64,000 nt of DNA, taken from Actinomadura chibensis NBRC 106107 (GTDB taxonomy: Bacteria; Actinomycetota; Actinomycetes; Streptosporangiales; Streptosporangiaceae). The translations under genes and the position numbers were made by a program. The notes under the pieces are model-generated. The model did no database searches. It saw nothing but the letters and a program-made list of their open reading frames with translations, and was not told the origin of the DNA. This document shows, one piece after another, positions 1 to 64,000 of this stretch (position 1 is the stretch's first letter; every line of letters begins with the position of its first letter). The stretch spans positions 1 through 64,000 of the forward strand of contig NZ_BCQP01000045.1 of the NCBI RefSeq assembly GCF_001552135.1, in the 5' to 3' direction.

Positions 1-476
1 CGAAGTCCCGGCTGGACGGCGGCAAGATGCTCCTCCGCGTCGACGACTCCGACCCGGCCACCGCCCGGACGCTGGAGGGCTGCGCGCACGCGGTGTCGGC
101 GCTGGCGGCGCACCGGCTGATGGCCCTGGTCGAGCCGTACGTGGCGCACCGCGTCGAAGGGCACGCGCGGAAGCTGCTGGCGCCCGAGAGCATGGTCCGG
201 GCGGTGTCGGTCGCGTCCGGGCTCGGCGCCACGTCGGCGTACACGTGGCTGGGCCTGCCGGTCGTGGCGGAGTTCGAGCGGGTCGCGGCGGCGACGACGC
301 TGCCCGTCCTGCTGCTCGGCGGCGACGCGTCCGACGACCCGGGCCCGGCGCTGGACGGCTGGCGCCGCGCCCTGCGGACGCCCGGCGTGCGCGGCCTGGT
401 CGCCGGACGGTCGCTGCTGTACCCGCGCGACGGGGACGTCCGCGCCGCCGTGGACGCGGCCGCCGAACTCCTGTGA
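1..476 (+). CDS. Cgl0159-type (beta/alpha)8 aldolase-fold protein, 5' truncated
   Basis: This is the C-terminal part of a TIM-barrel protein; the gene begins outside the window and is open in frame from base 3. The visible segment (about 157 residues) has the barrel-end motifs LLLGG and VRGLVAGRSLLYP followed by a short C-terminal helix, as in actinobacterial Cgl0159-family proteins that are often annotated with inositol or sugar catabolism. The match is from memory of the family, so the exact substrate is unknown. It lies 30 bp upstream of the aldehyde oxidoreductase operon on the same strand, but nothing shows that they share a pathway. Confidence 0.7.
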   Translation, partial: KSRLDGGKMLLRVDDSDPATARTLEGCAHAVSALAAHRLMALVEPYVAHRVEGHARKLLAPESMVRAVSVASGLGATSAYTWLGLPVVAEFERVAAATTLPVLLLGGDASDDPGPALDGWRRALRTPGVRGLVAGRSLLYPRDGDVRAAVDAAAELL

Positions 477-506
477 TCGGTGGACGATCCCGGGTAGGGG
501 CCGGGA

Positions 507-1052
507 ATGGACAGCGAAGCCACCCCGGTGCACGCCGACCTCACCCTGGTCGTGAACGGACGCGAACACCGGCTCAACGTCGACACGCGCGCGTCCTTGC
601 TGGACGTCCTGCGCGAGGACCTCGGGCTCACCGGCTCCAAGAAGGGCTGTGACCACGGGCAGTGCGGCGCGTGCACCGTCCTGCTCGACGGGCGCCGCGC
701 CAACGCGTGCCTCGCCCTGGCCGTCGCCCATGACGGAGCCGAGGTCGTCACGGTCGAAGGGCTCGCGGAGGGCGAGCGGCTCAGTCCCCTCCAGGAGGCG
801 TTCATCGAGAACGACGCCTTCCAGTGCGGGTACTGCACGCCCGGCCAGCTCTGCTCCGCGACGGGCATGCTGGACGAGGTCGACCAAGGCTGGCCCAGCG
901 CCGCGACAGACGACCTCAGCGCCGACCCCGTCCTGGACGACGACGAGATCCGTGAACGGATGAGCGGCAACCTGTGCCGGTGCGGCGCCTACGTCGGCAT
1001 CGTCGCGGCCGTCCGCGCGGGGGCGCGGAGCAGGGAGGCGGCGGAGGCATGA
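507..1052 (+). CDS. paoA: Aldehyde oxidoreductase, [2Fe-2S] subunit (PaoA/YagT type)
   Basis: Small iron-sulfur subunit of a molybdenum hydroxylase; it passes electrons from the Moco subunit to FAD. The 181-residue protein has the plant-type ferredoxin motif GCDHGQCGACTVLLDG near residues 45-62 and the second cluster motif with CGYCTPG and NLCRCGAY further on, giving the two [2Fe-2S] sites expected of the xanthine oxidase family. An insert between the two cysteine pairs of the second cluster, ending in DDEIRERMSGN, is typical of YagT/PaoA. Its stop overlaps the next start as ATGA, so the three subunits are translationally coupled. No Tat leader is visible, which suggests a cytoplasmic enzyme unlike E. 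coli PaoABC. Confidence 0.9.
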   Translation: MDSEATPVHADLTLVVNGREHRLNVDTRASLLDVLREDLGLTGSKKGCDHGQCGACTVLLDGRRANACLALAVAHDGAEVVTVEGLAEGERLSPLQEAFIENDAFQCGYCTPGQLCSATGMLDEVDQGWPSAATDDLSADPVLDDDEIRERMSGNLCRCGAYVGIVAAVRAGARSREAAEA

Positions 1053-2026
1053 GGCCGTTCACCTACGAGCGCGCCACCAGCGCGGAGGACGCCCTCAACC
1101 GCCACAACGGCGACGCCTACTACCTTGGCGGCGGCACCAACCTGGTGGACCTGATGCGCCTCGGCGTGGAGACCCCGGCCAGGGTCGTGGACGTCGCGCA
1201 CCTCCCGTACGACCAGGTCCAGTTGAACCCGGACGGCGGCGTCCTCGTCGGCGCGGCCGTGACCAACAGCGCGCTCGCCGCCGACCGGACGGTCCGCGAA
1301 GGGCACCCGATGCTGGCGCAGGCCGTCCTGGCGGGGGCGTCCGGGCAGATACGCAACCTGGCGACGGTAGGCGGCAACCTCCTCCAGCGCACCCGCTGCT
1401 CCTATTTCCAGGACATCGCCAAGCCGTGCAACAAGCGGGATCCGGGAACCGGATGTCCGGCCATAGAGGGCGAGCACCACAATCTGGCGATCCTGGGCCA
1501 TTCGCAGGCGTGCGTGGCGACGCACCCGTCCGACATGGCCGTGGCCCTGGCCGCACTGGACGCGTTGGTCCACATCAAGCGCCGTGCCGGAGCGCGCGTC
1601 GTCCCGATCGAAGGGTTCTACCGGCTCCCCGGTGACGCGCCGGAGCGCGACACCGTGCTCGAACCGGGCGACCTCATCACGGCGGTGGAGGTGCCCCCGC
1701 TCGGCATGCCGTCCCGGTACCGCAAGGTCAGGGAGCGCGCGTCGTTCGCGTTCGCGCTGGTCTCGATCGCGGCGGCGCTGGACGTGGCCGACGGCCGGGT
1801 GCGCGACGTCCGGCTGGCGCTGGGCGGCGTCGCCCACAAGCCCTGGCGGGCCCGCCGCGCCGAGGACGCGCTGCGCGGCGGGCCCGCGACGGCCGACGCG
1901 TTCCGCCGCGCCGCCGACGCCGAGCTGGCCGAGGCCGAGCCGCTGCGCGACAACGCCTACAAGGTGCCCCTCGCGCGCAACCTGATCGTCCAGACGCTGA
2001 CAGAGCTGGCGGAGGCCGCAACATGA
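1049..2026 (+). CDS. paoB: Aldehyde oxidoreductase, FAD subunit (PaoB/YagS type)
   Basis: FAD-binding middle subunit of the molybdenum aldehyde oxidoreductase (325 residues). FAD-binding motifs YYLGGGTNLVDLM near residue 30 and ATVGGNLLQRTRC near residue 110 are clear. It also carries a cysteine-rich insert, CSYFQDIAKPCNKRDPGTGC, followed by a further cysteine in HSQACVATHPSD; the same insert binds an extra [4Fe-4S] cluster in E. coli PaoB. The start is fixed by the ATGA overlap with the upstream subunit and the stop overlaps the downstream start in the same way. Confidence 0.9.
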   Translation: MRPFTYERATSAEDALNRHNGDAYYLGGGTNLVDLMRLGVETPARVVDVAHLPYDQVQLNPDGGVLVGAAVTNSALAADRTVREGHPMLAQAVLAGASGQIRNLATVGGNLLQRTRCSYFQDIAKPCNKRDPGTGCPAIEGEHHNLAILGHSQACVATHPSDMAVALAALDALVHIKRRAGARVVPIEGFYRLPGDAPERDTVLEPGDLITAVEVPPLGMPSRYRKVRERASFAFALVSIAAALDVADGRVRDVRLALGGVAHKPWRARRAEDALRGGPATADAFRRAADAELAEAEPLRDNAYKVPLARNLIVQTLTELAEAAT

Positions 2027-4080
2027 CTCCACGGGTGGAGAGTCGGGAGAAGGTCACGGGTGCCGCGCGCTACGCGTTCGAGTACCCCGTGGAGAACGTC
2101 GCGTACGCGGCGGCCGTCCAGGCGAGTGTCGGACGGGGCGAGGTCCTGTCCGTCGACGTCGAGGCGGCGCAGAGGCTTCCTGGGGTGCTCGCCGTCCTGT
2201 CCTATGAGAACGCGCCGCGAGTGGAGAGCGAGGCAGACGGAGAACTGGCGCTTTTCCAGTCCCGGACGGTCTCCTACCGCGGACAGTTCATCGCGGCCGT
2301 CATAGGCGAGACGCTCGAAACCGCGCGGGAGGCGGCGCGTCTCGTCCGGGTCGAGTACGCGGCGGAGGAGCCGGACGTCCGGCTGCGCACCGACCATCCC
2401 GGTCTCTACAAGCCCGACAAGGTGAATCCCGTCTTTCCCACCGACACCGAGCTAGGCGAACCGGAGGCGGCGTTCACCGACTCTGCCGTGCGCGTGGACG
2501 TCACCTACACGACCCCCGCCGAGCACAACAATCCGATGGAGCCGCACACGACGCTCGCCCTCTGGGACAAGGACGGGTCCCTTCTGCTCTACGACTCGAC
2601 CCAGGGCGCGTCGGCCGTCCAGGCGACGATCGCGAAAGTGTTCGGCCTCGACCCGACGCAGGTACGCGTCATCTCTCCGCACGTCGGCGGTGGGTTCGGT
2701 TCCAAGGGGATGCCCAAGCCCAACGTCGTCCTGGCGGCGATGGGGGCGCGGGTGACCGGGCGTCCGGTCAAGTTCGCCGTTCCCAGGCAGCAGATGTTCG
2801 CGACGACCGGCTACCGGACGCCGACCGTCCAGCGGTTCAGGCTGGGCGCCGACCTGGACGGACGCCTCAACGCGATCCTCCACGACGTGGTCGAGCAGAC
2901 GTCCACGGTCAGGGAGTTCGCCGAGCAGACGGCGACGCCGACCCGGACGATGTACCAGGCGCCGCACCGGCGGACGTCCCACCGGCTCGTCGCCCTGGAC
3001 GTCCCCACCCCGTCGTGGATGCGCGCCCCGGGCGAGACCCCCGGCATGTACGCGCTCGAATCCGTGATGGACGAACTGGCCGTCGTCACCGGCGTCGACC
3101 CGGTGGAGCTGCGCATCCGCAACGACACCGACCGGGAGCCGGAGAGCGGCCTGCCGTTCAGCTCCCGCAACCTCGTCGCCTGCCTCCAGGAGGGCGCCGA
3201 CCGCTTCGGCTGGGCCGGGCGCGACCCCGCGCCCGGCTTCCGCCGGGAGGGCCGCAAGCTCGTCGGGACGGGCGTCGCCGCGTCCACCTATCCGGCCTAC
3301 CAGCAGCCCGGCCGGGCGACCGCCCGCGCCGAGCCGGACGGGACGTTCACCGTCCGCATCGCCGCCGCCGACATCGGCACCGGCGCCCGCACCGCGCTCG
3401 CGCTGATCGCCGCCGAGGCCCTGAAGACCGACTTCGGCCAGGTCAGGGTCGAGATCGGGGACAGCGCGTTCCCGCGGGCCTCGGTCGCGGGCGGCTCGTC
3501 CGGGACGGCGAGCTGGGGGACGGCCGTCGTCCGCGCCTGCGAGTCCCTGCGCGGCAGGCTGAACGGCGAGGTGCCGCCCGAGGGGCTGGAGGCGTCCGCC
3601 GACACCTCCGCCGAGGTCAAGAACCGGGACGAGTACGCCCGGCACGCGTTCGGCGCCCAGTTCGCCGAGGTGGAGGTGGACGCCGACACCGCCGAGATCC
3701 GCGTCCGCCGCATGCTCGGCGTGTTCGCGGTCGGACGGATCCTCAACCCGGTCACCGCCCGCTCCCAGTTCATCGGCGGCATGACGATGGGCATCGGCAT
3801 GGCGCTGATGGAGGAGAGCGTCATGGACGACGAGTTCGGCGACTACCTCAACCGCGACCTGGCCCAGTACCACGTGCCGTCCTGCGCCGACGTCCGCGAC
3901 GTCGACGCGTTCTGGGTGGAGGAGTCCGACCCGCACCTGAACCCGATGGGGTCCAAGGGGATCGGCGAGATCGGCATCGTGGGCGCGGCGGCGGCCGTCG
4001 GGAACGCCGTCCACCACGCGACGGGCGTGCGCGTCCGCGACCTGCCGATCACCCCGGCGAGGCTGCTCCCGCACCTGTGA
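2023..4080 (+). CDS. paoC: Aldehyde oxidoreductase, molybdenum-cofactor subunit (PaoC/YagR type)
   Basis: Catalytic subunit (685 residues) that oxidises aldehydes to carboxylic acids at a molybdenum-cytosine-dinucleotide cofactor in this family. It has the Moco-binding glycine run HVGGGFGSKG near residue 223, and the C-terminal GSKGIGEIG with the conserved glutamate that acts as base in xanthine-oxidase-family enzymes. Starts by ATGA overlap with the FAD subunit. No cofactor-sulfuration chaperone (XdhC/PaoD type) or cytidylyltransferase is present in the window, so maturation must rely on genes elsewhere. The substrate cannot be told from sequence. Confidence 0.9.
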   Translation: MTPRVESREKVTGAARYAFEYPVENVAYAAAVQASVGRGEVLSVDVEAAQRLPGVLAVLSYENAPRVESEADGELALFQSRTVSYRGQFIAAVIGETLETAREAARLVRVEYAAEEPDVRLRTDHPGLYKPDKVNPVFPTDTELGEPEAAFTDSAVRVDVTYTTPAEHNNPMEPHTTLALWDKDGSLLLYDSTQGASAVQATIAKVFGLDPTQVRVISPHVGGGFGSKGMPKPNVVLAAMGARVTGRPVKFAVPRQQMFATTGYRTPTVQRFRLGADLDGRLNAILHDVVEQTSTVREFAEQTATPTRTMYQAPHRRTSHRLVALDVPTPSWMRAPGETPGMYALESVMDELAVVTGVDPVELRIRNDTDREPESGLPFSSRNLVACLQEGADRFGWAGRDPAPGFRREGRKLVGTGVAASTYPAYQQPGRATARAEPDGTFTVRIAAADIGTGARTALALIAAEALKTDFGQVRVEIGDSAFPRASVAGGSSGTASWGTAVVRACESLRGRLNGEVPPEGLEASADTSAEVKNRDEYARHAFGAQFAEVEVDADTAEIRVRRMLGVFAVGRILNPVTARSQFIGGMTMGIGMALMEESVMDDEFGDYLNRDLAQYHVPSCADVRDVDAFWVEESDPHLNPMGSKGIGEIGIVGAAAAVGNAVHHATGVRVRDLPITPARLLPHL

Positions 4081-4093
4081 GCGGGCGCGCTCC

Positions 4094-4339
4094 CTACTGC
4101 CGGTAGCCCTCGACCTCTCCGGCGGGGCGGACGTGCGCGTCGTCCGGGTTCTGGCCCGCCGCGATGCGGGCCCGGCGCTGGCGCAGCAGGTCCCAGCACT
4201 GGTCGAGCGCCACTTCGAGCTGGCGGAGCCGCTGCCGCGCGTCCGCATTGCTCGTCTCGGCGCGCTCGTGCGCCTGCCGCAGCGCGTGCTCCTCCTCGAT
4301 GAACTCGTTGATACGTTCCAGGATCGCCTTCTCGTCCAT
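4094..4339 (-). CDS. DUF2630 family protein
   Basis: An 81-residue charged, helical protein beginning MDEKAILERINEFIEEEH, which matches the DUF2630 family of small actinobacterial proteins of unknown function. Almost the whole length is predicted helix or coiled coil, rich in Arg, Glu and Gln. The ATG has a GGGAG Shine-Dalgarno site seven bases upstream. It converges on paoC with only 13 bp between the stops. No function can be assigned. Confidence 0.8.
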   Translation of the reverse strand: MDEKAILERINEFIEEEHALRQAHERAETSNADARQRLRQLEVALDQCWDLLRQRRARIAAGQNPDDAHVRPAGEVEGYRQ

Positions 4340-4460
4340 GAAATGGCTCCCGATCGTGGTTTTCCGGCCCGGTAGGGCTCAGGAGGGGCCGACAGATGAG
4401 AGCCTTGCATATACGGAGCCGCACACGGTAGCGGCGCCCCCGGTCCGAGGCGAGGAGCGG

Positions 4461-4871
4461 ATGACGGTCTGGCGGATCACCGAAGGCGAGGGCGGTACCG
4501 AGCCCGGCGAGCGCGGCGTGCCGTGCGACATCGTCGAGCACGACACGGCGCTGCTGCGCATCGCCGCCGCGACCGGGTCCCCGTGGCTGCTGATGGCCGG
4601 GGAGATCGACGTCTCGAACTCGGCGGACGTGACGCGCGCCGTGCGCGGCGCCCGCGCCCGCGGGGCGGGGGACGTCCACATCGACCTCGGCGCCGTGGAC
4701 TTCGTGGACGTCGCGGGCCTGCGCGCCTTCACGCTGGCGGCGGGCGAGCTGCACGAGCGGGGGCGGATGCTCGTCCTGCACGCGGTGTCGACGCACCTCG
4801 ACAAGCTGTTCGGGCTGATCGGCTGGAGCGAGACACCCGGCCTGCGCATCCACTGCCGTCCCCGCGGCTGA
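4461..4871 (+). CDS. STAS-domain protein (anti-sigma-factor antagonist fold)
   Basis: A 136-residue single STAS domain. The strand and turn pattern GEIDVSNSADVTRAVRGA ... DLGAVDFVDVAGLRAF ... LDKLFGLIG follows anti-anti-sigma factors. At the position where SpoIIAA-type proteins have the phosphorylated serine (DSSGL) this protein reads DVAGL, so the usual serine kinase switch is absent and control by phosphorylation is unlikely. ATG preceded by GAGGAG. No partner anti-sigma factor is adjacent. It may act in stress sigma-factor partner switching or as a non-phosphorylated binding module. Confidence 0.8.
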   Translation: MTVWRITEGEGGTEPGERGVPCDIVEHDTALLRIAAATGSPWLLMAGEIDVSNSADVTRAVRGARARGAGDVHIDLGAVDFVDVAGLRAFTLAAGELHERGRMLVLHAVSTHLDKLFGLIGWSETPGLRIHCRPRG

Positions 4872-4879
4872 GCCGCGGG
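4861..4879 (+). terminator. Hairpin spanning the STAS stop codon
   Basis: CCCGCGGC and GCCGCGGG form a perfect 8-bp stem whose three-base loop is the TGA stop codon of the STAS gene. There is no T-run, so termination is only a suggestion; it could equally stabilise the mRNA 3' end. Confidence 0.4.
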
Positions 4880-4920
4880 TCATCGCTTCGCCATCCCCGT
4901 CTCGCCATTCGGCAAAGGCG

Positions 4921-4974
4921 TGGATCATTTGCCGGATATATCCCTCAACATCCGGTCTGGGGCAGTTTGATCCA
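4921..4974. promoter_or_regulatory. Inverted repeats upstream of the SatP-type transporter
   Basis: A perfect 10-bp palindrome GGATATATCC lies at 4934-4943, and a wider pair TGGATCA (4921-4927) and TGATCCA (4968-4974) flanks it. They occupy the 155-bp leader between the STAS gene and the transporter, where an operator would be expected. The regulator is unknown. Confidence 0.35.
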
Positions 4975-5026
4975 CTAAAGCCTGGTTAGGGGGGGTCTAC
5001 AGCTCTCGATTCCAGAGGGGGATCTC

Positions 5027-5857
5027 ATGGTAAGGCGTAGAGAGCGCGCGGAAAGGCCGGTGTCCCACGAGCACGCCGGGGCGGCGGCGGAGCCCGCCGA
5101 GGGCGCCACGACCGTGGCCCCGGGCCATCGCGGGGGCGACCTGCCCGGCGAGCACGCCCTGTGGGAGGACAGGACGCGCATCTCCTTGACGCCCATCGCG
5201 GCGCCGTCCATCCTCGGGCTGTTCGGGCTCGCGGGGGCGTTCATGATGGTGGGCGCCTGGCAGGCCGGCTGGTACGGCAACGCCGCCACGCCGCTGATCC
5301 TGTGGCCGTTCGTGCTGACCTTCGGCGGCCTCGCCCAGTTCCTGGCGGGCATGTGGGCCTACCGGGCGCGGGACGGCCTGGCCACCGCGGTCCACGGCAT
5401 GTGGGGGGCGTTCTTTCTCGGCTGGGGCTTCTTCTTCATGCTCGTCAGCATCGCCGCTGTCCCGGTCGCGCTGGTTCCCACGATCGGCACCCTCCGTGAG
5501 GGCTTCGCCTTCTGGTGGGTGGCCCTGGCGGTGATCAGCGGGCTGGCGGCCCTCGCGGCGCTCGGCGCGAACCTGATGTTCTCGCTGCTGCTGGCGTGCC
5601 TCGCGGTCGGCTCCGGGTTCACCGCGGCCGGCTACTGGACCCCGTCCACCTGGGCCGTCCACGTCGGCGGCTGGCTGTTCGTCGCGGGCGCGGTCCTGGC
5701 CCTGTACGTGGCCGCCGCGATGATGATGGAGAACACCTTCGGCCGGACGATCCTGCCGACCTTCAAGACGCGCGTCGCGGGCAACGTCCCCGGGCGGCGC
5801 GGGACGAGGCCGCTCGAGTACCGCATGGGCGAGCCCGGGGTCCGGATCGGCCAGTGA
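5027..5857 (+). CDS. GPR1/FUN34/YaaH (SatP) family acetate/succinate transporter
   Basis: A 276-residue membrane protein with a hydrophilic N-terminus of about 55 residues and then six hydrophobic helices. The segment APSILGLFGLAGAFMM at the start of the first helix matches the conserved N-terminal signature of the YaaH/SatP family, which moves acetate, succinate or ammonium-linked acids across the cytoplasmic membrane. Start supported by a purine-rich AGAGGGGGATCTC leader. The promoter region holds two inverted repeats, described separately. It stands alone; no acetate metabolism gene is adjacent. Confidence 0.85.
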   Translation: MVRRRERAERPVSHEHAGAAAEPAEGATTVAPGHRGGDLPGEHALWEDRTRISLTPIAAPSILGLFGLAGAFMMVGAWQAGWYGNAATPLILWPFVLTFGGLAQFLAGMWAYRARDGLATAVHGMWGAFFLGWGFFFMLVSIAAVPVALVPTIGTLREGFAFWWVALAVISGLAALAALGANLMFSLLLACLAVGSGFTAAGYWTPSTWAVHVGGWLFVAGAVLALYVAAAMMMENTFGRTILPTFKTRVAGNVPGRRGTRPLEYRMGEPGVRIGQ

Positions 5858-5973
5858 TCTCCGGCGTTTCGCCTTGACATTCCCGTTGCCCTATGCTGGG
5901 CCAATCCTGGGGAACGACTCTCGCGGGGGGACGACCCTCCGCACCCCCGGAGCGGCTCGGAAGGGGAGCGGGA

Positions 5974-6159
5974 ATGTCATCGGCGGTCCGGCGGACGTGG
6001 CGGCGCCTCGTCCAGCGCTACACGCTGCTCTGCGCGCGTGACGACGCGGCGGAGCGCGGCGTCACGATCCCGAGCGGCATCTGGGCCTGTGTGCGCTGCC
6101 ACCAGGCTCATCTCGAACTCTCGGCCCTCCACCACCACCTCCGCACCGAGCACTCCTGA
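5974..6159 (+). CDS. Small hypothetical protein with C2H2-like zinc-finger pattern
   Basis: A 61-residue basic protein not recognised as a named family. Its C-terminal half reads CVRCHQAHLELSALHHHL and ends RTEHS, a CxxC ... H ... H spacing like a single C2H2 zinc finger. The start at MSSAVRRTW is chosen because AAGGGGAGCGGGA precedes it. It converges on the cyclase gene. Function unknown; a DNA- or RNA-binding accessory is one possibility. Confidence 0.55.
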   Translation: MSSAVRRTWRRLVQRYTLLCARDDAAERGVTIPSGIWACVRCHQAHLELSALHHHLRTEHS

Positions 6160-6177
6160 CCCCGTCCCGGGCCCCGG

Positions 6178-7170
6178 TCACAGGAACTGCGCGATGGCCT
6201 GCTCCAGGCGGTGGACGGACAGCGACTCCCCGGCGAGCCCCTTGGTCACGTCGAGCAGCTCTTTCAGCCCGCCCGGATAGTCCAGGCAGGTCGTGAGGAT
6301 GGCGAAGCAGTCCAGACGCGCCTCGGCCTGCCGGGAGACGGCCCCCGCGATGTCCCGGCGCAGCGCGCCGACCACGCGCTCGCGGCCCTGGACGGAGCTC
6401 AGCAGCGGGACGTCCAGCATCCGGTCCACCAGCGTGAGGATCGTCGGCCGGTCCGGCGCGGCCTCCCCGGCGAGCGGCGGGGGCGGGAGCGGGGGCGCGG
6501 CCGTCGTCGCCACGTCGAGCGGAGCCTCCGGGCGCGGGGCCGGGACGCCCGGGACGCCTGGGATGCGGATCCACGCCGGGGCGGCGGTCTCCTTGACGGA
6601 GACGTCCACGCGCCGGTAGTCGTCCGGGACGATCCGTCCCGCCGCGCGCCGGACGACGTCCTCGAAGACCCGCTCGGACACGATCACCGAGAACCACGCC
6701 CCCGACTCGCGGAGCGCCTCCTTGAACGCGGGCGCGTCCAGGATCCGGAAGGCGTGGTTCACGGCGGTGCCCACCAGCCCCCGCCCGTCGAAGTCGGCGT
6801 CGCCGGTGTGCACCGACACCCGCAGCCTGATCCGGGCGATGTCCGCGGCGACCTTGTTGTAGCGGGCCAGTTCGGCGCGCAGCGTGTCGGCGACGTCGAC
6901 CAGGAGCGGTTCGACGGGGACGTCGGGCGGCAGGGCGACGAGCACGCCGTCCCCCCGGTCCTCCCAGTAGGAGTCGGCGAAGGAGATCCCCCCGGCCGCG
7001 AGGCTCGTCTCAAGGCGCGCGTACAGGGCGCCGCGCATGTGCCGCCGGACGTCGTCGGTCCGGGACGCGTCCCCGAAGCCCGCGATGTCGCACGCGAAGA
7101 TGACGCAGTGCCCCGAGGGGCGCCACCCCGCGCGGCGGATAGGTTCGTCCGGCGGTTCGTCAGGCGTCAT
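6178..7170 (-). CDS. Class III nucleotide cyclase with C-terminal effector-associated domain (EAD2-like)
   Basis: A 330-residue soluble protein in two parts. Residues about 20-200 are a class III adenylate/guanylate cyclase domain: both metal aspartates are present (CDIAGFG and DRGDGVLV) and the transition-state Asn/Arg pair lies in AVNHAFRILD, so catalysis is plausible. After a proline-rich linker, residues about 245-330 match the EAD2 pattern (R...VV..LR..I...V.RQAEARLDCFAILTTCL.YPGGLKELL). EADs are adaptor domains that bring effectors to NTPase/peptidase cores in bacterial conflict systems. It is the last gene of a four-gene minus-strand run, 99 bp after the NB-ARC/TPR gene. The nucleotide made (cAMP or cGMP) cannot be told. 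Confidence 0.8.
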   Translation of the reverse strand: MTPDEPPDEPIRRAGWRPSGHCVIFACDIAGFGDASRTDDVRRHMRGALYARLETSLAAGGISFADSYWEDRGDGVLVALPPDVPVEPLLVDVADTLRAELARYNKVAADIARIRLRVSVHTGDADFDGRGLVGTAVNHAFRILDAPAFKEALRESGAWFSVIVSERVFEDVVRRAAGRIVPDDYRRVDVSVKETAAPAWIRIPGVPGVPAPRPEAPLDVATTAAPPLPPPPLAGEAAPDRPTILTLVDRMLDVPLLSSVQGRERVVGALRRDIAGAVSRQAEARLDCFAILTTCLDYPGGLKELLDVTKGLAGESLSVHRLEQAIAQFL

Positions 7171-7269
7171 CGGCCCGCTGGTCCCTCCGTCGTCGCCGGC
7201 CCCCCGGCTTCAACTTTCCTGGCTTCCGGCCGTCCCGGCAAGCGCCCCGCGCACGACCCGTGGGGGGCG

Positions 7270-10200
7270 TCACAGCGGCGTCGGGGCGATGTCGCAGTCG
7301 AGCAGCCGCCCGTCCCCGGCGGCCAGCACGTCCGGATGGTCCGCGCCGAGGGCCTCCGCCAGCGCGCGGACCGGCTCCCCGCCGCCGCGGTCCAGGCCGA
7401 GCGCGGCGCGGATCACCTGGTGGTTGTGGGCGGACGCCAGCGTGTAGACGTGGCCGGGCCCGTACCGCTCCCGGAACCGCTCCAGCGTCTCGTTGGACCG
7501 GATGCGGGCCGCCTCCAGCCGCCCCATGCGGAACAGGTCGTTGGCCAGGCCGACCGAGCAGCACAGCGCGAAGTAGTGGTCGGCGCCGAGGCTCTCGCGC
7601 AGCGCGTGCGCGGACGTGTCGTCGAGGACCCGCGCCGCGTCGTGGTCGCCCGACTCGCGCAGCGCCGTCGCGAGGTCCGCCGCGCAGGCGTGCGTGAACG
7701 GGTGGTCCATGCCGAGGACGTCGCGGTGCCCGGCGAGGGCCGTCTTCCCGAGCCGGTGGGCGCCGCGCGCGTCGCCCGTCGCGAGGTGGGCCTGGACGAG
7801 CACCCGCCGCGCGGCGAGCGTGTCCGGGTGGTCGTCGCCGTAGCGCTGCCGGTGCAGCCGCAGCGTGTCCTCCGCGAGGGCCCGCGCCGCCGCGTGCGCG
7901 CCGAGCTTGCGCAGCGCGACCGCGTGGCTCATCTCGGTGTGCAGGACGAACGCGTGGTCGGCCGCGAGCGTCTCCCGCATGATCGTCAGCGCCTCCCGCT
8001 GGAGCGCGGCCGCCGCGCCGTAGTCGCCGAGCCCGTGCAGGTCGCGCGACAGCTGGCTCATCGCGAGCAGGGTGTTGCGGTGCCGCGGCCCGAGGCTCGC
8101 CCGCAGCTGGCCGAGGGAGTCGGCGTCGATCCGCCGCGCCTCCTCGAACTCGCCGAGCAGCCGCAGGTCGATGCCGACGTTGTTGGCGACGCGGAGCGTC
8201 TCGACGTGCCCGGTCCCGAACAGCCGGCCCATCCGGCGCAGCGTGTCCTGGTCGAGGTCGAGCGCCTGCCGGAACGCCCCGCGCAGCCGCCGGTCGGCGG
8301 CCACGTTGCGGGCGGCGCGCATCGTCGCCGAGTGGCCGGGGCCGAACCGCTCGGTCGTCCGCCGGTGGATGTCGGCGTTCAGCGCGTTCGCGGCGGCGAG
8401 GTCGCCGAGGGCGCGCAGCACGGTGCCGAGCTCGCGGCCCGCGATCAGCACCGACTCGCCGTAGGGGCCGAGCTCGGGCCGCCAGCGGGCGAGCGCGGTC
8501 TCGGCGAGCGCGCGGCTGCCCTCGAAGTCGCCGCGCAGGTACAGGTAGCGCATCTGGTCCAGCGCCACCCTCCGGACCTCGGCGGACGCGCCGCCGATCA
8601 CCCCGGCGGGCAGCACGTGCGGGGCGATCTCGGCGCGGATCCCCCAGGTGGTCTCGTCGTCCGGGGGCGTGCGCGGGGTGGCGGCGGCGAGGATCCGGTG
8701 CACCCGGTCCTGGACGGCGGCGCGCTCGTCCTCGGTGAGCCTGTCCTGCAGCATCGCCCGGACGAGCCGGTGGACCTGGAGGCTGCACGTCCCCGCGTCG
8801 TACCGGCCGAGGGCGTAGCGGTTGATGTCGGACATGGCGCGGCGGAGCCGGCCGGTGTCGGCGAGCGTCGCGCGCAGCCCGCGGGGGAGCCCGTCGGCGG
8901 CGCCCGCCGACAGCAGGCCGCGCGCCACCGGCTCGGGGCCGAAGAACGCCCAGAGCTCCAGGAGGCGCCCGGCGGCGGGGGAGTCCTCCAGGAGGCGTTC
9001 GAAGGCGAGGCCGAGCGTGGCGGCCAGCTCCGCCGGGTAGCCGGGCGGCGGGGCCGTCCCCGGCGCCTGCCGCAGCCTGTGGTTCAGGAGCCGCAGGTAC
9101 TCCCGGCTCGGCCGGCCCGTGACGGCCTGCCACGCCGCCGCCTGCTCGACCGCGAGCGGCAGGTCGCCGACCCGCCCGGCGAGCCGGTCCGCGTCGGCGG
9201 GGGCGAGGCCGGGCACGCGGCGGCGCAGCAGCGCGACGCTCTCGGCGCGCTCGAAGACGCCGACGCCGGCGGCGGCGGTGCGCTCGGCCCACCGGCGGTC
9301 CCTGGAGGTGACCAGCACGTGCCCGCCGGGGACGGCCGTCGTCAGCGGCCCGTCCGCGTCACGCCGCACCGGCATCAGCGGGACGATCTCGTCCGGGTCG
9401 GCGGCGTTGTCGTAGATGAGCAGCCAGCGGCGGTGCCGCCGGCCGGCGCGCAGGGCGTCCAGGAGCCGCTCGACGGTGCGGTTCACGTCGTCGCTGAGCG
9501 GCGTGCCGAGCCGCCGGGCGAGGTCGGCGAGCGACGACCTGGCCAGCGTGATCTGCTCGGCGGGGACCCACCACACGAGGTCGTAGTCGGCCGCGTGGCG
9601 GTGCGCGTACTCGACGGCGAGCTGCGACTTGCCCTGCCCGCCGAGCCGCCGCGGGTCGGCGGGCAGGAGGGACGTCACGGCGGTGGAGACTTTCGTCCCG
9701 ATGTCGCGGAGCAGGGTGTCGCGGCCGGTGAAGTGGGGGTTGCGCGGCGGCAGGCCGCCGCCGAGCAGCGGGGCGGGGCCCTCGCGGGTGTCGCGGGTGT
9801 CTTCGTCGTCCGGCTCGTCCCGGGTCGCGCCCTCGCTCCCGGACGGCGGCGGCCCCGGCGGCGCCGGGTCCCGCGCCGCCTCGGCCAGCCGCTCGGCGAG
9901 CCGCGCGTACCGGCCGCCGAGCCGGGCGAGGACGCGCGCCGCGACCTGCGCGAACGGCGGGTCCTGGCGGAGGTCCTCGGCGCCCTCCCCGACGGCCCGC
10001 AGCAGCGCGGGGAAGTCCTGCGACGAGCCCCACCGGCCCCGGACGACGTCCCACACGCTCCGCAGGACGCCGAGCGCCTCGGCCCTGCCGAGCCCGCTGA
10101 GCAGGACGTCGCGCACCCCGTCGTGGAACTCGTACTCGACGCCGTCCGGGTCGGTCCCCGGGCGGGCGCGGCGCATCAGGCCGCCGAGGAACACCTCGGC

Positions 10201-11427
10201 CAGGTGCGCCGAGGTCGACTCCGGCAGCGTCGCCTGCTGGACGAGCGACATCACCTCCAGCCGCAGCGGCGCCGCCGCGAGGTAGCGCGCGAGCCGGAAC
10301 GCCGTCGGCGAGGACGCGGCGCGGAACCGCTTGACCCGCTCGTCGGCGGGCCGGTCGCCGTCCTCGTCCATCTCGCCGTGGACGTCCCGGATCGGCGGCG
10401 CGTCCGTGAACACGGCGACGGCGGCGGTCGGGCCCGTCCCGGCGCCGACCAGCTCCGCCCACGGGCGCAGCCAGCGGGGCTCCAGCTCCATCACCGGGAT
10501 CGCGACGCCGGGCGGGACGCCGAGCCCGCCGCGCGGCCGGACGGTCAGCCGGCGGTTCGGCTGCCCCGGCCGGTCGGCGCTGATCCAGACGGGCTCCGCC
10601 GGCGCCGCGCACCGCCACCACAGCCGCTGCGGGAGCGGCTGGAGGATCGCCACCGGGGCCGTCCGCGCCCACCGCTTGAGGACGGCGGCGGCGCGCCCGT
10701 CGCCCCAGGCCCGCCCGATGCAGTCGCTGAAGACGAGGACGACGCGGCGGCGGGTCGGGTCGATCAGCTCGTCCGGGCTGCGTCCCGGCCCGGACGACGC
10801 CTCCCCGGTGCGCAGCACGAGCGTCTCGTCGTCGGTGTCCAGCCGCCACACCCGGACGTCGCGGAACGCGCCGAGCCGCTCCATCAGCGTGCGCAGCTCG
10901 GCGGCGAGCCGCGTCCAGACGACCATGGACGAGCCGCCGTCGACGACGAGCGCGAGGTCGAGCCACCGCTCCGGCGCGGGCTCCATGAACGGTTCCCAGA
11001 TGCCCGTCTCCGCGACGCGCTGCGCCGTCGCGCCCTCGACGAGGCGCCGCACCGTCGGGGACGAGGACCGGACGCGCAGCGGGCGCAGCGCCCGGGCGAG
11101 GCTCAGCGCGCGCGGGATCGCGGGCGCCGCCGGGGCGCGGACCGGGTCGCCCGGCGCCCGCGCCGTCCCCGCGACGTGCAGCCTGGCCTGCGGCGACGCC
11201 ACCGGACCCGGCCGCCGCCGCGGCGCGGCGAGGTCGGCGTCCGGCGGCTCGACGACCGCGGGCGGCCGCACGTCGTGGGCCGGTTCGGGGCCGGGCGGCG
11301 CGGGCGGCCGCGCGGCGGCGGGCTCCGCCGCGGGCGCGAACCGCGCGAGCCAGAGCGCGTCGGCGATCTCCTCGGCGGTGGGCTGCGGATCGAGCGCGCG
11401 CAGCGCCTCGATCAGCCGGCCGATCAT
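7270..11427 (-). CDS. SAV_2336-type N-terminus / vWA-like / NB-ARC / TPR protein (FxsT-like)
   Basis: A 1385-residue signalling protein. The N-terminus (MIGRLIEALRALDPQPTAEEIADALWLARF) matches SAV_2336-type proteins. A vWA-like domain follows with DLALVVDGGSSMVVW, whose MIDAS is degenerate (Gly for the first Ser). Near the middle an STAND/NB-ARC NTPase has Walker A RRLGGQGKSQLAVEYA, Walker B RRWLLIYDNA, a GGHVLVTSRDRRW sensor and GDLPLAVEQAA. The rest is about a dozen TPR-like repeats. It ends LDCDIAPTPL, nearly the same tail as the second FxsT-type protein of the locus. Its ATG overlaps the MoxR stop as ATGA. FxsT proteins accompany FxSxx-COOH peptides, but this one belongs physically to the MoxR/VMAP group. 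Confidence 0.85.
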   Translation of the reverse strand: MIGRLIEALRALDPQPTAEEIADALWLARFAPAAEPAAARPPAPPGPEPAHDVRPPAVVEPPDADLAAPRRRPGPVASPQARLHVAGTARAPGDPVRAPAAPAIPRALSLARALRPLRVRSSSPTVRRLVEGATAQRVAETGIWEPFMEPAPERWLDLALVVDGGSSMVVWTRLAAELRTLMERLGAFRDVRVWRLDTDDETLVLRTGEASSGPGRSPDELIDPTRRRVVLVFSDCIGRAWGDGRAAAVLKRWARTAPVAILQPLPQRLWWRCAAPAEPVWISADRPGQPNRRLTVRPRGGLGVPPGVAIPVMELEPRWLRPWAELVGAGTGPTAAVAVFTDAPPIRDVHGEMDEDGDRPADERVKRFRAASSPTAFRLARYLAAAPLRLEVMSLVQQATLPESTSAHLAEVFLGGLMRRARPGTDPDGVEYEFHDGVRDVLLSGLGRAEALGVLRSVWDVVRGRWGSSQDFPALLRAVGEGAEDLRQDPPFAQVAARVLARLGGRYARLAERLAEAARDPAPPGPPPSGSEGATRDEPDDEDTRDTREGPAPLLGGGLPPRNPHFTGRDTLLRDIGTKVSTAVTSLLPADPRRLGGQGKSQLAVEYAHRHAADYDLVWWVPAEQITLARSSLADLARRLGTPLSDDVNRTVERLLDALRAGRRHRRWLLIYDNAADPDEIVPLMPVRRDADGPLTTAVPGGHVLVTSRDRRWAERTAAAGVGVFERAESVALLRRRVPGLAPADADRLAGRVGDLPLAVEQAAAWQAVTGRPSREYLRLLNHRLRQAPGTAPPPGYPAELAATLGLAFERLLEDSPAAGRLLELWAFFGPEPVARGLLSAGAADGLPRGLRATLADTGRLRRAMSDINRYALGRYDAGTCSLQVHRLVRAMLQDRLTEDERAAVQDRVHRILAAATPRTPPDDETTWGIRAEIAPHVLPAGVIGGASAEVRRVALDQMRYLYLRGDFEGSRALAETALARWRPELGPYGESVLIAGRELGTVLRALGDLAAANALNADIHRRTTERFGPGHSATMRAARNVAADRRLRGAFRQALDLDQDTLRRMGRLFGTGHVETLRVANNVGIDLRLLGEFEEARRIDADSLGQLRASLGPRHRNTLLAMSQLSRDLHGLGDYGAAAALQREALTIMRETLAADHAFVLHTEMSHAVALRKLGAHAAARALAEDTLRLHRQRYGDDHPDTLAARRVLVQAHLATGDARGAHRLGKTALAGHRDVLGMDHPFTHACAADLATALRESGDHDAARVLDDTSAHALRESLGADHYFALCCSVGLANDLFRMGRLEAARIRSNETLERFRERYGPGHVYTLASAHNHQVIRAALGLDRGGGEPVRALAEALGADHPDVLAAGDGRLLDCDIAPTPL

Positions 11428-12449
11428 CCCGGTCCGGGCGCGCCCAGCGAGCGCATGATCGCGGCCACCAGCTCCCGCAGCGTCGCCTCGGACGGCCGGG
11501 ATCCAGTCGTGCACAGGTAGACCGCGTTGAGCAGCTGGTCGGTGGCGAGGTCGCCGCGCTCGCGCCGGTCCAGGAACTCCCGGACGAGGCCCGCGCTCGC
11601 GGTCCGCGCGGCCTCGCCGAGATGGGCCTCGACGATGGCGGCGAGCTGCTCCGGGCTCGGCGGCTCGATCACCAGCCGGACGCAGCGCCGCAGGAACGCC
11701 GGGGGGAACTCCCGCTCGCCGTTGCTCGTGATCACGACGAGCGGGAACGCGTCGCACTGGACCCGGCCCCGCTCGACCGGCACGCGGTCGGGGCCCTTGG
11801 CGGGCATGACGTGCACGACCGGCTGGTCCTCCGGGAGGCGTTCCAGCTCCGGGATCGTGTAGCCGCCCTCCTCGAAGACGTTCAGGAGGTCGTTCGGTAG
11901 GTCGATGTCGCTCTTGTCCAACTCGTCGATGAGCAGCACTCGGGGGCGCGGGCCCGGCAGCAGCGCCGTGCCGAGCGGGCCGAGCCGGATGTAGCGCCCG
12001 ATGTCGGGCGCCTCGGTGGCGGCGCCGGGCGCGGCGGCCCGGCGCAGGCTCGTCTCGTGCAGCCGTCCGATCGCGTCGTAGCGGTACAGGCCGTCCTGGA
12101 GCGTCGCGCGGCTGGTGATCGGCCAGTCGAGGACGGTCCCGAGCCCGAGCTCGTGGGCGACGTTGTAGGCGAGCGTGGACTTGCCCGTCCCCGGCTTGCC
12201 GGTGACGAGCAGCGGACGCCGCAGGTGCAGCGCGACGTTCACCATCTTCACGACGTTCGGGTCCGGACGGTACGACAGCGCCCGCTCCAGGCCGTCCCGG
12301 TGCGGCCGCGCGCCGTTCGCGGTGTCGAAGCGCCGCCAGGGCGGCGGCTCGGGCAGCCGGTCGAGGCCGTCGTGGGTGGTGCCGTCCCCGCGGTAGATCA
12401 GCCACTCCGCGTTCGACCGGTCGGCGGTGACCGGGTCCGTGTCCGCCAC
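11424..12449 (-). CDS. MoxR-family AAA+ ATPase
   Basis: A 341-residue AAA+ ATPase: Walker A VTGKPGTGKSTLAYNVA, Walker B VLLIDELDKSDIDLPNDLL, a sensor asparagine in VVITSNGEREFPPAFLRRC and arginine fingers near LRRCVRLV. MoxR ATPases act as chaperones with vWA partners; here the partner is probably the vWA-like region of the next gene, which starts on this gene's stop. The start is set at a GTG (residues VADTDPV) because GGAGG lies five bases upstream; a longer reading would run into the upstream gene. Gap to the VMAP gene is 20 bp, so the two are co-transcribed. Confidence 0.9.
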   Translation of the reverse strand: MADTDPVTADRSNAEWLIYRGDGTTHDGLDRLPEPPPWRRFDTANGARPHRDGLERALSYRPDPNVVKMVNVALHLRRPLLVTGKPGTGKSTLAYNVAHELGLGTVLDWPITSRATLQDGLYRYDAIGRLHETSLRRAAAPGAATEAPDIGRYIRLGPLGTALLPGPRPRVLLIDELDKSDIDLPNDLLNVFEEGGYTIPELERLPEDQPVVHVMPAKGPDRVPVERGRVQCDAFPLVVITSNGEREFPPAFLRRCVRLVIEPPSPEQLAAIVEAHLGEAARTASAGLVREFLDRRERGDLATDQLLNAVYLCTTGSRPSEATLRELVAAIMRSLGAPGPG

Positions 12450-12469
12450 GGAGACCTCCAAAGGGCGGC

Positions 12470-13942
12470 TCAGGCCGGCGCGTTCAGCCGGACGTAGGGT
12501 TCGGGCAGCCGGTCGGCGTCGTCGAAGAGCAGCGTCAGGTCGAGGCCGAGGTGGTCCCCGTCCGGCGCGCCGTCGAGCGCGCGCAGCGCCTCCCGCCGCA
12601 GGGACAGGACGCTCTCCGGCAGTGTCAGCGCCCCGGTGTCCAGCAGCTCCTGGAACTCGTGCGCGAAGCGCTCCGGGTCGCGTCCGCGCCTGCACCAGGC
12701 CACGATCGGGACGCCCGCCTGGAGCGCGGCGCGCAGCTCGGCGGAGGCGTCGCCGCCGTCCGGACCCGGCGGGAACGCCATCGCGAGGCATACCGAGGGC
12801 GTCTCCGCGAGAAGCATGCTGTAGAGACTCTCACCGCCGTACCGGCCGGGCTGTGTCACCCAGCACACCTTGGCGCTGTACGGGTTGTCGCGCAGCCAGT
12901 GCCATTTCCGGAGCCAGTGGTGGTGGGAGGACCGCCTGCGCATCCGGTCGAGGCTGCGGACGACCACCGGGTGCTCGATGCCGAGGCGCCGCTCCAGGCC
13001 GTCGACCGAGATCCGCAACTGGTCGAAGGGCGTCCCGAGCAGGTCGCCGGGCAGCACGAATTCCAGCGTCATGTCCGGCGTGGGCCGGTTGACGACCTGG
13101 GGGTTCTCGCTCAGCAGCTCCTTGACGAGGGCGGGCAGCCCGTCGACCGGGACGGGGTCGCCGTCGTCGCAGTGGAGCATCAGCCCGTGCTCGCCCTCGA
13201 CCTGGAACCACGCGGAGGCGAGGTACCGGTCGGCGGCCGGCCCGTCCGGGCGCAGCTCGATGACCAGGTAGCTGGGTGGCGCGGCGGCGCGTGGCGGGGC
13301 CGCGGCGATGCTCCGGCGCACGCCGAGCCGGTGCGCCCTGCCGTCCGCCCAGCCCCGCAGGTCGGCGGCGAGGCGGCCGGTCGCGTACGCGGCGAGTCCG
13401 TCGACGAAGGCCAGCAGCGGCGGGACGCCGTCGCCGCCGAGGGTGAGGTCCTCCAGCCTGGCGAGGACGCCGCGCAGATCGCCGGGGTCGACGTCCAGCG
13501 CGGGACCGGACGGGCCGGCGACCTCCCAGTAGAGCGCCCGGACCGTGGCGGGCGCGACGGCCTCGGCGGCGTGGTCGCGAAGGGCCCGGACGAGGAGGTC
13601 CAGCTCGCGCCGTTCCCGGGGCAGCAGCAGCGGCTCGGGCAGCAGCTCGTCGACCAGGCGGCGGAACTCCTCCAGCGGCGTGCTGCCGCCGTGGAGGTGC
13701 TCGACGACGGTCATCAGCGCGTGGAAGGCGCCGGTGTGGGAGAGGCAGGAGTCGACGAGATGCCAGATCTCGTTGATGTCCTTGTCGTCCCGGGTCAGGG
13801 GGAGCGGGTGGCCGAGCTCCCGTTCCAGCAGCAGAAGGCACAGATCACGGGAACCGCGTTTGCGCAGCGCGTCCATTCTCCACAGGGCCTGTACCAGGCG
13901 GGACTGATCCTCCAACGTCAGCGACCAGGTCACGTTCGACAT
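12470..13942 (-). CDS. EAD2 + VMAP-C protein (vWA-MoxR-associated protein)
   Basis: A 490-residue protein. The first 95 residues match an effector-associated domain of the EAD2 type (R.LVQALWRMDALRKRGSRD ... DINEIWHLVDSCLSHTGAFHALMTVV). After a linker, residues about 225-490 fit the VMAP-C domain that accompanies MoxR and vWA proteins in ternary NTP-dependent conflict systems. The cyclase three genes downstream has the same kind of EAD, so the two probably contact each other by homotypic EAD pairing. The VMAP-C active residues cannot be assigned by eye. The ATG has only a weak purine-rich leader (GAAGTGGGTGA). Confidence 0.75.
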   Translation of the reverse strand: MSNVTWSLTLEDQSRLVQALWRMDALRKRGSRDLCLLLLERELGHPLPLTRDDKDINEIWHLVDSCLSHTGAFHALMTVVEHLHGGSTPLEEFRRLVDELLPEPLLLPRERRELDLLVRALRDHAAEAVAPATVRALYWEVAGPSGPALDVDPGDLRGVLARLEDLTLGGDGVPPLLAFVDGLAAYATGRLAADLRGWADGRAHRLGVRRSIAAAPPRAAAPPSYLVIELRPDGPAADRYLASAWFQVEGEHGLMLHCDDGDPVPVDGLPALVKELLSENPQVVNRPTPDMTLEFVLPGDLLGTPFDQLRISVDGLERRLGIEHPVVVRSLDRMRRRSSHHHWLRKWHWLRDNPYSAKVCWVTQPGRYGGESLYSMLLAETPSVCLAMAFPPGPDGGDASAELRAALQAGVPIVAWCRRGRDPERFAHEFQELLDTGALTLPESVLSLRREALRALDGAPDGDHLGLDLTLLFDDADRLPEPYVRLNAPA

Positions 13943-14054
13943 TCACCCACTTCGCTACCGAACCGAGGCGGGGCTTCACCATAGGTGGGCATATCGTACG
14001 CGCCGGAGGTCGTTCGTCTGCGACGACTGTTTCCGGTTCAGTCGAACTGCGCTA

Positions 14055-15392
14055 TTAGGCCGGGTCTAAATTGCGTTCGCGATCCGTGCTGGATTGCGGT
14101 ACCGGCGCCCCGGCATGGTGCGACGAATCATGTTTAATGCGGTCGGATCCGCGACGTTTCCGTATCCGGAGCCCGCATGAGCTGACCACGGCGACGGCCA
14201 GGGTGACCGCCATGACGATGCCGGTGACGATTCTGGTGTTCGACACGAGCGACAGGAGATATCCGGCGGACAGCGAGCCGAGCGGCACCGCCCCCTGGCT
14301 CACGAGGCTGTTGACGCTCGTGACCCGCGCCAGGTTCCCGTTGGGCACCCAGGTCGCCTGGTAGATGGTCAGAGCCACGTTCATGTGCGCGCCGATGAAG
14401 CTGATCCCGGCCCAGGCGGCCAACCCCGTCAGCGGGTCGTCGCCGGCCGCCACGACCGCGGTCATGCCGACCCAGCCCCAGACGCAGAAGAGCAGGACGC
14501 GCATCTCCCGTCCACTCTCGGCCAGCCTGCAGTACCGGAAGAGCCACCGCGCGACGACGGCGCCGAGCGTCCCGCCGAATCCGGACGCGGCGAACAGGAC
14601 GCCGATCATCGCGGTCGAGTCGAATTCGTGGTCGGCCTGGACGATGAGCATCAGGAAAATGGTCTGAAAGGCGAAGTTGGTCACCGCGGTGATGATGAGC
14701 ACCATCCAGAGAAACGGATGCTTGGCCAGAAGTGCGACGCACTCCCGGAAGCCGGATAACTCTCGATCGGTGCGCCCCTCCGCCCGGAACCCCGCGTGCT
14801 GCATGCAATGCAGGGTGAATGCGGAGAACAGCGATGAGGCGGCGTCCGCGACGAAGGGCAGGGCGCGGTTGACGCCGTACAGGAAACCGCCGAGCGGCCG
14901 CCCGAGAAGCATCGCGATATGGCTGCGCGCCTCGTTTCTCGCCATCGCCTCGGGAAGCGCCTCGGCCGGGACGATGCGGGGGACGACGGTGACCTCGGTC
15001 AGGTTGTACAGGGCGGCGAGCGCCCCTTCCGCGGCCGCCGCGGCGACCAGCAGGTGGCCGGGATGGAAGTCGAGGAGGAGCCCGACGGCCAGCATCGCCG
15101 AGATCGTGAAGCGGGTGTACTGGCAGGTCAGCATGATCCGGCGGCGGTTGAAGCGATCCGCCACCATCCCGGCGGGCAGGTAGAGCAGCAGCCGCGGCCC
15201 GTTGGCGACGGCGGCGACCCAGCCGGCGAAGGCCGGGGAGTGGGTGAGCGACAGCGCCAGCAGCGGAAGCGCGATGGCCGCGTTCATGCTCCCGAGTTGG
15301 GAGGCTGCCGATCCGTTCCACAGATAGGCGAAATCGCGCGGCAATGCCGCCCGTGATTTCACGCGGACCTGCACGTCGTCCGGGGCGGCCAC
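14055..15392 (-). CDS. MFS transporter, candidate RiPP exporter
   Basis: A 445-residue major facilitator protein with 12 likely helices; the loop 2-3 motif is GMVADRFNRRRIM. The sequence style (DFAYLWNGSAASQLGS at the start) is that of MFS_3/enterobactin-exporter-like drug and peptide efflux proteins. It lies downstream of the FxsA-like precursor on the same strand and upstream of the VMAP gene, so it could export the modified peptide or protect from it. GTG start with GGAGGG eight bases upstream. Confidence 0.8.
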   Translation of the reverse strand: MAAPDDVQVRVKSRAALPRDFAYLWNGSAASQLGSMNAAIALPLLALSLTHSPAFAGWVAAVANGPRLLLYLPAGMVADRFNRRRIMLTCQYTRFTISAMLAVGLLLDFHPGHLLVAAAAAEGALAALYNLTEVTVVPRIVPAEALPEAMARNEARSHIAMLLGRPLGGFLYGVNRALPFVADAASSLFSAFTLHCMQHAGFRAEGRTDRELSGFRECVALLAKHPFLWMVLIITAVTNFAFQTIFLMLIVQADHEFDSTAMIGVLFAASGFGGTLGAVVARWLFRYCRLAESGREMRVLLFCVWGWVGMTAVVAAGDDPLTGLAAWAGISFIGAHMNVALTIYQATWVPNGNLARVTSVNSLVSQGAVPLGSLSAGYLLSLVSNTRIVTGIVMAVTLAVAVVSSCGLRIRKRRGSDRIKHDSSHHAGAPVPQSSTDRERNLDPA

Positions 15393-15711
15393 CTGAGGTG
15401 CCCTCCTTGTCGCTCATGGTGGCCGGTTTCACCAAGAGAAACTCGCCCGCCGATCGGGAGCCGGGCAGGACATGCCAACCCGAGAGATTCCCACTCATCG
15501 ACGGCTGCGACGGTAAACGTGCGGAAATCGCTGATGGCGTGCTGACTCGAGAGCGGAACCTACGGCGGCACCGCAGGATCGGACCGCAGGCTGCACTCTA
15601 ACGGAGTCGGTGGCGGAGACCACTTGGTTGCCAAAAAAAGGCGCTATCCGGCGAGTCTCGTGCCGTGTGACTTATACCGCGCAGGGCCTTGTTCGCCCCG
15701 TATGGCGGAAT
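15393..15711. other. 319-bp intergenic stretch between precursor peptide gene and MFS gene
   Basis: No convincing gene. It is less GC-rich than its surroundings. Reading on the minus strand after the precursor gene, GGATAGCGCC is followed by seven T (about 15633-15642), a weak terminator-like feature that could reduce read-through from the peptide gene to the transporter. No strong promoter for the transporter was found. Confidence 0.4.
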
Positions 15712-15900
15712 TCAGCGATCGGACGGCGGCGGGGCGGCGACGCTGTCGAAGCCGCAGACGGCCGACTCGCCCGGCGCGGCGAGGATCTCGCGGAGCGTCT
15801 GCTCGAAGACGGACCCGCCGATCTCGTCGCCCAGCTGGCGGAGGGAGAGCCCGGACACGTCGATCAGGGCGCCCTGGAACGTGGTCTCCTGCTGCTGCAT
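15712..15900 (-). CDS. fxsA: FxsA-like precursor peptide (FxSxx cyclophane RiPP), with extended C-terminus
   Basis: A 62-residue peptide. The leader (LIDVSGLSLRQLGDEIGGS ... LREILAAPGESAV) closely follows the FxsA family that is the substrate of FxsB radical SAM enzymes. The usual core is Phe-x-Ser-x-x at the very C-terminus; here GFDSVA is followed by APPPSDR, so seven residues extend past FDSVA. FxsB enzymes join an aromatic side chain to the beta-carbon of the residue two places on, so the predicted crosslink is Phe-Ser in FDS. ATG preceded by GAGGAG five bases upstream. Divergent from the FxsT-type gene and 4-5 kb from its maturase. Confidence 0.85.
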   Translation of the reverse strand: MQQQETTFQGALIDVSGLSLRQLGDEIGGSVFEQTLREILAAPGESAVCGFDSVAAPPPSDR

Positions 15901-15951
15901 GGTGTCTCCTCAAGCAGGTGCCGCCCGCGGCCCGCCATCCACGCGACGCCG

Positions 15952-15980
15952 ATAAGAGCTACATGACGGCAAGTTATCAA
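15952..15980 (-). promoter_or_regulatory. Predicted promoter of the fxsA-like gene
   Basis: On the minus strand, TTGATA (15975-15980) and TCTTAT (15952-15957) are separated by 17 bp, resembling -35 and -10 elements, and would give a leader of about 45 nt before the precursor ATG. Confidence 0.45.
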
Positions 15981-16235
15981 TCCAGCGGAGAAATTCCTAG
16001 CCCGGTGGCGGTTCTTCCGCCCGCACCGATGATCCATGGGCGAATCGCGTTGCGGCGCTGACGAAACGCCGTGGAGTGTGGACCGAAATTCGGATGGCAG
16101 GAAAACCCGGCTGTTCGCGAATTTGTGGCGGGTGACCCATTTCGCCGCCGCCGTGACTGGGATATTACGGTAACCGGACGTGAATGACGGCCTGTCGGCC
16201 CGACGGTGATTCGGCGAAGTGCGGAGGTGGGACGC
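15981..16235. other. Remainder of the 335-bp divergent fxsA/fxsT intergenic region
   Basis: No gene seen. TATTAC (16163-16168) could be the -10 of the fxsT gene but no good -35 lies at the right distance. CGGTAACCG (about 16168-16176) is a 9-base palindrome close to it. Confidence 0.3.
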
Positions 16236-18737
16236 ATGGCGCACCCGCAGGCGGTTCCGGCGGTGTGGGGGAAGGTGCCGCTGCGGAACAAGAACTTCAC
16301 CGGGCGCGAGGAGTTGCTGACCGAGCTCAAGACCGCCATCTCCCGGCAGGTCACCGCCGTGCTGCCGCACGCGCTGCACGGCCTCGGCGGGGTGGGCAAG
16401 ACCCAGATGGCGGTGGAGTTCGCGTACCGCTACCAGGTCGATTACGACATCGTGTGGTGGGTTCCGGCCGACCAGCCGAAACTCGTCCTGCCGATGCTCG
16501 CGAACCTGGCGCCGCACCTCGGGCTGCCCTCGTCCGCGATCCTGGGCGTCGAGGACGCCGCCAACGCGGTGCTCGACGCGCTGCGCCGGGGCGACCCGTA
16601 CGGTCGTTGGCTCGTGATATTCGACAACGCGGACGAACCGGAGGATCTCCAGGGCCTGCTGCCGCAGGGCGGCCACGTCCTCATCACCTCGCGCAACCCG
16701 CGGTGGGACAGTGTCGGCCACACCGTCCAGGTGGACGTCTTCACCCGCGAGGAGAGCATCGCCTTCCTCGACAAGCGCGTCCCGCGCACGATCAACGAGG
16801 GGGACGCCGACCGCCTCGCGCACGAGTTGGGCGACCTGCCGCTCGCGCTCGAACAGGCGGGCGCCCTCCAGGCCGAGACCGGCATCTCCGCCGCGGAGTA
16901 CCTGCGGCTGCTCGCGGAGTACACCCGGCGGCTGCTGGCGGAGGGGAGGCCCACCGAGTATCCGGCCTCGATGACGGCGGCGTGGCGGCTGTCGGTGGAC
17001 AGCCTCCGCGAGAAGCTCCCCGAGGCCGTCGAGCTGCTGCGCTGCTGCGCCTTCTTCGGTCCCGAGCCGATCCCGCGCGAGGTCTTCAGCCGCACTCCGC
17101 CCGGCATGAGCCAGCCGCTGGCCGGGCTGCTGCGCAACCCGATCAAGCTCGCCCGGGCGTTCGGCGAGGTGGGCCGCTACGCGCTGGCCAAGATCGACTC
17201 GGCGAGCCGGACCGTCCAGGTGCACCGGCTGATCCAGGCCCTGCTGCGGGACGAGCTGTCCCCCGCCGATCAGGCGCGGTTCCGCGGCGAGGTGCACATG
17301 CTCCTCGTGGCGGCGATGCCGCCCGATGACGTGGACTCCCCGACGAGCTGGCGCCGCTACGCGGAACTGACCCAGCACGTCGAGCCCGCCGCCGTCGCCC
17401 AGAGCCAGGACCCGGACGTCCGCAAGTTCGCCCTCAGCATCGTCCGGTACCTGCGGCAGTCGGGTGACTTCGCGTTCGCGCAGACCCTGGTCGAACGCCT
17501 CCTCGACCAGTGGGCGGCCGACTCCGGGGAGGACGACCTCGACCTCCTCGGAGGCAAGCGGCATTTCGGCATCATCCTGCGCGACCGGGGTGAGTACGGC
17601 GCCGCCTACGAGTCGAACCTGAAGGCCATGGAGCGGACGGAGACGCTGGTCGGCCCGAGCCACCCCATGACGCTGCAGCTCCTGAACTCGCTCGGCGCCG
17701 ACCTGCGGGCTCGCGGCGACTTCTCGGACGCCCGCGATCACGACCTCCGCTCGGTGGAGCGCCACGAGGAGGTGTTCGGCCCCACCGCGGTCGACACGCT
17801 GCGGGCGATGCACAACCTGGCGCTGGACCACAGCCTGAACAGCGACCACGCCAAGTCGCGGGACCTGCACGAGACCGTCTACCTGCGCTACACCACGTCC
17901 GCGAACGCGTCCATGACCAACGTCAACAGCGCGCTCGGCGGGCTGGCGCGGTCGGTGCGCCTGTGCGGCGACTTCGCGGAGGCGTGCGATCTCGGCGAAG
18001 AGGCGTACGCCAAGTGCGTGGACGAGGTGGGCCCCGAGCACCCGCTGACGCTCCACGTGGCGAAGGACCTCACCATCGCCCTGCGCCGGTCCGGGGAGCT
18101 CGCCCGGGCGCTGGAGCTGGCCAAGGAGAACCACGCCCGCTACGTCCGGCTGTTCGGGCTCGACCACCCGGACACGCTCGCGTCCGCGATGTCCCTCGCC
18201 AACTGCCGGCGCAGCCTCGGCGACCTGGACTCGGCGCTGGAGCTCACCGCCGACACCGTCGTCCGGTACCCGAAGGTCTACGGCCCGGAGCACCCCTACA
18301 GCCACGGCTGCGCCGGGAACCTCGCGGTGCTGCGCCGGGTGCTCGGGGACGCCGAGTCCGCGCGGCGGGTGAACGAGAAGGCGCTCGCCGGGCTGGAGGT
18401 CAAGCTCGGGCGCGACCACCACTACTCGCTCAGCGTGGCCACCAACCTGGCGAGCGACCTGCTGGCGCTGGAGGAGACCGACTCGGCGAGCCGGCTCGGG
18501 CGCGGGACGCTGCGCCGGCTGCGGGCGACGGTCGGCGAGGAGCACCCGCTGACCATGGCCTGCGCCGCCAACCTGGCGGTGGCCCTGCGCGCGAACGGCG
18601 AGGAGGACGAGGCCGCCCGGCAGCACAAGGAGGTCATGGACGTCTACGCGCGAAGGCTCGGCCTGGAGCACCCGGACGCCGTCGTCGCGGCCGAGTGGCG
18701 GAGCCTCGACTGCGACTTCGACCCGCCGCCCATCTAG
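16236..18737 (+). CDS. fxsT: FxSxx-COOH system NB-ARC/TPR protein (FxsT)
   Basis: An 833-residue STAND-type protein. NB-ARC motifs: Walker A LHGLGGVGKTQMAVEFA, Walker B RWLVIFDNAD, GGHVLITSRNPRW and GDLPLALEQAGA. The C-terminal half is a string of TPR repeats with the recurring phrase GP.HP.TL. It ends LDCDFDPPPI. These features match the tetratricopeptide protein that accompanies FxsA and FxsB. The ATG at 16236 is preferred over a GTG 30 bp upstream because GGAGG sits eight bases before it. Its role in peptide maturation, sensing or delivery is not established. Confidence 0.9.
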   Translation: MAHPQAVPAVWGKVPLRNKNFTGREELLTELKTAISRQVTAVLPHALHGLGGVGKTQMAVEFAYRYQVDYDIVWWVPADQPKLVLPMLANLAPHLGLPSSAILGVEDAANAVLDALRRGDPYGRWLVIFDNADEPEDLQGLLPQGGHVLITSRNPRWDSVGHTVQVDVFTREESIAFLDKRVPRTINEGDADRLAHELGDLPLALEQAGALQAETGISAAEYLRLLAEYTRRLLAEGRPTEYPASMTAAWRLSVDSLREKLPEAVELLRCCAFFGPEPIPREVFSRTPPGMSQPLAGLLRNPIKLARAFGEVGRYALAKIDSASRTVQVHRLIQALLRDELSPADQARFRGEVHMLLVAAMPPDDVDSPTSWRRYAELTQHVEPAAVAQSQDPDVRKFALSIVRYLRQSGDFAFAQTLVERLLDQWAADSGEDDLDLLGGKRHFGIILRDRGEYGAAYESNLKAMERTETLVGPSHPMTLQLLNSLGADLRARGDFSDARDHDLRSVERHEEVFGPTAVDTLRAMHNLALDHSLNSDHAKSRDLHETVYLRYTTSANASMTNVNSALGGLARSVRLCGDFAEACDLGEEAYAKCVDEVGPEHPLTLHVAKDLTIALRRSGELARALELAKENHARYVRLFGLDHPDTLASAMSLANCRRSLGDLDSALELTADTVVRYPKVYGPEHPYSHGCAGNLAVLRRVLGDAESARRVNEKALAGLEVKLGRDHHYSLSVATNLASDLLALEETDSASRLGRGTLRRLRATVGEEHPLTMACAANLAVALRANGEEDEAARQHKEVMDVYARRLGLEHPDAVVAAEWRSLDCDFDPPPI

Positions 18738-20041
18738 CCCCGGTCGCCGGACCCGCCGTTGCGCCGCCGCCAGGCGGCCAGGTGCCGGGCGGCGATGTCG
18801 CGGGCCCGGCGGAGCGCCTCGTCCGGCACCGGCTCGTCCAGCCAGGCCCGGACGGTGCGGCCCATCTCGTCGACGAACAGGGCGCCCTCGGGGGTGAGCC
18901 GCCCGCTGCCGGCGAGGGTGCGGATCACGTACTCGGTGGCCGCCCGCCAGCGCGCGAAGTCGCCGCCCGCGCGCAGCGCCGCCGCGCCCTCCTCGTGCCG
19001 GCGCTGCGTGCGCCAGAACGCCGCGATCGCGAGGTGGGCGTAGGCGCCCTGCAGCAGGCCGGCGGTCGGCCTCGGGTCCTCCCGCCAGGGAGCGTAGTAG
19101 GTGCTGCCGTCGTCGGGCCGGGTCAGCCGGACGAGGTCCAGCAGCGCGGCCAGCTTGGCGTGCTGGACCTCGTGGACGAGCGTGACCGCGAAGTGGGCGG
19201 CGTCGGGCGGGCTGGACAGCGCGACGCTGCCGAAGACGTCCCGCGAGCTGGCGCTGGACATGCCCCGCGCGGGCGGGGCGAGGGGCGTCAGCACGGTGAT
19301 GAGCGCGGCGACCTCCTCGGCCGCCGGACGGTGGTGGTCGACCAGGATCCGCCAGGCGTCGGCGAGGGTCGACCGCCAGGACTCGAGCTCGTCCGCGGGG
19401 AGGCGGTGGGGGAGCCGCTCGCCGCCGGGCATGCGGTCGGGGTCGTGGTCGTCGAGGAGGAAGGCGACGGCCGCGCCCCGGTGCGAGGCGGTCAGGCGGC
19501 GCAGCGCCTCCCAGCCCGGCGCGTCCTCGTGGACGTCGGCGGGCAGCCGGGTCCGGACGTCCCCGGCGGTGATCTCCGCGCCGCCGGGGCCCGTCCGGAC
19601 GAGCGCGCTCGCGCGGCCGGGCACCGGCGCGCGGCCGAGGCCGGGCAGGACGACGGAGCCGGAACGCGCCGGGACCTCGATCTCGGCGCGGAACCCGGCC
19701 CTGACCGCGGCCGCGGCGGCGAGCGCGGCGTACTCGCCGGGGCGGGCGGCGCCGGGTTCGGCCAGGGTGCGCCGCGCCCATTCGCCGACCGTCGGGTACC
19801 GCAGGACGGCGTCGACGGCCCGGGGGTCGGCGTCCTGGATCCGCGCGAGCAGGCCGTGGGCGCGGACCGCCGCCGGGCCCGCCGCGCCCAGCACGCCGCG
19901 CAGCAGCAGGAGGCGCTTGCTGTACTGCGACCTGAGCAGCAGGTCCGCCGCGGACGCGCCGCCGCCTCCCGCGGCGAGCGCGAGGAGGGTCTTCTCCGGG
20001 ACCTCGTGGACGCCGGGGACGCCGGGGCTGCCGGGATTCAT
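18734..20041 (-). CDS. HExxH-type peptide beta-hydroxylase of the FxsB locus
   Basis: A 435-residue protein with the motif TLVHEVQHAKLAALLDL near residue 280, the signature of the HExxH putative peptide-modification family now annotated as alpha-ketoglutarate-dependent peptide beta-hydroxylases next to FxsB maturases. The rest is helical, with no signal peptide. Its ATG overlaps the FxsB stop as ATGA, so the two are made together, and its stop overlaps the stop of the convergent fxsT gene. It probably hydroxylates the cyclophane peptide, but the residue is unknown. Confidence 0.85.
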   Translation of the reverse strand: MNPGSPGVPGVHEVPEKTLLALAAGGGGASAADLLLRSQYSKRLLLLRGVLGAAGPAAVRAHGLLARIQDADPRAVDAVLRYPTVGEWARRTLAEPGAARPGEYAALAAAAAVRAGFRAEIEVPARSGSVVLPGLGRAPVPGRASALVRTGPGGAEITAGDVRTRLPADVHEDAPGWEALRRLTASHRGAAVAFLLDDHDPDRMPGGERLPHRLPADELESWRSTLADAWRILVDHHRPAAEEVAALITVLTPLAPPARGMSSASSRDVFGSVALSSPPDAAHFAVTLVHEVQHAKLAALLDLVRLTRPDDGSTYYAPWREDPRPTAGLLQGAYAHLAIAAFWRTQRRHEEGAAALRAGGDFARWRAATEYVIRTLAGSGRLTPEGALFVDEMGRTVRAWLDEPVPDEALRRARDIAARHLAAWRRRNGGSGDRG

Positions 20042-21285
20042 GCACCCCGCTCCTCGGCGGACGCCGTGTGCGTGAGCGCGGCCACGTCCTCGGCGACCGC
20101 GTCCCGGATGTGGGTGACGAGGCGGAACAGGTCATTGCAGTACACAGAGGCGTTGGCGAACCCTGCCCCGGACCGGTACCGGTGCGTGTAGAGCCCGCCC
20201 CCGCACACCCGGTGGACGGGGCAGGCCGTGCACGTCGGGGCGAGCGCGCGGCGGCCGATCTGGCGGGCGGCCATCGCGGGCAGCATGAGCGCGGCGTCGA
20301 ACGGGTCGCGGCCGACGTGCAGGGCCGTCTGGGTCGCCCCCTCGTAGGCCGACTTCAGCGTGTCGACCTGCTCGATGGCGCCGTTCGTCTCCACGACGGC
20401 GACGCCGACCGGCGAGAGCCCGATCCCCTCGCTGTGCGACGGCCGGCCGAGCAGTAATCGGATGATCTCGGTGAACAGCCGGACCCGGGTCTCCCGGACG
20501 GGCGCCCGGTACCAGCGGTCGAACACCGCGACCAGCCAGTCGCCGTAGGGTGTCCCGGAGCCGGTGCCGAGGCCGGGCGGGGGAGTGTCCCAGTTTCCGT
20601 GCGGGAGCAGGAAGTCGACGATCCGGGGACGGTGCGCGAGCAGCGCCTCGTAGGTGCCGACCGGGTCGTTGTCCAGGTCGATCGCGCTGAGCAGCCCGGT
20701 GAAGAGGTGGCGGTACGCGGGCGCCGTCAGCCGTCGCAGCCCGGCCATGACCTCCCGGTGACTTCCGGCTCCGTTGGCGCGGCGGCGGTGCCGGTCGTGG
20801 CCCTCCTCGTCGCCGTCCAGGCTGACGCTCACCAAAATGCCGAGTTCGTCGAAGAGTTTCAGGTAGACCGAATCGAGGAGCACCCCATTGGTCTGGACAT
20901 GGAAAGTCGCCGAAGTCGAAGAATCCAGCGCCGAATTGACCGCCTCGACCGCGTACCTGAGGTGTTCGGGCCCGGCGAGCAACGGTTCTCCGCCGTGCAG
21001 GATCACGGTGATCCGGGGCAGGGCGTTGGACCGCGCGTGCTCGGCGATCCGGGCGGCGACGTGGTCGATCGTGGCCCGTGACATGCGCCGCGGCTGGCGC
21101 CGCCAGCTCTGGTCGGCCATCTCGTACATGTAGCAGTAGGAGCACGCGAGATTGCACCTGCTGTGTATTTTCAGCACGAACTCGCGGAACGGGGTGGGCC
21201 GCCAGCCCTGTTCGAGCAGCTCCTGCACGCTGAGCGTGGCCGGCCATTCGCCGGCGGTGGACGCCGGTGCCGCACTCACGGTCAC
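20038..21285 (-). CDS. fxsB: FxsB radical SAM/SPASM cyclophane-forming maturase
   Basis: A 415-residue radical SAM enzyme. The SAM-cluster motif CNLACSYCYMYE (Cx3Cx2C) lies near the start, LHGGEPLL and a conserved VSLDG strand follow, and the C-terminal SPASM cysteines are in CTACPVHRVCGGG and YCNDLF. FxsB enzymes form a three-residue cyclophane on FxsA precursors. The GTG start at 21285 is chosen because GGGAG lies nine bases upstream; an ATG at 21333 would add 16 residues but has no ribosome site. Downstream overlap with the HExxH gene links the two modifications. Confidence 0.9.
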   Translation of the reverse strand: MTVSAAPASTAGEWPATLSVQELLEQGWRPTPFREFVLKIHSRCNLACSYCYMYEMADQSWRRQPRRMSRATIDHVAARIAEHARSNALPRITVILHGGEPLLAGPEHLRYAVEAVNSALDSSTSATFHVQTNGVLLDSVYLKLFDELGILVSVSLDGDEEGHDRHRRRANGAGSHREVMAGLRRLTAPAYRHLFTGLLSAIDLDNDPVGTYEALLAHRPRIVDFLLPHGNWDTPPPGLGTGSGTPYGDWLVAVFDRWYRAPVRETRVRLFTEIIRLLLGRPSHSEGIGLSPVGVAVVETNGAIEQVDTLKSAYEGATQTALHVGRDPFDAALMLPAMAARQIGRRALAPTCTACPVHRVCGGGLYTHRYRSGAGFANASVYCNDLFRLVTHIRDAVAEDVAALTHTASAEERGA

Positions 21286-21411
21286 ACCGATCAACTCCCA
21301 GGTCGAGTTCCGGCACGGCAGAGTACGCCCCATTACATTTATATACACATCTTCGTGATCAGTGAATAGCGCGGGCGGCGCGGTTTTCGGCGGGCGGCGT
21401 ACGCTCTTCGG

Positions 21412-22209
21412 GTGCGCACCATCATCGCCGCTTATGAGCAGACGGTCCGGTCCAGCCTGGAGCTTGCCTCGACGTTGGACGGGCCCGACTGGGACCTCCC
21501 GACCGAATGCCCCGGCTGGACGGTCAAGGACCAGTTCTCCCACCTCGCCGGGGTCGAGCTGGCCCTGCTGGGCGACCCCGCCCCGGACGTCGAGGTGCCG
21601 GAGTTCGAGCACGTCCGCAACGACTTCGGCAAGTTCATGGAGGTCGCCGTCCACGCGCGGCGGCCGGTGCCGGGCCCGGAGGTCGCGGCGCAGCTCGCGG
21701 ACGCGCTGGAGCGCCGCCTCGCCGAGCTGCCCGGTCTGGACCCGGAGCGCGTCGTCATGTGCCCGGACGGTCGCGAGGGCTCCTACACCCGCTTCATGAA
21801 GTTCCGCGCCATGGACTGCTGGACGCACGAGCAGGACGTCCGCCGCGCGGTCGGCCGTCCGGGCAACCTCGACGCCCCGGCGGCGCGGTGCTTCTGGGAG
21901 CTGATGAGCGCGGGCCTGCCGCGCGTCGTGGCGCGGAAGGCGGGCGCGGAGCCGGGCCGGTCGGTCGCGTTCCGGATCTCCGGCCCGCCCTCCTTCCACG
22001 TGGCCGTCCGGGTGGACGACGACCGCCGGGGCCACCTCGCCGAGGCCGCGGGCGCCGGAGCCGACCCGGCGGCCGAGCTGTCCATGGACTGGGAGGGCTA
22101 CGTCCGGCTGACCGCCGGGCGGTGCGCGCCGGGCGCCGTCGCGGTGGGCATCGACGGCGACCGTGAGCTGGCCTCGCGGGTGCTGGCCGCCATGGCGATG
22201 ACGCCCTAG
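21412..22209 (+). CDS. Maleylpyruvate isomerase family mycothiol-dependent protein (DinB-like)
   Basis: A 265-residue protein with the DinB/MDMPI N-terminal four-helix domain: CPGWTVKDQFSHLAG carries the metal-binding His and MDCWTHEQDVRRAVG the second His motif. A C-terminal SCP-like domain follows (FRISGPPSFHVAV ... MDWEGYVRLTAGR). Such proteins use mycothiol as thiol cofactor in actinobacteria. GTG start. It shares its stop region with the convergent NTF2-like gene. Substrate unknown. Confidence 0.8.
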   Translation: MRTIIAAYEQTVRSSLELASTLDGPDWDLPTECPGWTVKDQFSHLAGVELALLGDPAPDVEVPEFEHVRNDFGKFMEVAVHARRPVPGPEVAAQLADALERRLAELPGLDPERVVMCPDGREGSYTRFMKFRAMDCWTHEQDVRRAVGRPGNLDAPAARCFWELMSAGLPRVVARKAGAEPGRSVAFRISGPPSFHVAVRVDDDRRGHLAEAAGAGADPAAELSMDWEGYVRLTAGRCAPGAVAVGIDGDRELASRVLAAMAMTP

Positions 22210-22721
22210 CCGTCCTCCGGCGCGGGACGGTGCCGGACGGCCCCCGGGAAGTGCCCGGCGAGCAGGTCGGGCGACTCCTGGCGGCCGTCCAGGACGCGGC
22301 TCGTCCGGTTCACCACCCGCCACCCGAACGGGGTGCGGCGCAGCCGCCAGCGGTTCGCGGTGGCGCGGCGGACGAAGAAGCCGTCCGGCCCGTGCACGAT
22401 CATCAGGGTGTAGCCGGTCGCGGTCGCCTCGTCGCCGGACACGACGACGTGCGGCGGCCCGGCGAAGTGCGCGCACCCCCCGGCGATGAAGCCCTGGTGG
22501 CCCTCGGAGCGCACCATCGCCTCGACCTCCGCGCGGCCGGACATCAGCAGCTCGTCCACGTCGTAGACGCCGTCCTCGGCCCACAGCGCGGCGACGTCGG
22601 CGGCGCAGCCGCTGTCGACCAGCGGGGCGTAGGACAGGATCAGCCGGGTGACGGCGCGCTCGTCCTCCAGGAGGCGGAGCCGCGCCTCAAGCGCGTTCAG
22701 CCGAGTCTCGACGTCGGTCAT
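22206..22721 (-). CDS. NTF2/SnoaL-like protein
   Basis: A 171-residue protein with a coiled N-terminus and the SnoaL-like pattern SYAPLVDSGCAADVAALWAEDGVYDVDE, typical of polyketide-cyclase/steroid-isomerase-fold proteins and of small subunits of ring-hydroxylating systems. Starts by ATGA overlap with the upstream LLM oxidoreductase, so they form a two-gene operon. The fold would suit isomerisation of a steroid-like or aromatic compound but the catalytic residues are not certain. Confidence 0.75.
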   Translation of the reverse strand: MTDVETRLNALEARLRLLEDERAVTRLILSYAPLVDSGCAADVAALWAEDGVYDVDELLMSGRAEVEAMVRSEGHQGFIAGGCAHFAGPPHVVVSGDEATATGYTLMIVHGPDGFFVRRATANRWRLRRTPFGWRVVNRTSRVLDGRQESPDLLAGHFPGAVRHRPAPEDG

Positions 22722-23593
22722 CGCACCTCCCCGAAGGTCAGCTCGAAGGGGCCCGCCAGCTCGCGCAGCGCGGCGAGCTGGTCGCGGTAGTGGTCGGGCG
22801 AGGTGGACGCGAACCGGGCGCCCGCGATCGTCGCGCCCGCGTCGCGCAGTTCCGCGAGGGCGGCGCCGGCGGCGTCCGGGTCGCCGATCGGGTCGAGCGG
22901 GCGGGGCGTCCCGAGGACCACGTCGAACCCGGCCGGGACGTCGGCGTCCGCGAGCATCGCGGCGAGCGTGCCGAGCGGCAGCCCGAACGGGACCCAGCCG
23001 TCGGCGTCCAGCGCGCGGCGCAGCGACCGGGCCGTCCGGCCGCCGATCCAGATCGGGACGCGCTCCTGCACGGCGTGCGGCTCGACGACCAGCCCGGCGA
23101 AGTCGTAGTACTCGCCGTGGTACTCCGGCAGCCGCTTCGACAGGGACGCGCGGAGCGCGGCGATCGCGTCGTCCGCGCGGGCGCCGCGGTCCGCGAACGG
23201 GGCGCCGAGCAGCGCGAACTCCTCCTGGAGGCTGCCGACGCCGAGGCCGAGCGTGAGGCGCCCGCCGCTGACCCGGTCGAGCGTCCCGTACCGCTTGGCG
23301 ATCGCGAGCGGATGGTGGTACCCGACGACCAGGACGTGCGTGGCGAGCCGGATCCGGGACGTCCGCGCCGCGATGTGCCCGAACGTGGCGAGCGGGTCCC
23401 AGTAGACCCCGCCGCGCCGCTCGGCCGCCTCGACCGGGACGGCGACGTGCTCGCTGCAGCTCAGATGGTGGTAGCCGAGCCGGTCGGCGGTCTCGGCGAT
23501 CCGGGCGATGTCCTCGATGCCCGCGTCCAGCTCCCAGGCGGCGGGCCCGGGCGGCGGCTGCGCCACCACCGGTGTGACGATGCCGACACGCAT
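22718..23593 (-). CDS. LLM-class flavin (F420)-dependent oxidoreductase
   Basis: A 291-residue TIM-barrel oxidoreductase with the luciferase-like signatures ETADRLGYHHLSCSEHVAVP, GRLTLGLGVGSLQEEF and VPIWIGGRTARSLRRA. The length and style fit the F420-dependent TIGR03619-like group. The start at MRVGIVTP is supported by GAGGGGAG five bases upstream. It lies beside the divergent iclR gene, so it may be part of the same regulated block. Confidence 0.85.
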   Translation of the reverse strand: MRVGIVTPVVAQPPPGPAAWELDAGIEDIARIAETADRLGYHHLSCSEHVAVPVEAAERRGGVYWDPLATFGHIAARTSRIRLATHVLVVGYHHPLAIAKRYGTLDRVSGGRLTLGLGVGSLQEEFALLGAPFADRGARADDAIAALRASLSKRLPEYHGEYYDFAGLVVEPHAVQERVPIWIGGRTARSLRRALDADGWVPFGLPLGTLAAMLADADVPAGFDVVLGTPRPLDPIGDPDAAGAALAELRDAGATIAGARFASTSPDHYRDQLAALRELAGPFELTFGEVR

Positions 23594-23771
23594 CGTTGCT
23601 CCCCTCGTCGCAGGAAAACGTTCTATCACGGTGTTTCACTCGCGACACGAGCCGGGGTCGGCCCGGGAAGCTCGGTCTGACCTCGCTTTACGCCGCCCCT
23701 TCCCAGAAGACCAAGCGGTTGCTAGATTCCAGATAACCAGAATTCATTTCAGTTGTTCTCTGGGAGGTGCG

Positions 23772-24725
23772 ATGACCGAGGTCATGGCGTCCGGAGCGGC
23801 CGCGCCACCACCACCGCCACCACCACCGCCGCAGCAGTCGCCGCCGTCGATGATCGAGCGGATGACGCTGATCCTGGACGCCTTCAGCGGCCCGACCGCC
23901 CGGCTGACCCTGGAGGACGTCGCCCGCCGCACCGGGCTGCCGCGCTCCACCGCGCACCGGATCCTGGACCAGCTCGTCCGGCAGCGCTGGCTCGCGCACC
24001 ACTCGTTCGGCTACGGCCTCGGGCAGCGCGCCCTCGGCCTCGGCGGCCGGGACGGCGGGCACGGCAGGGTCCGCGAGGCGGCGGCGCCGCTGCTGCACGA
24101 GCTGCAGGTCACGACCGGGCTCGTCGCGCACCTCGCCGTCCTGGACGGCGCCGAGGTCTACTACCTGGACAAGCTCGGCGGGCGGCTCGCCGCGTCGGTG
24201 CCGTCCCGGGTCGGCGGGCGGGCGCCCGCGCACTGCACCGCGCTCGGCAAGGCGATGCTCGCCTGGCTGGAGCCCGAGCGGGTGGACGCGCTGCTCGGCC
24301 CCGAGATCACCCGGCTCACGAGCCGCACCATCGGCGAGATCCGCACGCTGCACCAGGAGCTGCACCGGATCCGGCAGCGCCGCGGGCTCGCGTTCGAGCG
24401 CGGCGAGTCCTTCCCCGGCATCGCGTGCGTGGCGGCGGCGATCCGCGGCGCGGAGGGCCCGGTCGCCGGAATCTCGCTGGTCGGCGACATCCGCGCGCCG
24501 CTGGAGAACGTCGCGCCGCTCGTCGTCACGGCGGCGCGGGAGACGTCGCGGATCCTGTTCCCCGGCCTCGAATCCGGGACGCGCGGGTCCGGCACGCGCG
24601 GCGGCGGCCGGGCGGGAGCGCGGGCCCGGCGGAGCGCGGCCGAGCGCGGCGCCGAGGCGGCGACGTGGTCGCCGGAGACGATGAACCGGCTGCTGGCCGT
24701 GGACGGCCGCGGCGACTGGATGTGA
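23772..24725 (+). CDS. IclR-family transcriptional regulator
   Basis: A 317-residue regulator: winged helix-turn-helix (LTLEDVARRTGLPRSTAHRILDQL) near residues 48-75 and the IclR effector domain after it (HCTALGKAML, GESFPGIACVAAAI). The first 30 residues contain nine prolines in a row, encoded by a duplicated 12-bp CCACCACCACCG unit (23805-23828). A basic C-terminal tail of about 50 residues is unusual. GGGAGG precedes the ATG. It is the regulator nearest to the steroid-type genes and a candidate for the repeated 17-bp operator motif. Confidence 0.9.
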   Translation: MTEVMASGAAAPPPPPPPPPQQSPPSMIERMTLILDAFSGPTARLTLEDVARRTGLPRSTAHRILDQLVRQRWLAHHSFGYGLGQRALGLGGRDGGHGRVREAAAPLLHELQVTTGLVAHLAVLDGAEVYYLDKLGGRLAASVPSRVGGRAPAHCTALGKAMLAWLEPERVDALLGPEITRLTSRTIGEIRTLHQELHRIRQRRGLAFERGESFPGIACVAAAIRGAEGPVAGISLVGDIRAPLENVAPLVVTAARETSRILFPGLESGTRGSGTRGGGRAGARARRSAAERGAEAATWSPETMNRLLAVDGRGDWM

Positions 24726-24752
24726 CGGCGGGCCCCGGTCCCTACCCGCGGG

Positions 24753-25346
24753 TCAGCCCCAGCCCCAGCGGTCGCCGACGCCCCACGGGTCCGGCGCGAT
24801 CGGCGCGTCCGGCTCGTTGATCCCGAACCGGCTGCGGAAGAACACCATCGGCCGCCGCCAGGCGCCGTCCCGGACGTCGTGCCGCTCGACGCCGAGGACG
24901 CGTCCGATCACCACCTCGTGGTCGCCCGCCCGGTGCACCCCGTGGACGACGGCGTGCACGCAGAGCAGGACGTCCCGCAGCACGGGCGTGCCCCAGGGCG
25001 ACACGTCCCAGTCCAGGCCGTCGAACTTGGCGCCCCGGCTCGACCCGAACCGCTCGCACAGGTCGCGCTGCTCCTCGGCGAGGACGTTGACGCAGAACCG
25101 TCCCGCCGACCGGATCCGCGGCCACGACCGGCCGCGGACGTCCGCGCAGAACAGGATCAGCGGCGGCTCCAGCGACACCGACGCGAACGACTGGCACGCG
25201 AATCCGACGGCCTCGCCGCCGTCGAGCGCGGTGACGACGGTGACGCCGGTGGCGAACTCCGCCATGGCCTTGCGGAACTCGGCCGGGTCGGGGGTGTCGC
25301 CGGGCGCGGTTCCGGGCTGGTCGGTGAGCGCTCGGTCGGCTGGCAT
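24753..25346 (-). CDS. Flavin reductase, HsaB-like
   Basis: A 197-residue FMN/FAD reductase (DIM6/NTAB fold): FRKAMAEFATGVTVVTA at the start, FACQSFASVSLEPPLILFC, FCVNVLAEEQRDLCERF and EVVIGRVLGVE. The family supplies reduced flavin to two-component monooxygenases; with two HsaA-type oxygenases in the cluster, HsaB is the natural reading. It is divergent from the hsaD-like gene across a 251-bp region with a good promoter. Confidence 0.8.
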   Translation of the reverse strand: MPADRALTDQPGTAPGDTPDPAEFRKAMAEFATGVTVVTALDGGEAVGFACQSFASVSLEPPLILFCADVRGRSWPRIRSAGRFCVNVLAEEQRDLCERFGSSRGAKFDGLDWDVSPWGTPVLRDVLLCVHAVVHGVHRAGDHEVVIGRVLGVERHDVRDGAWRRPMVFFRSRFGINEPDAPIAPDPWGVGDRWGWG

Positions 25347-25412
25347 CTGTCCACCTCGGGGGTCGTCGCGGGGGCCGCCCGCGTCCAGAACTCGGTTCGG
25401 GCCGCGCGCGTG

Positions 25413-25441
25413 GTGCTAGTCAAAGTGTCCATGACGGTCAA
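25413..25441 (-). promoter_or_regulatory. Predicted promoter of the flavin reductase gene
   Basis: Minus-strand TTGACC (25436-25441) and TAGCAC (25413-25418) are 17 bp apart, a good match to a housekeeping promoter, and point to the flavin reductase start about 67 bp downstream. Confidence 0.5.
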
Positions 25442-25453
25442 GCGCGCCCGGCG

Positions 25454-25470
25454 ATCCCGATGAGTGGAAG
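25454..25470 (-). promoter_or_regulatory. Weaker inverted copy of the 17-bp operator motif
   Basis: Read on the minus strand the site is CTTCCACTCATCGGGAT, 13 of 17 identical to the copy at 25512-25528 and opposed to it. It lies immediately upstream of the predicted -35 of the flavin reductase promoter. Confidence 0.35.
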
Positions 25471-25511
25471 GCGCCGCGAACCGGGCGGGGGACGGCCGCC
25501 GTGAGACGCGC

Positions 25512-25528
25512 GTCCCGCTGATCGGGAT
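25512..25528 (+). promoter_or_regulatory. 17-bp operator motif copy in the hsaB/hsaD-like divergent region
   Basis: GTCCCGCTGATCGGGAT lies 70 bp before the hsaD-like start. CCCG and CGGG form short inverted arms around CTGAT. Near-identical 17-mers occur at 41964, 45998 and 59347 (minus strand), all in promoter regions. Confidence 0.5.
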
Positions 25529-25597
25529 CGGCGGGACGGCCCCGGCCCGGCCGCGATTACGTTCCGGGCAAGCCCATCCTCGGAGGACTGAGAGACC

Positions 25598-26467
25598 ATG
25601 CCCACGGAGTTGACCCACGCGTCGACGTCGCGCGAGCTCGCCACCGACCGGGGCGTCCTGCGCTACCACGAGGCGGGCGAGGGACCGCCGCTGCTGATGC
25701 TGCACGGCTCGGGCCCCGGCGTCACCGGCTGGCGGAACTTCGGGGGGAACCTCGCCCGGTTCGCCGAGCGTTTCCGGTGCCTGGTCCTCGAACTCCCGGG
25801 GTTCGGGGTGAGCGACCCGACCGGCGAGCACCCGATGGCGGCGGCGGGCGGCGCGGTCGTCCGCTTCCTGGACGGCCTCGGCCTCGACCGGATCGACGTG
25901 ATCGGCAACTCGATGGGCGGCATCGTCGGGACGCAGGTCGCGCTGAAACACCCGGACCGCGTCCGGCGGCTCGTCACGATCGGCGGGATCGGCCGCAACG
26001 TCTTCAGCCCCGGCCCCGGCGAGGGCATCAGGCTGCTGATGGAGTTCACCGACGACCCGACGCGCGAGCGGCTCGTCCGGTGGCTGCACTCGATGGTCTA
26101 CGACCGGCGGATCGTCACCGAGGAGATGATCGAGGAGCGCTGGGAGCAGGCCACCGACCCGGACACGCTCGCCGCCGCGCGCCGCATGTACGGGTCGAAG
26201 GCGATGGCGGCCCGCGCGAAGGCGATGGCGGCTTCGGACGAGCCGCCGTACTGGGCGATGCTCCACAAGCTCAGGGCCAAGACCCTCATCACCTGGGGAC
26301 GGGACGACCGCGTCAGCCCGGTCGACATGGTCCTCGTCCCGATGCGGACGATCCCCGACGTCCAGGTGAACATCTTCCCGAACTGCGGGCACTGGGTGAT
26401 GATCGAGCAGAAGTCCGCCTGGGAAAGCGCCGTTCTCGCCTTTCTGACCCAGGAGGACGATTCATGA
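25598..26467 (+). CDS. hsaD: Meta-cleavage-product hydrolase, HsaD-like
   Basis: A 289-residue alpha/beta hydrolase: oxyanion motif LHGSGPGVTGWRNF, nucleophile elbow GNSMGGIVG, the Asp in GRDDRVSP and the His in NCGHWVMIE. This pattern is typical of C-C bond hydrolases such as BphD and HsaD, which split the ring-cleavage product of the steroid A ring. ATG with CGGAGG upstream. It heads a tightly packed run with kstD, kshB, hsaA-like and hsaC-like genes, linked to kstD by an ATGA overlap. Confidence 0.8.
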   Translation: MPTELTHASTSRELATDRGVLRYHEAGEGPPLLMLHGSGPGVTGWRNFGGNLARFAERFRCLVLELPGFGVSDPTGEHPMAAAGGAVVRFLDGLGLDRIDVIGNSMGGIVGTQVALKHPDRVRRLVTIGGIGRNVFSPGPGEGIRLLMEFTDDPTRERLVRWLHSMVYDRRIVTEEMIEERWEQATDPDTLAAARRMYGSKAMAARAKAMAASDEPPYWAMLHKLRAKTLITWGRDDRVSPVDMVLVPMRTIPDVQVNIFPNCGHWVMIEQKSAWESAVLAFLTQEDDS

Positions 26468-28125
26468 CCGAGTGGGATCACGAGTTCGACTTCGTGGTCG
26501 TGGGCAGCGGCGGCGGCGGAATGGCCGCCGCGCTCACCGCCCGCGACGCCGGGATGAGCGTGCTCGTCGTCGAGAAGGGCTCGAAGTTCGGCGGCTCCAC
26601 CGGGATCTCCGGCGGCGGCATCTGGATTCCGAACAATCCGACGCTGAGATCGCGCGGCCACGACGACAGCCGCGAGTCGATCCGCCGCTACCTCGACCTG
26701 CTCACGCAAGGCCGGGTCCCGGCCGCGCGGCTCGACGCGTTCGTCGACAACGGCCCCGCCGCCATGGAACTCATCTGCAAGAGCAAATGGATGCGGTTCT
26801 TCTGGACGAAGGGCTACGCCGACTACCACCCCGAACTGGAGGGCGGGCGCCCGCTCGGCCGCTCCATCGAGGCGAAGCCGTTCGACACCCGCAAACTCGG
26901 CGAGGACGAGAAGTACCAGCGTCCGAACAACATGAAGGGCCCGCTCGGCCTCTGGATCACCAGCAAGGACTACCACGACCTCGCGATGGCGAAGCGCACC
27001 TGGGCGGGACGCCGGGCGTCGCTGGTCGCGGCGTGGCGGGTGTCGTCCAACCTCGTCCTGCGGCGGCACATGGCGACCGGCGGGCGCGCCCTCGTCGCCC
27101 GGCTGCGGATGGCGCTGAAGGACGCCGGGATCCCGCTCTGGCTGAAGACCGGCATGACGGAGCTGGTCAGCGAGGACGGCCGGGTCACCGGCATCGTCGC
27201 CGCGCGCCGGGACGGGACGGCGCTGCGGATCCGCGCCCGCAAGGGCGTCCTCCTCGCGACCGGCGGGTTCGACCACAACCAGGAGATGCGCGACCGCTAC
27301 CTGCCGAAGGGCGGCCGGGAGGACTTCGCCATGGGCGCCCGGGAGAACACCGGCGACGGCATCCGCGCGGGCGAGGGCCTCGGCGCCGCGCTCGACCTGA
27401 TGGACGACGCCTGGTGGATGCCCGCCGTCCGGCACCCGGCCGGGGCGACGATCCCGCTCGTGTCCGAGCGCGCCATCCCGCGCCAGGTCATCGTGTCGCC
27501 GGCCGGGACGCGCTTCACCAACGAGGCCGCCCCGTACGTCAACTTCGTCCACGACCAGCTCGCGGGCGGGCACGTCCCCGCCTGGTTCGTGATGGACGCC
27601 AGGGCCCGCGCGCGCTACCCGTTCGCGCAGATCCTGCCGGGCGCGCCGATCCCGAAGGCGTTCTACGACGCCGGGACGGCGGTCAAGGCCGACACGATCG
27701 AGGCGCTCGCGACCGCGATCGGCGTCCCGCCGGACGCCCTGGCGAAGACCGTCGAGCGGTTCAACGGCCACGCCCGCGCGGGCAGGGACCCCGACTTCGG
27801 GCGCGGCGACTCCGCCCACGACCGCTACTACGGCGACCCGAACCTGCCGAACCCGAACCTGGACGTCATCGACACCGCGCCCTACTACGCGTTCCGGCTG
27901 GAGGTCGGGGACCTCGGCACGAAGGGCGGGCTGGTGTCCGACGAGCACGCCCGCGTGCTGCGCGCGGACGGCTCGGTCATCGACGGCCTGTACGTGACGG
28001 GCAACTCGTCGGCGTCGGTGATGGGCAACGAGTACGCGGGGCCGGGCGCGACGATCGGCCCGTCCATCGTGTTCGGCTACATCGCGGCGCGGCACGCCGC
28101 CCGCGCCGGAGGCGCCGGGACATGA
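26464..28125 (+). CDS. kstD: 3-Ketosteroid delta-1-dehydrogenase (KstD) family flavoprotein
   Basis: A 553-residue FAD enzyme. The N-terminal dinucleotide fold is VVVGSGGGGMAAALTARDAG followed by EKGSKFGGSTGISGGGIWIPNN; the C-terminal FAD motif NSSASVMGNEYAGPGATIGPS has the Tyr and Gly residues placed as in the KstD active site. KstD removes hydrogens from C1/C2 of 3-ketosteroids, opening ring B together with KshAB. Both ends overlap neighbouring genes by ATGA. Substrate range (steroid type) cannot be told. Confidence 0.85.
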   Translation: MTEWDHEFDFVVVGSGGGGMAAALTARDAGMSVLVVEKGSKFGGSTGISGGGIWIPNNPTLRSRGHDDSRESIRRYLDLLTQGRVPAARLDAFVDNGPAAMELICKSKWMRFFWTKGYADYHPELEGGRPLGRSIEAKPFDTRKLGEDEKYQRPNNMKGPLGLWITSKDYHDLAMAKRTWAGRRASLVAAWRVSSNLVLRRHMATGGRALVARLRMALKDAGIPLWLKTGMTELVSEDGRVTGIVAARRDGTALRIRARKGVLLATGGFDHNQEMRDRYLPKGGREDFAMGARENTGDGIRAGEGLGAALDLMDDAWWMPAVRHPAGATIPLVSERAIPRQVIVSPAGTRFTNEAAPYVNFVHDQLAGGHVPAWFVMDARARARYPFAQILPGAPIPKAFYDAGTAVKADTIEALATAIGVPPDALAKTVERFNGHARAGRDPDFGRGDSAHDRYYGDPNLPNPNLDVIDTAPYYAFRLEVGDLGTKGGLVSDEHARVLRADGSVIDGLYVTGNSSASVMGNEYAGPGATIGPSIVFGYIAARHAARAGGAGT

Positions 28126-29141
28126 CGGCGCTGAAGGCGCGGGTCGTCGACGTCGTCCACGAGACGGCGGACGCGCGCTCGCTCGTCCTCGAACCCGCCG
28201 AGGGCGACCGGGACCGGTTCTCCTACCGGCCCGGGCAGTTCCTGACCGTCCGGGTCCCGGCGGGGGACGGCTGGGCGGCCCGCTGCTACTCGCTGTGCAG
28301 CTCGCCGCTCACCGACGACCGGCTGAAGGTGACGGTCAAGCGGGTGGACGGCGGCCTCGGCTCCAACTGGATCTGCGACAACGTCACGGCGGGCGACGTG
28401 CTGGAGGTGCTGCGCCCGGCGGGCACGTTCACGCCGTCCTCGCTGGACGAGGACCTGCTGCTCGTCGCGGGCGGCAGCGGCATCACCCCGGTCATGTCGA
28501 TCCTGAAGTCGTGCCTGGCGGGCGGGCGCGGCAGGGTCGCGCTCCTCTACGCCAACCGGGACGAGCGGTCGGTGATCTTCGCGAGCGAGCTGCGCGCGCT
28601 CACCGAGCGGCACCCCGACCGGCTGACGGTCGTCCATCTGCTGGAGTCGGTGCAGGGGCTGCCGACGTCCGCCGCTGTCCGCTCCCTGGCCCTGCCCTAC
28701 ACCGGGCGGCCGGCGTTCGTCTGCGGCCCGGAGGTCTTCATGGACCTGGTCACGGACGCGCTCGGCGACTTGGGGCACCGCGTCCACGTCGAACGCTTCT
28801 TCTCCCTGGAGGGCGACCCGTTCGAGGATCCCGACGAACCGGAGGCGACGGAGGCCGCCGCGGACGCCGCCGAGATCGAGGTCGAGATCGACGGCGAGAC
28901 GCGGACCGTCCCGTGGCCGAGATCCGACCGCCTCCTGGACGCCCTCCTCCGCGCCGGGGTCGACGCCCCGTTCTCGTGCCGGGAGGGCAACTGCTCCGCC
29001 TGCGCCTGCGTGGCGCTGGAGGGCGAGGTCACGCTCGACGCCAACGCGGTCCTCGACGAGCGGGACCTCGCCGACGGCCTCATCCTCGCCTGCCAGGCGA
29101 GACCGGTCAGCGACCGGCTCAAGATCACCTACGACGGCTGA
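28122..29141 (+). CDS. kshB: Ferredoxin reductase, KshB-like
   Basis: A 339-residue reductase with three parts: FAD-binding domain (RPGQFLTVRVP, CYSLCSSP), NAD-binding domain (GGSGITPVMSILKS, CGPEVFMDLV) and a C-terminal plant-type [2Fe-2S] domain (CREGNCSACACVALEG with a later CQA). This FAD-NAD-ferredoxin order is that of KshB, which feeds the Rieske oxygenase KshA. The likely partner kshA lies 7 kb away on the opposite strand. Translationally coupled to kstD. Confidence 0.85.
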   Translation: MTALKARVVDVVHETADARSLVLEPAEGDRDRFSYRPGQFLTVRVPAGDGWAARCYSLCSSPLTDDRLKVTVKRVDGGLGSNWICDNVTAGDVLEVLRPAGTFTPSSLDEDLLLVAGGSGITPVMSILKSCLAGGRGRVALLYANRDERSVIFASELRALTERHPDRLTVVHLLESVQGLPTSAAVRSLALPYTGRPAFVCGPEVFMDLVTDALGDLGHRVHVERFFSLEGDPFEDPDEPEATEAAADAAEIEVEIDGETRTVPWPRSDRLLDALLRAGVDAPFSCREGNCSACACVALEGEVTLDANAVLDERDLADGLILACQARPVSDRLKITYDG

Positions 29142-29161
29142 ACACGGACACGGGAGAGGCG

Positions 29162-30358
29162 ATGACAGCAGGGCGGGCGAAACGCGTGCTCGACACGATC
29201 ATGGAAAGGGCGGAGCAGATCCGCGAGCTCGGCCCCGCCAACGAGGCCCTCGGCAGGCTGGACGACAAGGCCGCGCAGGCGCTCCGCGAGGCCGGGGTCA
29301 TCCGGCAGCTCCAGCCGGAGGCGCACGGCGGCCTTGAGGTCCACCCGCGCGAGTTCGCCGAGACGGTGATGGGCGTCGCCGCCCTCGACGGGTCCACCGG
29401 CTGGGTCGCGGGGATCGTCGGCGTCCACCCGTGGGAGATGGCCTACGCCGACCCGAGGGTCCGCGACGAGATCTGGGGCGACGACCCGGACGTGTGGATC
29501 GCGTCCCCCTACGCGCCGATGGGCGTCGCCCGCCCGGTGGACGGCGGCTACGTGTTCAACGGCCGCTGGCAGTTCTCCTCCGGCACCGACCACTGCGACT
29601 GGATCTTCCTCGGCGGGATGGTCGGCGACGCGGACGGCAAGGTCGCCCAGCCGCCCCGCTCGCTGCACCTCATCCTGCCCCGGTCCGACTACGAGATCGT
29701 CGAGGACTCCTGGGACGTCGCCGGGCTCAAGGGCACCGGCAGCAAGGACGTCGTCGTCAAGGACGCCTTCGTCCCCGCCTACCGGACGCTGGAGTACGGC
29801 AAGGTCGTGGACGGCTCCGCCGCCCGCGAGGCGGGGCTGACCAACCCGTCCTACCTGATGCCGTTCTCCTGCGTGTTCCCGCTCGGCATCACCTCCGCCG
29901 TCATCGGGATCGCGGAGGGCGCGCTCCACCACCACCTCGCCTACCAGCGGAACCGCGTCCAGATCACCGGCACGAAGATCAAGGACGACCCGTACGTGCT
30001 GTACGCGATCAGCGAGGCGGCGGAGGAGATCAAGGCGTCCAGGACGGCCCTGCTCGACAATTGCTCGCGCGTCTACGACCAGGTCGCGGCGGGGCACCGG
30101 CCGACGTTCGCGGAGCGCGCGGCGGGCCGCCGCACCCAGGTGCGGGCGGCGTGGCGGGCGGTGCAGGCCATGAACGAGATCGTCGTCCGGTCGGGCGGGA
30201 ACGCGATGCGCAGCGACAACCCGATCCAGCGGTTCTGGCGGGACGCGCACGTCGGGCTCGCGCACGCCATCCACGTCCCGGGCGCCGTGTACCACGTGTC
30301 CGCGCTGACCGAACTGGACATCGAGCCCCCGCACGGCCCGATGCGCTCCATGATCTGA
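29162..30358 (+). CDS. HsaA-like flavin-dependent monooxygenase (acyl-CoA dehydrogenase fold), paralogue 1
   Basis: A 398-residue protein of the acyl-CoA dehydrogenase fold but of the two-component hydroxylase group: LREAGVIRQLQPEAHGG, ALDGSTGWVAGIVGVHPWEM, the VFNGRWQFSSGTDHCDW motif and C-terminal QRFWRDAHVGLAHAIH. HsaA hydroxylates a phenolic steroid intermediate with reduced flavin from HsaB. This copy is more divergent from known HsaA than the copy at 37.2 kb and may act on another phenol. It is directly followed by the extradiol dioxygenase, matching the expected order of reactions. Confidence 0.8.
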   Translation: MTAGRAKRVLDTIMERAEQIRELGPANEALGRLDDKAAQALREAGVIRQLQPEAHGGLEVHPREFAETVMGVAALDGSTGWVAGIVGVHPWEMAYADPRVRDEIWGDDPDVWIASPYAPMGVARPVDGGYVFNGRWQFSSGTDHCDWIFLGGMVGDADGKVAQPPRSLHLILPRSDYEIVEDSWDVAGLKGTGSKDVVVKDAFVPAYRTLEYGKVVDGSAAREAGLTNPSYLMPFSCVFPLGITSAVIGIAEGALHHHLAYQRNRVQITGTKIKDDPYVLYAISEAAEEIKASRTALLDNCSRVYDQVAAGHRPTFAERAAGRRTQVRAAWRAVQAMNEIVVRSGGNAMRSDNPIQRFWRDAHVGLAHAIHVPGAVYHVSALTELDIEPPHGPMRSMI

Positions 30359-30381
30359 ACCGACGAGGAAGGGGCATTCCG

Positions 30382-31290
30382 GTGACGCAGATCCGAGGGC
30401 TCGGATATCTGAAGGTCCAGACCCGCCATATCGGCCGGTGGCGCGAGTTCGCGCTCGACGGGCTCGGGTTCGCGGAGGGCGCCGGGCCCGACCCGGACGG
30501 CCTCTACCTGCGCATGGACGAGCGCCGCTCGCGCCTCCAGGTATTGCCCGGCGACAGCGACAAAGTGCTGGCCGTGGGATGGGAAGTGCGCGACCAGTAC
30601 GCGCTGGCCGCCGTCCGGGAGGCGGTCGAGAAATCCGGCCGCGAGGTCCGGACGCTCACCCCGAAAGAGGCCGCGGAGCGCGACGTCGAAGAGGCGATCG
30701 CGTTCACCGACCCCGGCGGCACACCGGTCGAAGTGTTCTTCGGGCCGGTGCTCGACCACAGCCCCGTCCGGACGGGATTCGCGCAGAGGTTCGTCACCGG
30801 CGCCATGGGAATGGGGCACGTCGTCCTTCCCACGCCCCATTTCGCCGAGACGGTCGCGTTCTACAACGAGGTCCTCGGATTCCTGCCGCGCGGCGCGATG
30901 AAGGTCGGCGGCGGCCGGGTCCGCATCCGGTTCATGGGCGTCAACCAGCGGCACCACAGCATCGCGATCTGCCCGGCCCCGCACGACGGGGACCCGGGGC
31001 TCGTCCACCTGATGGTGGAGGTCGACACGCTGGACGCGGTCGGAATCGCGCTCGACACCGTCAAGGAGAAGGGCTTCTCCATCTCCTCGACGCTCGGACG
31101 GCACACCAACGACAAAATGGTGTCGTTCTACGTCCGCGCGCCCGGCGGATGGGACATCGAATACGGCTGCGAGGGCATGCTCGTCGACGAGACCTATTAC
31201 ACCGCCGAAGAGATCACCAAGGACAGCTACTGGGGCCATGACTGGTCCGGCTCCGAACCGCTGGCCGCCTTCGTCCCGCCGGGGAAGTGA
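30382..31290 (+). CDS. hsaC: Extradiol ring-cleavage dioxygenase, HsaC-like
   Basis: A 302-residue two-module vicinal-oxygen-chelate dioxygenase of the BphC/HsaC type. The iron ligands are in GMGHVVLP, LVHLMVEV and GWDIEYGCEG (two His, one Glu), with the conserved tyrosine in MVSFYVRAPGG. HsaC cleaves the catechol formed by HsaA; the product then goes to HsaD. GTG start with GAGGAAGGGG upstream. Confidence 0.85.
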   Translation: MTQIRGLGYLKVQTRHIGRWREFALDGLGFAEGAGPDPDGLYLRMDERRSRLQVLPGDSDKVLAVGWEVRDQYALAAVREAVEKSGREVRTLTPKEAAERDVEEAIAFTDPGGTPVEVFFGPVLDHSPVRTGFAQRFVTGAMGMGHVVLPTPHFAETVAFYNEVLGFLPRGAMKVGGGRVRIRFMGVNQRHHSIAICPAPHDGDPGLVHLMVEVDTLDAVGIALDTVKEKGFSISSTLGRHTNDKMVSFYVRAPGGWDIEYGCEGMLVDETYYTAEEITKDSYWGHDWSGSEPLAAFVPPGK

Positions 31291-32781
31291 ATGGACTCCC
31301 GTTCTTCGGTCGAGCGTTCTTCGGTCGAGCCGTTCGCGCTGCGCGACGTCCCGGCGTTCGACCACGAGTGCGACGTGCTGGTCGCCGGGTTCGGCTGCGC
31401 GGGCGCGGCGGCGGCGTCCGAGGCGGCGCGGGCGGGCGCGGACGTGCTCGTCCTGGAGCGGGCGAGCGGCGCGGGCGGCTCGTCCGCGCAATCCGGCGGC
31501 GAGCTGTATCTGGGCGGCGGCACCGCGATCCAGAAGGCGTGCGGCTTCGACGACGACCCCGACACGATGTTCGCCTATCTGGAGGCGGCGCTCGGACCGC
31601 ACGCCGACACCGGGAAGCTCCGGCTCTACTGCGACGGGAGCGTCGAGCACTTCGAATGGCTCCGGGAGTGCGGCGTGCCGTTCAACCCGACCTTCTACGA
31701 CAAGCCGACGTGGATGCCGCTGTCCGACGAGGGGCTCATGTGGCTGGGGGAGAACTCCTGGCCGTACAACACCCTCGCGAGGCCCGTGCCGCGCGGGCAC
31801 CGTCCGGCGGCGAGCGGGTTCGGCGGCGGGATCCTCATGGAGCGGCTGGCGGCCGCCGCGCTCGCGGCCGGGGCCGCCGCGCACACCGACACGCTGGCGA
31901 CGAACCTGGTCCTGGCCGACGACGGCCGCGTCGCCGGGGCCGTCGCGCGCAAGTACGGCAAGGCCGTCTTCTACCGGGCGCGGACGGCGGTGATCCTCAC
32001 CACCGGCGGGTTCGTCGACAACGAGGAGATGCTCGCCGACCACGCGCCCGTCCTGCTCGGCCACGGCAAGGTCAGCGACGGCCTGGACGACGGCTCCGGC
32101 ATCCGGATGGCCGCCGCGGTCGGCGCCGCCACCCGCCGCATGGGCGTCGTGGAGATCGCGCTCACCGCCCTGCCCGCGATGGTGTGCCGGGGCATGCTCG
32201 TGGACGGTCTCGGCCGCCGCTTCGTCAACGAGGACGTCTACCCCGGCCACTGGAGCGTCCACGCGGTCAGGCACCAGCCCGGCCCCTACTGGACGATCAT
32301 CGACGAGGAGGGGTTCGAGGACGTCCCCGAGCCTGACCGGTGGGGCCTGCGCCCCCGCTACGTCACCGAGACGCTCGCCGAACTGGAGGCGTCGCTCGGC
32401 ATGCCGCCCGGCTCGCTGGAGACGACCGTCGAGACCTACAACCGGCACGCCGAGAGGGGCGAGGACCCGTATTTCCACAAGGACCCGAAGTGGTTGCGCC
32501 CGCTCAAGCCCCCGTTCGCGGCGATCGACCCGCGCGCCGGGTTCTTCGGCGGCGGCGCGGGCCAGGGCGGCAGCGGCGTCGCCGGGTTCACGCTCGGCGG
32601 GCTGCGCACCACGGCGGACGGCGAGGTCCTGAACGGCTCGGGCGTCCCCGTCCCCGGCCTGTTCGCGGCGGGACGCGCGGCGTCCGGCATGCACGGCGAG
32701 GGCTACGTCTCCGGGACCTCCCTCGGCGACGGCACGTTCTTCGGCCGCCGCGCGGGCCGCGCCGCCGCCCGCACGTCCTGA
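31291..32781 (+). CDS. FAD-binding dehydrogenase, KstD/fumarate-reductase-like
   Basis: A 496-residue flavoprotein whose ATG abuts the hsaC stop. FAD-binding VLVAGFGCAGAAAASEAARAG is near residue 29 and the C-terminal motif is GEGYVSGTSLGDGTFFGRRAG, the 3-ketosteroid dehydrogenase/fumarate reductase superfamily. It differs from the kstD at 26.5 kb and lacks the YxGxGATIG tail, so delta-1 activity is uncertain; a delta-4 or other ring dehydrogenase is possible. An exact 15-bp tandem repeat (31300-31314, 31315-31329) near the start duplicates the residues RSSVE. Confidence 0.75.
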   Translation: MDSRSSVERSSVEPFALRDVPAFDHECDVLVAGFGCAGAAAASEAARAGADVLVLERASGAGGSSAQSGGELYLGGGTAIQKACGFDDDPDTMFAYLEAALGPHADTGKLRLYCDGSVEHFEWLRECGVPFNPTFYDKPTWMPLSDEGLMWLGENSWPYNTLARPVPRGHRPAASGFGGGILMERLAAAALAAGAAAHTDTLATNLVLADDGRVAGAVARKYGKAVFYRARTAVILTTGGFVDNEEMLADHAPVLLGHGKVSDGLDDGSGIRMAAAVGAATRRMGVVEIALTALPAMVCRGMLVDGLGRRFVNEDVYPGHWSVHAVRHQPGPYWTIIDEEGFEDVPEPDRWGLRPRYVTETLAELEASLGMPPGSLETTVETYNRHAERGEDPYFHKDPKWLRPLKPPFAAIDPRAGFFGGGAGQGGSGVAGFTLGGLRTTADGEVLNGSGVPVPGLFAAGRAASGMHGEGYVSGTSLGDGTFFGRRAGRAAARTS

Positions 32782-32802
32782 CGCCCGGCAGGCCCGCTCC
32801 GG

Positions 32803-32833
32803 TTGCGAAGGTAATCCCGGATATCTAATATCC
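32803..32833 (+). promoter_or_regulatory. Leaderless promoter with embedded operator of the rrf2-type gene
   Basis: TTGCGA (32803-32808) and TAATAT (32826-32831) are 17 bp apart. The -10 lies seven bases before the ATG at 32839, so transcription would begin at or near the start codon, and no Shine-Dalgarno site exists. The palindrome GGATAT-CTA-ATATCC (32819-32833) covers the -10, an arrangement expected for autorepression by the regulator itself. Confidence 0.6.
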
Positions 32834-32838
32834 AGATT

Positions 32839-33324
32839 ATGCGGATGAGCGAGGGGGTCGAGTGGGCGGTGCACAGCTGCCTCAACCTGACCTGGCTGGA
32901 GCCGGGTGAGGCGGTTCCGGCGGCCCGGCTGGCGGCCTTCTACGAGCTGCCCGCGGCCTACCTGAACAAGCAGTTGCAGGCGCTGGCCAGGGCGGGCATC
33001 CTCGCGTCCACCCCCGGACCGCGCGGCGGGTTCCGGCTCGCGCGCCGCGCCGAGGACATCACGCTCATGGACGTGGTGGCCGCCATCGAGGGCCCCGAGG
33101 AGGCGTTCCGCTGCGAGGAGGTCCTCCGGCGGGGGCCCGGGGAGCACGAGGGCGTCGACTACCGCAGGCGGTGCCTCGTCTCCCAGTCCATGCGGCGGGC
33201 GGAGCTCGCCTGGCGCCGCGAGCTGGCCGCGCAGACCCTCGCCGACCTGCGGGAGACCGTGGAGCGGCGGCGTCCGTCGACGCCCGCCGACACCCGCGCC
33301 TGGTTCGCCCGCCTGCGCACCTGA
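32839..33324 (+). CDS. Rrf2-family transcriptional regulator
   Basis: A 161-residue winged-helix regulator: VEWAVHSCLNLTWL at the N-terminus, the recognition region YELPAAYLNKQLQALARAGILAS, and GPRGGFRLARRAEDITLMDVV, all standard for Rrf2. Three cysteines are present (one in SCLNL, FRCEE, RRCLV), but the CX(5-8)CX(5)C iron-sulfur pattern of IscR/NsrR is not clear, so cluster binding is uncertain. The gene appears leaderless with an operator over its -10, and precedes the AhpD-like gene. Confidence 0.85.
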   Translation: MRMSEGVEWAVHSCLNLTWLEPGEAVPAARLAAFYELPAAYLNKQLQALARAGILASTPGPRGGFRLARRAEDITLMDVVAAIEGPEEAFRCEEVLRRGPGEHEGVDYRRRCLVSQSMRRAELAWRRELAAQTLADLRETVERRRPSTPADTRAWFARLRT

Positions 33325-33366
33325 CCGCGGCCGCGCCGCCCGCGCGGGCGTCCGCGTCCACCAATC

Positions 33367-33378
33367 CTGGATATTCCA
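33367..33378 (+). promoter_or_regulatory. Possible second Rrf2 site before the ahpD-like gene
   Basis: CTGGATATTCCA shares nine bases (CTGGATATT) with the reverse complement of the operator region at the rrf2 promoter. It lies 27 bp before the AhpD-like ATG, so both genes may answer to the same regulator. Confidence 0.35.
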
Positions 33379-33404
33379 TAGCAAGATTTGGAGAGGAAGC
33401 AGCC

Positions 33405-33854
33405 ATGCAGCCACGGATGAGCATCCGGAAGCCCGCCGCCGAGGGGTACAAGGCGATGCTCGCGCTGGAGGGGTACATCAACGCCAGCGGCGTCCCGCAT
33501 GCCACGTTGAACCTGGTCAGGCTGCGCGTCAGCCAGATCAACGGGTGCGCGTTCTGCGTGCGGATGCACGCCGCCGAGGCCAAGGAGGGGGGCGAGACCG
33601 ACGAGCGGCTCTGGTCGGTGGCGGCCTGGCGCGAGGCGCCGTTCTACACCGACGAGGAGCGGGCCGCGCTGGCCCTCGCCGAGTCCGCCACGCGGATCGC
33701 CGACGATCCCGCCGGGGTGCCGGACGACGTCTGGAACGACGCCGCCGACCACTACGCCGAGGCCGACCTCGCCGCGCTCGTCATGACGATCGCCGCGATC
33801 AACGCCTGGAACCGGATCAACGTCACGCTGCGGAACCCCGCGGCGTCCCACTGA
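33405..33854 (+). CDS. AhpD-like carboxymuconolactone decarboxylase family protein
   Basis: A 149-residue protein of the AhpD/CMD superfamily with the redox motif NGCAFCVRMHAAEA (CxxC plus downstream His) and LALAESATRIAD, the YxxxF-like helix following. Such proteins act as peroxidases or thiol-disulfide partners. Its gene follows rrf2 on the same strand after 80 bp; GAGAGGAAGC precedes the ATG. An antioxidant role beside the oxygenases is a reasonable inference. Confidence 0.85.
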   Translation: MQPRMSIRKPAAEGYKAMLALEGYINASGVPHATLNLVRLRVSQINGCAFCVRMHAAEAKEGGETDERLWSVAAWREAPFYTDEERAALALAESATRIADDPAGVPDDVWNDAADHYAEADLAALVMTIAAINAWNRINVTLRNPAASH

Positions 33855-33870
33855 GAGGAACGACGATGGC

Positions 33871-33909
33871 GAGCGGCCCGCCCGCGGCAGGCGGTCGGGC
33901 GGGCCGCTC
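33871..33909. terminator. Bidirectional terminator hairpin
   Basis: GAGCGGCCCGCCCG (33871-33884) pairs perfectly with CGGGCGGGCCGCTC (33896-33909), a 14-bp stem with an 11-base loop, between two convergent genes. No T-run follows on either strand. Confidence 0.65.
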
Positions 33910-33916
33910 CCGTCCG

Positions 33917-34837
33917 CTACTCGGCGGCGCCGACGGTCAGGACGACCTTGCCGCGGCCGTGGCCGGTCGCGACCTCGCGGTGCGCGTCCGCCGCCCGGTC
34001 CAGCGGGAACACGCCGCGCACGTGGACGCGCAGCCGCCCCTCGGCGTAGAAGCGGCCCGCCTCGGCGACGCGGGACGCCGACCGCCTGTCCGGGGTCGTC
34101 CGGACGCCGAGCGACGCCGCCCGCGCGTGGTCGACCAGCGTGATGACGCGGTCCCTGTCCTTGACGAGGTTCAGCGACACGTCCAGGGCGTGGCCTCCGG
34201 CGCCGTCGAGCGCGGCGTCGACCCCGCCGGGCGCGGCGGCGCGGACGCGCTCCTCCAGCCCGTCCCCGTAGGCGACCGGGACCGCGCCGATCGAGCGCAG
34301 GTAGTCGTGGTTGCCCTCACTCGCGGTGCCGATCACGGTCGCGCCCGCGATCCGGGCGAGCTGGACGGCGACCGTCCCGACCGCGCCCGCCGCCGCGTGC
34401 ACGAGCAGCGTGTCCCCTTCGCCGACGCCCATCGCCTCAAGCGCGATGTGCGGGGTCATCACGGCGGCCGGGAAGCCGCCCGCGACCTCCCACGGCATGC
34501 CCTCGGGCCGGGCCGTCACCGCGGCCGCCGGGACGGCGACGTACTCCGCGTAGGCGTTGAGACGGCAGTTGCCGACCACCTCGTCCCCGATCTTCACGTC
34601 GGTGACGCCCGCGCCGACCTGGTCGACCACGCCCGCGAACTCGTTGCCGGGGACGCGCGGGAAGCCGTCCGGCGTCCCCGGCGGCGTCCAGCCCTCCCGG
34701 ATGGCCAGGTCGTACGGCTGCACACCGGCCGTCACCACCCGGACCCGCACCTCGCCCGGCCCCGCCTCGGGCGCCGGGACGTCCAGCACCCTCAGCACGT
34801 CCGGCCCGCCCGGCTCCTCGAATCCCGCGACCCGCAT
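33917..34837 (-). CDS. Zinc-independent quinone oxidoreductase-like MDR protein
   Basis: A 306-residue medium-chain dehydrogenase/reductase: MRVAGFEEPGGPDVLRV start, GNEFAGVVDQVGAGVTDVKIGDEVVG and nucleotide motif VHAAAGAVGTVAVQLAR. The catalytic-zinc cysteine and structural-zinc cysteines are missing, placing it with NADPH:quinone oxidoreductases. Its promoter has the 19-bp spacer and inverted repeat typical of MerR-type control, so it may respond to redox-active or toxic compounds. Confidence 0.85.
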   Translation of the reverse strand: MRVAGFEEPGGPDVLRVLDVPAPEAGPGEVRVRVVTAGVQPYDLAIREGWTPPGTPDGFPRVPGNEFAGVVDQVGAGVTDVKIGDEVVGNCRLNAYAEYVAVPAAAVTARPEGMPWEVAGGFPAAVMTPHIALEAMGVGEGDTLLVHAAAGAVGTVAVQLARIAGATVIGTASEGNHDYLRSIGAVPVAYGDGLEERVRAAAPGGVDAALDGAGGHALDVSLNLVKDRDRVITLVDHARAASLGVRTTPDRRSASRVAEAGRFYAEGRLRVHVRGVFPLDRAADAHREVATGHGRGKVVLTVGAAE

Positions 34838-34870
34838 GGTCGTCCCCCCTCCGTCGTCGTCTGGAAGGGG

Positions 34871-34901
34871 ACGCTATGACCTCAACCAAACCTGAGGTCA
34901 A
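34871..34901 (-). promoter_or_regulatory. MerR-type promoter/operator of the quinone oxidoreductase gene
   Basis: On the minus strand -35 TTGACC (34896-34901) and -10 TAGCGT (34871-34876) are separated by 19 bp instead of 17. The spacer holds a perfect inverted repeat, TGACCTCA (34877-34884) and TGAGGTCA (34893-34900). The long spacer plus dyad is the hallmark of MerR/SoxR-activated promoters. The site overlaps the 3' end of the upstream SDR gene. No merR gene is in the window. Confidence 0.7.
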
Positions 34902-35689
34902 TTCTTAGGCAGCATCCGCCGCATCAGGGCGTGCGCGTCGGCGACCAGTTCGGCGCGCGGGAAGCCCGCGCGCTGCCGCGCCGTCTCGTAGTTGCCGCCC
35001 GCGACCCAGACGGGGCCGTCCGCCAGGTGGTCGAGGCCCTCGCGGGCGACGTCGTCGGGATCGGCGACGAGCAGGCCCGGGATGTCCATGTCGAGCCCGG
35101 CGCGCTCCATCGCCGGGGTGCGGGTCACGCCGAGCACCAGCTCCAGGACGTCCACCCCGTGCTCGCGCATCTCCAGCCACAGCCCCTCGGCGAAGATCCG
35201 TCCGAACGCCTTCACCGCCGCGTAGACGCTGATCCGCGCCTGCCCCATGAACCCGGCGAGGGACCCGACCAGCAGGATCCCGCCGCGCCCGCGCTCCTTC
35301 ATCGGCGCGCCGAAATGGCGCGTCAGCGCGAGCTGCGCCGTGATGTTGAGGTCGATGACGCCCTGGAACCCGTCCAGGTCGCCGGTGACGAACTCGTGCC
35401 GGTAGCTGTTCGCGCCCGCGTTGAAGACGAGCAGGCCGACCTCCAGGCCGTCGGTGACCGCGCGGACCCTCGCCAGCGCGTCGGGGGAGACGAGGTCGAG
35501 TTCCAGCGTCCTGACCTGCATGCCCTTCGCCCGGACGGCGTCCGCCGTCTCCGCCAGCGGCCCCGGCCTGCGGGCGATCAGCACGAGGTTCAGCCCCGCG
35601 TCGGCGAGCCGGTGCGCGAACGCCGCGCCGACGCCCTCCGAGCCGCCCGCGACGACGGCCCACGGTCCGTACCGGTCGATCACGCTCAC
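34898..35689 (-). CDS. Short-chain dehydrogenase/reductase
   Basis: A 263-residue SDR: cofactor motif VAGGSEGVGAAFAHRLADAG, NAG in LLVFNAGANSY, active-site Ser in LVGSLAGFMG and YAAVKAF (Tyr-x-x-x-Lys). The substrate is unknown; neighbours suggest a hydroxysteroid or related alcohol. GTG start overlapping the stop of the preceding small gene as GTGA, so KshA, the small protein and this SDR form one operon. Confidence 0.85.
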   Translation of the reverse strand: MSVIDRYGPWAVVAGGSEGVGAAFAHRLADAGLNLVLIARRPGPLAETADAVRAKGMQVRTLELDLVSPDALARVRAVTDGLEVGLLVFNAGANSYRHEFVTGDLDGFQGVIDLNITAQLALTRHFGAPMKERGRGGILLVGSLAGFMGQARISVYAAVKAFGRIFAEGLWLEMREHGVDVLELVLGVTRTPAMERAGLDMDIPGLLVADPDDVAREGLDHLADGPVWVAGGNYETARQRAGFPRAELVADAHALMRRMLPKN

Positions 35690-35925
35690 TCCATCACCGT
35701 GATGGCGCCGGTCAGCGCCGCCTCCTGGATCGCCGAACGCAGCGCCGGGCAGGTCGCGTGCGGGTCGGCGGCGAGGCCCGTGCACGCCGCCCGCGCCGCC
35801 GCGTTCCACTGGATGCTCGTCTGCTCCCAGCTCGCCTTGCGGGCCAGCACCTCGGCGTCGCAGCGGCGGCACCGGACGGGCAGCAGCGGCCCGTCCAGCA
35901 GCCGGTCGTCCCGCCGGGTCGTCAC
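35686..35925 (-). CDS. Small CxxC protein between kshA and SDR
   Basis: A 79-residue protein, not assigned to a named family. It starts VTTRRDDRLL and contains VRCRRCDAEV (CxxC) plus two later cysteines in AACTGLAADPHATCPAL, which together could bind zinc or an iron-sulfur cluster. Both ends overlap neighbours (GTGA with kshA, GTGA with the SDR), so it is certainly translated with them. A small protein linked to the KshA oxygenase, possibly for assembly or electron transfer, is a guess from context. Confidence 0.6.
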   Translation of the reverse strand: MTTRRDDRLLDGPLLPVRCRRCDAEVLARKASWEQTSIQWNAAARAACTGLAADPHATCPALRSAIQEAALTGAITVME

Positions 35926-37076
35926 GCCGAGGCCCCCTGCGCCGCGCGGCGCGCGAGGTTCTCCTCGACCTCCCGCTGCCACGACTCGACCGGCCGGGTC
36001 GTGTCGATCTCGAACTCGAACCGGTCGGTCATCTCCGGCGCGACGTCCGCGACGTCCACGAAGAACTGCCGGTACCAGCGGCGGAGCTGGTAGACGGGGC
36101 CGTCCTCCTCGCACAGCAGCGGGTTGTCGATGCGTGTCTTGTTCCGCCAGATCTCGATGTCCTGCTCGAACCCGGTCAGGATGAAGTCGGACAGCTTCCG
36201 CGCCGTCGCCTCCGCCGCCTCGGGCGGGAGCGCGTCGCTGTGCTGGACGATGATCCCCGAGTGCAGGGAGAAGGAGTCCTGGTCGATCGGATAGTGGCAG
36301 TTGATCAGGACGGAGTGCAGGTCGTACCCCTCGTAGTGGTACGTCAGCTCGTCGATCATGAAGGAGGGGCCGTGGTAGGACGCGACGGAGCTGTTGCCGA
36401 GCATCCGCGGCCCGCCGCCTCCGCCGTCCCGCGGCTCGCGGGCGTCGTCCCTGGACCGGCCCCGCATGATCTGCGTCGCGACGTGCCCCTCGAAGATGTT
36501 CTTGAAGTACGTCGGGAACGACTTGTGGATGTAGAAGAAATGGGCCATGTCGACGACGTTGTCGATGACCTCGCGGGCGTTGGTGTGGACGGTCGTCTCC
36601 GTCCAGCGCCAGTCCGTCCAGTCGTCGCGGGTGGCGCCCTCGATGACCGGGATCGTCACGTCGTCCGGCGGCTTGTTGCCCTCGGGGTCGTTCCAGACGA
36701 ACAGGAGCCCGTCCTGCGTCATCGTGGGCCACGCCGCCGTCCGCGCCCGCAGCGGGACGCGCCGCGAGTACGGGATCTTCTTGCACCGCCCGTCGCCGCC
36801 CCACCGCCAGTCGTGGAACGGGCACGCGATCTCGTTGCCCTTGACGGTGCCCTGCGAGAGGTCGCCGCCCATGTGGCGGCAGTATCCGTCCAGGACGTTG
36901 GTCGCACCGTCCGCGCCGGTGAACACGACGAGCTTCTGACCGAAGGCGTTGACCGTGTGGGGCTTCCCGTCCCGGTACTTCTCGGCCAGCCCGAGACAGT
37001 GCCATCCTCGGGCGAACCGGGAGGAGACGGCCTCCGCCTCGATGGCGCGGACGGCGTCCGGCTCGGTTGCGGTCAC
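35922..37076 (-). CDS. kshA: 3-Ketosteroid 9-alpha-hydroxylase oxygenase, KshA-like
   Basis: A 384-residue Rieske oxygenase. The Rieske cluster motif is CRHMGGDLSQGTVKG then CPFHDW (CxH...CxxH) near residues 66-90; the mononuclear iron site is NVVDMAHFFYIHKSFPTYF (Asp/His/His), very like KshA. It hydroxylates C9 of ring-A-activated steroids using electrons from KshB. A Gly/Arg-rich insert near residue 215 (DDAREPRDGGGGGPRM) is unusual. GTG start with GAAGGG upstream. Divergent from the hsaA-like gene. Confidence 0.9.
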   Translation of the reverse strand: MTATEPDAVRAIEAEAVSSRFARGWHCLGLAEKYRDGKPHTVNAFGQKLVVFTGADGATNVLDGYCRHMGGDLSQGTVKGNEIACPFHDWRWGGDGRCKKIPYSRRVPLRARTAAWPTMTQDGLLFVWNDPEGNKPPDDVTIPVIEGATRDDWTDWRWTETTVHTNAREVIDNVVDMAHFFYIHKSFPTYFKNIFEGHVATQIMRGRSRDDAREPRDGGGGGPRMLGNSSVASYHGPSFMIDELTYHYEGYDLHSVLINCHYPIDQDSFSLHSGIIVQHSDALPPEAAEATARKLSDFILTGFEQDIEIWRNKTRIDNPLLCEEDGPVYQLRRWYRQFFVDVADVAPEMTDRFEFEIDTTRPVESWQREVEENLARRAAQGASA

Positions 37077-37147
37077 GGTGGATCATCCCTTCGGCGATGG
37101 GTCGACCATTCGAACGTTAGGTCGCGGCGCGCCGTCCGGTCCGGCGA

Positions 37148-37164
37148 GTCCCGGTGGCCGGGAC
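37148..37164. promoter_or_regulatory. Palindrome in the kshA/hsaA-like divergent region resembling the 17-bp motif
   Basis: GTCCCGGTGGCCGGGAC is a near-perfect palindrome (seven-base arms around TGG) and matches 13 of 17 positions of GTCCCGCTGATCGGGAT at 25512, with the same spacing. Confidence 0.4.
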
Positions 37165-37228
37165 GCCCGCGCCCGCGCGCGCGCCGCCATGGTGTTCTGC
37201 GGGACAGAGCGAAAGGAACGGAGCAGGG

Positions 37229-38395
37229 ATGAGCAATGAGGTCTTGGACGCGGTGCGCGGCCTGCTGCCCGGCATCGCCGAGCGGGCCCGGTCCGTCGAC
37301 GAGAAGGGGCGCATCCCCGCCGAGACCATCCGCGAGCTCACCGCGGCCGGGGTGTTCCGCATGCTCCAGCCGACCCGGCACGGCGGCGCCGAGGACGACC
37401 CCGTCGCGTTCTACGAGGTCATCCGCGCGATCTCGGGCGCCTGCGGCTCGACGGGCTGGGTCGCGGCGGTGCTCGGCGTCCACTCCTGGCACCTCGGCCT
37501 GTTCCCGGACGAGGCGCAGCGCGAGGTGTGGGCGGCGGGCCCGGACACGCTGGTCGCCTCGTCCTACGCCCCGATCGGACGCCTCACCCCCGTCGACGGC
37601 GGGTTCGAGCTGACCGGGCGGTGGTCGTTCTCGTCCGGCTGCGAGTTCACGTCGTGGGCCCTGCTCGGCGCGCTGGTCGTCGGCGCGGAGGGCCGCCCGG
37701 TCGACTTCATGACGGTGCTCGTCCCCGCGACCGACTACGAGATCCGCGAGGTCTGGGACTCGATGGGCCTGCGCGGCACCGCCAGCGACGACATCGTCGT
37801 GGAGCGGGCGTTCGTCCCGTCCCACCGGGCGATGCGCAACTTCGAGCAGGCGCAGCTCCGCAACCCCGGCCGCAAGGTCAACCCCGGCCCGCTCTACCGC
37901 ATGCCGTTCGGGACGATCTTCACCAGCACCGTCGCCGCCAGCGTGATCGGCATGGCGGCGGGCTGCCACGACCGGTACGTCGCGAGCATGCGGGACCGGA
38001 TCCGGCTCAGCCTCGGCGGCGGCCGCTTCGTCGAGGACCAGTTCGCGCAGGTCGCCGTCGCCCGCGCCGCGTCCGAGATCGACGCGGCCATTCTCCAGAC
38101 CGACCGGAACGTCCGGGAGATCCACGAGTACGCGCTGCGCGACGAGAAGATCCCGATGGAACTGCGGCTGCGCGCCCGCCGCGACCAGGTCCGCGGCACC
38201 GAACGCGCCATCGAGGCCATCGACATCCTGTTCAAGACGGCCGGGGGCAATTCCCTGCGCCGGGGAAACGTCATCGAACGCGCCTGGCGCGACGCCCACG
38301 CGGGCAGCGTCCACGTCGCCAACGACGTCGAACACGCCCTCTCGATGTACGGCCGCGGCGTCTTCGGCCTGAAGGTAGAGGACAACCTCGTCTGA
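37229..38395 (+). CDS. hsaA: HsaA-like 3-HSA hydroxylase, oxygenase component, paralogue 2
   Basis: A 388-residue flavin-dependent monooxygenase, the closer of the two copies to mycobacterial HsaA: LTAAGVFRMLQPTRHGG, GACGSTGWVAAVLGVHSWHL, GRWSFSSGCEFTSW, ELRLRARRDQVRGTERAI and ERAWRDAHAGSVHVANDVEHA. It would ortho-hydroxylate the phenolic 9,10-seco steroid with flavin from the HsaB-like reductase. ATG with GGAGCAGG upstream. Divergent from kshA with a shared 152-bp control region. Confidence 0.85.
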   Translation: MSNEVLDAVRGLLPGIAERARSVDEKGRIPAETIRELTAAGVFRMLQPTRHGGAEDDPVAFYEVIRAISGACGSTGWVAAVLGVHSWHLGLFPDEAQREVWAAGPDTLVASSYAPIGRLTPVDGGFELTGRWSFSSGCEFTSWALLGALVVGAEGRPVDFMTVLVPATDYEIREVWDSMGLRGTASDDIVVERAFVPSHRAMRNFEQAQLRNPGRKVNPGPLYRMPFGTIFTSTVAASVIGMAAGCHDRYVASMRDRIRLSLGGGRFVEDQFAQVAVARAASEIDAAILQTDRNVREIHEYALRDEKIPMELRLRARRDQVRGTERAIEAIDILFKTAGGNSLRRGNVIERAWRDAHAGSVHVANDVEHALSMYGRGVFGLKVEDNLV

Positions 38396-38398
38396 CCG

Positions 38399-38662
38399 TC
38401 AGTAGCGCCCCATGCCGATGGCCGTCCCGTCCCCGTTGGGCGTGGCGGCCATGTTGTGGCCGATCGCGGTGCCGTCCGGGGCGAGCGCGGCGTGCCCTCC
38501 ACCAACGCCGTGCGAGAAGGCGATCACCGCGCCGACGACAAGCAGCGCGGCCACCAAGGCACCGACCACGAGCACCCCCGCCCTATGCCGCCCGACGTTC
38601 ACCCCCGGGTAACCGGAGGCCAGAGCTGCGGCGGCCGTCACCGCGAGCACACGCATCCTCAT
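38399..38662 (-). CDS. Small membrane-anchored hypothetical protein
   Basis: An 87-residue protein with a Met-Arg start, an alanine-rich N-terminal stretch and a clear membrane helix AGVLVVGALVAALLVVGAVIAF at residues 28-49, then a short Gly/Ala/His tail in which TAIG occurs twice. AAGGAG lies six bases before the ATG, a strong ribosome site, which is the main reason to accept the gene. Ends 3 bp from the hsaA-like stop. No family recognised. Confidence 0.55.
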   Translation of the reverse strand: MRMRVLAVTAAAALASGYPGVNVGRHRAGVLVVGALVAALLVVGAVIAFSHGVGGGHAALAPDGTAIGHNMAATPNGDGTAIGMGRY

Positions 38663-38815
38663 CGAATTCTCCTTTGTCTTCCGAACCGTCGTCCACAGCT
38701 AGATATGCGCTGCGGTTACACGGTCCTGGAGGGCGCCTTGCCGAATCCGCAAACATCCGCGCTCTTTCGGGAAAGGGCTGGCAAGACTGGCCGAGCCCTA
38801 CCGAAGGAGACCACC

Positions 38816-39298
38816 ATGCCGCCCACACGCCGCCGCGACACCCCGCCGCCCCGAACCGGAAACAACGAGACCGAGACCCTGCGCGGTTTCCTCGACTACC
38901 TGCGCACCTCGATGGCCGCGAAGGTCGACGGCGCCCCCGAACCCGGGGCCCGAACGCCCGGCGTCCCGTCCGGCACGAACCTGCTGGGCCTGCTCAACCA
39001 CCTCACCTACGTCGAACGCTCGATGTTCCTGGGCGACCAGGTCTCCGACTGGGAGGCGACGTTCCAAGCGGCCCCCACAGACACCGTGTCCGACGTCGTG
39101 ACCCGCTACCAAGAAGCAGTCGGCAAAGCGAACAAGGTCCTTGACGGCTGCACAGACTTGGCCGCCCCGATCCCGCGCCCCGGCCGCCCGGCCCCCAGCG
39201 TCCGCTGGGCCCTGACCCACATGATCGAAGAAACCGCCCGCCACGCCGGCCACGCCGACATCCTCCGCGAACAACTGGACAAAACCACCGGCCGCTAA
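38816..39298 (+). CDS. DinB/DUF664 family protein
   Basis: A 160-residue four-helix protein with the DUF664 pattern ETLRGFLDYLRTSM, GLLNHLTYVERSMFLGD (metal His), and WALTHMIEETARHAGHADILREQLD (second metal His pair). In actinobacteria these DinB-like proteins are thought to be thiol-dependent enzymes; no substrate is known. GAAGGAGACCACC precedes the ATG. Confidence 0.85.
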   Translation: MPPTRRRDTPPPRTGNNETETLRGFLDYLRTSMAAKVDGAPEPGARTPGVPSGTNLLGLLNHLTYVERSMFLGDQVSDWEATFQAAPTDTVSDVVTRYQEAVGKANKVLDGCTDLAAPIPRPGRPAPSVRWALTHMIEETARHAGHADILREQLDKTTGR

Positions 39299-39483
39299 CC
39301 CACCAGCACCACCCCTTTCCCACGTGGTCAAGAAGAAGCAGACGGAAACGACGACCGCAACACCCGCGAGAGACGGAAGACCGCGTCACCAGCGGTCAGC
39401 GATGCGTGCGCTCGGGCCGCTGGGGATCTGAGTGCGAAATGGTGCCATTCCCTGGCGTCCTCGCCGCCGTGTAGGCCGTCCGG

Positions 39484-39690
39484 CTATTTGTCGTAGCGTC
39501 CGGTTCGGATCTGGGTTGTGAGGGTGGTCCATGCGGCGGGAGTGAGCGTGATGTGGCCGTGCTCGGGGGCCTTGCTGTCGCGGACACCGATGTTGGTACC
39601 GAGGCTCGCGACTTCGACGCACTGGCCGTTGGCGCTGCTGCGGGTGCTCTTTCGCCACCGGGCATGCCAGGGGTCATGCGGGGCGATCAT
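39484..39690 (-). CDS. DUF397 protein, copy 1
   Basis: A 68-residue protein with the DUF397 signature WRKSTRSSANGQCVEVAS ... VRDSKAPEHGHITLTPAAWTTL. DUF397 proteins are small partners (often toxin- or anti-sigma-like in pairing) of XRE/DUF5753 regulators in actinomycetes. It has GAGGAGCAAC before the ATG. Nearly the same as copy 2, differing in the N-terminus (MIAPHDPWHA) and a few residues. Confidence 0.85.
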   Translation of the reverse strand: MIAPHDPWHARWRKSTRSSANGQCVEVASLGTNIGVRDSKAPEHGHITLTPAAWTTLTTQIRTGRYDK

Positions 39691-39818
39691 GTTGCTCCTC
39701 AGGTCCGATGCAGGTCTTTCGCGGCCGTCGCGATCAGTGAAGCGGGTGCGCTCGGGCCGCTGGGAGTCTGGACGCGGGACGCCGTTCCCTCGGCGGCCTT
39801 GCCGTGTCGGCCGTCCGG

Positions 39819-40013
39819 CTAGTTGTCGTAGCGTCCGGTTCGGATTTGGGTTGTGAGGGTGGTCCATGCCTTGGGGGTGAGCGTGATGTGGCCGTGCTCG
39901 GGGGCTTTGCTGTCGCGGACGCCGATGTTCGCGTCGAGGCTCGCGACTTCGACGCACTGGCCGTTGCCGCTGCTGCGAGTGCTCTTTCGCCACTGGACGC
40001 GCGAGGTGGTCAT
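39819..40013 (-). CDS. DUF397 protein, copy 2
   Basis: A 64-residue protein with WRKSTRSSGNGQCVEVASLD and SKAPEHGHITLTPKAWTTL. It starts by overlap with the end of the DUF5753 remnant, the normal arrangement for this pair, and AGGAGCACG precedes the ATG. Because the regulator gene upstream is broken, its usual partner is missing at this locus. Confidence 0.85.
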   Translation of the reverse strand: MTTSRVQWRKSTRSSGNGQCVEVASLDANIGVRDSKAPEHGHITLTPKAWTTLTTQIRTGRYDN

Positions 40014-40244
40014 CGTGCTCCTCCACTGGAGTGCAGGTCTTTCGCGGCCGCAGCGATCAACGAAGCGGATGCGCCCGGGCTGAGCGCTCCGGCGCGAAGG
40101 TGGGTGAATGCAAGGTTATACCGCGCGATGTCCGATTCCTCTTCCAAGAAGAGGTCTCCCGCCTGGCTGTCGACGTAGACGATGTCGGGTCCGATCGCCT
40201 CGTCGAAGTTCATGACGACGAAGGAACCTTGTCATGCCTGAATG
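40010..40244 (-). pseudogene. 3' remnant of an XRE/DUF5753 regulator gene
   Basis: The readable part encodes GSFVVMNFDEAIGPDIVYVDSQAGDLFLEEESDIARY and LAFTHLRAGALSP..ASLIAAAAKDL, the C-terminal part of DUF5753, here about 70 of the usual roughly 280 residues. Just upstream, HSGMT (fitting the family's HPGMTGSF) is in another frame; one extra base near 40229 would explain it. No helix-turn-helix part exists upstream, where an unrelated gene begins at 40303. The intact 67-codon reading from ATG 40213 could still be translated. Confidence 0.6.
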
Positions 40245-40275
40245 TGCAGGGGGCGGGCTGGAGTGAGTTTGGGCG

Positions 40276-40288
40276 GCACACGGTGTGC
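40276..40288. promoter_or_regulatory. 13-base palindrome before a hypothetical gene
   Basis: GCACACGGTGTGC is a perfect palindrome about the central G and lies 14 bp before the ATG at 40303, where a repressor site would act. Confidence 0.35.
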
Positions 40289-40302
40289 TTTGAGGTCGTT
40301 CG

Positions 40303-40692
40303 ATGAGGCGGCTGTGGGCGCTGATGCGGCGGTCGGCCGGGACGGCGGCGGACTGGGACGGGCTGACGCGCCACGACCAGGCGCGGGCCGTCCGGGGCCT
40401 GCTGGCCGGGCCGTGCCCGGAGACCGTCTTCCTCTTCGCCGGTCTCGGGGCCGAGGCGCGGCGGGCGTTCGAGGTGTTTCCGGACGAGGCGCGGGCCTGG
40501 CGGTCGATGGCGGAGATGGAGGCGGCGCGGGCGCGGGCGTGGTCGCGGCAGGGCCGGGTGTGGGACGCGGGCCTGTGCGTGGGGCGGGCCCAGGCGTACC
40601 GGGCGGCGGCACGGCAGGTCGAGGACGTCCTGATCGAGTCGCTCGGCCTGTGGGACCAGTACGAGCGGCAGGCCGGGGAGAACGGGCGTTGA
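40303..40692 (+). CDS. Hypothetical protein
   Basis: A 129-residue, Ala/Arg-rich, mostly helical protein with no membrane segment and no recognised family. TTGAGG lies seven bases before the ATG. Its sequence includes DARAWRSMAEMEAARARAWSRQGRVWDAG, which looks like a helical hairpin or TPR-like pair. It converges on the secreted lipase gene with 9 bp between stops. A real gene is likely but not certain. Confidence 0.5.
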   Translation: MRRLWALMRRSAGTAADWDGLTRHDQARAVRGLLAGPCPETVFLFAGLGAEARRAFEVFPDEARAWRSMAEMEAARARAWSRQGRVWDAGLCVGRAQAYRAAARQVEDVLIESLGLWDQYERQAGENGR

Positions 40693-40701
40693 CCGGCGCG
40701 T

Positions 40702-41856
40702 TCAGCAGGTGGTGGGCGTGGGGGCGCCGCGGCGGAGGGACTCGGTGAACTGGAGGGACGTCTCGAAGGAGGCGTCGATGCCGCCTCGGTGGTCGGCGCC
40801 GTCGAACGTCCGGTAGGCGATGCGCGCGTAGCGTTCGCAGAGGTCGTCGACGATGTTCCGCGTCGCGGCGGGGGAGACCTCGCGGTCGGCGGTGCCCTGG
40901 GCCACCAGGGTCGGGACGTTCAGGGTGAGGCCGAGCGCCTCTTGCGCGTTGTAGTAGGTCTCGAATCGGGTGAGGTCGGCGTCCGGGCGGAAGACCTTGT
41001 CCAGGGGGAGGCTGGCGCTCATCTGGCGGAGTTGGGCCAGGCAGGCGTTCGTCCGTCCGGCGGCGGCCAAGGGTGCGGCGTCGGGGGTCAGGAGGGCTTC
41101 CGGGGTGAAGGCCGGGTCGGCCGCGTGCGCGCCGTTGAGCAGGACGAAAAGGAACGGCAGCGCCGCCTCCGCCCCGGGTTGCTGGGACTTCACGTACACG
41201 GCGGTCCGGCTCATGTTCGAGCCCGGCGCGATCGCCACGGCGCCTCTCAGCCGGACGTCCTTCGCGCTGGTCGCCGCCGTGTAGAGGGCCGCCTGGCCGC
41301 CCTGGCTGTGCCCGGCGACGAACCAGTCGCGTCCGATTCGGCGGTCGACGCGGCGGGCCGCGCGGACGATGTCGACGACGGTGTTCGCCTCGCTGACGCC
41401 GTTCATGTACGGGTGCCCGCCGGGCGTGCCGAGGCCCTCGTAGTCGGTCTGGACGACGGCGTAGCCGCGCGACACCCACCGGTCGAGGTACGCCTCGGTG
41501 ATCGACAGGTAGTCGTGCGCGGGGCCGGTGGCGGTGTCGGCGGACGGCGCGCACGCGTCGGCCGTCCCGGTCGTGCCGTGCGCCCAGCTCAGCACCGGCC
41601 AGCCGCCGCGCGGCGGGCGGCCGCGGGGGACCGCGACGGTGCCGGTCACGACGATCTTCCGGCCGCCGACGCCCTCGGACGTGTAGCGGATCGCCCGGTT
41701 CACCGAGGCGCTCGGCAGCGCCGCCGCGGTCGCGAGCGGGCGCACGCTGATCAGGTTTCCGCGTTTGCCGGGGACGGCCTGGGCGGTGGGGACGGCGAGG
41801 CCCGCCGTCCCGGCGCAGACGGCTGCCGCGGCGGCGAGACCGCTCAGGGCTCTCAT
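40702..41856 (-). CDS. Secreted lipase/alpha-beta hydrolase (LIP family)
   Basis: A 384-residue secreted hydrolase. Signal peptide MRALSGLAAAAAVCAGTAGLA with a likely AQA cleavage site near residue 28. The nucleophile elbow is AGHSQGGQAAL, with the acid in GTADREVSP and the His in DGADHRGG. It resembles actinomycete secretory lipases that act on triglycerides or esters. GGAGG lies nine bases before the ATG. The 17-bp motif lies in the divergent region with the TetR gene, so it may share control with the catabolic genes. Confidence 0.85.
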   Translation of the reverse strand: MRALSGLAAAAAVCAGTAGLAVPTAQAVPGKRGNLISVRPLATAAALPSASVNRAIRYTSEGVGGRKIVVTGTVAVPRGRPPRGGWPVLSWAHGTTGTADACAPSADTATGPAHDYLSITEAYLDRWVSRGYAVVQTDYEGLGTPGGHPYMNGVSEANTVVDIVRAARRVDRRIGRDWFVAGHSQGGQAALYTAATSAKDVRLRGAVAIAPGSNMSRTAVYVKSQQPGAEAALPFLFVLLNGAHAADPAFTPEALLTPDAAPLAAAGRTNACLAQLRQMSASLPLDKVFRPDADLTRFETYYNAQEALGLTLNVPTLVAQGTADREVSPAATRNIVDDLCERYARIAYRTFDGADHRGGIDASFETSLQFTESLRRGAPTPTTC

Positions 41857-41963
41857 GACGTCCTGCCTCCTCCTCGTGTCCTGGACGGCGCGACACGCGC
41901 ACGCGCCGTTCGGGCTCGCGCGGCGACACGCTAGGCGCGCGGGGCGCGGCGGCGGGACGGGCG

Positions 41964-41980
41964 GTCCCACTGACCGGTAT
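41964..41980 (+). promoter_or_regulatory. 17-bp operator motif copy between lipase and tetR genes
   Basis: GTCCCACTGACCGGTAT; compare the copies at 25512, 45998 and 59347. It lies about 108 bp upstream of the lipase start. Confidence 0.5.
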
Positions 41981-42089
41981 CGACGATCGCGGGCACCGCC
42001 GTGGCTGCGGATATTGTTCCTTGTCAGCACCCGGACCAGCGCTGGACCGGCGCCCGGGCCACCCGGCCGGAACCCGTGGGGGAGGGATC

Positions 42090-42722
42090 GTGGCGAGGAT
42101 CTCGTCGGCGCGGCCGTCGGCCGAGCCGAGCTCACCCGAGCAGCACGACCGCCGCCGCCGGATCCTGCGCGCCGCGGCCCGGATCGGGGCGGAGAAGTCG
42201 CTCGAACGCGTCCAGATGCACGAGGTGGCGAAAGAGGCCGGGGTCGCGATCGGGACGCTCTACCGGTACTTCCCGTCCAAGGTCCACCTGTTCACCGGGG
42301 TGATGGCCGCGCAGGTCGACCGGCTCCGCGAGCAGGTCCACGCGCCCGCGCCGGGCACCAGCCCCGAGGACGCGGTCGCCGACCTGCTCGTGCAGGCCAG
42401 CCGGTACCTGATGGCGCAGCCGGTGCTGTCGGCGTCGATGCTGCACGCCTCCAACACCGCGCACGTCGCGACCGTCCCGGACACGATCCACATCGACAAC
42501 ACGTTCCGCGACATCCTGCTGCGGGCGGTCGGCATCGACGACCCGACCGTGCAGGACGTCACGCTCGTCCGGCTGGTCATGCAGTGCTGGTACGGGGTGC
42601 TCCAGTCGAGCCTGAACGGGCGCGCGTCCATGGCGGACGTGGAGAGCGACATCCGCCTGGCGTGCCGCCTGCTCCTCGCGCCCCGCTCGAACGCGCCCCG
42701 CTCCAAGAAGCGCCGGGCTTGA
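42090..42722 (+). CDS. TetR-family regulator, KstR-like
   Basis: A 210-residue TetR protein. The DNA-binding domain reads RRRRILRAAARIGAEKSLERVQMHEVAKEAGVAIGTLYRYFPSKVHLF, which resembles KstR, the cholesterol-catabolism repressor, particularly VQM and GTLYRYFPSKVHL. The ligand domain is less alike. It lies among steroid-type genes, and a KstR-like box occurs at 45966. GTG start; GGAGGG precedes it closely (about 4 bases). KstR identity is an inference from one domain. Confidence 0.75.
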   Translation: MARISSARPSAEPSSPEQHDRRRRILRAAARIGAEKSLERVQMHEVAKEAGVAIGTLYRYFPSKVHLFTGVMAAQVDRLREQVHAPAPGTSPEDAVADLLVQASRYLMAQPVLSASMLHASNTAHVATVPDTIHIDNTFRDILLRAVGIDDPTVQDVTLVRLVMQCWYGVLQSSLNGRASMADVESDIRLACRLLLAPRSNAPRSKKRRA

Positions 42723-42745
42723 CAGCGCCCCCGCCGGACGGCCCG

Positions 42746-42778
42746 GACGGCCCGCCGACGCCTTTCCGGCGGGCCGTC
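42746..42778. terminator. Terminator hairpin between tetR and the propeller protein gene
   Basis: GACGGCCCGCCG (42746-42757) pairs perfectly with CGGCGGGCCGTC (42767-42778), a 12-bp stem with a nine-base loop, between two convergent genes. Confidence 0.7.
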
Positions 42779-42844
42779 CACCGCGCCTCTCCGCGCCACG
42801 ATCCCGAAATGGCGCGAGAGGCGTTCAGAGGTACGGAGTTCCGA

Positions 42845-43843
42845 TCAGTCGGGGTAGGAACTGCCGAGGGCGGGACGGAAACTGGTCGACGCGTACGGCA
42901 CGACCGCCGGGCTTCTCCAGGACTCGCCGTCGAGCCTGCTCCACCAGATCCGCTCGTCCCCGTTGACGCCCTTCCAGGACAGGAAGGGGACGCCGTTGCG
43001 CCCCGTCAACGATGGGCCGACGCTGCTGTTGGCACCGGGCACGACCTGCGGCGCCGTCCAGGTCGAGGAGAAGAGCGGCAGTTTGTTCCACCAGATCCGC
43101 TCGTCGCCCTCGACGCCTTTCCAGGCGGCGTAGACCGCGCCTCCGATGAACGCCAGCGCCGTACCGGCACTGGTGTTCGCGCCGGGGACGACCTGAGGTC
43201 CGTTCCAGGTGCTGTTAACCGAGTTGTAGTCGGTCCACCAGATCCGCTGGTCTCCGTTGACGCCCTTCCACGTGATTATGGGCTCGACGCTACGGGCGTC
43301 GACCTGCCGGACCGCCATCGCGGGACCGAAACTGCTGAACGCGCCCGGAACCTTCTGCGGCGCGGACCATCCGTTGAAATCGTGCGTCCACCAGATGGCC
43401 TGGTCGCCTTCCACGCCCTTCCAGGCGAGCCAGGTGCCCGCCAGGTTCACCCCGCCCGGGCCGACGCTGGACGCGGCGCCCGCCAACGGCTGCGGGGTGG
43501 TCCAACCGCCGTTGGCGAAGTTGTTGACCCAGATCCGCTGGTCGCCGTTGACGCCCTTCCAGGCCATGGTGAACCTGGTTTTGTTCGATCCGACGAGGGT
43601 GACCCCGGCGCTGGAGTTCGCGCCAGGGACGATTTGGGGGGTCGTCCAGGTGACGCCGTCGTCGTTCAGCCGGTTCCACCAGATGTGCTCGTCTCCGTTG
43701 ACGCCTTTCCAGGTCATGAAGACCACCTCGGTCATCGCGGCCGCGGCGGGTTGGCGCCGTTCAGCCGAATAGGCGGGCTGCGCGCCGCCGGCCAACAGTG
43801 CGAAAACGGCCGAGAAGAGGGCCAGCCGTTTCGTCGTTCTCAT
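42845..43843 (-). CDS. Secreted six-repeat beta-propeller protein, PLL-lectin-like
   Basis: A 332-residue secreted protein: signal peptide MRTTKRLALFSAVFALLAGG, then six repeats of about 48 residues, each with WKGVNGD (or WKGVEGD), xxIWW and xPQxVPGAxSSxGP. The repeat phrase is like that of seven-bladed PLL lectins (Photorhabdus lectin-like), which bind sugars at each blade, but only six full repeats are visible, with a shorter closing segment. No catalytic domain. Tandem repeats are very similar, so recent expansion is likely. Sugar binding is an inference from pattern only. Confidence 0.75.
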   Translation of the reverse strand: MRTTKRLALFSAVFALLAGGAQPAYSAERRQPAAAAMTEVVFMTWKGVNGDEHIWWNRLNDDGVTWTTPQIVPGANSSAGVTLVGSNKTRFTMAWKGVNGDQRIWVNNFANGGWTTPQPLAGAASSVGPGGVNLAGTWLAWKGVEGDQAIWWTHDFNGWSAPQKVPGAFSSFGPAMAVRQVDARSVEPIITWKGVNGDQRIWWTDYNSVNSTWNGPQVVPGANTSAGTALAFIGGAVYAAWKGVEGDERIWWNKLPLFSSTWTAPQVVPGANSSVGPSLTGRNGVPFLSWKGVNGDERIWWSRLDGESWRSPAVVPYASTSFRPALGSSYPD

Positions 43844-44225
43844 GAGAATCGCCTCCGGGGGATTCCTCGGGAGCGGCGGCTGGGAGAGGCCGCCGAGAAG
43901 GCATGCGGGTCAGGGCGGACCGCGATGGCCGCCGAATGGTCGGGAGCGGGACGGTCACGGCTCGGTGCCAGGCGGAATGGCGGGGGTCGGCGCAATGGCC
44001 GGAAGAGGATTGTGTCCGCCGGGTGGAGCGATGGTATTTGTGATCTTGTGTCCGTCCTTCGCCGCCCAGGATCTACCGCGAACTATCGGCAGATCAACTC
44101 TTGACAAATTGTGGTCAATATGACGCGCGCGTTTGTCATGGCCCGGAGCGTCGCGTCCGCCGCCGAGGCCGGATCCGGACGCAGCCGGCGGGGTGGCGCG
44201 CACCAGGATGAGAGAGAGGGAGACC
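43844..44225. other. 382-bp intergenic region with an inverted repeat
   Basis: Divergent control region between the propeller gene and a 3-alpha-HSD-like gene; no gene seen. It is less GC-rich from 44030 on. TTGAC and GTCAA at the ends of 44101-44118 (18 bases) form an inverted repeat that could be a TetR- or GntR-type operator. TTGACA is present at 44101 but no matching -10 lies 17 bp on. Confidence 0.45.
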
Positions 44226-45005
44226 ATGACGGCTCGCACGATCGCGGTCAGCGGCAGCGCGTCCGGCATCGGGAGGGCGCTCGCGACGCTCCTCCGCGGC
44301 CAGGGCGACCGCGTCATCGGCGTCGACCTACGCGACGCCGACGTGACCGCCGACCTGAGCGTCCCCGAAGGACGCTCGCGGGCGGTCGCGGAAACTCTGG
44401 AAATCTGCGGCGGCCTCCTGGACGCGGTCGTCGCCAGCGCCGGGGTCTCGCATTTCACCGACCTCACCGTCAAGGTCAACTACTTCGGCGCGGTCGCGCT
44501 GCTGGACGGCCTCCGCCCCGCCCTCGCCCGCGCCGAAAACCCGCGCGCCGCCGTGGTCGGCTCGATCTCCGGGACGCAGCCCGTGGACGACGCCGTCGTC
44601 CGCGCCTGCCTGGACGGCGACGAGCCCGCCGCGCTGCGGGCGGCGGCGAAGGCCGCCGAAGCCGGGGCCGGGCACACGCTGTACCCGTCGTCCAAGGCGG
44701 CGGTCGCGCGATGGCTCCGCCGCGCCTGCGTCACGCCCGAGTGGGCGGGCGCCGGGATCCCGCTGAACGCGGTCGCGCCGGGCGTCGTCCGGACGCCGAT
44801 GAGCGCCCCGCTGTTCGAGGACGAGCGCATGCTCAAGGCGATGAACGACGCCGTCCCGATGCCGCTGAACGGCTACGCCGACCCGGAGGTGATCGCCGAG
44901 GCGCTGCGCTGGCTCGTCTCCCCGGCGAACACCCACATGACGGGCCAGGTCGTCTACGTCGACGGCGGCGCGGAGGCGACCCTCCGCGGCCCCGACGTCT
45001 TTTAG
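44226..45005 (+). CDS. 3-alpha-hydroxysteroid dehydrogenase/carbonyl reductase-like SDR
   Basis: A 259-residue SDR. The cofactor motif is VSGSASGIGRALATLL; VTADLSVPEGR, LDAVVASAG, VNYFGAVALLDGLRPAL, YPSSKAAVARW (Tyr-x-x-x-Lys) and VYVDGGAEATLRGPDVF match the layout of Comamonas 3-alpha-HSD/CR, including the ADLSxxEGR and VNYFGA phrases. It would interconvert 3-hydroxy and 3-oxo steroids before KstD/KshAB. AGAGAGGG lies five bases before the ATG. Confidence 0.75.
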   Translation: MTARTIAVSGSASGIGRALATLLRGQGDRVIGVDLRDADVTADLSVPEGRSRAVAETLEICGGLLDAVVASAGVSHFTDLTVKVNYFGAVALLDGLRPALARAENPRAAVVGSISGTQPVDDAVVRACLDGDEPAALRAAAKAAEAGAGHTLYPSSKAAVARWLRRACVTPEWAGAGIPLNAVAPGVVRTPMSAPLFEDERMLKAMNDAVPMPLNGYADPEVIAEALRWLVSPANTHMTGQVVYVDGGAEATLRGPDVF

Positions 45006-45010
45006 CCCGG

Positions 45011-45919
45011 CTAGACGGTGCCCGTTTCGTCCAGCGCGGCGACGCTGTACGCGGCGTAGGTCCGGTGCGGGTCGCGCCCGTCGAAATAGGGGGTGAGCCG
45101 CTCGCCGAGCTCCTCGGCGGAGAAGATCCCGGAGGCGGCGGTGAACTTCCGCTCGACGGTCGGCGCGGCCATCAGCGCGACCATGTCGCCGTACACCACG
45201 AACACCTGCCCGCTGATCTTCTCGGCCGCCGGGGACGCGAGGTAGCCCACGAACGTCCCGACCCGCTCGGGCGCCATCGCGTCGAGCCCGCCGGGGGACG
45301 TCCCCTCACCGAACGACGCCTCGGTCATGGCCGTCCGGGCGCGCGGGCAGATCGCGTTCGCGCGCACCCCGTACCGCGCGAGGCCCGCCGACGTGGACAG
45401 GGTCAGCGCCACGATCCCGGCCTTCGCCGCCGAGTAGTTCGGCTGCCCGGCCGAGCCGAACAGGAACGCCTCCGACGCGGTGTTGACCACCCGTCCGTAG
45501 ACCGGGCCCCCGGCGGCCTTGCTGGCGGAACGCCAGTACGCGGCGGCGGCCCGGGACACGGCCGCGTGCCCCTTCAGATGGACGTGGATCACCTCGTCCC
45601 AGTCCCGCTCGGACAGGTTGAACAGCATCTTGTCGCGCAGCACGCCCGCGTTGTTGACGACGACGTCCAGGGAGCCGAACGCGTCGACGGCGGCGGACAC
45701 CAGCGCGTCGCCCGTCGTCCAGGCCCCGACGTCGCCCCGCACCGCGACGGCGCGTCCGCCCGCCGCCACGATCTCGGCGGCGACGTCGTCGGCCGCCGGG
45801 CCCGTGTCGTTGACGACGACGGCGGCGCCCCGCGCGGCGAGCGCGAGCGCCTCGGCGCGGCCGAGCCCGGCGCCCGCGCCGGTGACGACGGCGGTGCGGC
45901 CCGCAAGCGAGAGGTTCAT
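45011..45919 (-). CDS. SDR, Hsd4A / 17-beta-HSD type 4-like
   Basis: A 302-residue SDR with AVVTGAGAGLGRAEALALAARG, VNDTGPAADDVAAEI, NNAGVLRDKMLFNLSERDWDEVIHVHLKGHAAV, SAAKAGI and a C-terminal extension to AYSVAALDETGTV. The phrase NAGxxRDxM and the long form are typical of the multifunctional enzyme/17-beta-HSD4 group, used in steroid 17-hydroxyl and acyl side-chain oxidation. A KstR-like box lies 47 bp before its start. Confidence 0.8.
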   Translation of the reverse strand: MNLSLAGRTAVVTGAGAGLGRAEALALAARGAAVVVNDTGPAADDVAAEIVAAGGRAVAVRGDVGAWTTGDALVSAAVDAFGSLDVVVNNAGVLRDKMLFNLSERDWDEVIHVHLKGHAAVSRAAAAYWRSASKAAGGPVYGRVVNTASEAFLFGSAGQPNYSAAKAGIVALTLSTSAGLARYGVRANAICPRARTAMTEASFGEGTSPGGLDAMAPERVGTFVGYLASPAAEKISGQVFVVYGDMVALMAAPTVERKFTAASGIFSAEELGERLTPYFDGRDPHRTYAAYSVAALDETGTV

Positions 45920-45965
45920 CGGGTCCTCCGGAACGAACGAGATGCGTGACGGGGTCCGACGGACG

Positions 45966-45981
45966 CTAGTACGTGTTCTAG
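45966..45981. promoter_or_regulatory. KstR-like box
   Basis: CTAGTACGTGTTCTAG is palindromic except for one position and differs from the KstR consensus TAGAACnnGTTCTA at one base (T for A in the left arm). It lies between the Hsd4A-like gene and the APC permease gene. A KstR-like regulator is encoded 3.9 kb away at 42090. Confidence 0.55.
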
Positions 45982-45997
45982 TTCGGCTCCGGTCCCC

Positions 45998-46014
45998 GTC
46001 CCGCTGAGCGGTCG
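45998..46014 (+). promoter_or_regulatory. 17-bp operator motif copy next to the KstR-like box
   Basis: GTCCCGCTGAGCGGTCG matches the copies at 25512, 41964 and 59347. It lies 16 bp from the KstR-like box and upstream of both divergent genes. Confidence 0.5.
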
Positions 46015-46085
46015 GCGCCGTTGACCAAGGACCGGCCAAGATTGCGGCGGACGATGCCCCGCCCCCCGCCGGGCGAGGTTTGCCC

Positions 46086-48077
46086 GTGCCGCCCGCGCGC
46101 ATAGTCGGCGGGAACGCTCCGTCCCACCGATCGGAAAGTCTGGAATGTCCACCGAGAAGCAGGCCCTCGGGACGGGCGCCCGCCTTGTCGAGGACTGACC
46201 CCCGCCCGGACGCGGCGCGGACGACCGACCCGTCCCGCGCCCTCCTGCCCGCGCGCCACCCGCTGGCCGGACGCCGCCGCCCGAAGCTGCAGCTCCGCCA
46301 CGGTGAGGGGGACCGGCACCACCTGACCAGCCTCCAGGGCCTGGTCGCGCTGTCCCTGGACGCGCTCAGCTCCGTCGCCTACGGGCCGGAGGCCATCGCG
46401 GTCGTGCTCGTCGCCGCCGGGACGGCCCGGGTCCGGCTCACGCTGCCCGTCACGCTGGCGATCGTCGCGCTGCTGACCGTGCTCGTCGTGTCGTACCGGC
46501 AGGTCATCGCCGTCCACCCGGACGGCGGCGGCTCCTACGCGGTCGCCCGCGACGACCTCGGCCCGCGCGCCGGAGTCCTCGCCGCCGCCGCGCTCGTCAT
46601 CGACTACGTCCTCACCGTCGCGGTCAGCCTCGCGGCGGGCGCCGCCACCCTCGCCTCCGCCTTCCCCGCGCTGCTGCCCTACCTGCTGGAGACGTCGCTC
46701 GCGGTCCTCGTCGTCCTGACCGCCGTGAACCTGTACGGGATCGCCGACAGCGCCCGCGTGCTGATGCTGCCGACCCTCCTGTTCATCGTGACGATCCTCG
46801 GCGTCGTCGCGGTCGGCCTCGCCCGCGCCCACCCGGCCGCGACGGTCGGCTCCGGCGTCGTCTCGCACGCGGACGAGGCGCTCGGCGTGATGCTCGTCCT
46901 CAAGGCGTTCGCGGCCGGGTGCACCGCGCTGACCGGCGTGGAGGCGATCGCCAACGGCGTCCCGATGTTCCGGCGCCCCCGCGTCGCGCACGCGCAGCGC
47001 ACCGAGCTGATGCTCGGCGCGCTGCTCGGCGTCATGCTCGTCGGGCTGGCGCTGCTGATCCGCCGCGACATGGTCGTCCCCCGGGACGGCGTGACGATCC
47101 TCGCCCAGCTCACCGCCGGGGCCTTCGGCTCGGGATGGACGTACCAGGCGGCGAGCGTGATCGTCGCGGTCGCCCTCGCCCTCGCCGCCAACACGAGCTT
47201 CGGCGGGCTGCCCGTCCTGCTCAGCCTCCTCGCCAAGGACCGCAGACTGCCGCACCTGTTCGCGCTGCGCGGCGAGCGTCCCGTGCACCGGTACGGGGTG
47301 CTGGCGGTGGCCGTCGCCGCCGGTCTCCTGCTCCTCGCCGTGGACGCCCGCACCAACCGCCTGCTCCCGCTGTTCGCCGTCGGCGTGTTCACGGGCTTCA
47401 CGATCAGCCAGATCGGGCTGGTGACGCACTGGGCCCGCGTCCGTCCGCCCAACTGGGCCGGGAAGGCGCTGCTGAACGGGACGGGCGCGACCCTCACCGC
47501 CGTCGCGACGCTCGTCCTGCTGATCACGAAGTTCACCGAGGGCGCGTGGGTCGTGGTCGTCGTCGTGCCGCTGCTGATCGCGCTGTTCACCCGCGTCCGG
47601 CACTACTACGACGAGGTGGCGCGCGAACTGCACCTCGGCACGCTCCCGGAGCGCCGGCCGGAGCCGGCTGCGGCCGGACGCCTGGTGATCGTCGCGCTGC
47701 ACCGGTTCGGCGCGACGACCGGCCCCGCGCTGAGCACCGCGCTCAGCCTCGGCGAGGAGGCGGTCGCGGTCATCGCCGCCACGGCCGAGACGGACGCCCG
47801 CGCCCTGCGCGACCAGTGGGAGCGCTGGGACCCCGGCGTCCGGCTGGAGATCGTCGACAGCCCCCGGGACGCGCGGATCCGCCCGCTCCTGGAGTACGTC
47901 GCGCGGACCGCCGCGCGGGACGGGCGGCCGCTGCTCGTGCTCGTCCCGACCGTCCGGTCGAGCCGTCCCCGGTACCGGTTCCTCTACGACCAGGGCGCGA
48001 TCCTGCTGGCCGAGGCCGTGCGCGAGCACGTGCCCGGCGCGCTCGTCTGCGTCCTGCCGTGCCGCGTCCACGCCTGA
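46086..48077 (+). CDS. APC-family amino acid/cation permease with C-terminal cytosolic domain
   Basis: A large permease of the amino acid-polyamine-organocation superfamily: DALSSVAYGPEAIAVV near the start is the classic first-helix motif, with about 12 helices following and a cytosolic C-terminus of about 150 residues resembling universal-stress-type domains (RLVIVALHRFGATTGPAL). The GTG at 46086 is chosen because GCGAGG precedes it; the start is not certain, and TTG 46185 is an alternative, because the N-terminal 60 residues are poorly conserved. No riboswitch was recognised in the leader. Confidence 0.75.
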   Translation: MPPARIVGGNAPSHRSESLECPPRSRPSGRAPALSRTDPRPDAARTTDPSRALLPARHPLAGRRRPKLQLRHGEGDRHHLTSLQGLVALSLDALSSVAYGPEAIAVVLVAAGTARVRLTLPVTLAIVALLTVLVVSYRQVIAVHPDGGGSYAVARDDLGPRAGVLAAAALVIDYVLTVAVSLAAGAATLASAFPALLPYLLETSLAVLVVLTAVNLYGIADSARVLMLPTLLFIVTILGVVAVGLARAHPAATVGSGVVSHADEALGVMLVLKAFAAGCTALTGVEAIANGVPMFRRPRVAHAQRTELMLGALLGVMLVGLALLIRRDMVVPRDGVTILAQLTAGAFGSGWTYQAASVIVAVALALAANTSFGGLPVLLSLLAKDRRLPHLFALRGERPVHRYGVLAVAVAAGLLLLAVDARTNRLLPLFAVGVFTGFTISQIGLVTHWARVRPPNWAGKALLNGTGATLTAVATLVLLITKFTEGAWVVVVVVPLLIALFTRVRHYYDEVARELHLGTLPERRPEPAAAGRLVIVALHRFGATTGPALSTALSLGEEAVAVIAATAETDARALRDQWERWDPGVRLEIVDSPRDARIRPLLEYVARTAARDGRPLLVLVPTVRSSRPRYRFLYDQGAILLAEAVREHVPGALVCVLPCRVHA

Positions 48078-48143
48078 TCACCAGGCGGACGGGTGCGTGC
48101 GGTGCTTCTTTCGTGGAAGTGGCGGCGCTTCCGCGCGGAGCCT

Positions 48144-49184
48144 TCAGGAGAGGAGCTTCGCTAGCTGGGCCATCTCGGCGGGTGGGTCGATCACCGGCTG
48201 GATGAGCAGTTCGTCGACGCCTGCCTGTTGCAGGGCGGTGACGCGGGCGCGGACGTCGTCGCGGGTGCCGACCAGGGCCAGGGCGTTCATGAGCGACGGC
48301 AGGATCAGGTCGCGGTCCTGCGGCGCGATGCGTCCGAGGTAGTTGGGATAGAGCCTGGTGTGCCGGTCGGGGGCGTCGGGGGTGGTGCCGCGCCGGTCGA
48401 GCAGTTGTCGCACCGCCTCGCGTTCGGCGGGGCCGAGCTGGTCGGCGAAGGCGGGCGTGTCGGCGGCGAAGGCCAGCAGCGACATGACGAGGTGGCCGGT
48501 CGCGTCCCGGGCCGCGTCGCCGTCGGGGGCCTCGCCCTCGCCGAGGATGTGCAGCGCGGTGACCAGGTAGGAGTCGGGGTCCGGGGACGTCTCGCGGGCG
48601 GCGGCGCGGCGCGCGTCGTGGAGCGCGCGCCAGGCCGCCGGGTCCAGCAGGCCGAAGGAGATCAGGCCGGTGCCGCGACGTCCGGCGACGGCGGCGGCCT
48701 TCGGCCCCAGCGCGGCCACGACGAACTCGATCGGGTCGGCGGTGTTGACCTGCGTCCCGGCGTGCAGGAACCGGACGTCGCACACCCGGTCGCCTTCGCG
48801 GTACTCGATGGCGCGTCCGGCGCATAGTCCCTGCACCGAGGCGGTGAAGGACTCCAGCGCGTCCGCCGTGGTCGGCCGCATGCCCAGCGTGCGCCGGGCG
48901 GTGTTCCCCGTCCCGACCCCGCAGATGATCCGGCCCGGCGCCAGCGCGTTGAGACTGGCGAACCCGCTCGCGGCGGCCGGGGCGGAGCGCAGCGCCGGTG
49001 ACGTCACGCCGATCCCGAGCCTGATGCGGCTGGTGGCCTTCGCGCACAGGCCCAACGCGACGAAGGGGTCGCCATGGACCATCGGGGTGTCGTTGACCCA
49101 GAAACTGTGCAGGCCCAACCTCTCGGCCTGTAAGGCGAGGTCCTCCACGCCGGGCTGTGCGGTGACCACGACGCCTGCGCGCAT
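48144..49184 (-). CDS. LLM-class F420-type oxidoreductase
   Basis: A 346-residue luciferase-like protein: MRAGVVVTAQPGVEDLALQAERLGLHSFWVND, RIRLGIGVTSPALR, GRIICGVGTGNTARRT and FVVAALGPKAAAVAG. The fold is the F420-dependent LLM group. The start is at MRAGVV with GGAGG five bases before the ATG. Nothing in the neighbourhood defines the substrate. Confidence 0.8.
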   Translation of the reverse strand: MRAGVVVTAQPGVEDLALQAERLGLHSFWVNDTPMVHGDPFVALGLCAKATSRIRLGIGVTSPALRSAPAAASGFASLNALAPGRIICGVGTGNTARRTLGMRPTTADALESFTASVQGLCAGRAIEYREGDRVCDVRFLHAGTQVNTADPIEFVVAALGPKAAAVAGRRGTGLISFGLLDPAAWRALHDARRAAARETSPDPDSYLVTALHILGEGEAPDGDAARDATGHLVMSLLAFAADTPAFADQLGPAEREAVRQLLDRRGTTPDAPDRHTRLYPNYLGRIAPQDRDLILPSLMNALALVGTRDDVRARVTALQQAGVDELLIQPVIDPPAEMAQLAKLLS

Positions 49185-49422
49185 CGAAACCTCCAAGGTG
49201 TGAGGACCGCGACAGGCCCAGCTTCGCAGCCCGCGCGTTCACCCGCGCTCGGCTTCGCGCTTCCGGGGTTGTTGGCGCGGCGCTCGTCGGCGGGATGACG
49301 GAGGGGCGGGCCGGGTCACACCGGGTACCGATGGGCGAGTCACGCCGGGGGGCGATGTGCGACGGCGCCGGGCGGCGACATGCTCTTCGAAGGTCCGAGG
49401 TGTGCTGTCCGGAGGGGTTCCC

Positions 49423-50283
49423 ATGTCTGCTCATGCGGCGTTGTCGCGGCCCGGGAGGGGGCGCGGACTCGTCCCCGCCGTGCTCGTCGTCCTGGTCGCG
49501 GCCCTGGCGGTCGCGTTCGTCTTCGTCCCGTGGATAGCGGCGGGCGCGGGACCGGGCGGCGGCTACGACAGCGAGGGCGACCTTCGCGATGCCCTTCGCG
49601 AGTCGTTCGTCGCGTACTGGAGGTCGGGCGACCGGGACGTGTCCCCGGGGCTGGAGCGGGTCGTCGACTACTGGTTCCGGTTCCACCTGGTCAAGGGCCT
49701 GATCTCCGCGCTCATGCTGGGCGTGCTGATCGCGCTCGGCGTCATCGTCTGGAAGGCGTTCGTGCGGGCCGACGCCCTCGGCGCGGGAAGGCGGGCCGCC
49801 CTCGCGTCGGCCGGTGTCGTCGTCTCGCTGGGCGCGGTGTTCTCGCTGGTGGCGCTGATGGCCAACGTCCAGGGCCTCATCGCGCCGCTCTCCTCCCTCA
49901 TGCCGATGGTGGTGTCGGGCAAGGCCGACCCGACGCTCACCAGCACACTCGACCAGATCCGGGGGCAGTTGGAAGCCTCGCCGGGCGCGGGCGGGCACTC
50001 GCCCGCCCTCGACCTGCTGATCGACGACTTCGCCCGCTACCACGCGGCGATGGCCGTGATCGCCGCGACCGTGATGGCCGCCTTCATCGCCCTCAGCGTC
50101 GCGCTGTGGCGAAAATTCGCCAGGACCGACCGGTCGGGCCGACGGGCCAGGCGCGTCCTCGCCTCGTTCGGCGCCGTGACCGTGCTGCTGTCACTGGCCC
50201 TGGTCGTCGTCACCGTGGCGAACACCTACACCGCGGGCCACTCCGCCCCCGCCCTCCAAGCCTTCTTCGAAGGCTCCTGGTAA
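49423..50283 (+). CDS. Five-helix membrane protein of unknown function
   Basis: A 286-residue membrane protein with five predicted helices, near residues 15-40, 90-112, 128-150, 210-232 and 248-270, and an extracytoplasmic loop holding LRDALRESFVAYWRSGDRDVS. It is not recognised as a family member. GGAGGGG lies five bases before the ATG. Its 3' end overlaps the convergent AraC-type gene by 58 bp. Confidence 0.65.
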   Translation: MSAHAALSRPGRGRGLVPAVLVVLVAALAVAFVFVPWIAAGAGPGGGYDSEGDLRDALRESFVAYWRSGDRDVSPGLERVVDYWFRFHLVKGLISALMLGVLIALGVIVWKAFVRADALGAGRRAALASAGVVVSLGAVFSLVALMANVQGLIAPLSSLMPMVVSGKADPTLTSTLDQIRGQLEASPGAGGHSPALDLLIDDFARYHAAMAVIAATVMAAFIALSVALWRKFARTDRSGRRARRVLASFGAVTVLLSLALVVVTVANTYTAGHSAPALQAFFEGSW

Positions 50284-51158
50284 CCCGCCCGAACAGCCCT
50301 GGTCTGGCGGTCAGGGCCGTTCTCGGTGGGCCAGGCGAATTCGTCTACCGCGAGCCATCGTTCACCGGCCACGTTCGTCGGGGTCGTGCCGGTGAAGGCG
50401 ACGACGTCGCGGTGCAAGTGGGATTGGTCGGCGTAGCCGGTTTCGGCGGCGACCCGCGCCGGGTCCCGGCCTTGCGCGAGGCGGTGCGCGGCGTGGTCGA
50501 AGCGGACCAGCGTCGCGGCGCGCTTCGGCGGCAAGCCGATCTGCGAGCGGAACCGCGACCACAGCCGCTTGCGGCTCCACCCGACTTCGGCGGCCAGGTC
50601 GTCCACCCTGGTCAGGCCGCGTCCGGCGACGATGCGCCGCCACGCCCACGCGACCTCGGGGTCCAGGGACGGACGGGTGCGGCGGCGGGCGAGGAACGCG
50701 TCCGTCAGCGCGAAGCGCTCCGCCCAGGTCGGCGCCGCGTCCAGCCGCTCGCCGATTCGGGACGCCTCCCGGCCCCACAACTCGTCCAGCCGCACGAAGG
50801 CGCCGTCCAGTTCGGCGGGGGAGACGCCGAGGATCGCGCCCGCGACCAGCGGGGACAGGCGCACCTGCACCGCCTCGAACCGCTCGCCCCGCACCCACGG
50901 CGTCCCGGATCCGAAGCCGAGCCCGGCGGCGACGCTGCCGCTCAGCCGCCGCCCGGCCGGGTCGTCCACGACGAGCGGGCCCGCGCCGAACGCCAGCGCC
51001 AGCGACACCGACGGATGCGGAACCGCCCGGTGGGCCGCCGCCGACACGCCCCGGTCCCGGAATCCGGCCATGCTGACACCGGTGATCCGGCTCGGCTGTT
51101 TCGGACGCGCGACGTCCCAGACAGCCGGGTCGTCCCGTTCGCGCGGCTTGGGCGGCAT
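50226..51158 (-). CDS. AraC-family transcriptional regulator
   Basis: A 310-residue regulator with the two AraC helix-turn-helix units at residues about 180-280: VDDLAAEVGWSRKRLWSRFRSQIGLPPKRAAT and ARVAAETGYADQSHLHRDVVAFTGTTP. It is divergent from the alpha/beta hydrolase at 51238 (79-bp gap), so it probably controls that gene. Confidence 0.85.
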   Translation of the reverse strand: MPPKPRERDDPAVWDVARPKQPSRITGVSMAGFRDRGVSAAAHRAVPHPSVSLALAFGAGPLVVDDPAGRRLSGSVAAGLGFGSGTPWVRGERFEAVQVRLSPLVAGAILGVSPAELDGAFVRLDELWGREASRIGERLDAAPTWAERFALTDAFLARRRTRPSLDPEVAWAWRRIVAGRGLTRVDDLAAEVGWSRKRLWSRFRSQIGLPPKRAATLVRFDHAAHRLAQGRDPARVAAETGYADQSHLHRDVVAFTGTTPTNVAGERWLAVDEFAWPTENGPDRQTRAVRAGYQEPSKKAWRAGAEWPAV

Positions 51159-51237
51159 GCGGCCATGCTAGGCGGGGTCTCGAGCGGCGGAACATTCGTT
51201 CAAGCCACCGGCCCGCCCGGACGGCGACAGTGGCGGC

Positions 51238-52167
51238 ATGACCACCTTGAAGAGGCGCGTCGTCATCGCCTCGGGCGTCCTCGCCACGCTGGCCGGGGTG
51301 CTCGCCGTGAACGCGGTCGCCGTGTCGCGGGGGGACGCCGGGGCCGCCGCCGAGGCGCTGCCCCTTCCCGGCGGGAGCGTCTTCGTCCGGCAGGACGGGC
51401 CCCGCGACGCCCCCGCGCTGGTCCTGATCCACGGTCTCGGCGGGTCCACCCGCTGGTGGGACGAGGTCGTCCCGCCGCTGGCGAGGTCGCATCGCGTCGT
51501 CCGGATCGACCTGCTCGGGTTCGGCCGGTCGGCCAAGCCGTCCGGCGGCGGCTACGCGATCGGCGAGCAGGGCGAGCGGGTCGGCGCCGCGCTGACCCGG
51601 ATCGGCGTGCGGCGCGCCACGGTGGTCGGCCACTCGACCGGCGGCGCGGTCGCCACGGCCCTCGCCGAGCGGCGTCCCGAGCTCGTGTCCGCGCTCGTGC
51701 TCATCGACTCCGGCCCGCGTCTGGACGCCTTCATCTCCGATGGGTTCGTCGGAAACCTGCTGTTCGTCCCCGGCGTCGGGCAACTGCTGTGGCGGTTCCG
51801 CACCGACGGGGTCGTCCGGCGGAGCCTCGGCACGGCGTTCAGCCGCCCGGAGTATGAGATCCCGCGAGCGCTCGTGGACGACGTCCGCGCCACGACCTAC
51901 CACTCGCTCACCGCCACGTCGCGGGAGGCCGAGCGCTACCTGGCCGAGCGTCCGCTGCCCGATCGCCTGGCGCCCATCGGCAAGCCGCTGCTGGTCGTCT
52001 TCGGGCGGGACGACCGGCGCTGGCGCGCGTCGTCCGCCGCCGACTACCGGGCCGTTCCGGGCGCGACGATCGAGCTGATGCCCGGAATCGGGCATTCGCC
52101 CATGCTGGAGGACCCGTCGCGCACCGCCGCGTCCCTCCTGGACTTCGCCGCGTCCCACCCCGCTTAG
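51238..52167 (+). CDS. Alpha/beta hydrolase, N-terminally anchored
   Basis: A 309-residue hydrolase. A hydrophobic N-terminal segment (residues 8-28) suggests a membrane anchor or secretion signal. HGLGGSTRWWDEV is the oxyanion region, GHSTGGAVATAL the nucleophile elbow, GRDDRRW the acid and GIGHSPMLEDP the histidine. The AraC regulator is divergent from it. Substrate unknown. Confidence 0.85.
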   Translation: MTTLKRRVVIASGVLATLAGVLAVNAVAVSRGDAGAAAEALPLPGGSVFVRQDGPRDAPALVLIHGLGGSTRWWDEVVPPLARSHRVVRIDLLGFGRSAKPSGGGYAIGEQGERVGAALTRIGVRRATVVGHSTGGAVATALAERRPELVSALVLIDSGPRLDAFISDGFVGNLLFVPGVGQLLWRFRTDGVVRRSLGTAFSRPEYEIPRALVDDVRATTYHSLTATSREAERYLAERPLPDRLAPIGKPLLVVFGRDDRRWRASSAADYRAVPGATIELMPGIGHSPMLEDPSRTAASLLDFAASHPA

Positions 52168-52259
52168 CCCGTGTGCTAGCGTCTGCGACGACTTCTCACC
52201 GTAGGGTCCCGCCCTCGCTTTCCAGCCTCCTGGTGTCCGATGACGCCGGGAAGGTGGAA

Positions 52260-52289
52260 GTCACACCTTCTCCCGACATGGGGTGTGAC
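52260..52289 (+). promoter_or_regulatory. Hairpin directly before the ABC transporter start
   Basis: GTCACACC (52260-52267) and GGTGTGAC (52282-52289) are a perfect 8-bp inverted repeat with a 14-base loop ending one base before the ATG. As DNA it could be an operator; as RNA it would hide the only ribosome-site candidate (GGGG at 52280-52283). Confidence 0.45.
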
Positions 52290-52290
52290 G

Positions 52291-53295
52291 ATGGGCGCTG
52301 CCCAGGTGGCGGATCCGGCCGTCGAGGCCGTCGATCTGGTGAAGAGCTATCCGGCGGGACGCGGCAGGGCGCCGGTCGCGGCGCTGCGCGGGCTGACGTT
52401 CGCGGCCGCGACGGGAAGCGTCTTCGGGCTGCTCGGCCCGAACGGCGCGGGCAAGTCGACCGCCGTCAAGATCCTCTCGACGCTCTCGGCCGCCGACGCG
52501 GGAACGGCGCGGGTCGCCGGGATCGACGTCGCGCGGCATCCCGGACGCGTGCGCCGGGCGATCGGGTTCGTCTCCCAGAAGCCCGGCGCCGACCCGGCGA
52601 GCACCGCGATCGAGAACCTCGTGCTGGCCGGACGCCTGCACGGCATGTCCCGCCGGGACGCCGCGGCGCGGGCCCGCGAGCTCGTCGGCGGGTTCGGCCT
52701 GGCCGACGCCGCCGACCGGCCGGTCCGGACGTACTCCGGCGGCATGGCCCGCAAGCTCGACGTCGCGCTCGGGCTGGCGCACCGCCCCCGCGTGCTCTTC
52801 CTCGACGAGCCGACGACGGGCCTCGACCCGCAGGCCCGGAGCGAGCTGTGGGCCGAGATCGCGCGGCTGGCCGGTGCGGAGGACATGACGGTGCTGCTCA
52901 CGACCCACTACCTGGAGGAGGCCGACCAGCTCGCCGACCGGCTCGCGATCGTCGACAACGGCGCGGTGGTCGCCGAGGGCACCCCCGACGAACTGAAGAG
53001 CGGCCTGCGCGGCGACGCGGTGCACGTCGACCTCGCCCGTCCCGACGGCAGGGCGCTTGAGGCGCTGCGGACGGTCCCCGGACTGCGCGAGATCACCCTG
53101 GACGGGACCACCGTCCGCGGCCGCACCGACGACGGCGCCCGAGCGCTGCCGCCCGTGCTCGCCGCGCTGGACGAGGCGGGCGTCGCGGTGACGTCCGCGA
53201 CCCTCGCCAGGCCCTCGCTCGACGACGTCTACCTCCGGCACACCGGCCACGGCCTCGGCTCCGGCGCGGCCCCGAAGACCCTGGAGGCGGAGTGA
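52291..53295 (+). CDS. ABC transporter ATP-binding protein (DrrA type)
   Basis: A 334-residue ATPase: Walker A GLLGPNGAGKSTAVKIL, ABC signature TYSGGMARKLDVALGL, Walker B VLFLDEPTTGLDP and the H-loop TTHYLEEAD. The roughly 100-residue C-terminus is DrrA-like. Paired with the permease by a GTGA overlap. Export of a drug, lipid or polyketide is the usual role. The start is at MGAAQ. Confidence 0.9.
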   Translation: MGAAQVADPAVEAVDLVKSYPAGRGRAPVAALRGLTFAAATGSVFGLLGPNGAGKSTAVKILSTLSAADAGTARVAGIDVARHPGRVRRAIGFVSQKPGADPASTAIENLVLAGRLHGMSRRDAAARARELVGGFGLADAADRPVRTYSGGMARKLDVALGLAHRPRVLFLDEPTTGLDPQARSELWAEIARLAGAEDMTVLLTTHYLEEADQLADRLAIVDNGAVVAEGTPDELKSGLRGDAVHVDLARPDGRALEALRTVPGLREITLDGTTVRGRTDDGARALPPVLAALDEAGVAVTSATLARPSLDDVYLRHTGHGLGSGAAPKTLEAE

Positions 53296-54092
53296 CCACC
53301 GCACCCGCGCGCGTCCCGCTGATCGCGCACTCCGCGCTCCTGACCGGCCGCCTGCTGCGCGGCCTGCGGCGGACGCCCGCCTTCCTCGTCATCGGCCTCG
53401 TCCAGCCGGTGATCTGGCTGCTGCTGTTCGGGCAGCTCTTCCGCGCGGTCGTGAACCTGCCCGGGTTCGCGCACGGCGACGGCGGCTTCCTCCAGTTCCT
53501 CACCCCGGGAGTGGTGATGATGACCGCGCTGTTCGCGAGCGCGTGGGCGGGGACGACCCACCTCCAGGACATCGAGCGCGGCGTCATGGACCGGATGCTC
53601 ACGTCCCCCGCCCACCGGGGAGCCCTGGTGATCGCGTCCCTGGCCTGCCAGGCGGTGCAGGCACTCGTCCAAAGCCTGGTCATCTTGGCCGTCGCCGTGG
53701 TGGCGGGCGCCCGCTTCCCGGGCGGCGCGGCCGGCGCCGGTGCCACCCTGCTCTCGGCGGTGCTGCTGACGCTGATCTTCTCCGCGCTGTCCGGCGCCGT
53801 CGCCCTGCTGACCCGGCGGCAGGAGACGCTCATCGCGATCTCCCAGTTCACCACGCTGCCGCTGATGTTCCTCAGCTCGGCGGTGATGGACCTCGGCCTC
53901 GCACCCGCCTGGGTCGGCCGCGCCGCCGACTGCAACCCGGTGGAATGGGCGGTCGCCGCGTCACGGGAGGCGATGCTCGCCCATCCCGACTGGAGCGCGG
54001 TGACGGCGCGCCTGGGACTGCTCGCGGCGGCGGCCCTGGTGATGGGCCTGCTGTCCACGCGCGCCTTCCGCGCCTACCGGAATTCCGCGTGA
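53292..54092 (+). CDS. ABC-2 type permease (DrrB type)
   Basis: A 266-residue ABC-2 permease with six predicted helices and the DrrB-type segments PVIWLLLFGQLF, LTPGVVMMTALFASAWAGTTHL, ERGVMDRMLTSP and NPVEWAVAASREA. GTG start overlapping the ATPase stop. Together they form a complete exporter. Confidence 0.9.
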   Translation: MTTAPARVPLIAHSALLTGRLLRGLRRTPAFLVIGLVQPVIWLLLFGQLFRAVVNLPGFAHGDGGFLQFLTPGVVMMTALFASAWAGTTHLQDIERGVMDRMLTSPAHRGALVIASLACQAVQALVQSLVILAVAVVAGARFPGGAAGAGATLLSAVLLTLIFSALSGAVALLTRRQETLIAISQFTTLPLMFLSSAVMDLGLAPAWVGRAADCNPVEWAVAASREAMLAHPDWSAVTARLGLLAAAALVMGLLSTRAFRAYRNSA

Positions 54093-54138
54093 TCAGACGA
54101 AGGCCGCGGGATGGTCGGCGCAAGGGCTGACCATCGCG

Positions 54139-54894
54139 TCACGTGCCGAAGACGGTGTTCTCCGCTTGGCCGAGGAGAGCGGTCAGCTCCTCGGCCTCGG
54201 CCTTGTCGAGGGACGCGAAGGCGGGCCCCATCAGCTCGTCGGTGAGCTGTTCCGCGTCGTCGTGGCGGCGGCGCGTCTCGGCGGTGACCTCGGGATACGG
54301 GCGCGGCCAGCCGAAGTACTCGGCGTTCGGCTCGCCGCTCGGGAGCAGCGGCGAGCGCCCGCTCAGCACCGCCTCCAGCGGGCTCAGCCCGCTCGCCAGC
54401 ACGGCGACGACGTGCAGGCCCCCGCGCAGTTCCCGGACGACGTGCGCGAGCTGGACCACCCGCGCCGGGCCGTCCGCGGGCAGCGGCATCGCCCGCCAGC
54501 CCGCGAAGACCGGCGCGCCGACCACGTCGGCCGCGCCGCCCTCGTCCGCGACGCGCTGGAGCAGGTCGGCCAGCCGGTCCGCGGCGGCGAAACCGGCGAG
54601 CTTGCGGCGGCCGAAGCCGTGCGCGACGGCGGCGTACCGGTCGGCGGCCTCCGCCGCGGGGAGGCCCGCGCCCGCCTCCCACGCGCGGCGCACCGTCGTG
54701 GCCGGGAAGAACCCGGCGGCGGACATGACGACGTCCGCGTCGACCTCGCCCAGCACGCCGAACCGGCCGCGGAAGTACGGCGTCCAGCCGGACAGGCCGG
54801 TCTCCGCCGCGAAGGCCTTCGCCTCCCGGGAGATCATGAACGCCCCGCCCAGCCGTCCGATCGGCTCCGCCACCGCCGCCGCGATCTCCCGCAT
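54139..54894 (-). CDS. SCO6745 family protein
   Basis: A 251-residue soluble helical protein beginning REIAAAVAEPIGRLGGAFMI, followed by FRGRFGVLGEVDADVVMSAAGFF, as in SCO6745-type proteins of actinomycetes. The family has no known enzymatic function. ATG at 54894. Confidence 0.8.
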   Translation of the reverse strand: MREIAAAVAEPIGRLGGAFMISREAKAFAAETGLSGWTPYFRGRFGVLGEVDADVVMSAAGFFPATTVRRAWEAGAGLPAAEAADRYAAVAHGFGRRKLAGFAAADRLADLLQRVADEGGAADVVGAPVFAGWRAMPLPADGPARVVQLAHVVRELRGGLHVVAVLASGLSPLEAVLSGRSPLLPSGEPNAEYFGWPRPYPEVTAETRRRHDDAEQLTDELMGPAFASLDKAEAEELTALLGQAENTVFGT

Positions 54895-54954
54895 CCCCGT
54901 CGCCCCTTCCTAGAACCGAATTTCATTCAACCACGGCCCGGCGGGGAGCCCGGG

Positions 54955-55746
54955 TCAGGGCTTGCGGCCCACGCCGCCCGCGCAGGACACCAGGGGCGGG
55001 TCGCCGAACGGGCTGGGGTCGGGCCGCCACTCCGGGACGAGGACGACGCCGGGCTCCAGCACGTCCAGCCCGTCGAGATACCGCGCGATCTGCTCGATGC
55101 TGCGCGGCGTGTAGGGGACGGCGCCGGTGCCGGCGTTGTAGCGCCTGATGGCCTCGACATATCCCGGATCGGTGTCGGTGCCGTCGTAAACGGCGAGATG
55201 GCTGCCCGACGGCAATGCCGACAACAGCCGGTCGACGATCGAGCGCGCCTCGTCGTAATCGGCGACGAGACCGAGAATTCCCATGAGCATCAGCCCGACC
55301 GGACGGCTGAAGTCCAGGGTCTTGGACGCCTGCTCCAAGATGACGTCGGGCCGGCGGACGTCCGCCTGAATGTAGTCGGTCGCCCCTTCGGGGGTGCTCG
55401 TCAGCAGAGCCTGGGCGTGGACGAGAACGAGCGGGTCGTTGTCGACGTAGACGATCCGCGATTCCGGCGCGACGCGCTGCGCGACCTCGTGGGTGTTGTC
55501 CACGGTCGGAAGGCCGGTCCCGATGTCGAGGAACTGGCGGATTCCCGCGTCGGCGGCGAGGTAGCGCACCACCCGCGCCAGCATGTAGCGGGAATGGCGG
55601 GTGAGGTCGACCATGCCCGGGAAGACCTGGCGGACGGCGTCACCGGCCGCCTGGTCGACGGGATAGTTGTCCTTGCCGCCAAGAAGGTAATTCCAGACCC
55701 GCGCCGAATGCGGGACCGAGGTGTCGATCTCGGGGTGTGCGCTCAC
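54955..55746 (-). CDS. SAM-dependent methyltransferase-fold protein (DUF574 type)
   Basis: A 263-residue protein with the DUF574 signature HSARVWNYLLGGKDNYPVD near the start, SAM motif FLDIGTGLPT, IVYVDNDPLVLVHA and DVRRPDVIL. These proteins are abundant in actinomycetes and of unknown substrate. GTG start with GGGAG seven bases upstream. Divergent from an alpha/beta hydrolase. Confidence 0.85.
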   Translation of the reverse strand: MSAHPEIDTSVPHSARVWNYLLGGKDNYPVDQAAGDAVRQVFPGMVDLTRHSRYMLARVVRYLAADAGIRQFLDIGTGLPTVDNTHEVAQRVAPESRIVYVDNDPLVLVHAQALLTSTPEGATDYIQADVRRPDVILEQASKTLDFSRPVGLMLMGILGLVADYDEARSIVDRLLSALPSGSHLAVYDGTDTDPGYVEAIRRYNAGTGAVPYTPRSIEQIARYLDGLDVLEPGVVLVPEWRPDPSPFGDPPLVSCAGGVGRKP

Positions 55747-55861
55747 GGCTGCTCTCCCTGCTCTCCGTGGCTCTCCGTGCTCGCGACCGATGCTTCCAGG
55801 CGGACAACCCGCCCACAACCAGCACGGCCACGCGGAACCGGCCGTTCGGTACGGTCGGAGC

Positions 55862-56734
55862 ATGGCGGCGGACGAGTTCGACCTCGACGCGGGCGGCGGG
55901 CGGAGGCTGCACGCCTACGACACCGGGACGGCCGCCCCTGGTGGACCCGTCGTCTTCTGGCACCACGGCACGCCGAACATCGGCGCGCCTCCGCGTCCGC
56001 TTTTCGCGGTCGCCCCGGACATTCGGTGGGTGTCGTTCGACCGTCCCGGATATGGCGGCTCGGATTCGGTCCCGGGACGCGATGTGGCGTCCGCCGCCGC
56101 CGATACGGCGGCCGTCGCCGACGCGCTCGGCATCGACCGGTTCGCGGTCATGGGGCATTCGGGCGGCGGCCCGCACGCGCTGGCCTGCGCCGCGCTTCTG
56201 CCGGACCGTGTCCTCGGGGCGGTCAGCGTCTCCGCATTGGCCCCCTTCAACGCCGACTTCCGCGCGGTCTTCGGGGCCGACTTCGGCGCGGACGGGCTCG
56301 ACTGGTTCGCGGGAATGGGCCCTTCCAGCGCCGCTTCACTGCGCGCCGCCGCGGCCGGACGGGCCGCGAAAGAGCGATACGAGGCGGCCGCCGAGTACGA
56401 CCCGGAAATGTTCACTCCGGCCGACCACGCCGCGCTCCAAGGCGAATGGTCGTGGTTCGAGGAAGTGGTCGGCCCCGCCGTCGAGAACGGCATCGGCGGC
56501 CTGGTCGACGACGACCTCGCCTATGTCGCGCCGTGGGGATTCGACCCGGCCGCGATAGAGGTGCCGCTCCTCGTCGTCCACGGGGAGCGGGATCGGATCG
56601 TCCCGAGTTCGCACGGGCGGTGGCTGGCGGCCACCTGCCCGACCGCGCGGCTGCGCCTTTCCCCGGAGGACGGGCACATCTCCGTCCTCGGCACGGCGCC
56701 CTCGGCGCTCGGCTGGCTCCGCCGGTGCGCCTGA
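55862..56734 (+). CDS. Alpha/beta hydrolase
   Basis: A 290-residue hydrolase: HHGTPNIGAPP oxyanion region, DRPGYGGSD, elbow GHSGGGPHALAC, acid in HGERDRIVP and histidine in EDGHISVLG. No signal peptide. Substrate unknown; actinomycetes carry many of this group. Confidence 0.85.
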   Translation: MAADEFDLDAGGGRRLHAYDTGTAAPGGPVVFWHHGTPNIGAPPRPLFAVAPDIRWVSFDRPGYGGSDSVPGRDVASAAADTAAVADALGIDRFAVMGHSGGGPHALACAALLPDRVLGAVSVSALAPFNADFRAVFGADFGADGLDWFAGMGPSSAASLRAAAAGRAAKERYEAAAEYDPEMFTPADHAALQGEWSWFEEVVGPAVENGIGGLVDDDLAYVAPWGFDPAAIEVPLLVVHGERDRIVPSSHGRWLAATCPTARLRLSPEDGHISVLGTAPSALGWLRRCA

Positions 56735-56855
56735 TGAGCTTCAGGTCACAAAAGGCCATGTCACATCCACTGTTCGGTGCTCCGTCCTTGGTGGTGAACC
56801 GCGCATCGAATCGGTTCGGCCGGGGACGATCCCCCGGCGAGGGTCTGGAGGAGCC

Positions 56856-57647
56856 ATGGCGTCAACGATCCTGGTCACCGGCGGTACCGGAACGCTCGGA
56901 CGGCAGGTCGTCCCGCTGCTGCGGGACGCGGGCCGCGACGTGCGCGTGCTCACCCGGCGCGCCCGCGAGTCCGCGGACGGCGTCGACTACGTGACCGGCG
57001 ACCTGGCCGAGGACGTGGGGGTGCGGGCCGCCGTGGAGGGGGCCTCCGTCGTCCTGCACCTGGCGGGCGGCGCGAAGGGCGACGACGTGGTGGCGCGCAA
57101 CCTGGTGCGGGCCGCGAAGGCCGCCGGTGTCGAGCACCTGGTGCTGATCTCCGTCACCGGCGCGGACCGGCTCCCGCTGAAATGGGTGCGGACCCAGCAC
57201 GAGGTCGAGAAGACCGTGATGGAGTCGGGCATCCCGTGGACGATCCTGCGCGCCGCGCAATTCCATGACCTCGTCCTGAAAATGGTGCGGACGATGGCGA
57301 AGTCACCGGTCGTCCCCGTCCCGCGCGGGCTGCGGATGCAGCCCGTCGACGCGCGGGACGTCGCGGAACGGCTCGCGGAACTGACGCTCGGCGCCCCCTC
57401 CGGCCGCGTGCCCGATTTGGTCGGCCCCAAGGTCTACGGAATGGGCGAACTGATCCGGAGTTACCTGCGGGCGAGCGGGAAACGCCGCGCGCTGCCCGCC
57501 GTTCCCATCCCCGGCAAGGTCGGACGCGTCTATCGCGCGGGCGAGAACATCGTCCTGGAAGGCGCCGTGCACGGCACCTGCACGTGGGAGGAGTTCCTCG
57601 CCGACCACGTGACCCGCGCCGCGAAGGCCCCCGCCGCGTCCAGGTGA
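56856..57647 (+). CDS. NmrA/atypical SDR NAD(P)-binding protein
   Basis: A 263-residue Rossmann protein: VTGGTGTLGRQVVPLLRDAG, ASVVLHLAGGAKGDDV and WTILRAAQFHDLV, typical of the NmrA-like/atypical SDR group, which bind NAD(P) without always catalysing a reaction. A GGAGGAGCC site precedes the ATG. Unknown role. Confidence 0.85.
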   Translation: MASTILVTGGTGTLGRQVVPLLRDAGRDVRVLTRRARESADGVDYVTGDLAEDVGVRAAVEGASVVLHLAGGAKGDDVVARNLVRAAKAAGVEHLVLISVTGADRLPLKWVRTQHEVEKTVMESGIPWTILRAAQFHDLVLKMVRTMAKSPVVPVPRGLRMQPVDARDVAERLAELTLGAPSGRVPDLVGPKVYGMGELIRSYLRASGKRRALPAVPIPGKVGRVYRAGENIVLEGAVHGTCTWEEFLADHVTRAAKAPAASR

Positions 57648-57667
57648 CCCGGCCGGGACCTACGGCC

Positions 57668-59281
57668 TCAGGTCATGGACGCCTCGACCTGCCGCCGCAT
57701 GACCTTCCCGGTCGCGTTGCGGGGGAGCGGGTCGGACGTGATGTGCCAATGTGACGGCACCTTGAAATAGGCGAGGCGTTCGCGCGCGTAGGCGGTCAGT
57801 TCCTCCGGAGTGGGCGGGAGCCCGGTGAACACGACCACCGCCCCGACCTCCTGCCCGAGGTCGGGATGCGGGACGCCGAGGACGACGCACTCCCGCACCG
57901 CCGGATGCTCCGCGAGGACGTGCTCGACCTCCGCCGGGTACACGTTCTCGCCGCCGCGGATGATGAGGTCGGAGCGGCGGGTGGTGAGCCGGAGCCGCCC
58001 CTGCTCCATGACGCCGATGTCGCCGGTGCGCAGGCGGCGGTCCGCGTCGAGGGCGCGCGCGGTGGCGTCCGGGTCCCGCCAGTAGCCGATCATGTTGTAG
58101 GCGCTGCGGGCGCAGACCTCGCCCTCGACGCCGTCCGGGACGGGACGGTCGTCCGGCCCGCGGATCTCCACGTCGACGCCGATCGTCGGACGGCCCAGCG
58201 TGCCGGGCGCCTCGGCGAGGTCGGCGGGCGTCGCGACGGAGATCGCGGTGCACGACTCGGTGAGGCCGTAGCTGTCGACCAGCGCGCCCTTCGCGGGCGG
58301 GAACACGGCCCGCAGCCGCTCCTTGAACGCGGCCGACGACGGGGCGGTGGCCAGCGCGAACGCCGTCAGCGACGACACGTCGTAGCGGGACAGGTCGCCG
58401 TGCTCGACCAGCCGGTGCGCCATCGTCGGGACGGCGCCCCAGTTCGTCACCCGCTCCTTCTCGATCAGCCCGAGCACGGCGTCCACGTCGAAGCCGCCCT
58501 CGTGCATGATCACCGCGGTTCCGGTGGCGAGCCTCGGGACGGCCAGGTTGTGCAGGCACGCGATGTGGAACAGCGGCAGCGCCAGCAGGTACCGGCGGGC
58601 GGACGGGTCGTCCCCGAACGCGCGCAGCATCGCGTCGTTGAACCGGTGGTACTCGATCACCGAGGTCAGGTTGCGGTGCGAGTGGACGGCGCCCTTCGGG
58701 CGTCCCGACGTGCCGCTCGTGTAGAGGATCACGGCCGGGTCGTCCTCGGCGACGTCCGGGACCTCCAGCTCGGCGCCGGGGTAGCGGCGGGTCAGCGAGG
58801 GCACGTCGGACTCGACGGTGAGGACGTCCTCGGACGTCAGCGCCGCCCGCTTCCCGTCCGCGACGACGATCTTCGGGTCGGTGTGGCCGAGCGCGTACTC
58901 CACTTCGCGCGGCGCCCACCAGGCGTTGTAGCCGACCGCGACGGCGCCGGCCGCGATCGCCGCCCAGAACGAGATGATCCACTCCGGGCTGTTGGCGGCG
59001 TTGATCGCGATGCGGTCGCCCGGCTCGACGCCGAGATCGTCCCGCAGCGCCTTCGCCATCGACGCGACCGCCGCCGCGTGCTCGGCGAACGTGATCCGCC
59101 GGGACGCGGTGACGAGGTAGTCGCGGTCGCCGTAGGAGGCGGAGCGCCGCAGGACCTCGCCGAGGCTCCGGGCGCGGTTGGCGAACACGGGCAGCCGGGC
59201 GCCGAGGACGTCCTCGTCCCGCAGCTCGAACTCGCCGCCGGGGCCGGTCAGCTCCTGGACGATCTCCATCGGACTGGACAC
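57668..59281 (-). CDS. Acyl-CoA synthetase (AMP-dependent ligase)
   Basis: A 537-residue ligase with [19 protein letters not shown] (ATP-binding), [16 protein letters not shown] and the catalytic Lys in NATGKVMRR near the C-terminus. It activates an aromatic or fatty acid with CoA. The GTG start (VSSPMEI) is preferred because GGAGG lies six bases upstream; an ATG 33 bp further upstream would lengthen it. The leader holds the 17-bp motif, suggesting shared control with the steroid-type genes. Confidence 0.85.
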
Positions 59282-59346
59282 CCGCGACCTCCTCGTGCGC
59301 ACCGGACGGCCCATTCTCCGTCCCCACCCCCACCACCCCCAGCGCC

Positions 59347-59363
59347 ATACCGCTCAGCGGGAC
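59347..59363 (-). promoter_or_regulatory. 17-bp operator motif copy before the acyl-CoA synthetase
   Basis: On the minus strand GTCCCGCTGAGCGGTAT, the best consensus copy. It overlaps a perfect 10-bp palindrome GGGACGTCCC (59359-59368) and lies 66 bp upstream of the ligase start. Confidence 0.5.
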
Positions 59364-59433
59364 GTCCCTCACAACGCCCGCGCGTTGACGGCGGCGAAGA
59401 GGCCTTGAAGGTCGCTTGCGAAGGGCGCGGCGA

Positions 59434-60714
59434 TCAGGCCGCAGGTGTCGTATCCCACGGATGACTACCGCGCGGGCTGCTGAGGCCGCGCTCGCGGTGG
59501 CCGGTGCGGGTGAGTGCGAGCAGTGCGAGGAGTACGAGCAGGCATAGGGCGGCGACGGTTCCGGCGAACCAGGTCACGGCGGTGGTGAGGCCGATGGCGG
59601 TGGCGAGGACGCCGACGCCGAGGACGGGCAGCCCGACGCCCGCGTAGACGATGACGTAGAAACCGGACAGCACCTCGGCCCGGTTGCTGCTGGGAGCGGC
59701 GTTGTTGACGGCGGTGAGTCCGCCGAGGAACACCAGTCCGTGGCCGATGCCAGCCAGCGCTGTCGCTCCGAGAAGTAGGGCGAGGGAGGATCGGTCTCCG
59801 GCAAGCACGAGGAGTCCCAGCCCCAGGGCCAGCAAGGGCAGGCCGGCGAGTTGCAGGTGGCGTGGCGGGCGTCCGTAGCCGAGAAGTTGGACGGTCGCCG
59901 AACTCGCCAGCATCAAAGCCGCGGTTCCTCCACCGAGGAGCGGGTCGGTGCTTTTCGCGAGCGCGGCGACGTAAGCCGGGATGAGGGTCAGGAACAGCCC
60001 GATCACTGCGAACGCCAGGAAATTGGCTGTGCCGCTGGTTGCGAACACCGCTCGCATCGCGGGAGGAATCGCGGGGCGCCGGGGGCGCCACCGAGTCTGC
60101 TGGTGCGTGGTCGGCAGCCCCATGACGGCGACGGCCGCTGGAACCAGCAGGACGATTTCGGCGACGAACGGCACCACGTCCGGCGCCGTCGCGATGTATC
60201 GGGCGACCAGGCCCGCCAGGACGGGGCCGAGACCCAATCCGCCGACGGACGCCACGGTCGAGACGAGGGCGGCCTTGCGGTGGCTGCCCGACGGTTCGAG
60301 TTCACTCAGCGCGGCGGTCAATGCCCCCGATGCCGCACCAACGGCAAGGCCCTGCGATATGCGCGCGGCGAACAGCCACCAGGTATCGGTTGCGAGTGCG
60401 AATCCCAGCGATCCCAGGCCCGCCAGCGCGAGGGCGGGCAGGAGGACCCGGCGGCGGCCGACCGCGTCCGACAACGGGCCTGCCACCAGCAGGGACGGGA
60501 TGAGCGCGGCCACATAGACGGCGAAGATCAGCGTGACGACGAAGGGCGAGAATCCGAACCTGTCCTCGTAGCCGCGATAGAGCGGTGTCGGCAGGTTCGT
60601 TCCGGTCAGCAGGATCAGCAGCGTGTAGGCCGTGGCCCAGAACCGCCACCGGCCCGCACCCGGGCCCGGCGCCCGACCACGTCCCGCTCCGGTGTCGCTG
60701 AGATCGTTCGGCAC
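59434..60714 (-). CDS. MFS transporter
   Basis: A 426-residue MFS protein with 12 helices, GPLSDAVGRRRVLLPAL in the loop 2-3 position, and LFAARISQGLAVGAASGAL typical of drug-efflux MFS. GTG start at 60714 with GGAGG eight bases upstream. It is divergent from an ArsR regulator, with two operators between, so it is likely repressed by it. Confidence 0.85.
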   Translation of the reverse strand: MPNDLSDTGAGRGRAPGPGAGRWRFWATAYTLLILLTGTNLPTPLYRGYEDRFGFSPFVVTLIFAVYVAALIPSLLVAGPLSDAVGRRRVLLPALALAGLGSLGFALATDTWWLFAARISQGLAVGAASGALTAALSELEPSGSHRKAALVSTVASVGGLGLGPVLAGLVARYIATAPDVVPFVAEIVLLVPAAVAVMGLPTTHQQTRWRPRRPAIPPAMRAVFATSGTANFLAFAVIGLFLTLIPAYVAALAKSTDPLLGGGTAALMLASSATVQLLGYGRPPRHLQLAGLPLLALGLGLLVLAGDRSSLALLLGATALAGIGHGLVFLGGLTAVNNAAPSSNRAEVLSGFYVIVYAGVGLPVLGVGVLATAIGLTTAVTWFAGTVAALCLLVLLALLALTRTGHRERGLSSPRGSHPWDTTPAA

Positions 60715-60730
60715 GTCTCCCGCCTCCATC

Positions 60731-60777
60731 ATGTTCGGCTTTTCCGAACATAACAGATGTTCGCGAGAGCCGAACAT
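60731..60777. promoter_or_regulatory. Twin ArsR-type operators between MFS and arsR genes
   Basis: Two inverted repeats of 21 bp: ATGTTCGG...CCGAACAT at 60731-60751 (perfect 8-bp arms, 5-bp spacer) and ATGTTCGC...CCGAACAT at 60757-60777 (one mismatch). Their centres are 26 bp apart, and they lie over the shared divergent promoter region. Confidence 0.75.
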
Positions 60778-60797
60778 GTCCGGATAGGATCGAGACC

Positions 60798-61145
60798 ATG
60801 GCGAGCCGCACCGCGACCAGGCTTGTGCATCCCGACCGGAGCGAGTTGGAGTTCACGGCCGTGATGGCCGCGCTCAGCGACCCCGTCCGGCTGGCCATCG
60901 TCACCCGGCTCGCCGACGCCGGGCCCGATGGCGAACTGGCCTGCGCCACCTTCGCGCTGCCGGTCAGCAAGTCCACCCAGAGCGGCCACTTCAAGACCCT
61001 GCGCGAGGCGGGGGTCATCTACCAGCGGGACGAGGGAACGCGACGGTTGAACCGGCTCCGTCGCGACGACCTCGACGCCCGCTTTCCCGGTCTCCTTGAA
61101 CTGGCCGTCCCGCAAGGGCGCGACATCATCGCCCGCTGGGCGTGA
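60798..61145 (+). CDS. ArsR-family winged-helix regulator
   Basis: A 115-residue regulator: AALSDPVRLAIVTRLAD and the recognition region LPVSKSTQSGHFKTLREAGVIYQR are ArsR-type. No metal-binding cysteine pattern (only one Cys, in LACATF), so a non-metal ligand is likely. TAGGAT (60785-60790) lies seven bases before the ATG, so transcription may be leaderless. It probably represses the divergent MFS transporter and itself. Confidence 0.85.
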   Translation: MASRTATRLVHPDRSELEFTAVMAALSDPVRLAIVTRLADAGPDGELACATFALPVSKSTQSGHFKTLREAGVIYQRDEGTRRLNRLRRDDLDARFPGLLELAVPQGRDIIARWA

Positions 61146-61152
61146 ACGCGGA

Positions 61153-61680
61153 TCAGGGTGTGGAGGTGGTTCGGGCGCGGTGGCGGCGCACGGCGTCGCG
61201 GTTGGCGCACCGGTGGGAGCAGTAGCGCTGCCGGCCGAGCCGGGTCGTGTCGGCGAAGATCGTGGTGCATTCGCGGACGGCGCACCGCCCGAGCCGGTGC
61301 ATGCCCCGTCCGGCCAGGTGCAGCGCGGTGCCGACCGGGATCAGCGCGGACAGCACGGCGCCGAGCGGCTGGAGGTCGTCGCGGTAGTGCAGGTGCCAGC
61401 CGCTGCCCGCGTGGTCGGTCAGCCGCGGGTAGGCGACGGCCGCCGCGAGGAGCCGGTCGACCCGCTCGGCGCGCTCGGGTCCGGCCGCCGCGTCGACGAT
61501 CTTCTCCCACTCGTCCAGGAGGGCGAGGGTCTGGTCCAGGTCGCGCGGGGCGACGGGGCGTTCCAGCACCAGCCCGAGGGCGCGGCAGCGGTCCGCGAGT
61601 TCTCCGGCGGTCGCGGGACGCTGGTTGGCCAGGTCGGCGGCCAGCTTCACGGCATCCGCGCCGTAAGGGTTGAGATGCAT
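61153..61680 (-). CDS. CGNR zinc-finger regulator (ABATE domain)
   Basis: A 175-residue protein with an N-terminal ABATE-type ligand domain (NPYGADAVKLAADLANQRP...) and a C-terminal CGNR zinc finger: CAVRECTTIF ... RQRYCSHRCANRDAVRRHR, with four cysteines and a basic tail. Such proteins are thought to bind DNA. The start at MHLNPYG lies only 17 bp from the divergent GNAT start. Confidence 0.85.
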   Translation of the reverse strand: MHLNPYGADAVKLAADLANQRPATAGELADRCRALGLVLERPVAPRDLDQTLALLDEWEKIVDAAAGPERAERVDRLLAAAVAYPRLTDHAGSGWHLHYRDDLQPLGAVLSALIPVGTALHLAGRGMHRLGRCAVRECTTIFADTTRLGRQRYCSHRCANRDAVRRHRARTTSTP

Positions 61681-61697
61681 AAGCCTATTACAGCACC

Positions 61698-62066
61698 GTG
61701 GGCGCCATGGCACCTGGCACCCACGTACGGCAGGCGGCGGAGACCGACGTCGCCGAGCTCGTCCGCCTCCGCGCGCTGCTGTTCGGCACCCTCGGCGGCG
61801 ACTTCTTCAACCCCGCTTCGGCGGGCGACGAATGGCGCGACGCGCTGGCCCGGGTCTTCAAGGAGAAGCTGAAGGACGCCGACGCGCGGATCCTGGTCGT
61901 GGACGGCGACGGCCACGGACGCGCGATCATGCAGGCCCTGCTCGCCTGGTTCCGCGAACGCGACGCCGTCCGAGTGGACCTGTACGCGTCGCGCGACGGG
62001 GAGCCGCTCTACCGGGAACTCGGCTTCTTCGACCATCCCGACCCCGCGTTGTGCTGGCGTCCGTGA
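61698..62066 (+). CDS. GNAT-family acetyltransferase, internally shortened
   Basis: A 122-residue protein (119 if the ATG at 61707 is used). The N-terminus (VRQAAETDVAELVRLRALLFG) and the C-terminus (GHGRAIMQALLAWFRERDAVRVDLYASRDGEPLYRELGFFDHPDPAL) are GNAT-like, but between VVDGD and GHGRAIM about 35 residues that usually hold two strands and the acetyl-CoA-binding arginines are missing in frame. The protein may be inactive. The GTG at 61698 is six bases after TATTAC, suggesting a leaderless start. Confidence 0.7.
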   Translation: MGAMAPGTHVRQAAETDVAELVRLRALLFGTLGGDFFNPASAGDEWRDALARVFKEKLKDADARILVVDGDGHGRAIMQALLAWFRERDAVRVDLYASRDGEPLYRELGFFDHPDPALCWRP

Positions 62067-63337
62067 CGGACGTCCGCCCGCACCCGGCGACCGGGCAGCC
62101 GCACCACGCCTGGCGCTACCGGTGGACGATCCTCGGCGTCGCCACCTTCGTCCAGGCCGCCTCCGGCTTCTTCGTGCAGGGCATCGGCGCGATGGGCGTC
62201 CATCTCCAACGCGATCTGCACCTGAGTACGGCGGAACTGGGATTGCTGCTCTCGGCCGCCCAACTGGTCCCGCTGGTCGGGCTGCTGGTGGCGGGGGAAA
62301 TGCTCGACCGCTACAACGAGCGCTGGGTCGTCGGCGCGGGGGCGGGCGTCGTCGCCGTGAGCCTCGGCCTGGGGAGCATGGCGCCGGGTTATGTGTCGCT
62401 GCTTCTCGTCCTGCTGGTGGTCGGCGCGGGGTACAGCACCGTCCAGCCTGGCGGTAGCAAATCGGTGGCGTCCTGGTTCGGCGAGTCCCAGCGCGGGCTG
62501 GCGATGGGCATACGCCAGGCGGGCCTGCCGCTCGGCGGCGTGGTCGCCGCCGCCGCGATGCCCGTCCTCGCCACCGCCTTCGGCTGGCGGGTCACGCTCA
62601 CGGTCGGCGGGCTCGTCGCGCTGGCAGGAGCGGCCGCGTTCATGGGCTTCTACCGCAGGCCGCCCGTCCGAGGCCGGTCCCTGGAGCGCACACAGCGGGA
62701 CGTCACGCTCAAGGCCCGGCTGCGGATACTCCGCCAGCCGCCCATGGTGAAGATCATCCTTTCCGGGGTGTGCCTGGTCTCCGTGCACAGCGCCGTGGGC
62801 GTCCTGACCGTGGTGTATCTCCACGAGACGGCGTCGATGGGGGCGGGCGACGCGGCCCTCGTCCTGGTGGCGGCCCAAGGAGCGGGCGCCGCCGGACGCG
62901 TCTGCCTCGCAGCGTGGAGCGACCGCGGCGGATCGTCCGGACGCTACGGCACCGTCATGACCTGCATGGTCGCCGTGACCGCGGGGATGGCGGCGCTGAT
63001 GACCCCGGCCGGACACTCGCCCATCGCGGCCTCCCTGCTGTTCCTCTGGCTCGGCTTCTTCGGAATCGGCTGGTACGGGCCGTGGGTCGCCCACCTGGCC
63101 GAATCGGCGCCGCCCGGCCAGACCGGATTCGCCATCGGCCTGGCCATGGCCGTCACCCAGATCGCCGTCATCCTCGCCCCGCCGTCCCTCGGCCTGCTCA
63201 AGGACGCGACCCACAGCTTCACCCCGGTCTGGGGGGCCCTCTCCGCGATGACCGTCCTCGCCCTGGTGATGAGTTCTCGCGTCCGGACCCGTCATACCTG
63301 TGACAGGACGCGACGAGGCGGAAGGGTGAGGTCATGA
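62063..63337 (+). CDS. MFS transporter
   Basis: A 424-residue MFS protein with 12 helices; the loop 2-3 region is GEMLDRYNERWVVG and the protein has a CynX/NarK-like look (QPGGSKSVASWFGESQRGLAMGIRQAG). GTG start overlapping the GNAT stop and stop overlapping the sigma factor start by ATGA: three genes coupled. Substrate unknown. Confidence 0.85.
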   Translation: MTDVRPHPATGQPHHAWRYRWTILGVATFVQAASGFFVQGIGAMGVHLQRDLHLSTAELGLLLSAAQLVPLVGLLVAGEMLDRYNERWVVGAGAGVVAVSLGLGSMAPGYVSLLLVLLVVGAGYSTVQPGGSKSVASWFGESQRGLAMGIRQAGLPLGGVVAAAAMPVLATAFGWRVTLTVGGLVALAGAAAFMGFYRRPPVRGRSLERTQRDVTLKARLRILRQPPMVKIILSGVCLVSVHSAVGVLTVVYLHETASMGAGDAALVLVAAQGAGAAGRVCLAAWSDRGGSSGRYGTVMTCMVAVTAGMAALMTPAGHSPIAASLLFLWLGFFGIGWYGPWVAHLAESAPPGQTGFAIGLAMAVTQIAVILAPPSLGLLKDATHSFTPVWGALSAMTVLALVMSSRVRTRHTCDRTRRGGRVRS

Positions 63338-64000
63338 AGGCGAACACGCTGCTGGAGGAGCTGGGCGTGAGCGGTATGGACGAGGTCGACGAGCCGGCGT
63401 TCTCCGGCCTGGCGGAGCGGCACCGGCGGGAGCTGCACGTGCACTGCTACCGGATGCTCGGGTCGTTCGAGGACGCGGAGGACACCGTCCAGGAGACGTT
63501 CCTGCGCGCCTGGCGTCGGCGGGAGACCTTCGTGGGACGGTCGACGTTCCGGGCCTGGCTGTACCGGATCGCCACCAACGCCTGCCTGGACCTGCTCGCC
63601 CGGCGCCGCCCGGAGCCCGCGTCCGGCGGCGAGGTGCCCTGGCTCCAGCCCTACCCGGACCGGCTGCTGGACGAGCTGCCCGCCGGCGACGCCGACGAGC
63701 CGGAGAGCGTCGCCGTCGCGCGGGAGACGATCGAGCTGGCGTACCTGGTCGCGGTCCAGCACCTCGCGCCGCGGCCACGGGCCGTGCTGATCCTGCGGGA
63801 CGTGCTCGGCTGGCCCGCCAAGGACGTCGCGGAACTCCTCGGGGACTCGGTCAACTCCGTCAACAGCGCGTTGCAGCGGGCCCGCGCCGGTATGCGGGAG
63901 CACCTGCCCGCCGAGCGCCAGGACTGGACGGGCAGCGACGAAGACGCCGAAACACGCGAACTGGTGCGCCGCTACACCGAAGCCAGCGTGGCCACGGACA
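63334..64000 (+). CDS. ECF sigma factor, SigG/SigJ type, 3' truncated
   Basis: The first 222 residues are in the window and remain open at its end. Sigma-2: HCYRMLGSFEDAEDTVQETFLRAWRR; sigma-4: LAPRPRAVLILRDVLGWPAKDVAELLGDSVNSVNSALQRARAGMREHLP. The sequence continues with ETRELVRRYTEAS, the expected start of the SnoaL-like C-terminal domain of SigG/SigJ-type factors. No anti-sigma gene precedes it; in this group the C-terminal domain takes over regulation. ATG overlaps the MFS stop. Confidence 0.85.
   Translation, partial: MKANTLLEELGVSGMDEVDEPAFSGLAERHRRELHVHCYRMLGSFEDAEDTVQETFLRAWRRRETFVGRSTFRAWLYRIATNACLDLLARRRPEPASGGEVPWLQPYPDRLLDELPAGDADEPESVAVARETIELAYLVAVQHLAPRPRAVLILRDVLGWPAKDVAELLGDSVNSVNSALQRARAGMREHLPAERQDWTGSDEDAETRELVRRYTEASVATD

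What the first reader, a model, noticed from the sequence alone, without database searches (positions are those of the whole stretch)
15712..15900. FxsA variant whose FxS motif is not C-terminal
The peptide ends GFDSVAAPPPSDR. Standard FxsA proteins stop two residues after Ser; here seven residues (APPPSDR) follow FDSVA. Either the maturase accepts an internal core, or a protease trims the Pro-rich tail. Cys before GFDS is also unusual.
Basis: partly seen in the sequence, partly recalled or inferred. Interest (0 to 1): 0.7.

Follow-up and report, generated by a model that had tools for sequence, protein, structure and literature searches.

The report
Cyclophane peptide precursor with C-terminal tail
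A small bacterial peptide gene really does carry extra residues after its crosslinking motif, but about half of its sampled relatives with the same motif do too, so it is an ordinary member of a tail-bearing branch of a known peptide family.

Summary
The ORF at 15712-15900 (-) encodes 62 residues ending GFDSVAAPPPSDR, so seven residues follow FxSxx. It sits in a full Fxs cluster of an Actinomadura: FxsB radical SAM, aKG-HExxH protein and FxsT, with MFS-VMAP-MoxR-vWA genes downstream. The reading that an internal motif is exceptional does not hold. Among 84 distinct FxS-type relatives sampled, 41 end exactly at FxSxx, 41 have a tail (35 of three or more residues) and 2 are one residue short. 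In the 17-row FxsB clade holding the window, 16 paired precursors are tailed. Tails look coded: they are far shorter than read-through would give (median 6 against 40 residues), and in 3 of 12 compared pairs the tail is conserved up to the stop and similarity drops after it. Most likely FxsB reads the leader and an F-x-S site that need not be terminal. Later removal of the tail is unknown; tails occur in 7 of 9 FxsB rows without a detected HExxH gene, which argues against HExxH as general tail remover. Cys two before Phe is rare (1 of 141).

The parts
15712..15900 (-). FxsA-type precursor, 62 aa plus stop
   Evidence: TIGR04268 22.9 bits; RBS-like GAGGAGA upstream
15736..15750 (-). F51-D52-S53-V54-A55, the FxSxx motif (presumed Phe-Ser cyclophane site)
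   Evidence: F and S invariant in the 22-row alignment A2, whose rows were chosen to end at FxSxx; crosslink inferred from published relatives
15715..15735 (-). C-terminal tail APPPSDR
   Evidence: tails in relatives:
15754..15756 (-). Cys49 where 127 of 141 distinct peptides have Ala
20038..21291 (-). FxsB radical SAM/SPASM maturase (start codon uncertain)
   Evidence: TIGR04269 457 bits, cut-off 370; ChlB radical SAM domain 9gm3 4.6e-78
18734..20041 (-). aKG-HExxH-type peptide hydroxylase
   Evidence: TIGR04267 171 bits, cut-off 40; 22nu 2.7e-49 and ChlH 8s5f 1.3e-7, HExxH and PWRED-RP blocks aligned
16206..18737 (+). FxsT: NB-ARC plus TPR protein of the FxSxx system (start uncertain)
   Evidence: NF040586 1001 bits; NB-ARC and TPR
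14055..15392 (-). MFS transporter directly downstream of FxsA; candidate exporter (inference)
   Evidence: MFS_1, MFS_3; same position in L043, L044, L048, L050, L052
12470..13942 (-). EAD2 - VMAP-M0 - VMAP-C protein
11424..12450 (-). MoxR-like AAA ATPase (start uncertain)
   Evidence: AAA_5 and weak bpMoxR
7270..11420 (-). SAV_2336-type vWA region fused to a second NB-ARC-TPR (FxsT2); start uncertain; the vWA label follows the cited VMAP paper
   Evidence: NF041121 448 bits and NF040586 848 bits

Best explanation
A real FxsA-type RiPP precursor of a VMAP-linked Fxs system in Actinomadura. Inferred: FxsB binds the leader (LIDVSGLSLRQL region) and makes a three-residue Phe51-Ser53 cyclophane; the aKG-HExxH enzyme may then beta-hydroxylate a nearby residue (Asp52 is the obvious candidate). 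Supported by comparison: FxsB of this branch does not need FxSxx at the carboxy terminus, because short tails after the motif are the norm in its clade. The tail is a short coded follower whose length and sequence differ between clades; tails as a class are rich in Asp, Glu and Pro (this one is mainly Pro/Ala). I think it probably persists through the FxsB step; later removal is possible but unshown. The product presumably works with the NB-ARC-TPR proteins and the VMAP ternary module (inference from gene linkage).
For: ORF and motif; full neighbourhood; tails in 41 of 84 distinct FxS relatives and in 16 of 17 rows of the window's FxsB clade (SH-aLRT 95*); tail state needs at least 18 changes on the FxsB tree against 24-39 in 200 shuffles, so it follows lineage; tails of one or more residues have median 6 against a read-through median of 40, p 5.5e-12, and tails of three or more hold 23% D+E against 10% in control translations; pairs L080/L088, L053/L175 and L175/L178 keep the tail to the stop and diverge after it; catalytic motifs present. 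Paper passages seen: Phe-Ser crosslink by MscB (PMC11002830); HExxH hydroxylation of Asp/His on a preinstalled cyclophane (PMC12636437).
Against: No chemistry measured here. The window's own tail is not conserved with its nearest relative L043, where it differs with indels, so constraint on this particular tail is not shown; 9 of the 12 pairs compared do not show a tail-specific constraint, and in L070/L073, L100/L116, L082/L094 and L072/L110 the DNA after the stop is also fairly well conserved. The read-through test treats related genes as independent. L044, in the same small clade, has only one extra residue and L111 none. Outside the window's family, the 15 distinct FxS peptides from the class-level search are mostly tail-free or nearly so: 10 with no extra residue, 4 with one, 1 with sixteen, though they are top matches of the FxSxx-COOH model.
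Confidence: 0.75

Rival explanations
1. The tail is a follower that is removed after crosslinking, by a housekeeping protease or by the HExxH enzyme acting oxidatively, giving a product that ends near FxSxx.
For: The related aKG-HEXXH enzymes PflC and PosC cut the backbone and remove a C-terminal ARMD peptide, with Ala at the cut critical (PMC12636437 passages); this tail starts with Ala. About half of the FxS relatives end exactly at FxSxx, suggesting that such an end is functional (41 of 84).
Against: Tails occur in 7 of 9 FxsB rows with no detected HExxH gene, while 38 of the 40 rows without a tail (any third residue) have one. No dedicated protease appears among the neighbouring genes scanned with Pfam. 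I saw no common cut motif in the listed tails (by eye).
Confidence: 0.35
2. The tail is a neutral accident: the stop codon was lost and the ORF reads into intergenic DNA.
For: The window and L043 tails differ by indels and hardly align; tail lengths vary between relatives.
Against: Tails are much shorter than in-frame continuation behind tailless genes (median 6 against 40), and are richer in D/E and poorer in Arg than control translations; in 3 of 12 pairs they are conserved to the stop with divergence after it.
Confidence: 0.15
3. Sequencing or assembly error near the stop of an ordinary FxSxx-COOH gene.
For: Score just under the curated cut-off.
Against: No alternative frame gives an early stop; the nearest relative L043 also has a tail, as does nearly all of the clade.
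Confidence: 0.02

Closest known systems
FxSxx-COOH cyclophane-containing RiPP peptide (NCBIfam TIGR04268, FxsA)
   Same: Leader block, F-x-S, and FxsB/HExxH/FxsT neighbours. Tailed relatives already score in this model: 23 of 35 tailed and 17 of 31 tailless relatives reach E 2e-6, about the cut-off.
   Different: FxS not at the carboxy terminus; this peptide is below the cut-off (22.9 against 28 bits); Cys at -2.
Triceptides made by three-residue cyclophane-forming enzymes (MscB, ChlB)
   Same: MscB is reported to link Phe C4 to Ser Cbeta (PMC11002830 passages); that MscB's InterPro family is the FxsB family is recalled, not from a call. Sequence match of this FxsB to the ChlB radical SAM domain.
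   Different: Crosslink not tested here; which residues this FxsB joins is inferred.
ChlH aKG-HExxH beta-hydroxylase
   Same: HExxH and PWRED-RP blocks align; TIGR04267 over cut-off.
   Different: Only 1.3e-7 to ChlH; closer to 22nu (2.7e-49), whose molecule name is only 'Radical SAM core domain-containing protein'; substrate residue unknown.
VMAP-ternary systems with peptide-processing genes (Burroughs et al. 2020, PMC7159879; passages, section 24 read)
   Same: VMAP-C/EAD2, MoxR-like, vWA-type, NB-ARC-TPR and FxSxx-type peptide genes together.
   Different: That paper says FxSxx-type systems have vWA fused to TPRs only and a separate TIR-bearing AP-ATPase; here the vWA-type protein is fused to NB-ARC-TPR and a separate NB-ARC-TPR gene also exists, with no TIR domain in its Pfam table. 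The paper also reads the HExxH protein as a peptidase.

Membership tests
TIGR04268 FxSxx-COOH (FxsA) | Score over the curated cut-off (28 bits) | tested here: not met
   22.9 bits, E 7.2e-5; not found at E 0.001 in the own-genome search
TIGR04268 FxSxx-COOH (FxsA) | FxSxx ends the protein (from the family name) | tested here: not met
   Seven residues follow; but also not met by 41 of 84 distinct FxS relatives with a tail and 2 that are one residue short
TIGR04268 FxSxx-COOH (FxsA) | Conserved leader block and F-x-S | tested here: met
TIGR04268 FxSxx-COOH (FxsA) | Neighbouring FxsB, HExxH and FxsT | tested here: met
FxsB TIGR04269 | Score over cut-off and radical SAM CxxxCxxC | tested here: met
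   457 bits against 370; CNLACSYC
aKG-HExxH hydroxylase TIGR04267 | Score over cut-off, HExxH present | tested here: met
   171 bits against 40; HEVQH
Triceptides | Three-residue C-C crosslink in the product | not testable with these tools
   needs mass spectrometry and NMR

The most novel reading that the evidence does not exclude
The tails are selected, clade-specific followers that give each FxsA its partner specificity, for example matching a peptide to its own NB-ARC-TPR (FxsT) protein: in their fetched regions L048, L052, L075 and L077 carry two FxsA-type genes with different tails and two FxsT-type genes but one FxsB, so the tail and not the maturase would separate the two signals.
Probability: 0.08. 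Interest if true: 0.6.

Novelty: new variant of a known kind. Interest (0 to 1): 0.28.

Why it matters
It corrects a naming assumption: in this part of the actinobacteria the FxS site is about as often internal as terminal, so FxsB probably need not read the carboxylate, and genome mining that demands FxSxx-COOH would miss about half of the FxS-type precursors in this sample. It also gives a clean test of whether HExxH enzymes in these clusters hydroxylate only or also trim.

Tried and rejected
Ascertainment idea: I suspected that the curated model misses tailed peptides. It does not clearly do so: 23 of 35 tailed against 17 of 31 tailless members reach E 2e-6. For the tailless set I gave 31 of 41, leaving out ten class-level loci found with the same model; the tailed set (35 of the 41 with any tail, those of three or more residues) still holds one such locus (L128).

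VMAP linkage: 14 of 16 VMAP-linked FxS peptides have tails against 27 of 68 others, but on the FxsB tree the 12 independent pairs give no support (mean 0 the same way, 0.6 the other way), so I do not claim a link.

HExxH as tail remover: weakened by tails in 7 of 9 FxsB rows without a detected HExxH; independent pairs are uninformative (about one pair differs). Absence means no phmmer match at 1e-5 within the fetched region, not the whole genome.

Second FxsA next to FxsT2, as in L048 and L052: none in the window. A phylum-wide search with profile A2 matched only 4 of 396 genomes, the window's own among them, so the census is centred on the window's GTDB family. The class-level TIGR04268 search matched 112 of 394 genomes at E 0.01, 51 of 394 over the cut-off, and also rang in 2 of 14 control genomes below the cut-off, so weak matches there include chance; only its top loci entered the census. 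PHROGs: no match. PADLOC: weak AAA matches to the MoxR-like protein and viperin matches (3.7e-10) to FxsB, none to the other four proteins given. Papers: the rows listed by the searches include none whose title or abstract start describes tailed FxsA peptides; several of these lists were capped (10 of 1386, 15 of 60, 30 of 1692), and Phan and Morinaka 2022 is not held, so tails may be described there.

Sampling limits: the census peptides come from regions fetched by similarity to this genus plus top TIGR04268 and FxsB matches; identical peptides were counted once, and five of 146 distinct peptides without an aligned Phe were set aside before motif counts. The 80 fetched regions cover most but not all of the matches listed, a few, and the own-genome match.

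Full report
What is there. The minus-strand ORF 15712-15900 encodes 62 residues ending GFDSVAAPPPSDR, with a ribosome-binding-like GAGGAGA before the ATG. The curated FxSxx-COOH model aligns through the Ser (E 7.2e-5, 22.9 bits, cut-off 28). Neither other frame offers a stop within two codons of the Ser, so a single indel does not explain the tail.

Neighbourhood. FxsB (TIGR04269, 457 bits) and an aKG-HExxH protein (TIGR04267, 171 bits) lie at 20038-21291 and 18734-20041 (-), FxsT (NF040586, 1001 bits) at 16206-18737 (+). Downstream of FxsA on the same strand follow an MFS transporter, an EAD2/VMAP-C protein and a MoxR-like ATPase, and a SAV_2336-type (vWA) protein fused to a second NB-ARC-TPR. 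The same order recurs in L043, L044, L048, L050 and L052. FxsB matches the solved ChlB radical SAM domain (4.6e-78); the HExxH protein matches 22nu (2.7e-49) and ChlH (1.3e-7), with the HExxH and PWRED-RP blocks aligned.

Is the tail unusual? A nine-sequence profile from the genus matched 112 of 298 genomes of the family. I fetched 80 regions, added the loci of class-level TIGR04268 matches and 80 FxsB-based loci, and found 146 distinct FxsA-like peptides: third residue S in 84, N in 34, A in 17, Q in 6, no aligned Phe in 5. Of the 84 FxS peptides 41 end at FxSxx, 6 have one extra residue, 35 have three or more (3-19), and 2 are one short. The 15 distinct FxS peptides that came only from the class-level loci are mostly tail-free: 10 with none, 4 with one, 1 with sixteen extra residues; the other 69, mostly from the window's GTDB family, have 31 with none, 2 with one, 34 with three or more, 2 one short (counted from the rows). 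On a tree of 102 FxsB proteins the 17-row clade with the window (SH-aLRT 95*) has 16 of 17 precursors with a tail; tail state needs at least 18 changes against 24-39 in 200 label shuffles. The tail is thus a lineage feature that comes and goes, and the window's tail is normal for its branch.

Is the tail coded for a reason? Behind the 41 tailless genes the same frame would run a median of 40 residues (several past the 199-residue limit of the look), while the 41 observed tails have a median of 6 (Mann-Whitney p 5.5e-12; related genes are not independent). Tails of three or more hold 23% D+E against 10% in control translations, and 4.5% Arg against 14.5%. Of 12 pairs compared, L080/L088, L053/L175 and L175/L178 keep the tail and its length and lose similarity after the stop; L070/L073, L100/L116, L082/L094 and L072/L110 stay fairly similar beyond the stop and are uninformative or against; the window and L043, and L050/L044 and L048/L052, differ in the tail itself; L094/L120 and L059/L067 are unclear. 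So constraint on tails as a class is supported, on this particular tail not shown.

Mechanism. Published passages report a Phe C4 to Ser Cbeta crosslink by MscB (PMC11002830) and hydroxylation of Asp and His by an HExxH domain on a preinstalled cyclophane (PMC12636437). By analogy (inference) FxsB links F51 to S53 and HExxH may hydroxylate a nearby residue. PflC/PosC-type HEXXH enzymes can remove a C-terminal peptide oxidatively, which made HExxH a candidate tail remover. However, 7 of the 9 FxsB rows lacking a detected HExxH still have tails, while 38 of the 40 rows without a tail have the gene. I therefore favour tolerance of an internal site, with later trimming open.

The Cys. One of 141 distinct peptides with an aligned Phe has Cys two before it (this one); 127 have Ala. 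Six have Cys three before it. A chemical role is not indicated by anything seen here.

Burroughs et al. 2020 (PMC7159879; passages, section 24 read) describe these peptide-processing genes with VMAP systems and read the HExxH protein as a peptidase that releases a C-terminal peptide; the current NCBIfam name is aKG-HExxH-type peptide beta-hydroxylase. Their rule that FxSxx systems carry a separate TIR AP-ATPase and a vWA fused to TPRs only is not followed here.

Verdict. Observation confirmed; the claimed rarity of the tail is refuted; ordinary for its branch, with a modest correction to the family's name and a testable point on how FxsB picks its site.

Noticed in passing
6178-7170 (-): Protein with a weak GGDEF_2-like N-terminal match and a C-terminal EAD2 domain; the VMAP protein at 12470-13942 also carries EAD2, suggesting a partner recruited through EAD2.
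   Followed up: partly
7270-11420 (-) and 16206-18737 (+): Two FxsT-type NB-ARC-TPR regions, one fused to the vWA-type protein, with only one FxsA in the window; relatives L048, L052, L075 and L077 carry two FxsA-type genes for one FxsB.
   Followed up: partly
L063 (own genome C39:108085-108216): A second FxsA-like peptide of the same genome, over the curated cut-off (28.3 bits), ends YQRFDAAI without a tail (its Phe did not fall in the aligned column). No FxsB or HExxH match in its 18 kb region.
   Followed up: no
L066, L068, L105, L107, L167, L168, L190: A supported branch of the FxsB tree (Nonomuraea and Acrocarpospora) with no detected HExxH, whose peptides have F-D/E-N instead of FxS; 6 of 7 have a tail, 5 of 7 with Pro.
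   Followed up: partly
22718-23629 and 22206-22667 (-): Luciferase-like monooxygenase and SnoaL-like domain upstream of FxsB, apparently a separate unit.
   Followed up: no
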